Positions 1 to 15,028 of a stretch of 15,028 nt of DNA are shown piece after piece. The DNA comes from Deltaproteobacteria bacterium RIFOXYA12_FULL_61_11 (GTDB lineage: Bacteria; Bdellovibrionota_F; JAHFAK01; YA12-FULL-61-11): NCBI GenBank assembly GCA_001799195.1, contig MGSU01000029.1, positions 1 through 15,028 on the forward strand. Reading direction: 5' to 3'. Position 1 is the first letter of the stretch, and every line of letters starts with the position of its first letter. A model generated the notes under the pieces. That model was not told the DNA's origin. It did no database searches and saw nothing but the letters and a program-made list of their open reading frames with translations. A program made the translations under genes and the position numbers.

Positions 1-83
1 TCTCCCTCGAGAAGTCTGGATCAATCCACCACCTTCTACACAGGAGGGCCTACACTAATCCTGTGTTGAAAACTGTCTCATTT

Positions 84-1236
84 TCATTGACACGTTCCGC
101 GCAGAGTTTCGTATGCTTGGGGAGGGGCCGGGCTGAGGGGTTGCTCTGGCAAGGGAGTGGTAACGACGTGGAGATCCGGGACACGCATCTCGAGGGAGGA
201 TTGACCTCGCAAGAAGGCATAGACTGCTGGGCGACCTGTTGATTACCGAGGGCACTGTGATGCCCTTCCGGCCGACGGAAAAGGATGTCGTTCGTCACAC
301 ACAGCCGGCATAAATTGAAGCCCGGTCCCTGGAGATCCCGGAAGAGCGTGTCGAGGTCATCTCTGTCAAAGAGTAGAACCGTAGGGATACGTAACGCGAT
401 GATGCGGTCCATGAGGGCGTGCCAGGTCGCCCATACTTCTCGCTTCCACCCGTCTGGGTAGTAGAAAAAAGGGTTCTCGAGGGTACGGCCGGGAGGTAGG
501 AGGGCACGCAGAAACGGTGGGGGATGGCCATCATAGCGGAGATAGTACCAAGGCCTGAGGAATTGTTGATAGATCGCGAAGCGTTCTTCCGAATCTCGAC
601 CGAGCGGGTCGAGAAGAGTTACTCGCCCCTGTTCGAGAATCCAACGTGCACGCACCAGCAAGGGTTTTTCGGTGTATGAAGCCGACCAGAAAGTTGCGAA
701 ACCCCGGTCCCTTTCCTCATGAAAATCCTTGGGGCCGAGGAGGATGAGGTCAAGGCCGTAGCTCTTTGCAAGTGCTAGCACCAGCATGGCCGTCTGATGG
801 AACCCGTAGCCGCCGACGCCGAAATTGATGACCTCGACCAAACGTCCGTCTCTTTGGAATAGGTGTTGGAGTTGAGCGGGGTACTTTGGAGTTGAGCGGG
901 GTAATCCCAAGGGGGTTCAACCTCTGCACCATACGTGAAGGAGTCACCGAAGCATCCGATCCGGTAGACCCCCGGTTCCTTCCTGTCAGGATAGGTCAAG
1001 AAATGGTTGGGCATCGGATTGAGGAAGTGGCCTACCCGGGTGATGAGCTGTGGGTCGAGGCGCTCGGAGCCGGGTACCGCGATCAGAGGGTGTTCTTGGC
1101 AGTATTGACCTCGCCATGTATGGAGTGCATAGGAGAGCGCTGTCAGGAGCAGAAACGTGATCCCGAGCAGCGCAAGTACGGAACCGAGCATGCGGTACCA
1201 ACGGTAGTGCTCGGCCAAGGTGGTGGTATCCTTCAA
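84..1236 (-). pseudogene. SGNH/GDSL-family hydrolase, membrane-anchored, broken by two frameshifts
   Basis: The reading frame opens at a TTG (1234-1236) with a GAGGA ribosome-binding site six bases upstream. Residues 16-38 form one membrane segment. Residues 94-104 (GCFGDSFTYGA) are the block I motif of SGNH hydrolases, with Ser99 as the expected nucleophile. At 866-905 an imperfect 20-bp tandem duplication shifts the frame; deleting one copy joins DYPAQLQ directly to HLFQRDGRLVEVINFGVGGYG, where GVGGYG is block II. The block V region reads PEGHHSALGN, with Glu where the family usually has Asp in DxxH. Just after it, around 226-232, the natural continuation (AVYAFLRGQSSLEMRVPD, ending at a TGA at 84-86) lies in a third frame, which fits a 1-base loss. 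Members of this family act as esterases or acyl-transfer enzymes on envelope sugars or lipids; the substrate here is unknown. The gene follows the TraB-like gene by 43 bases and is probably the last gene of the tol transcript. Sequencing error is an alternative explanation for either shift. Confidence 0.8.
866..905. repeat. 20-bp tandem duplication (19/20 identical) inside the SGNH gene
   Basis: The 18-mer ttggagttgagcggggta occurs at 866-883 and again at 886-903. Each copy is followed by two bases (ct, then at), giving a 20-bp unit with a single mismatch. Because 20 is not a multiple of three, the duplication shifts the reading frame of the minus-strand hydrolase gene. Without one copy the two halves of the protein join perfectly. 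This looks like a slipped-strand or short-repeat duplication. Confidence 0.9.
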
Positions 1237-1259
1237 CGTGGGTTCCTCAGGTCAAGGCC

Positions 1260-1287
1260 GGGGTTGAAGGCGATCGTCTTCAACCCC
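1260..1287 (-). terminator. Strong hairpin overlapping the stop codon of the TraB-like gene
   Basis: A perfect 10-bp inverted repeat, ggggttgaag and cttcaacccc, surrounds an 8-base loop. It contains the TGA stop of the TraB-like gene (1280-1282) and lies upstream of the TTG start of the SGNH gene. No run of T follows on either strand, so it is not a classical intrinsic terminator. It may attenuate transcription, stabilise the 3' end of the upstream message or limit read-through into the broken hydrolase gene. Confidence 0.4.
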
Positions 1288-2479
1288 TGTTCAGATAGGT
1301 CGAAACGATCTCGGCACCGGCGAACCAGGTTCCGGCTGCGCTGCCGAGATTGGCGAAGACGACGACCAGCAGGATGCGGGTCACGCGGTTGAACCAGAAA
1401 CCCTTGACCGAGTGGGTGTCGGTAGGCAGGGCCTCGAAGTCGGCGACGGTCGGCCGCCTGATCAAAGCTTCGGTCAGGCCGGCGAACCATCCCGCTGCGA
1501 TCAGGGGGTTGAGCGAGGTGATGGGCGCGGCGACGAAAGCGGTGAGGATAGACAGCGGATGCCCCCATGCAACCAGAGCCCCCAGAGCCGACAGGGTACC
1601 ATTCCACACGATCCAGGCCTTGACCTGCTGCCAACCCATGGCTTGGTCTCCGAGGAAGGTCGAGGCGATCATGGCGACCAGGACCAGGGGAATACCCCAA
1701 CCGAGGAGTTTCGGCACCCGACTGGCCCGCCCTCGTCCCTCGAGAGAGGCCACGTCGATGGGGTGACCGAGCCACTGCTTGATACCGGGGACATGGCCGG
1801 CGCCGATCACGGCGAGGATTTTCTTGCCGGGAGCTTGCATGATCTTGGTCGCGAGGTATTGGTCCCGCTCGTCGATCAAGGCGGTTTTCAGTCGCGGGAA
1901 GGCCGTGGCCATGTCGCGCAGCAGGGTACCCAGCATATCTTCCTGCTTGAGTTGTTCGATCGTGGCCTCGGAGATCGTCTGATCGTCGAAAATACCGCCG
2001 AAGAGGTTTGCCAAGAGTTTCAAGCGGGAAAAAAAGGAGAGGCTGTTCCAGGCCCTCGCCAGGGTGATGTTGACGTCGCGGTCGATCAGCACCAGTTCGG
2101 CACCGTGTTCCTTCGCCGAGGTGATGCCCTGGAGCATTTCCTGCCCGGGTTTGAGGTCCAGGTCGGCGGCGATCTTGCGTTGAAAGGCCCCCAGGACCAG
2201 ATTGATCAGCAGGAGGTGGGTCTTGTGCTCACGAATGACCTTGACGATGTCGGTCTTCTTCCAACGCTCGCGATCGATCATGGCCTCGTAGCGTTGGCGG
2301 CACAGTTCGACGCACACGGTGTCCGGTTTCAGCTCCTCGATGGCCTCGCGGACATCGTCGACGCTGCGTTTGGAAACATGGGCAGTGCCGAGCAAGAAGA
2401 GCTCCCGCTCACCGAGTTGGAGGCGATGTAACTGGGGATTGTCCGTCACCGGTCGTCCTTCGGGTAGGGTCTCGGTCAT
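1280..2479 (-). CDS. TraB/GumN/PrgY-family membrane protein
   Basis: This 399-residue protein belongs by motif to the TraB/PrgY/GumN family, whose founding member PrgY limits pheromone activity in Enterococcus and whose members are thought to be metal-dependent peptidases related to Tiki. The family hallmarks are visible: GTAHVS at residues 31-36, VCVELCRQR at 55-63 with Glu58, DRDVNITLARAW at 133-144, and a second GAGHVPG at 226-232. The C-terminal third holds about four hydrophobic segments (roughly 258-278, 288-307, 308-335 and 367-390), so the protein is anchored in the inner membrane with a soluble N-terminal catalytic domain. The ATG has an AAGGA ribosome-binding site eight bases upstream. 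It begins 12 bases after the tolB stop, so it is almost certainly co-transcribed with the tol genes, which is not the usual partner arrangement. The 'conjugal transfer TraB' name often given to this family would be misleading. The family is confident; the function here is unknown. Confidence 0.88.
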   Translation of the reverse strand: MTETLPEGRPVTDNPQLHRLQLGERELFLLGTAHVSKRSVDDVREAIEELKPDTVCVELCRQRYEAMIDRERWKKTDIVKVIREHKTHLLLINLVLGAFQRKIAADLDLKPGQEMLQGITSAKEHGAELVLIDRDVNITLARAWNSLSFFSRLKLLANLFGGIFDDQTISEATIEQLKQEDMLGTLLRDMATAFPRLKTALIDERDQYLATKIMQAPGKKILAVIGAGHVPGIKQWLGHPIDVASLEGRGRASRVPKLLGWGIPLVLVAMIASTFLGDQAMGWQQVKAWIVWNGTLSALGALVAWGHPLSILTAFVAAPITSLNPLIAAGWFAGLTEALIRRPTVADFEALPTDTHSVKGFWFNRVTRILLVVVFANLGSAAGTWFAGAEIVSTYLNRG

Positions 2480-2491
2480 AGAGGTTTTCCT

Positions 2492-3838
2492 TCAGCGCGG
2501 TAGTGGGCCCCATGCGGGCTCGGTGTAATCTCCAGCGCTCTCTTTGGTGATCAGGGTCTGATTGGTACCGTTGGCTTTCATCATGAAGAGGTGGTAGCGA
2601 CCCGCGACGGTCGTACCCTCGAGCTCGATCTTCCGATTCGAGGCGAACATCAGGTAACGCCCGTCCGGCGACCAGGTCGGGGATTCATTGTTCTCGGTGT
2701 CCCAGGTCAAGCGCTTGAGTTCGCTGCCGTCGAGTTTGACCGTGAACAAGTCGAACTTGCCATCGTCGTCCATGCCCGCGAAGACGATGAGGTCTCCCCT
2801 CGGCGACCAGGCAGGGGTCTCGTTGTTCCGGCCGTTGAAGGTCAGCCGCCGCGGAAAGGTCCCGTCGGCATTCATGATGTACAGATGTCGTTGCCCGGTG
2901 ACCGAGGAGGTATAGACGATCTGTCTTCCATCCGGCGAATAGCACGGCGAGACATCGATGTTCCAGGCGCTGGTCAGGCGTCTGGGCAAGGCCGTTCCCG
3001 TGAGATCCACGAGGAAAATCTCCATGTCGTCACGCGTGGCCATGGACAGGGCCAAATCGGTGCCGTTGGGCGAGAAGGCCGGGCTGCTGATGGTGCTGGG
3101 AAGGTTGGGGAGCTTGCGGAACTGGGGTTTGCCACCTCCGAGCTCAGCAATCCACAATTCCCAACGAAGTCCTGCCAGTTTGACGTAGGCGAGACGTTTC
3201 CCGTCATCGGACCAGTCGGGAGAGAGATGGATGGAACGGTCTTGAGCCACGGGTTCGAGCCCAGCGCCGTCGTAGTCCATGATGTAAATACCCTTGTTCT
3301 TGCCCGGACGTTTGACCGTGAGAGCGATCCTGGTCTCACAGATGCCTTTCTGTCCGGTGATCAACTCGATAATGCGATCCGCCAAACGGTGGACGATCTG
3401 CCGGAGTTGTTTCGGTTTGCCCTGGTATTGTTTGCGATCCAGGGTTTTTCTCCCGATCACGTCATAGAGATAGGCCCCGACTGTGACCGTGTCGCCCTCG
3501 AGCTTGAACCAGCCCTTGCACAGGTAGAGGGCTCCCAGGGCCTGCCACGGGGGGAACTTGATCTGATCGGGTGTGAAGCCCTCCTTCTCGAGGTCGACCA
3601 GGAAGGCCTTGCGGTCGAGCACTTCGAAAAACCCGGACAGTTGGAGGTCTTTTACCAAAATTTCCTCGATCGAAGCCGGGGAAATCGCGCCCTTGACCGA
3701 GGAAAGGTCCTGGAACAAAGCCACGGCGATCGGCGAACGGAATTCAGGGGCTTGGGCCATGTCCACGACCAGTTGCTCCTCTGCCGAAGCAAGACCGGCC
3801 AGCAGCCAGGCCGTGAGCACGAACACGAGGCTCCTCAT
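2492..3838 (-). CDS. tolB: Tol-Pal system periplasmic beta-propeller protein TolB
   Basis: TolB is the periplasmic propeller of the Tol-Pal system; it binds Pal and TolA and helps constrict the outer membrane at division. The chosen start gives 448 residues, close to the family norm of about 430, and a Sec signal peptide (hydrophobic residues 4-17, cleavage likely after Ala-Ser-Ala at 17-19). A GGAG ribosome-binding site precedes it, and the frame extends 45 codons further upstream with no signal-like sequence. The N-terminal domain (about 30-160, including DLQLSGFFEVLDRKAF) matches TolB_N. The C-terminal part carries repeated propeller blades: SPDWSDDGKRLAYVK, SPAFSPNGTDLALSM, SPCYSPDGRQIVYTS, TPAWSPRGDLIVFAG and SPTWSPDGRYLMFAS, then a closing EPAWGP. 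The ATG overlaps the tolA stop as ATGA. No pal gene follows. Confidence 0.96.
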   Translation of the reverse strand: MRSLVFVLTAWLLAGLASAEEQLVVDMAQAPEFRSPIAVALFQDLSSVKGAISPASIEEILVKDLQLSGFFEVLDRKAFLVDLEKEGFTPDQIKFPPWQALGALYLCKGWFKLEGDTVTVGAYLYDVIGRKTLDRKQYQGKPKQLRQIVHRLADRIIELITGQKGICETRIALTVKRPGKNKGIYIMDYDGAGLEPVAQDRSIHLSPDWSDDGKRLAYVKLAGLRWELWIAELGGGKPQFRKLPNLPSTISSPAFSPNGTDLALSMATRDDMEIFLVDLTGTALPRRLTSAWNIDVSPCYSPDGRQIVYTSSVTGQRHLYIMNADGTFPRRLTFNGRNNETPAWSPRGDLIVFAGMDDDGKFDLFTVKLDGSELKRLTWDTENNESPTWSPDGRYLMFASNRKIELEGTTVAGRYHLFMMKANGTNQTLITKESAGDYTEPAWGPLPR

Positions 3839-4797
3839 TGCAGGTCTCCGCTGAGCTTTTCCAGGAGGAGTTTGCCGGGGAAACCGAGCACAATCCCGCG
3901 GTTGGCAAGGTATTCCCTCGCCTCTGCCGGTGGCGGCGGCAAGGGTTCGGACCGCTTGATCGCCTTCACGCAACTCTCGTCATAATCCCGGATGCCCGAG
4001 GCCTTGTCAACGCTGACCTCCAGGATCCTGCCCTCGCTATCGAGCCGGACCAGGATCCGCGCGTAGAGCTCCGGGTAGCGTTTGACCATGGCAATGTTGG
4101 AATAGATCCAGGCCTTGTTGATATTGGGCATGAGCTGGGTGTGAGCATAGACCGCGAAGACTTGGCGCAGGGCCTCCTCGTCGGCCCCCCCCTGGCCCGA
4201 GAAGCCCTGCCGGCCGGGCAACTTGGTGCTATCCGTGCCCTCGAAGTTGTCGATGGATGGTGGAGGGCGGTCATCGTCGTTCTTCATCGCCAGCCCCTCT
4301 GCCTGTTCCAGGCGTTGCGCCAGAGCGGCCAGGGTCTTGGCCTTTTCTCGTTCGCGTTCTTTTGGGTCGACGGTGGCGGGTTTTTCCTGAGAAACCGGAG
4401 ACTCAGGTTTTTTGGGCGGCACCGGTTTCTTCTCGGTTTTGTGGGGCGTCGGTTCCGGGGGGGCAAGGGTCACGCTCTTGGCCGGTTGAGCCGGCAAGAG
4501 TGTCTCCTCGGCCCGGGGGATGGGCAGGACCTCCGGCGGAGGCAGGGCCTTGGGGCGTTTCTTCACCCCCCCCCCCAGCAGGGCAGCATCAATAAAAATG
4601 CCCTTGATCGAGGTGGCTCGCAGGGGTTTTTCCGGCAAAGGCCTCGAGGCCTGGGCAGCGAAGAGCAAGGCCCCGAGCAGCAGATGGCCTCCTAGCGAGA
4701 AGGCTCCTGCCGTCAGCCAAGCCGGACGCCGATCTCGAGGTTTTGGGTGGGAAGTGGGATCGCCGGCCACGAGGAAGCGTTTGGGAGCGAGCTTCAT
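3835..4797 (-). CDS. tolA: TolA-like envelope-spanning protein with TonB/TolA C-terminal domain
   Basis: TolA links the TolQR motor in the inner membrane to TolB and Pal at the outer membrane. This 320-residue protein has the right architecture: a short basic cytoplasmic N-terminus, one membrane anchor (about 30-49, with the SxGGH pattern resembling the SHLS motif used to contact TolQ), a Pro/Lys/Glu-rich extended linker (about 80-160), a helical segment (about 146-172) and a C-terminal TonB_C/TolA-type domain (about 205-310, with RYPELYARILVRLDSEGRIL and a Cys at SCVKAIK). The linker is much shorter than in E. coli TolA (421 residues). The gene starts within the tolR stop (ATGA) and ends within the tolB start (ATGA). 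The coding strand contains an uninterrupted run of 11 G at codons 74-78 and a run of eight C on the plus strand at 4185-4192. The TolA call rests on position between tolR and tolB; by domain alone it could be called TonB-like. Confidence 0.9.
   Translation of the reverse strand: MKLAPKRFLVAGDPTSHPKPRDRRPAWLTAGAFSLGGHLLLGALLFAAQASRPLPEKPLRATSIKGIFIDAALLGGGVKKRPKALPPPEVLPIPRAEETLLPAQPAKSVTLAPPEPTPHKTEKKPVPPKKPESPVSQEKPATVDPKEREREKAKTLAALAQRLEQAEGLAMKNDDDRPPPSIDNFEGTDSTKLPGRQGFSGQGGADEEALRQVFAVYAHTQLMPNINKAWIYSNIAMVKRYPELYARILVRLDSEGRILEVSVDKASGIRDYDESCVKAIKRSEPLPPPPAEAREYLANRGIVLGFPGKLLLEKLSGDLQ
4566..4576. repeat. Eleven-base homopolymer (C11 on plus, G11 on coding strand) in tolA
   Basis: Eleven consecutive C on the plus strand encode Leu-Gly-Gly-Gly-Val (residues 74-78) of TolA, just outside its membrane anchor. 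Runs this long are rare in bacterial coding sequence and slip during replication. Loss or gain of one base would truncate TolA soon after its anchor, removing the linker and C-terminal domain. Confidence 0.9.
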
Positions 4798-5222
4798 CGC
4801 CGCTCGACCTGCCGATCGATCGCTTCGGGTTCGGTAATGAGGCCCAATTCCTCGTATCCGGCGTTCTTGATGGCTGCCATGACCTTGATGACCACGTCAT
4901 AGGGCAAGGTCCGCGCCGCGGCCAAGTAGATGGCTTTGTCCTTGCGAACGCTGCGCAGATTCCGCAGTTTTTCCTCGAACCGGTCGAGCCCGTAGAACTG
5001 GTCGAGAATCGCAATCCGCCGCTGCGCATCGACGCTGACCACGAGCTCGTCGGGAGCGCTTGTGACCGCACCGGCCTTGGCCTGCGGCAGTTCGATCGCA
5101 ATGCCCTGATGAATGAGCGGAGCGGTGACCATGAAGATCACCAGGAGGACCAACATCACATCCACGAGTGGGGTGACGTTGATGTCGGAGAGTGCGGTGC
5201 CGTGGTTCGCCTGGAGTGCCAT
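4794..5222 (-). CDS. tolR: TolR, ExbD/TolR-family motor subunit
   Basis: TolR is the bitopic inner-membrane subunit that works with TolQ to turn the proton-motive force into motion of TolA. The protein has 142 residues, the usual length. After a 12-residue cytoplasmic stretch comes the single membrane segment, INVTPLVDVMLVLLVIFMVT (14-33), with Asp21 in the place of the essential proton-carrying aspartate (Asp23 in E. coli TolR). The rest is the periplasmic ExbD/TolR fold, including the DELVVSVDAQRRI and LPYDVVIKVMAAIKNAGYEELGL elements. Its ATG overlaps the tolQ stop by one base (TGATG), and its stop overlaps the tolA start. Confidence 0.96.
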   Translation of the reverse strand: MALQANHGTALSDINVTPLVDVMLVLLVIFMVTAPLIHQGIAIELPQAKAGAVTSAPDELVVSVDAQRRIAILDQFYGLDRFEEKLRNLRSVRKDKAIYLAAARTLPYDVVIKVMAAIKNAGYEELGLITEPEAIDRQVERR

Positions 5223-5956
5223 CAGAAGAAGTGCCGCTTTACTATGTTTATGAAATCGTTCGAGAAATTATCAATCTCGGAGGAGAGTACCCTGATCGTG
5301 CTGAGGAAATGGTTGTAGAAGACCACCGCCGGGATGGCCGCGAACAAGCCGACCGCCGTGGCGACCAAGGCCTCGGAGATGCCCGGCGCGACCACAGCCA
5401 GACTCGTGTCCTTGCTGGCGCCGATGTTGATGAAACTGTTCATGATGCCCCACACCGTACCGAACAATCCGATGAAGGGCGCGGTACTGCCCGTGGTGGC
5501 GAGGAAGGGGACCAGGCTTTCCAGGCGGGTTACTTCACTGGTCGCTGCGCGGCGAAGAGCGCGGTGGACGTTATCGATGCCGCCGATGTCTTTGGAAATG
5601 TCGGCCGGTGCGGTACCACCCTCACGCGCGGCTTCCTTCTCACGCTGTTTCGCGTTGGTCTTGACGTTGACCAGTTCGATGTACCCGGCCTTGAAGACCT
5701 CGGTCAAGGGGCAGACCTTCAATTTCTTGGCCGCCTCGTAGATGGTATCCAGCCGGTTACTGTTCCAGAAAATCTCCAAGAAGTGGTTGGAGGCTCGCCT
5801 CGCCGAGCGTAAGGCGCGGAGTTTCACCAAGATAACCGTCCACGACGCTACCGAGAGGAAGAACAGGAGAAAAAGCACGGCCTTGACGACCGGACCTGCC
5901 TCGGCTACCAACTGCAGAATTCTGGTGGTCTCCGAGGGGTTCACGAGTTGCTCCAT
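5222..5956 (-). CDS. tolQ: TolQ, MotA/TolQ/ExbB-family proton channel
   Basis: TolQ forms the pentameric proton channel around TolR in the inner membrane. The start at 5954-5956 gives 244 residues, close to the usual 230 or so, and follows an AAGGGGA ribosome-binding site; a 46-codon upstream extension of the frame has no family similarity. Three membrane segments are visible at about 22-44, 150-173 and 193-215. The family signature sits in the second: PFLATTGSTAPFIGLFGTVWGIMNSF spans residues 150-175, with Thr155-Thr156 and Thr168 lining the proton path. The third contains PGISEALVATAVGLFAAIP (191-209). The large cytoplasmic loop lies between segments 1 and 2. It is the first gene of the tolQRAB run. 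Confidence 0.96.
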   Translation of the reverse strand: MEQLVNPSETTRILQLVAEAGPVVKAVLFLLFFLSVASWTVILVKLRALRSARRASNHFLEIFWNSNRLDTIYEAAKKLKVCPLTEVFKAGYIELVNVKTNAKQREKEAAREGGTAPADISKDIGGIDNVHRALRRAATSEVTRLESLVPFLATTGSTAPFIGLFGTVWGIMNSFINIGASKDTSLAVVAPGISEALVATAVGLFAAIPAVVFYNHFLSTIRVLSSEIDNFSNDFINIVKRHFF

Positions 5957-5989
5957 CGACAATTCCCCTTGGGCTCTACCCGATCGAAG

Positions 5990-6012
5990 TGGTACACTCT
6001 GGCCGGGTACCA
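5990..6012. promoter_or_regulatory. Inverted repeat in the tolQ leader / divergent gap
   Basis: tggtac (5990-5995) and gtacca (6007-6012) form a 6-bp inverted repeat around an 11-base spacer. It lies 34 bases upstream of the tolQ ATG, between the tolQ start and the divergent lipoprotein operon. It could be a protein-binding site or a leader hairpin; no regulator can be named. Confidence 0.35.
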
Positions 6013-6052
6013 GAGCGGCAGCCAATGCCGGAGAAGAGAGCCGAACGTCACC

Positions 6053-6589
6053 ATGACCAGTAACTATCGAAAATCCAACGATAGATACGCGCATCCTGAC
6101 GGCGATGTCAAGACCGGTGGGGGGATTTCAGCCTCTCGTGTCGGACGCTCGAGGCCGAAGGTAGGCCCTCCCGTGCTCGCCGGTTCCGTACCTCCGCCGG
6201 GCACGGCCCTCCTCCTCCTCCTCGCCCTGCTAGCCACTGCCTGTGGGGGGTCGAGCTTCAAGGTCGAGCTCTTCCTCAAGTTCGATCCTTCGGTGGCCAA
6301 TCCCGCTCTCTATTCCCAGCCCGGCAACGTCTACACCATCTATCTGTACGACACTGCCAACGACCAAAACCCGATCTGGTGGGACTACTTCGATGGCACC
6401 AAGACCAAAAGCATCAGCGTTCCCGCTGAATTAGCCGACATCCCCGTGTGGATCCGGGTCTTGGTCCAGAACCAGGCCGGAGCCTTCCTCTTCGACGGGT
6501 ATATCGGGGGACCGAGCAACATGTTCTATCTCCCCGATATCCAAGCCCAGTATGGCGGTCTCCAAATAACCTTGATCAGCACGCAATGA
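6053..6589 (+). CDS. Small lipoprotein, unknown function (first gene of operon)
   Basis: I do not recognise this protein. From the ATG at 6053 it has 178 residues; a GTG at 6173 would give 138 and place the signal peptide at the very N-terminus, which is the more natural form. The leucine-rich stretch ALLLLLALLATAC ends in a lipobox (Ala-Thr-Ala-Cys64), so the protein is a predicted lipoprotein. The mature part, CGGSSFKVELFLKFDPSVA onward, is about 115 residues with no Cys and looks like a compact beta-rich domain (VYTIYLYDTANDQ, SISVPAELADIPVWIRVLVQN, GGLQITLIS). This pattern resembles small immunoglobulin-like or cytochrome-operon accessory lipoproteins, but no family can be named. Its stop overlaps the next start (ATGA), so it is translationally coupled to the second lipoprotein. 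It is divergent from tolQ. Confidence 0.75.
   Translation: MTSNYRKSNDRYAHPDGDVKTGGGISASRVGRSRPKVGPPVLAGSVPPPGTALLLLLALLATACGGSSFKVELFLKFDPSVANPALYSQPGNVYTIYLYDTANDQNPIWWDYFDGTKTKSISVPAELADIPVWIRVLVQNQAGAFLFDGYIGGPSNMFYLPDIQAQYGGLQITLISTQ
6064..6084. promoter_or_regulatory. Inverted repeat overlapping a candidate tolQ -10
   Basis: ctatcg (6064-6069) and cgatag (6079-6084) form a perfect 6-bp inverted repeat with a 9-base spacer. It overlaps the candidate -10 element of the minus-strand promoter, which is where a repressor would sit. If this is a true operator, the longer start of the divergent lipoprotein (6053) is less likely than a start at 6173. Confidence 0.35.
6082..6111 (-). promoter_or_regulatory. 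Candidate sigma-70-type promoter for the tol operon
   Basis: On the minus strand a perfect TTGACA (6111-6106) is followed after 18 bases by TATCTA (6087-6082), a weak -10. The start point would be near 6075, giving a leader of about 120 bases before tolQ. The -35 match is exact but the -10 has only three of six consensus bases. Confidence 0.35.
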
Positions 6590-6792
6590 GACGGAGCAAC
6601 ACTACCATGGCACCTCTGCAGCTCTTCAAGGCGATATTCCCGGTGATCCTGATCTTGACCGCGGGTTGCGGCCATGACATCAGCATCAAGGGCTTCGACC
6701 AAGCCTACGCCCAGTCCTCCAGCTCCGCAGCGTATGCCAGCACGCTCGAGGACAGCAGCCCCGATACCTCTACCGAGGAGGTCGAGGAATGA
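6586..6792 (+). CDS. Very small lipoprotein (68 residues)
   Basis: The start overlaps the previous stop as ATGA, and an internal Met8 (6607) is an alternative. A hydrophobic stretch (about 11-24) ends in the lipobox LTAGC with Cys28 as the lipidated residue. The mature peptide is only about 40 residues: CGHDISIKGFDQAYAQSS followed by a Ser/Ala-rich and then a Thr/Glu-rich acidic tail. The segment right after the lipid Cys (ISIKGF) resembles that of the next gene (VEVQGF), so the two may share an origin. It has no recognisable domain. The gene is too short to be called with full confidence on composition alone, but the overlaps on both sides and the clear lipobox support it. Confidence 0.72.
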   Translation: MRRSNTTMAPLQLFKAIFPVILILTAGCGHDISIKGFDQAYAQSSSSAAYASTLEDSSPDTSTEEVEE

Positions 6793-7280
6793 ACCTACCT
6801 GTCAGATCATGCCTATTCCTCGCGCCGTTCCTCTTGCTACTCCACGGATGTGGCGGGGTGGTCGAGACCGTCGAGGTCCAGGGTTTCCGCGCTGCCACCA
6901 GTCAGGACCTCGCACCTGCTCCGACCACCGACGAGCCGACCGAACCTGCCGTCACCTTCGACCAAGACGTCTATCCCATTCTGGTCAGGATGAGTTGCAC
7001 CGTCCAGGTCTGCCACAGTACCCAATTCCCCAAGGGCAATCTCGACCTCAGCGAGACCTCGGTCGCCTATACCAACATCGTTATCGACAAGGCCGCGAAA
7101 CCCACGACGCAGAGCGGAGACTATCGGGTCAACCGTGCGCAACCCGAACAGAGCCTAATCCTCACGGCCACCCTCTCGGGTAGTACTTCAGGGCATGCAG
7201 CGGTACAGAGCTGGCAGGTCGATGACGCCGACTACAAAACGATCCTGCAATGGCTCTCGACCGGCCTGAGCCGTTTTTGA
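6789..7280 (+). CDS. Lipoprotein with C-x4-C-H cytochrome-like motif
   Basis: The 163-residue product has a signal peptide ending in LLHGC (lipid Cys21), a Thr/Pro-rich linker (about 38-54), and a globular domain beginning VTFDQDVYPILVRMSC. Cys70 and Cys75-His76 form CTVQVCH, a C-x4-C-H pattern. Many periplasmic proteins in planctomycetes and myxobacteria begin a small cytochrome-c-like domain with the pattern F..dVyPIL...C...CH, then end with a W-x-hydrophobic helix like the LQWLSTGL here (153-160). The usual haem motif is C-x2-C-H, so covalent haem is plausible, not proven. The likely distal ligand is uncertain (a His at 136 is one candidate). It overlaps the previous gene by 4 bases and the next by 31 bases. 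Confidence 0.82.
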   Translation: MNLPVRSCLFLAPFLLLLHGCGGVVETVEVQGFRAATSQDLAPAPTTDEPTEPAVTFDQDVYPILVRMSCTVQVCHSTQFPKGNLDLSETSVAYTNIVIDKAAKPTTQSGDYRVNRAQPEQSLILTATLSGSTSGHAAVQSWQVDDADYKTILQWLSTGLSRF

Positions 7281-8488
7281 AGGTGGCACCTCCGCTTTCC
7301 CTAGTCTTACTGAAGGTTCCCCAGGAACGTCGTGCTCGCCTCGAGAGCCGACTGCAAGCCTTACCGATTGCCGAGTTGTTGACCTGCGAGGAACTCGGGG
7401 ATTTCTCCCACTGCCTGCGGTCCCGTCCCGGACGGCCGATCGCTCTTGTCGCCGCCTTCGAACCCGACACTCCAACATTCCTCGAGCTCCTCGCGGAAAG
7501 ATCTGGTCCGAAATCAGCGTGTTGCGGGGTCTTATTGCCCCCCCCCGGAGGCGGTGCAGAGGCCGTGACCGCTCTTCGGAACAGGGGCTTAGGCCTCGCG
7601 GACTTCGAGGTGTTGTCGGATCGCTGCGACGACCCTGAGCTGCTGGAAACCCTTGGCCAACTGCTCCGGGCGCATGACCGGGCTCACGCCGAATGCGACC
7701 TCTTGGCTTCCCTCCTCCGCCTCGAACGGACCGCTCTCGCGGGCGGTCTCAGGTACTTGTTGCAAGGCTGTCTGTCCGAGCTGGCGTCGACCATCGATCA
7801 CCACGGACCTGGCTTGGCCGCCGACTTCCGGGCCCTGTTCGGACTCATTACCGAGGCCGAGACCAACCTCGCCTTCACCGCGACCCGGCGTGAAGAGCTC
7901 CTGCAGGAGCGTGCGAGGCTCCTGCATCGTATCGAGGCCGCTCTCGGAGAGACGATCGCAGCCGGAGAGGCAGCCGTGGTGCTTACCACCTCCCTGGCCG
8001 AGCTGACCCGTGCGGCCATGACCAGGATCGAGAGCGTCTCGCTCGAGGAGGTTTTCAGACACTGCCTCCTCGCGGCCTACCGGGAGCGCGGATTAGAACT
8101 CGAGGGGAAGTTCCCCCACGGGGAGCATCGGCTGGTCCTCGATTCGACTACCTTGCACCTGGCAATGCTCGCCCTGGCGCGCTATCTTGCCTCGCTGCCA
8201 TGTTCCGGCGCGACCCCTGCCTGGCATTGGAAGGAAATTCGCCGCATTTCCGGCTCGACCATCCTGACCGTGGAGACCCACGGTCAGGTCCTGCCTCGGC
8301 AAACCGTGCTTCCTCGCACGCTGGACTTCTACCTCAGCTACCTCGACCGTTCCCCCGCGCAGCCGGAGCTGCACCTGGCTTACTGCCGCAAAGCTATCGA
8401 GAAGCTCGACGGTTCTCTCGACCTCGTGGTCGGGACCGAAGGCCGGGGCAAGCTATCCCTGCGCTTACCGGGAAGGGAGGCGGGATGA
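7250..8488 (+). CDS. Degenerate histidine-kinase-like protein, paralogue 1
   Basis: The ATG at 7250 lies inside the preceding gene; a GTG at 7283 just after that gene's stop is an equally good start. The 412-residue protein has no membrane segment. Residues 15-140 look like a receiver-type fold without the phosphoacceptor: the equivalent strand reads PIALVAAFEPDTP. Residues 160-260 form a helical, DHp-like region in which STIDHHGPGL (180-189) sits where a kinase has its H-box. The C-terminal part resembles the kinase ATP domain only at its last strands (RKAIEKLDGSLDLVVG, then LSLRLPG). The N-box helix, LHLAMLALARYLAS, has Arg311 instead of the magnesium-binding Asn, and no DxGxG is present. 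It aligns along its length with the following protein. Its stop and the next start overlap (ATGA). A C9 run lies at 7538-7546. Confidence 0.8.
   Translation: MALDRPEPFLKVAPPLSLVLLKVPQERRARLESRLQALPIAELLTCEELGDFSHCLRSRPGRPIALVAAFEPDTPTFLELLAERSGPKSACCGVLLPPPGGGAEAVTALRNRGLGLADFEVLSDRCDDPELLETLGQLLRAHDRAHAECDLLASLLRLERTALAGGLRYLLQGCLSELASTIDHHGPGLAADFRALFGLITEAETNLAFTATRREELLQERARLLHRIEAALGETIAAGEAAVVLTTSLAELTRAAMTRIESVSLEEVFRHCLLAAYRERGLELEGKFPHGEHRLVLDSTTLHLAMLALARYLASLPCSGATPAWHWKEIRRISGSTILTVETHGQVLPRQTVLPRTLDFYLSYLDRSPAQPELHLAYCRKAIEKLDGSLDLVVGTEGRGKLSLRLPGREAG
7538..7546. repeat. Nine-base C run in the first kinase-like gene
   Basis: Nine consecutive C encode Pro97-Pro98-Pro99 of the first kinase-like protein. 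A 1-base slip would truncate the protein within its pseudo-receiver half. It is shorter than the tolA run but is still a slippage-prone tract. Confidence 0.85.
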
Positions 8489-9615
8489 GCGAGCGCCGAC
8501 CGACCGAGCACCTCCCCGACCGACCCGAGCTGCTCTTGCTCTCCCTCGCCAGGGGCAAGAGCGTTCTTCGGGAGCTGTTGCCTCCTTCCCGGCACGTCGC
8601 GATGTTCCGCGAGGTCGCGGCCTTGAGCTCGCATTGCGCGAAGGTGAGCGATCGAGGAGCCTTGGTCTTGCTCGAGGTCGAGCCTGAGGACGCCCCCCGC
8701 GCCGGAGACATCCTGCAAGAGCTCCGGAACCTGTCCAACGGACCGATCGAACCCCTGCTCGTGGCGACTGGTCCTGGCAGTTCCTTACGCTGGGCAGACG
8801 GCGATCGGACCTTGGTGCTCGGCTGGCTCGGAACGATGGAGGCGAGACTCGAGCGGACTCTCCGGGCCAACAAGGCCGATGCACTGCTGGTCGCGAACAA
8901 TCGCTCGCTGTTGATCTCCTCGCTCGTCGCAGGCATCGTCCACGAGATCAACAATCCCCTCTCCGTGGTGCAGGGCGATGCACCCTTCCTACGCGGACTC
9001 TGCCCGCAACTCGCGGCCTTGCTCGACCGTTATCTCTCCGGGTGCGGACATGCTGACGTGGTCGCCTATCGCGACGAGATCGCCTACGAATTTCTTGCCG
9101 AGGATGCCGTCGATGCCCTGGCGAACCTCGGTCTGGCTCGCGAACGCCTCACCAAGATCCTCGAGGGACTGACCACGGTGGGCTCAGAGGAAGCCGAGGG
9201 AACTGCCTCCCTCGTCGACTTGGTTCCTCGGGTCGACGCACTGCTCGCCCTCGGCCTACCCTCGGGATCCGTTCGTTTTCTGTGGAAAGGTCAGGGAACA
9301 GGCCCCACGCTGCCGTCTTCTCTCGGACTCGAGTTGCTGTACCTCTTGGCCCGGGGGCTTCTCGAGACTCGCCCACGAGCTACCGGTCTCGACCTCGAGA
9401 CGCGGGAGCACGAGGGCTTTACCATCGTCAAGCGCTGGCTCCCCGGAGCAGCGGTCGAGGACCAACCTCGCGAACTCTCGGCCCTGTTGAGCAACTCCGA
9501 ACACCTCGCCCGACTCCTCCTGGCCCGCCTCGAGTCGTTGCAGGAATACCTGTCCGTCGAGCTCACCGTCGCATCCTCGCCCGGGGAACTCCGGCTCCAG
9601 GTCAGCCTGGGCTGA
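8485..9615 (+). CDS. Histidine-kinase-like protein with H-box but no ATP-binding motifs, paralogue 2
   Basis: The start at 8485 overlaps the previous stop (ATGA) and follows a GGGAGG sequence. The 376-residue protein has no membrane segment. Residues 14-120 look like a receiver fold; the strand ALVLLEVEPED (59-69) corresponds to the usual LVLLDVxMPD with Glu64 in place of the phosphorylated Asp. Residues 138-180 hold a canonical H-box, AGIVHEINNPLSVV, with His153 as the likely phosphoacceptor. The second DHp helix is probably around 205-232. The expected ATP-binding motifs are absent: the N-box helix reads LELLYLLARGLLE with Arg290 where Asn should be, and there is no DxGxG or GxGxG. The protein could accept phosphate from another kinase, as Spo0B-type phosphotransferases do, or act as a scaffold. 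It ends nine bases before the convergent LVIVD gene. Confidence 0.85.
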   Translation: MSERRPTEHLPDRPELLLLSLARGKSVLRELLPPSRHVAMFREVAALSSHCAKVSDRGALVLLEVEPEDAPRAGDILQELRNLSNGPIEPLLVATGPGSSLRWADGDRTLVLGWLGTMEARLERTLRANKADALLVANNRSLLISSLVAGIVHEINNPLSVVQGDAPFLRGLCPQLAALLDRYLSGCGHADVVAYRDEIAYEFLAEDAVDALANLGLARERLTKILEGLTTVGSEEAEGTASLVDLVPRVDALLALGLPSGSVRFLWKGQGTGPTLPSSLGLELLYLLARGLLETRPRATGLDLETREHEGFTIVKRWLPGAAVEDQPRELSALLSNSEHLARLLLARLESLQEYLSVELTVASSPGELRLQVSLG

Positions 9616-9624
9616 GAGCACTAC

Positions 9625-12279
9625 TCATGGAACCTGCGGTGCTCTCGGGGGTAGGATCAGGCCGGCCGGACCATCGAGTCGGGGGTAGTACAAACGGTCC
9701 TCGACCACCTGGCCTGCCGTCCAGGCATTGCTGCCCCGGAATCGGTACCGGCTGGCGCAGTGGAGAGCAGTTCCGGGGCCGTGGATAGTGAAACCCAGGC
9801 CGAAGTAATCCCCGAGCACGAAGCCGTCGGCAGCACGCACGACATCGACCCAATAACTCGGGTAGGGGAGCCGCCAGGTCTCGACCAGCCTGGGAACCGG
9901 GCCGTTGCAATCGATCAGGTAAAGACTGGGCTCCCAGGCCTCGACCGGCCCGCCGTGCAGGGCGGCGACCAGCCCGCGGTGGACCCCGAAGCGGCCGAGA
10001 TAGTCGATGTTGAAGCGGCCGGAATTCTTCCAATGGGGGTCGGAGAACGGAGTTCCGAGGCCGGCCAGCTTTCCCTGCCCGACCTCGAAGCGCTGCAGCA
10101 CGCCGAGCACCGGGTCCAGGACATAGACCGTCTCGTCCTCAACCTCGAGCGTCGGGGTGAAGGCATTGCCCTCGCGTTCCGGCAAGGTGATCGAAGAGAG
10201 GAGTCGGAAGCCGGTCTTGGGTTCGAAGGAGAACATGCCCAGGGCTGGAACATAGCGGCGGTGCGAGACCTCGACCATGCCCAGGACCACCGCGATCGGC
10301 CCCGCGAAACGGATCCTTGGGGTGTGCAGGTCGCCGAGCAGCCCGGGGAACTCGAGCAGTTCACCCGTCTTGCGCGGGCGCGCCGGGTCGCGTACATCCA
10401 ACACGGTGAGTGAACCGGCCGAGGGGAGGAAGAGGTGCCCCTCGTGCAACACGGGTTTCGCCTGCAGCCATTTGCCGTCCCAGTACTCGCCGATCCGTTC
10501 CATCACGTCCCCGCGCTCGCGGAAGAAGAGGACGCTACCACCGAAGGTCTGGCCGAATGCGACCAGGCCGTCGCCCGCGGCGAGGTAGTGCCCTTCGGCC
10601 GCGGTGAGGTGCTTGCCCAGGGGCAGCAGACTCCCGTCGGGGCGCAACCGGTAGAGGCGAAGACCGAGATTGTAGTCGTTCAAGGCCACGAGGTCGCCCT
10701 CGATACTGATCGTCCTCAACTCGCCCAAATCGTCCTCAGCATGGATGGAAACCGGTTCCAGCGAAGTGGTAGTAAGGACATGCACGGCGGAGCGGGTCTG
10801 TCTGAAGGGCTGGACCGAGTGCAGGGATTGGCGTTCGATGCTGTCTACTGCCAAGACGTGCGGCCCGACCACCGCGGCGTCCTCGAAGTTGACCTCGGTG
10901 CCGTAGTCCCTCGCGGCGAGGGAACGGGGTATGGTGGGATCGGACACGTCAAGGAGTTCCAACCGGTTGAAGCGATGATTGTTCTTCCCTTCCGACAAGA
11001 GCACGATCCGGTCCCGGACGGCCAGGAAGCGGCGCTCGCGGCCTGCCGGGGTCGCCACCCTGGCGAGCAACCTGGGTTTTCTCGGGTCCGAGACCTCGAC
11101 CACGCCGAGACTCCCGTCGTTGAGGCCGAGATACACCCGCGGTCCTTCGCGCAGGAAGTACCAGGCTCCCCGCGAACCCTTCACCCGAAGGCTGGCCAGA
11201 GTCTTCGGCCGAGGTGGATCAGAGAGGTCGAGCAGATAGAAACAGGTGTCGTGGTGCGGGGTGGCGGCGAAGACCAGCCCCGGGAGTTCGGGCAGGGGTT
11301 CCACGGCACGAACCGCGCCCAGGGTCTTCACGGGTACGGTGACGGGCACCCCGGGATGCGCGGGGTCGGAGATGTCTACGTGGAGCAGCCCCAGGGAAGA
11401 AGGAAGGAGGAGGGCATCGTCGAGAAACGCCACGCCTGCGAGGAAACCGGCCGGCAGGAAGGCGACGGTGCGGGGTTGCTCCGGTGCGCGTATATCCACG
11501 ATCTGCAACTCGCCCTCGCCGGGGGGGACGAAAGCAAAGCCCTTCCGCAGGGCTATCTTGCCCCGCCCCGGAACACCAAAACCCACGCGGTGGTGCAGGT
11601 GAGGTTCCGGTCTCGGGGGTTGTCTCCACAGCCCGATCGGTTCTTCCTGGGAGACGAGGGTTGCCGGCTTGAACCGCTTGACCAGGGGGGGCACCGCGGT
11701 GTGCCAACCGGTCAGAGGCGCACCCTCCTCGTCGAGGAAGCTCGAGCCGTCGGCGGCGACGCCGCGCAGGTTCTCGAACCAGGTGCCGGCGTCGTGGTCC
11801 ATGCGGAGGCCAAGCAGCCCCACGTGCCCACCCGGCAGGGTTCCGTCCAGGCGTTGCACCTCCTCGCCGCCGACCGAGAAACGCAGACCGTCCCCCCAGC
11901 GGAGGCTCAATCGGACCAGGGTTGCCGTTTCGTTGACCCTCGCGATGCGGGCCACCGGGTCGATCCGCTCCCCCTTGAAGCGATAGATCGATATCCCGTG
12001 GTGCAGGCGATCGTCGAGCCCGAAGTACCACCCCGTGGAAGTCGCCGGGTCATAGCCGAAAACCAGTCCGGCCAGGGCGTTGTTCCCGGCCGTGGCCACC
12101 TCGACCCCGAGTTCGCCGCTGCTCGGGAGGGGGATGTTGCGATGGACGAAAGCGCAGTTGCGTCGGTCGCGGTCATTGGTGCCCGCCTTGGCCAGGGGCA
12201 CCCCTAGGACACTGTTGGCGGCCGATCCGAGGGTGGGGCAGAGCAGCACGAGGACGGCCAGCGTGCGCCACGGGCTCAT
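9625..12279 (-). CDS. Secreted LVIVD-repeat protein with LamG-like N-terminal domain
   Basis: The 884-residue product begins with a Sec signal peptide (hydrophobic 6-18, likely cleavage near Ala20-Ala21). Residues 45-175 resemble a jelly-roll of the LamG / 3-keto-disaccharide-hydrolase (DUF1080) type: GWYFGLDDRLHHGISIYRF, a TLVRLSLRWGDGLRFSV strand pair and GHVGLLGLRMDHDAGTWFEN. From about residue 255 on come repeated LVIVD-type units of the form hhhhDhsDPxxPr, visible at about 258 (LQIVDIRAPEQPR), 298 (LLHVDISDPAHPG), 347 (FYLLDLSDPPRPK), 391 (LGVVEVSDPRKPR), 440 (LELLDVSDPTIPR) and 624 (LTVLDVRDPARPR); such repeats build beta-propeller blades. The location is the periplasm or cell surface; the ligand is unknown. 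Its ATG overlaps the stop of the SRPBCC gene, so the two form one operon. No catalytic residues are apparent. Confidence 0.88.
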   Translation of the reverse strand: MSPWRTLAVLVLLCPTLGSAANSVLGVPLAKAGTNDRDRRNCAFVHRNIPLPSSGELGVEVATAGNNALAGLVFGYDPATSTGWYFGLDDRLHHGISIYRFKGERIDPVARIARVNETATLVRLSLRWGDGLRFSVGGEEVQRLDGTLPGGHVGLLGLRMDHDAGTWFENLRGVAADGSSFLDEEGAPLTGWHTAVPPLVKRFKPATLVSQEEPIGLWRQPPRPEPHLHHRVGFGVPGRGKIALRKGFAFVPPGEGELQIVDIRAPEQPRTVAFLPAGFLAGVAFLDDALLLPSSLGLLHVDISDPAHPGVPVTVPVKTLGAVRAVEPLPELPGLVFAATPHHDTCFYLLDLSDPPRPKTLASLRVKGSRGAWYFLREGPRVYLGLNDGSLGVVEVSDPRKPRLLARVATPAGRERRFLAVRDRIVLLSEGKNNHRFNRLELLDVSDPTIPRSLAARDYGTEVNFEDAAVVGPHVLAVDSIERQSLHSVQPFRQTRSAVHVLTTTSLEPVSIHAEDDLGELRTISIEGDLVALNDYNLGLRLYRLRPDGSLLPLGKHLTAAEGHYLAAGDGLVAFGQTFGGSVLFFRERGDVMERIGEYWDGKWLQAKPVLHEGHLFLPSAGSLTVLDVRDPARPRKTGELLEFPGLLGDLHTPRIRFAGPIAVVLGMVEVSHRRYVPALGMFSFEPKTGFRLLSSITLPEREGNAFTPTLEVEDETVYVLDPVLGVLQRFEVGQGKLAGLGTPFSDPHWKNSGRFNIDYLGRFGVHRGLVAALHGGPVEAWEPSLYLIDCNGPVPRLVETWRLPYPSYWVDVVRAADGFVLGDYFGLGFTIHGPGTALHCASRYRFRGSNAWTAGQVVEDRLYYPRLDGPAGLILPPRAPQVP

Positions 12280-12818
12280 GGTCTGGCGCCGTGGGTGTCC
12301 TTGAGATAGGCGTTGAGGCTCTTGTTCACCCCCTTGAGGTTGGGCATCAAGAGCGCGGTCAGGAAGCGTTCCGCGGCGGTGATGGCCTTCCCCTTGAGGA
12401 AGGAGGGAATTGCCCGGATATTGTCCAGATTGATGTCCACCTTCACGGCCACGCTCATGGTGCAGCTCTGCTCGTTCTTAGCCTCGAAGGAGGTTCGGCC
12501 CGTGACCTTGATGTTCTCGCGCAGGAAAGCGGTCTCGAGCTTCCAGGTGCAGAAGAGACCCGGCTCGTTCCAAAGGGCATAGTCGTCCCAGCACAGCTTG
12601 TCCTCGGAGATGACCGGCTTGAGGATGACCGGAATGGAGGCTTTGAGGAACCAGACGTTGTGCAACTCGATGAGGCCGGGACCCGGCTCCTTGCGCGAGC
12701 GGACCTCGATTCGTTCGACGTTCTCGAGGTACGGCACGAAGTCGGCCATTTCATCGCGGTAGGCCAGGAAGGCCATGGTTGCAGGGAAATCGACAAGATC
12801 GTTAGCGGTGAGCTCCAT
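12276..12818 (-). CDS. SRPBCC (START-like) domain protein
   Basis: The 180-residue protein has no signal peptide and no membrane segment. Its layout fits the helix-grip SRPBCC fold: an N-terminal helix-strand start (FPATMAFLAYRDEMADFVPYLENVERIEVRSR), a series of short strands (LIELHNVWFLKASIPVILKPVI, LCWDDYALW, FCTWKLETAFLRENIKVTGRTSFEA, CTMSVAVKVDINLDNI) and a long C-terminal helix (AITAAERFLTALLMPNLKGVNKSLNAYLKD). Such proteins bind hydrophobic ligands or lipids in a central cavity; the ligand here is unknown, and the family call is by fold pattern, not by a signature motif. The ATG has a GGAGG ribosome-binding site. The gene is divergent from smpB and leads directly into the secreted LVIVD protein through an ATGA overlap. 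Confidence 0.78.
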   Translation of the reverse strand: MELTANDLVDFPATMAFLAYRDEMADFVPYLENVERIEVRSRKEPGPGLIELHNVWFLKASIPVILKPVISEDKLCWDDYALWNEPGLFCTWKLETAFLRENIKVTGRTSFEAKNEQSCTMSVAVKVDINLDNIRAIPSFLKGKAITAAERFLTALLMPNLKGVNKSLNAYLKDTHGARP

Positions 12819-12837
12819 GGGATCCTCCGGGCCTGCG

Positions 12838-12856
12838 TTCGCCTACGTTCGGCGAA
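12838..12856. promoter_or_regulatory. Inverted repeat in the SRPBCC/smpB divergent region
   Basis: ttcgcc (12838-12843) and ggcgaa (12851-12856) form a perfect 6-bp inverted repeat with a 7-base spacer. It sits 19 bases upstream of the SRPBCC start, a position suited to a dimeric repressor or to a leader hairpin on the SRPBCC message. Confidence 0.4.
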
Positions 12857-12865
12857 ACCGTTTGC

Positions 12866-12907
12866 CAGCGGTCCGGTCCCGTGCTACCCAGGACTGCAGC
12901 GGTCCGG
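12866..12907. promoter_or_regulatory. Pair of 11-bp direct repeats, 31-bp period, between SRPBCC and smpB
   Basis: cagcggtccgg occurs exactly at 12866-12876 and 12897-12907. The 31-bp period is close to three turns of B-form DNA, so both copies face the same side of the helix. They lie in the middle of the 155-bp divergent region, which suggests a cooperative activator or repressor site that could serve both genes. Confidence 0.45.
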
Positions 12908-12973
12908 CCGAATTGCGGGACGATAGCCGGATCGCGACGAGTTGGCAATCACATTCACGGCGGAGGACCGGCG

Positions 12974-13423
12974 ATGGACGGGGTGATCTGCACCAATCGC
13001 AAGGCCCGACACGACTATTTCATTGAGGGCAGCTTCGAGGCCGGCATCGTCCTCACCGGCACCGAGGTGAAGAGCCTGCGTTCGGGCCGCGCCAACCTCC
13101 GCGATGCCTATGCCAAGGTCGAGGGCGGCGAGCTGTGGCTCTGCAACTGCCACATCGACGAGTACGAGTTTGGCAACCGCTTCAACCACAATCCCTTGCG
13201 CGAGCGCAAGCTGCTCATGCACCACCGCGAGATCATCAAGCTCGAGGTCAAGACCCGCGAGCGCGGCTTCACCATCATCCCCCTCTCCATGTACTTCAAG
13301 AAGGGCCGGGTGAAACTCGAACTCGGATTAGCGCACGGGAAGCGCAAGTACGACAAACGGCAGGCCCTGAAGCAGGAAGAGGTCAAGCGCGAGCTCGCCA
13401 AGATCCAGCGCCAGCGCTGGTGA
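12974..13423 (+). CDS. smpB: SsrA-binding protein SmpB
   Basis: SmpB binds the tRNA-like part of tmRNA and guides it into stalled ribosomes for trans-translation. The ATG follows a strong GGAGGA ribosome-binding site with a six-base gap and gives 149 residues, the usual length. The family features are clear: NRKARHDYFIEGSFEAGIVL (8-27), TGTEVKSLRSGRANLRDAY (28-46), the HIDEYEFGNRFNHNPLRERKLL segment (60-81) typical of the tmRNA-binding barrel, and the basic C-terminal tail HGKRKYDKRQALKQEEVKRE (121-140), which folds into the mRNA channel. No tmRNA gene is seen within this window. The gene stands alone, divergent from the SRPBCC gene and convergent with the lipoprotein gene. Confidence 0.98.
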   Translation: MDGVICTNRKARHDYFIEGSFEAGIVLTGTEVKSLRSGRANLRDAYAKVEGGELWLCNCHIDEYEFGNRFNHNPLRERKLLMHHREIIKLEVKTRERGFTIIPLSMYFKKGRVKLELGLAHGKRKYDKRQALKQEEVKRELAKIQRQRW

Positions 13424-13503
13424 GGGGAACGTTCAGTACCCGAGGCCCACTGTACTCCTCTGGTATCGAAGTCCAACTTGGCAAGCACGATAAGAAAGCG
13501 TCG

Positions 13504-14238
13504 TCAGAACTCTTCCTCCTCGGCCAGGAGGAAATACCAGAAGCCCTTGCAGGACCAGGGATCACCGCCCTGGAAGGAGTACAACCGCGCAGTCGCCGCG
13601 ATGTTGGCCTCGGGATCGAAGGGGCTCACTCCAGGGAAACCGGCGTTCTTCGCCCGCTTGGGCCAGTATTTCTGCAAATGCTGGAAAAGGCCCGCGGCGC
13701 CGGACCTTTTATTCTCGGCGTTGGGATTGCCATGACTCTCGCAGTTCATCACCTTGATTGCCCAAGCCATGTCCTCGGGTTCGAAGTATTTTTCCAGTAA
13801 TGGACGCCACGCCTCGGCGCGATGGGTGCGCCAGTCGAAGCAGGAGTAGTCGCCATCGGCATAGGGTTTGGTGTCGTCGAGACAGTTCACGCGCGTGGCC
13901 TGCGCGACGGGTTGGTCAGGAGTCGTGGGCTCGGCTTGCGGGTGCAGAGCCGGAGGCTCCGGCAGCGTGCCTTGCGGAGCCTCGGGGAGCGCGCCCTGTT
14001 CGGCGCTGCTTTGAGGCTGTTCGGGAGCGGCAGGGCTTGGGGTTGGCTCAAAGACGTGGCCGAAGGGTTCTGCCGTGTCCGAGTCTTCGAAACCGTTCTC
14101 GATCTCCTGCCCGCACCCGAGAGTTAGGCTGAGTACGAGGATGAGTGCCCCACCGAATCTGAGCGAGAATGGCGAGCGTGGCCGAAGTTTGCAAGCGCCA
14201 AGGAACTTTTTCGCTTCGGTGAGTTGCAATATGACCAT
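13504..14238 (-). CDS. Lipoprotein with SLT-like lytic transglycosylase domain
   Basis: The 244-residue product has a 27-residue basic leader, a hydrophobic stretch (29-40) and a lipobox TLGC with lipid Cys42. A Pro/Glu/Gln/Ala-rich spacer (about 60-112) follows, long enough to reach the cell wall. Residues 150-232 form a lysozyme-like fold of the SLT group: AIKVMNCESHGNPNA (160-174), in which Glu167 is the expected catalytic acid, then SGAAGLFQHL (179-188), the counterpart of the SxGLMQ motif of SLT enzymes, and FDPEANIAATARLY (207-220). Cys119, Cys133, Cys166 and Cys230 could form disulfides. The enzyme would cleave peptidoglycan from its membrane anchor. The start ATG (14236-14238) has only a weak ribosome-binding site. 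A TATTAT -10-like element is visible on its strand at 14352-14347, about 110 bases upstream. Confidence 0.87.
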   Translation of the reverse strand: MVILQLTEAKKFLGACKLRPRSPFSLRFGGALILVLSLTLGCGQEIENGFEDSDTAEPFGHVFEPTPSPAAPEQPQSSAEQGALPEAPQGTLPEPPALHPQAEPTTPDQPVAQATRVNCLDDTKPYADGDYSCFDWRTHRAEAWRPLLEKYFEPEDMAWAIKVMNCESHGNPNAENKRSGAAGLFQHLQKYWPKRAKNAGFPGVSPFDPEANIAATARLYSFQGGDPWSCKGFWYFLLAEEEEF

Positions 14239-14560
14239 TATTGGTGATTTCTTGGTGAACAGTTCAGGTCGTTCATACCATGGTGGCGCATGGGAAATCT
14301 CCGCAACACTGCCCCGGGGTGTGTAAATAACAGCAAATACTGCGCCATAATAGACCTGTATACAACGCCATGATTAGTGTTGCGAATTGGAATAATGAAT
14401 GTTCTGGAAGAAGAAGTTGCATCAAGGTGCAATAAAAAACAGAGTAAAATTTTTCGCTACCAACCCGTCGATTGTGTACCGTGCCCAATTGTTCTTACAC
14501 AAGTTACGCAATGTTGCTTTTTTCACCAGCTATTGACCCCAGCAACAGAGAGGTCATATC
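14239..14560. other. AT-rich intergenic stretch between two lipoprotein genes
   Basis: About 320 bases without a credible gene. From about 14330 to 14560 the sequence is visibly richer in A and T than the rest of the window (for example ttggaataatgaatg and caataaaaaacagag). It holds a small inverted repeat, ttgca (14417-14421) and tgcaa (14428-14432), a TATTAT on the minus strand (14352-14347) and a ttgacc on the plus strand (14533-14538). These suit a divergent promoter region, but none of the elements is strong enough to be called on its own. Confidence 0.6.
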
Positions 14561-15028
14561 TTGAGAAACAAAGCTATGTGGCGGAGCCGGCCGATGGTAC
14601 CTCACAATACCTCTACCCTCGATCATCGATGCGATGCCCTTCTCGTGCTGGGGTTGTTGCTCTTTGTGGCGTGTGGTCAATCGGAGACGTCCGGCACGCC
14701 TCCCTCGGGTTTGTCGCCTGTGCTCGGGGGCGGTGCTCCACCCCCACGAAATCCCCCTCTCGTGGGCGAAGAAGACCAGTCCGCCGATCCCGAACTCGAG
14801 GAAGACCCTGGAACCCCGGAGGGTACGACCGACGAGGGCGAAGAGGATGCCGATGAGACGAACGACGTGGGGGTTACCGAAACCCCAGAAATACTAGACA
14901 CGACCGCTCCCGACCCGAAGGACCCCGGCAAGCCTGAGGTGGATGATGGTGCGGCAGGGCAGGATGCAGCGACCTTCAACGTGTTGATCGTCGGCTGGGA
15001 CGGGGTCCAGCGAGAACATTTAGAGGAT
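14561..15028 (+). CDS. Lipoprotein of the alkaline phosphatase / phosphodiesterase superfamily (3' end missing)
   Basis: The frame is open to the right edge. A TTG at 14561 has a GAGG ribosome-binding site seven bases upstream; an in-frame ATG at 14576 lacks one. A hydrophobic stretch ends in LLFVACGQ, with Cys38 (TTG numbering) as the likely lipid residue. Then comes a long Gly/Pro- and Asp/Glu-rich spacer (about 40-138), and at the very end a globular domain begins: FNVLIVGWDGVQREHLED. The pattern hhhhGxDGhqrxhL is the first strand of alkaline-phosphatase-superfamily enzymes (sulfatases, type I phosphodiesterases), in which the Asp of GWDG binds a catalytic metal. Only this first strand is visible, so the exact subfamily cannot be given. 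The acidic spacer suggests a domain held well away from the membrane. Confidence 0.75.
   Translation, partial: MRNKAMWRSRPMVPHNTSTLDHRCDALLVLGLLLFVACGQSETSGTPPSGLSPVLGGGAPPPRNPPLVGEEDQSADPELEEDPGTPEGTTDEGEEDADETNDVGVTETPEILDTTAPDPKDPGKPEVDDGAAGQDAATFNVLIVGWDGVQREHLED

Follow-up and report, generated by a model that had tools for sequence, protein, structure and literature searches.

Introduction

Degenerate histidine kinases that serve as phosphotransferases are an established class, exemplified by Spo0B, ChpT, and PhyT (PMC5898713, PMC9981736). Pseudokinases that modulate a partner kinase are also known, including DivL, a non-catalytic regulator with a tyrosine at the site of the phosphoacceptor histidine (PMC5361649), and a variant of ChrS that heterodimerizes with HrrS (PMC9491836). 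Pseudo-receivers have been described as common in bacteria yet little understood, and consideration of pseudo-histidine kinases alongside them has just begun (PMC12632262). Among hybrid response regulators of REC-DHp-CA layout, LvrB itself has both the receiver aspartate and the autokinase histidine (PMC5863495). A tandem pair of proteins in which one retains the phosphoacceptor histidine alone and the other is left with no recognizable active site would be a natural case for asking what residual function such proteins have. Here we describe a pair of this kind, encoded by the last two genes of a five-gene run. The window, the whole stretch of DNA that was analyzed, comprises bases 1–15028 of a 19,248-base contig (C29) in a draft genome of 4.64 Mb (342 contigs, 87% complete).

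Results

Features of the locus

The five open frames described in the sequence-only reading were confirmed, all on the plus strand, as were their overlaps; genes 3 and 4 overlap by 31 bases, and the other three junctions are ATGA (Table 1). Next to the run, the minus strand carries tolQ, tolR, tolA, and tolB and then a gene for a TraB/PrgY/GumN protein, and the divergent tol genes in the window overlap likewise. The gene 3′ of gene 5 is convergent and encodes an LVIVD-repeat protein. Genes 1–5 are probably co-transcribed; no sigma-70-like promoter site was found in 5900–9700, and an Rfam scan gave no match. The 386 genomes that were searched for relatives include one of the same class, the rest sharing only the domain with the source genome.

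Table 1. Positions and characteristics of the five genes and of the region upstream of gene 1
Feature	Position	Strand	Characteristics
Gene 1, predicted lipoprotein	6053..6589	+	178 aa from ATG 6053, 138 aa from GTG 6173; lipobox LATAC
Gene 2, small predicted lipoprotein	6586..6792	+	68 aa from ATG 6586, 61 aa from ATG 6607; lipobox LTAGC
Gene 3, predicted exported mono-heme c-type domain protein, probably lipid-anchored	6789..7280	+	163 aa, CX4CH (CTVQVCH)
Gene 4, doubly dead hybrid-response-regulator-like protein	7250..8488	+	Pseudo-receiver ~14–140, helical region, degenerate catalytic-like domain ~265–410
Gene 5, pseudo-histidine kinase	8485..9615	+	N-terminal domain (possible pseudo-receiver), DHp with H153 (HEINNP), degenerate catalytic domain
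Probable divergent control region, tolQ (minus strand)/gene 1	5957..6172		Holds if gene 1 starts at 6173

The degenerate kinase pair

By sequence, gene 5 encodes a degenerate histidine kinase in which the usual ATP binding is lost. The Pfam HisKA model matched residues 145–172 with an E-value of 1.1e-4 and a score below the Pfam cut-off (22.6 versus 26.9 bits). When hhalign was run against a profile built from 44 histidine kinases, the E-value was 8e-19 over residues 121–256. In an alignment of 45 rows, made up of gene 5 and 44 kinase segments from the source and other genomes, H153, E154, N157, and P158 are invariant and the H-box of gene 5 is intact, whereas the N box (N286, N290), G1 (D319), F (F331), and the GTGLGL G2 box are lost from gene 5 and kept by the others. 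No Pfam HATPase match was obtained for gene 5, and its C-terminal part alone did not rise above shuffles in hhalign. An active histidine kinase was considered for this gene and rejected, as every catalytic box is lost.

The model of the gene 5 product is confident in the DHp (pLDDT ~97) and less certain in the alpha/beta part, where the elements follow the order of a catalytic domain, minus the ATP lid and the G2 helix. This model was built on the kinase alignment and its C-terminal fold may lean towards kinase folds; the catalytic fold, assigned on element order and position, is proposed with low confidence. Foldseek returned DHp-CA kinases and ChpT, with the ChpT structure 4fpp having the highest TM-score by target among the matches listed (0.44, E 0.03). 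In VIA, 172–177 residues were aligned with ChpT across 121–376 at Z values of 7.3–7.7, which are common for helical models; ChpT has the longest coverage among the gene 5 matches listed there, and unrelated helical proteins reach an equal Z. A phmmer search against solved structures gave a weak match to ZraS and nothing else, and no full-length relative was found in the 386 genomes, where the matches were to the DHp part of ordinary kinases. A receiver in the N-terminus was not above shuffles by sequence. Placing LLEVEPED on receiver beta 3 would put a glutamate at the position of the aspartate, in an alignment that scores 17.1, short of the 19.3 reached by shuffles at most, and is unusable.

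The product of gene 4 appears to consist of a receiver fold, helices, and a catalytic-like remainder, an assignment that comes from modeling and is of low confidence. The single-sequence model, with a mean pLDDT of 43 and hence low confidence, passes from a (beta-alpha)5 arrangement through long helices to an HATPase-like order of elements. In this low-confidence model the first domain compares with receivers at Z values of up to 12.6 and 2.4 Å over 118–120 residues, and the top Foldseek match is LvrB (E 3.6e-4). By sequence the receiver is undetectable (16.0 versus a shuffle maximum of 22.6). When gene 4 was aligned by hhalign to the histidine kinase profile that includes gene 5, the score was 37.9, compared with at most 24.1 in 150 shuffles; with gene 5 left out of the profile, the score was at shuffle level (22.4 versus a maximum of 24.6). 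That gene 4 aligns above shuffles only with the profile holding gene 5 fits a pair born by duplication. The active-site residues are missing throughout: the acidic pair after beta 1 is absent, beta 3 and the residues following it read IALVAAFEPDTP, with no aspartate ending the strand, and the H-box is absent, the equivalent of His153 being Gly173 in RYLLQGCLSELAS when the hhalign register is extended. Gene 4 matched no family, HATPase included, nothing meaningful was found by phmmer against solved structures, and no convincing relative was present in the 386 genomes or in viral contigs. The description of genes 4 and 5 as kinase-like in the sequence-only reading holds as a statement of ancestry, with the H-box in gene 5 and a histidine kinase-like remainder in gene 4, and fails as a statement of activity.

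Neither product has an evident transmembrane helix, the best 19-residue hydropathy values being 1.23 for gene 4 and 1.57 for gene 5 in a scan in which signal peptides reach 1.8–1.9 on the same scale. The juxtaposition of exported lipoproteins with cytoplasmic pseudo-kinases in the absence of a membrane receptor, to which that reading had drawn attention, is borne out. A receiver-domain search of the source genome gave ~78 matches, all outside contig C29, with no intact receiver gene on the 19 kb of that contig.

The retention of the whole H-box in gene 5, with the other motifs gone, favors a phosphotransferase for this protein, and the loss of everything in gene 4 favors a non-catalytic regulator for the other. 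The explanation that we prefer, to which as a whole we give slightly less than an even chance, is that gene 5 encodes a phosphotransferase or phosphatase for one or more receivers encoded elsewhere and that gene 4 encodes its inactive partner; both the phosphotransfer and the partnership are what we infer from the retained and lost motifs. Genes 4 and 5 would descend from REC-DHp-CA histidine kinases (hybrid response regulators) and would have lost catalysis. Like ChpT, Spo0B, and PhyT, the gene 5 product would be a dimer that works as a histidine phosphotransferase or phosphatase, and its partners would be one or more of the receiver domains counted above. The gene 4 product, with neither a receiver aspartate nor an H-box, would bind the gene 5 product or a receiver and thereby set the state of the former. 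Alternatively, both proteins could be non-catalytic regulators similar to DivL or RocA. They would bind an active kinase or a response regulator and modulate it without themselves carrying phosphate, and His153 would be a relic. The loss of active-site residues from the gene 4 receiver, as recognized by its fold, and from both catalytic domains is consistent with this, as are the precedents of DivL and the ChrS variant as modulators of their partners; however, the H-box of gene 5 is complete at all four positions, which suggests continued use, and we consider two purely regulatory proteins rather unlikely.

The predicted heme protein and lipoproteins

Gene 3 likely encodes a mono-heme c-type domain that is kin to the N-terminal domain of PSCyt2/PSD1 proteins, as judged from its motifs. 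In a genome-level search it matched the N-terminal domain of large proteins elsewhere, with E-values to 1.2e-8, and the four large relatives that were scanned all hold PSCyt2 (DUF1549) and PSD1 (DUF1553), a Planctomycete-type pair. Alignment of gene 3 with its relatives shows CX4CH, a second histidine, F..DV.PIL, PE.SL, and Y..I..W to be common to them, and the second conserved histidine could be the distal heme ligand. The Pfam PSCyt1 model did not match gene 3, and a phmmer search of solved structures yielded no meaningful match. A relative with CXXCH is present in the one genome of the same class. The source genome has a paralogue on contig C22, which has CX4CH and is lipoprotein-like; it is flanked by radical-SAM-like and GDSL/SGNH-like genes, named by sequence, with no adjoining kinase.

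A hydrophobic stretch precedes the lipobox cysteine in each of genes 1–3. The lipoboxes of genes 1 and 2 match a PROSITE-like pattern, to which LLHGC of gene 3 is not a strict fit. The suggestion that all three are sensors was not sustained, gene 3 being a predicted heme protein. Gene 1 is without a known family and has no relatives in the 386 genomes.

The heme domain predicted for gene 3 also bears on whether the exported proteins signal across the envelope, the heme lipoprotein and its neighbors sensing periplasmic redox or a ligand and relaying this via a membrane protein encoded elsewhere. The heme domain itself, the gene order, and the overlaps are in line with such a relay, and a histidine-kinase pseudokinase affects heme tolerance in another bacterium (PMC9491836), although this is a loose analogy only. 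On the other side, the operon encodes no membrane protein, the C22 paralogue has no kinase beside it, and the overlaps are ordinary for the source genome, as described below; a relay of this kind is in our view improbable. The fullest form of the idea, in which three lipoproteins, one of them a heme protein, act via a membrane step to control a soluble heteromer formed by a pair of dead hybrid response regulators, of which one is a phosphotransferase, we regard as very improbable. Within the phosphotransferase explanation preferred above, a functional link between the exported lipoproteins, one with heme c, and genes 4 and 5 is possible.

Start codons and gene junctions

Strong Shine-Dalgarno matches are found at the overlaps of genes 2/3 (-12.5 kcal/mol) and genes 4/5 (-10.6 kcal/mol), and the starts that create the overlaps of genes 1/2 and 3/4, two of the four, lack such a match. 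In gene 2 a Shine-Dalgarno match precedes ATG 6607 and none precedes 6586. In gene 1 the match is better for GTG 6173 than for 6053, and the codon score of 6053–6172, the 5′ part of the long form, is negative. On these sequence features GTG 6173 and ATG 6607 are the more likely starts of genes 1 and 2. For gene 4 the Shine-Dalgarno match is convincing at none of its candidate starts; the gene may begin at TTG 7277, with 4 bases shared with gene 3, or at GTG 7283, with 0.

Base rates for such junctions were taken from 20 contigs of the source genome (~390 kb, 334 genes, found with a simple codon-usage caller). In this sample 69 of the 217 co-directional junctions overlap (32%), and 53 of the 217 could have a start/stop overlap of exactly 4 bp, a sharp peak compared with every other offset from -22 to +11, each of which accounts for no more than nine junctions. 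The five-gene run has the longest run of overlaps in the sample, yet it is not unexpected, as runs at least four junctions long arose in 37% of label shuffles. Joint function is not implied by the overlaps because overlap is the commonest junction type in the source genome, and the fixed stoichiometry and joint function that had been read from them find no backing in these figures. Overlaps were rejected on the same grounds as evidence of a complex, and start/stop codon overlap in a compact genome is in general a weak sign of shared function. The same base rates agree with the lipoproteins being chance neighbors of genes 4 and 5, with a shared promoter and an unshared function, which is compatible with the phosphotransferase explanation. 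Such an accident of position would not extend to the whole run, as genes 4 and 5 are alike in their likely layout and through the profile alignment, and those two at least belong together; for the lipoproteins it is quite possible, if short of probable.

Discussion

The main question raised by the five-gene run is the role of the dead pair encoded by genes 4 and 5, and the grounds for one joint five-gene system are weak. The run had been put forward as a candidate for an undescribed system, a view that the analysis does not support, pseudo-histidine kinases and pseudo-receivers both being recognized kinds (PMC12632262, PMC5361649, PMC5898713). The components are of known kinds, and it is their combination that is unusual.

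Gene 3 shares with the N-terminal heme domain of PSCyt2/PSD1 proteins the motifs F..DV.PIL, CX4CH, PE.SL, the second histidine, and Y..I..W. In contrast to those proteins, its domain is solitary, follows a lipoprotein-like signal, and is without PSCyt2, PSD1, or Ig-like domains.

DivL is membrane-anchored. Its likeness to genes 4 and 5 lies in a kinase fold without catalysis, and gene 4 has no H-box; the anchor and the tyrosine at the histidine site set DivL apart from the two proteins described here, which look soluble. With LvrB, a hybrid response regulator of REC-DHp-CA layout, gene 4 shares the order of a receiver fold, DHp-like helices, and a catalytic-like domain, but unlike LvrB it has neither the receiver aspartate nor the histidine, and gene 5 has the histidine alone. 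Gene 5 resembles ChpT, Spo0B, and PhyT in combining a DHp that carries a phosphoacceptor histidine with a degenerate CA domain, and it differs from them in its extra N-terminal domain and in its sequence, which places it among HEINNP kinases.

Gene junctions in the genome

The 20 contigs L080-L099 contain 217 co-directional gene junctions, of which 53 allow a 4-bp start/stop overlap, making this by far the commonest junction type.

Neighboring and related genes

Features in the window, on the contig that carries it (L099) and at the locus of the gene 3 paralogue (L075)
Feature	Location	Strand	Position
SGNH/GDSL-like gene	window 50-1236	minus
tol cluster	window 1280-6094	minus
Predicted lipoprotein with lytic transglycosylase (SLT) domain	window 13504-14238	minus	downstream on contig
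Phosphodiesterase/sulfatase-like protein	L099 14762-16063	plus	downstream on contig
CHAP-domain protein	L099 16134-17027	minus	downstream on contig
Gene 3 paralogue	L075 1486-2106	minus

The gene 3 paralogue has a lipoprotein-like signal and carries the CX4CH motif as CATAGCH; it adjoins a radical-SAM-like gene and a GDSL/SGNH-like gene, both labeled from sequence alone. The SGNH/GDSL-like gene of the window, whose label has the same basis, is apparently divided between two overlapping frames (775-1236 and 50-910), indicating a frameshift that is either present in the organism or an assembly artifact. The tol cluster as listed comprises tolQ-tolR-tolA-tolB and, next after them, a TraB/PrgY/GumN protein in place of pal and cpoB.
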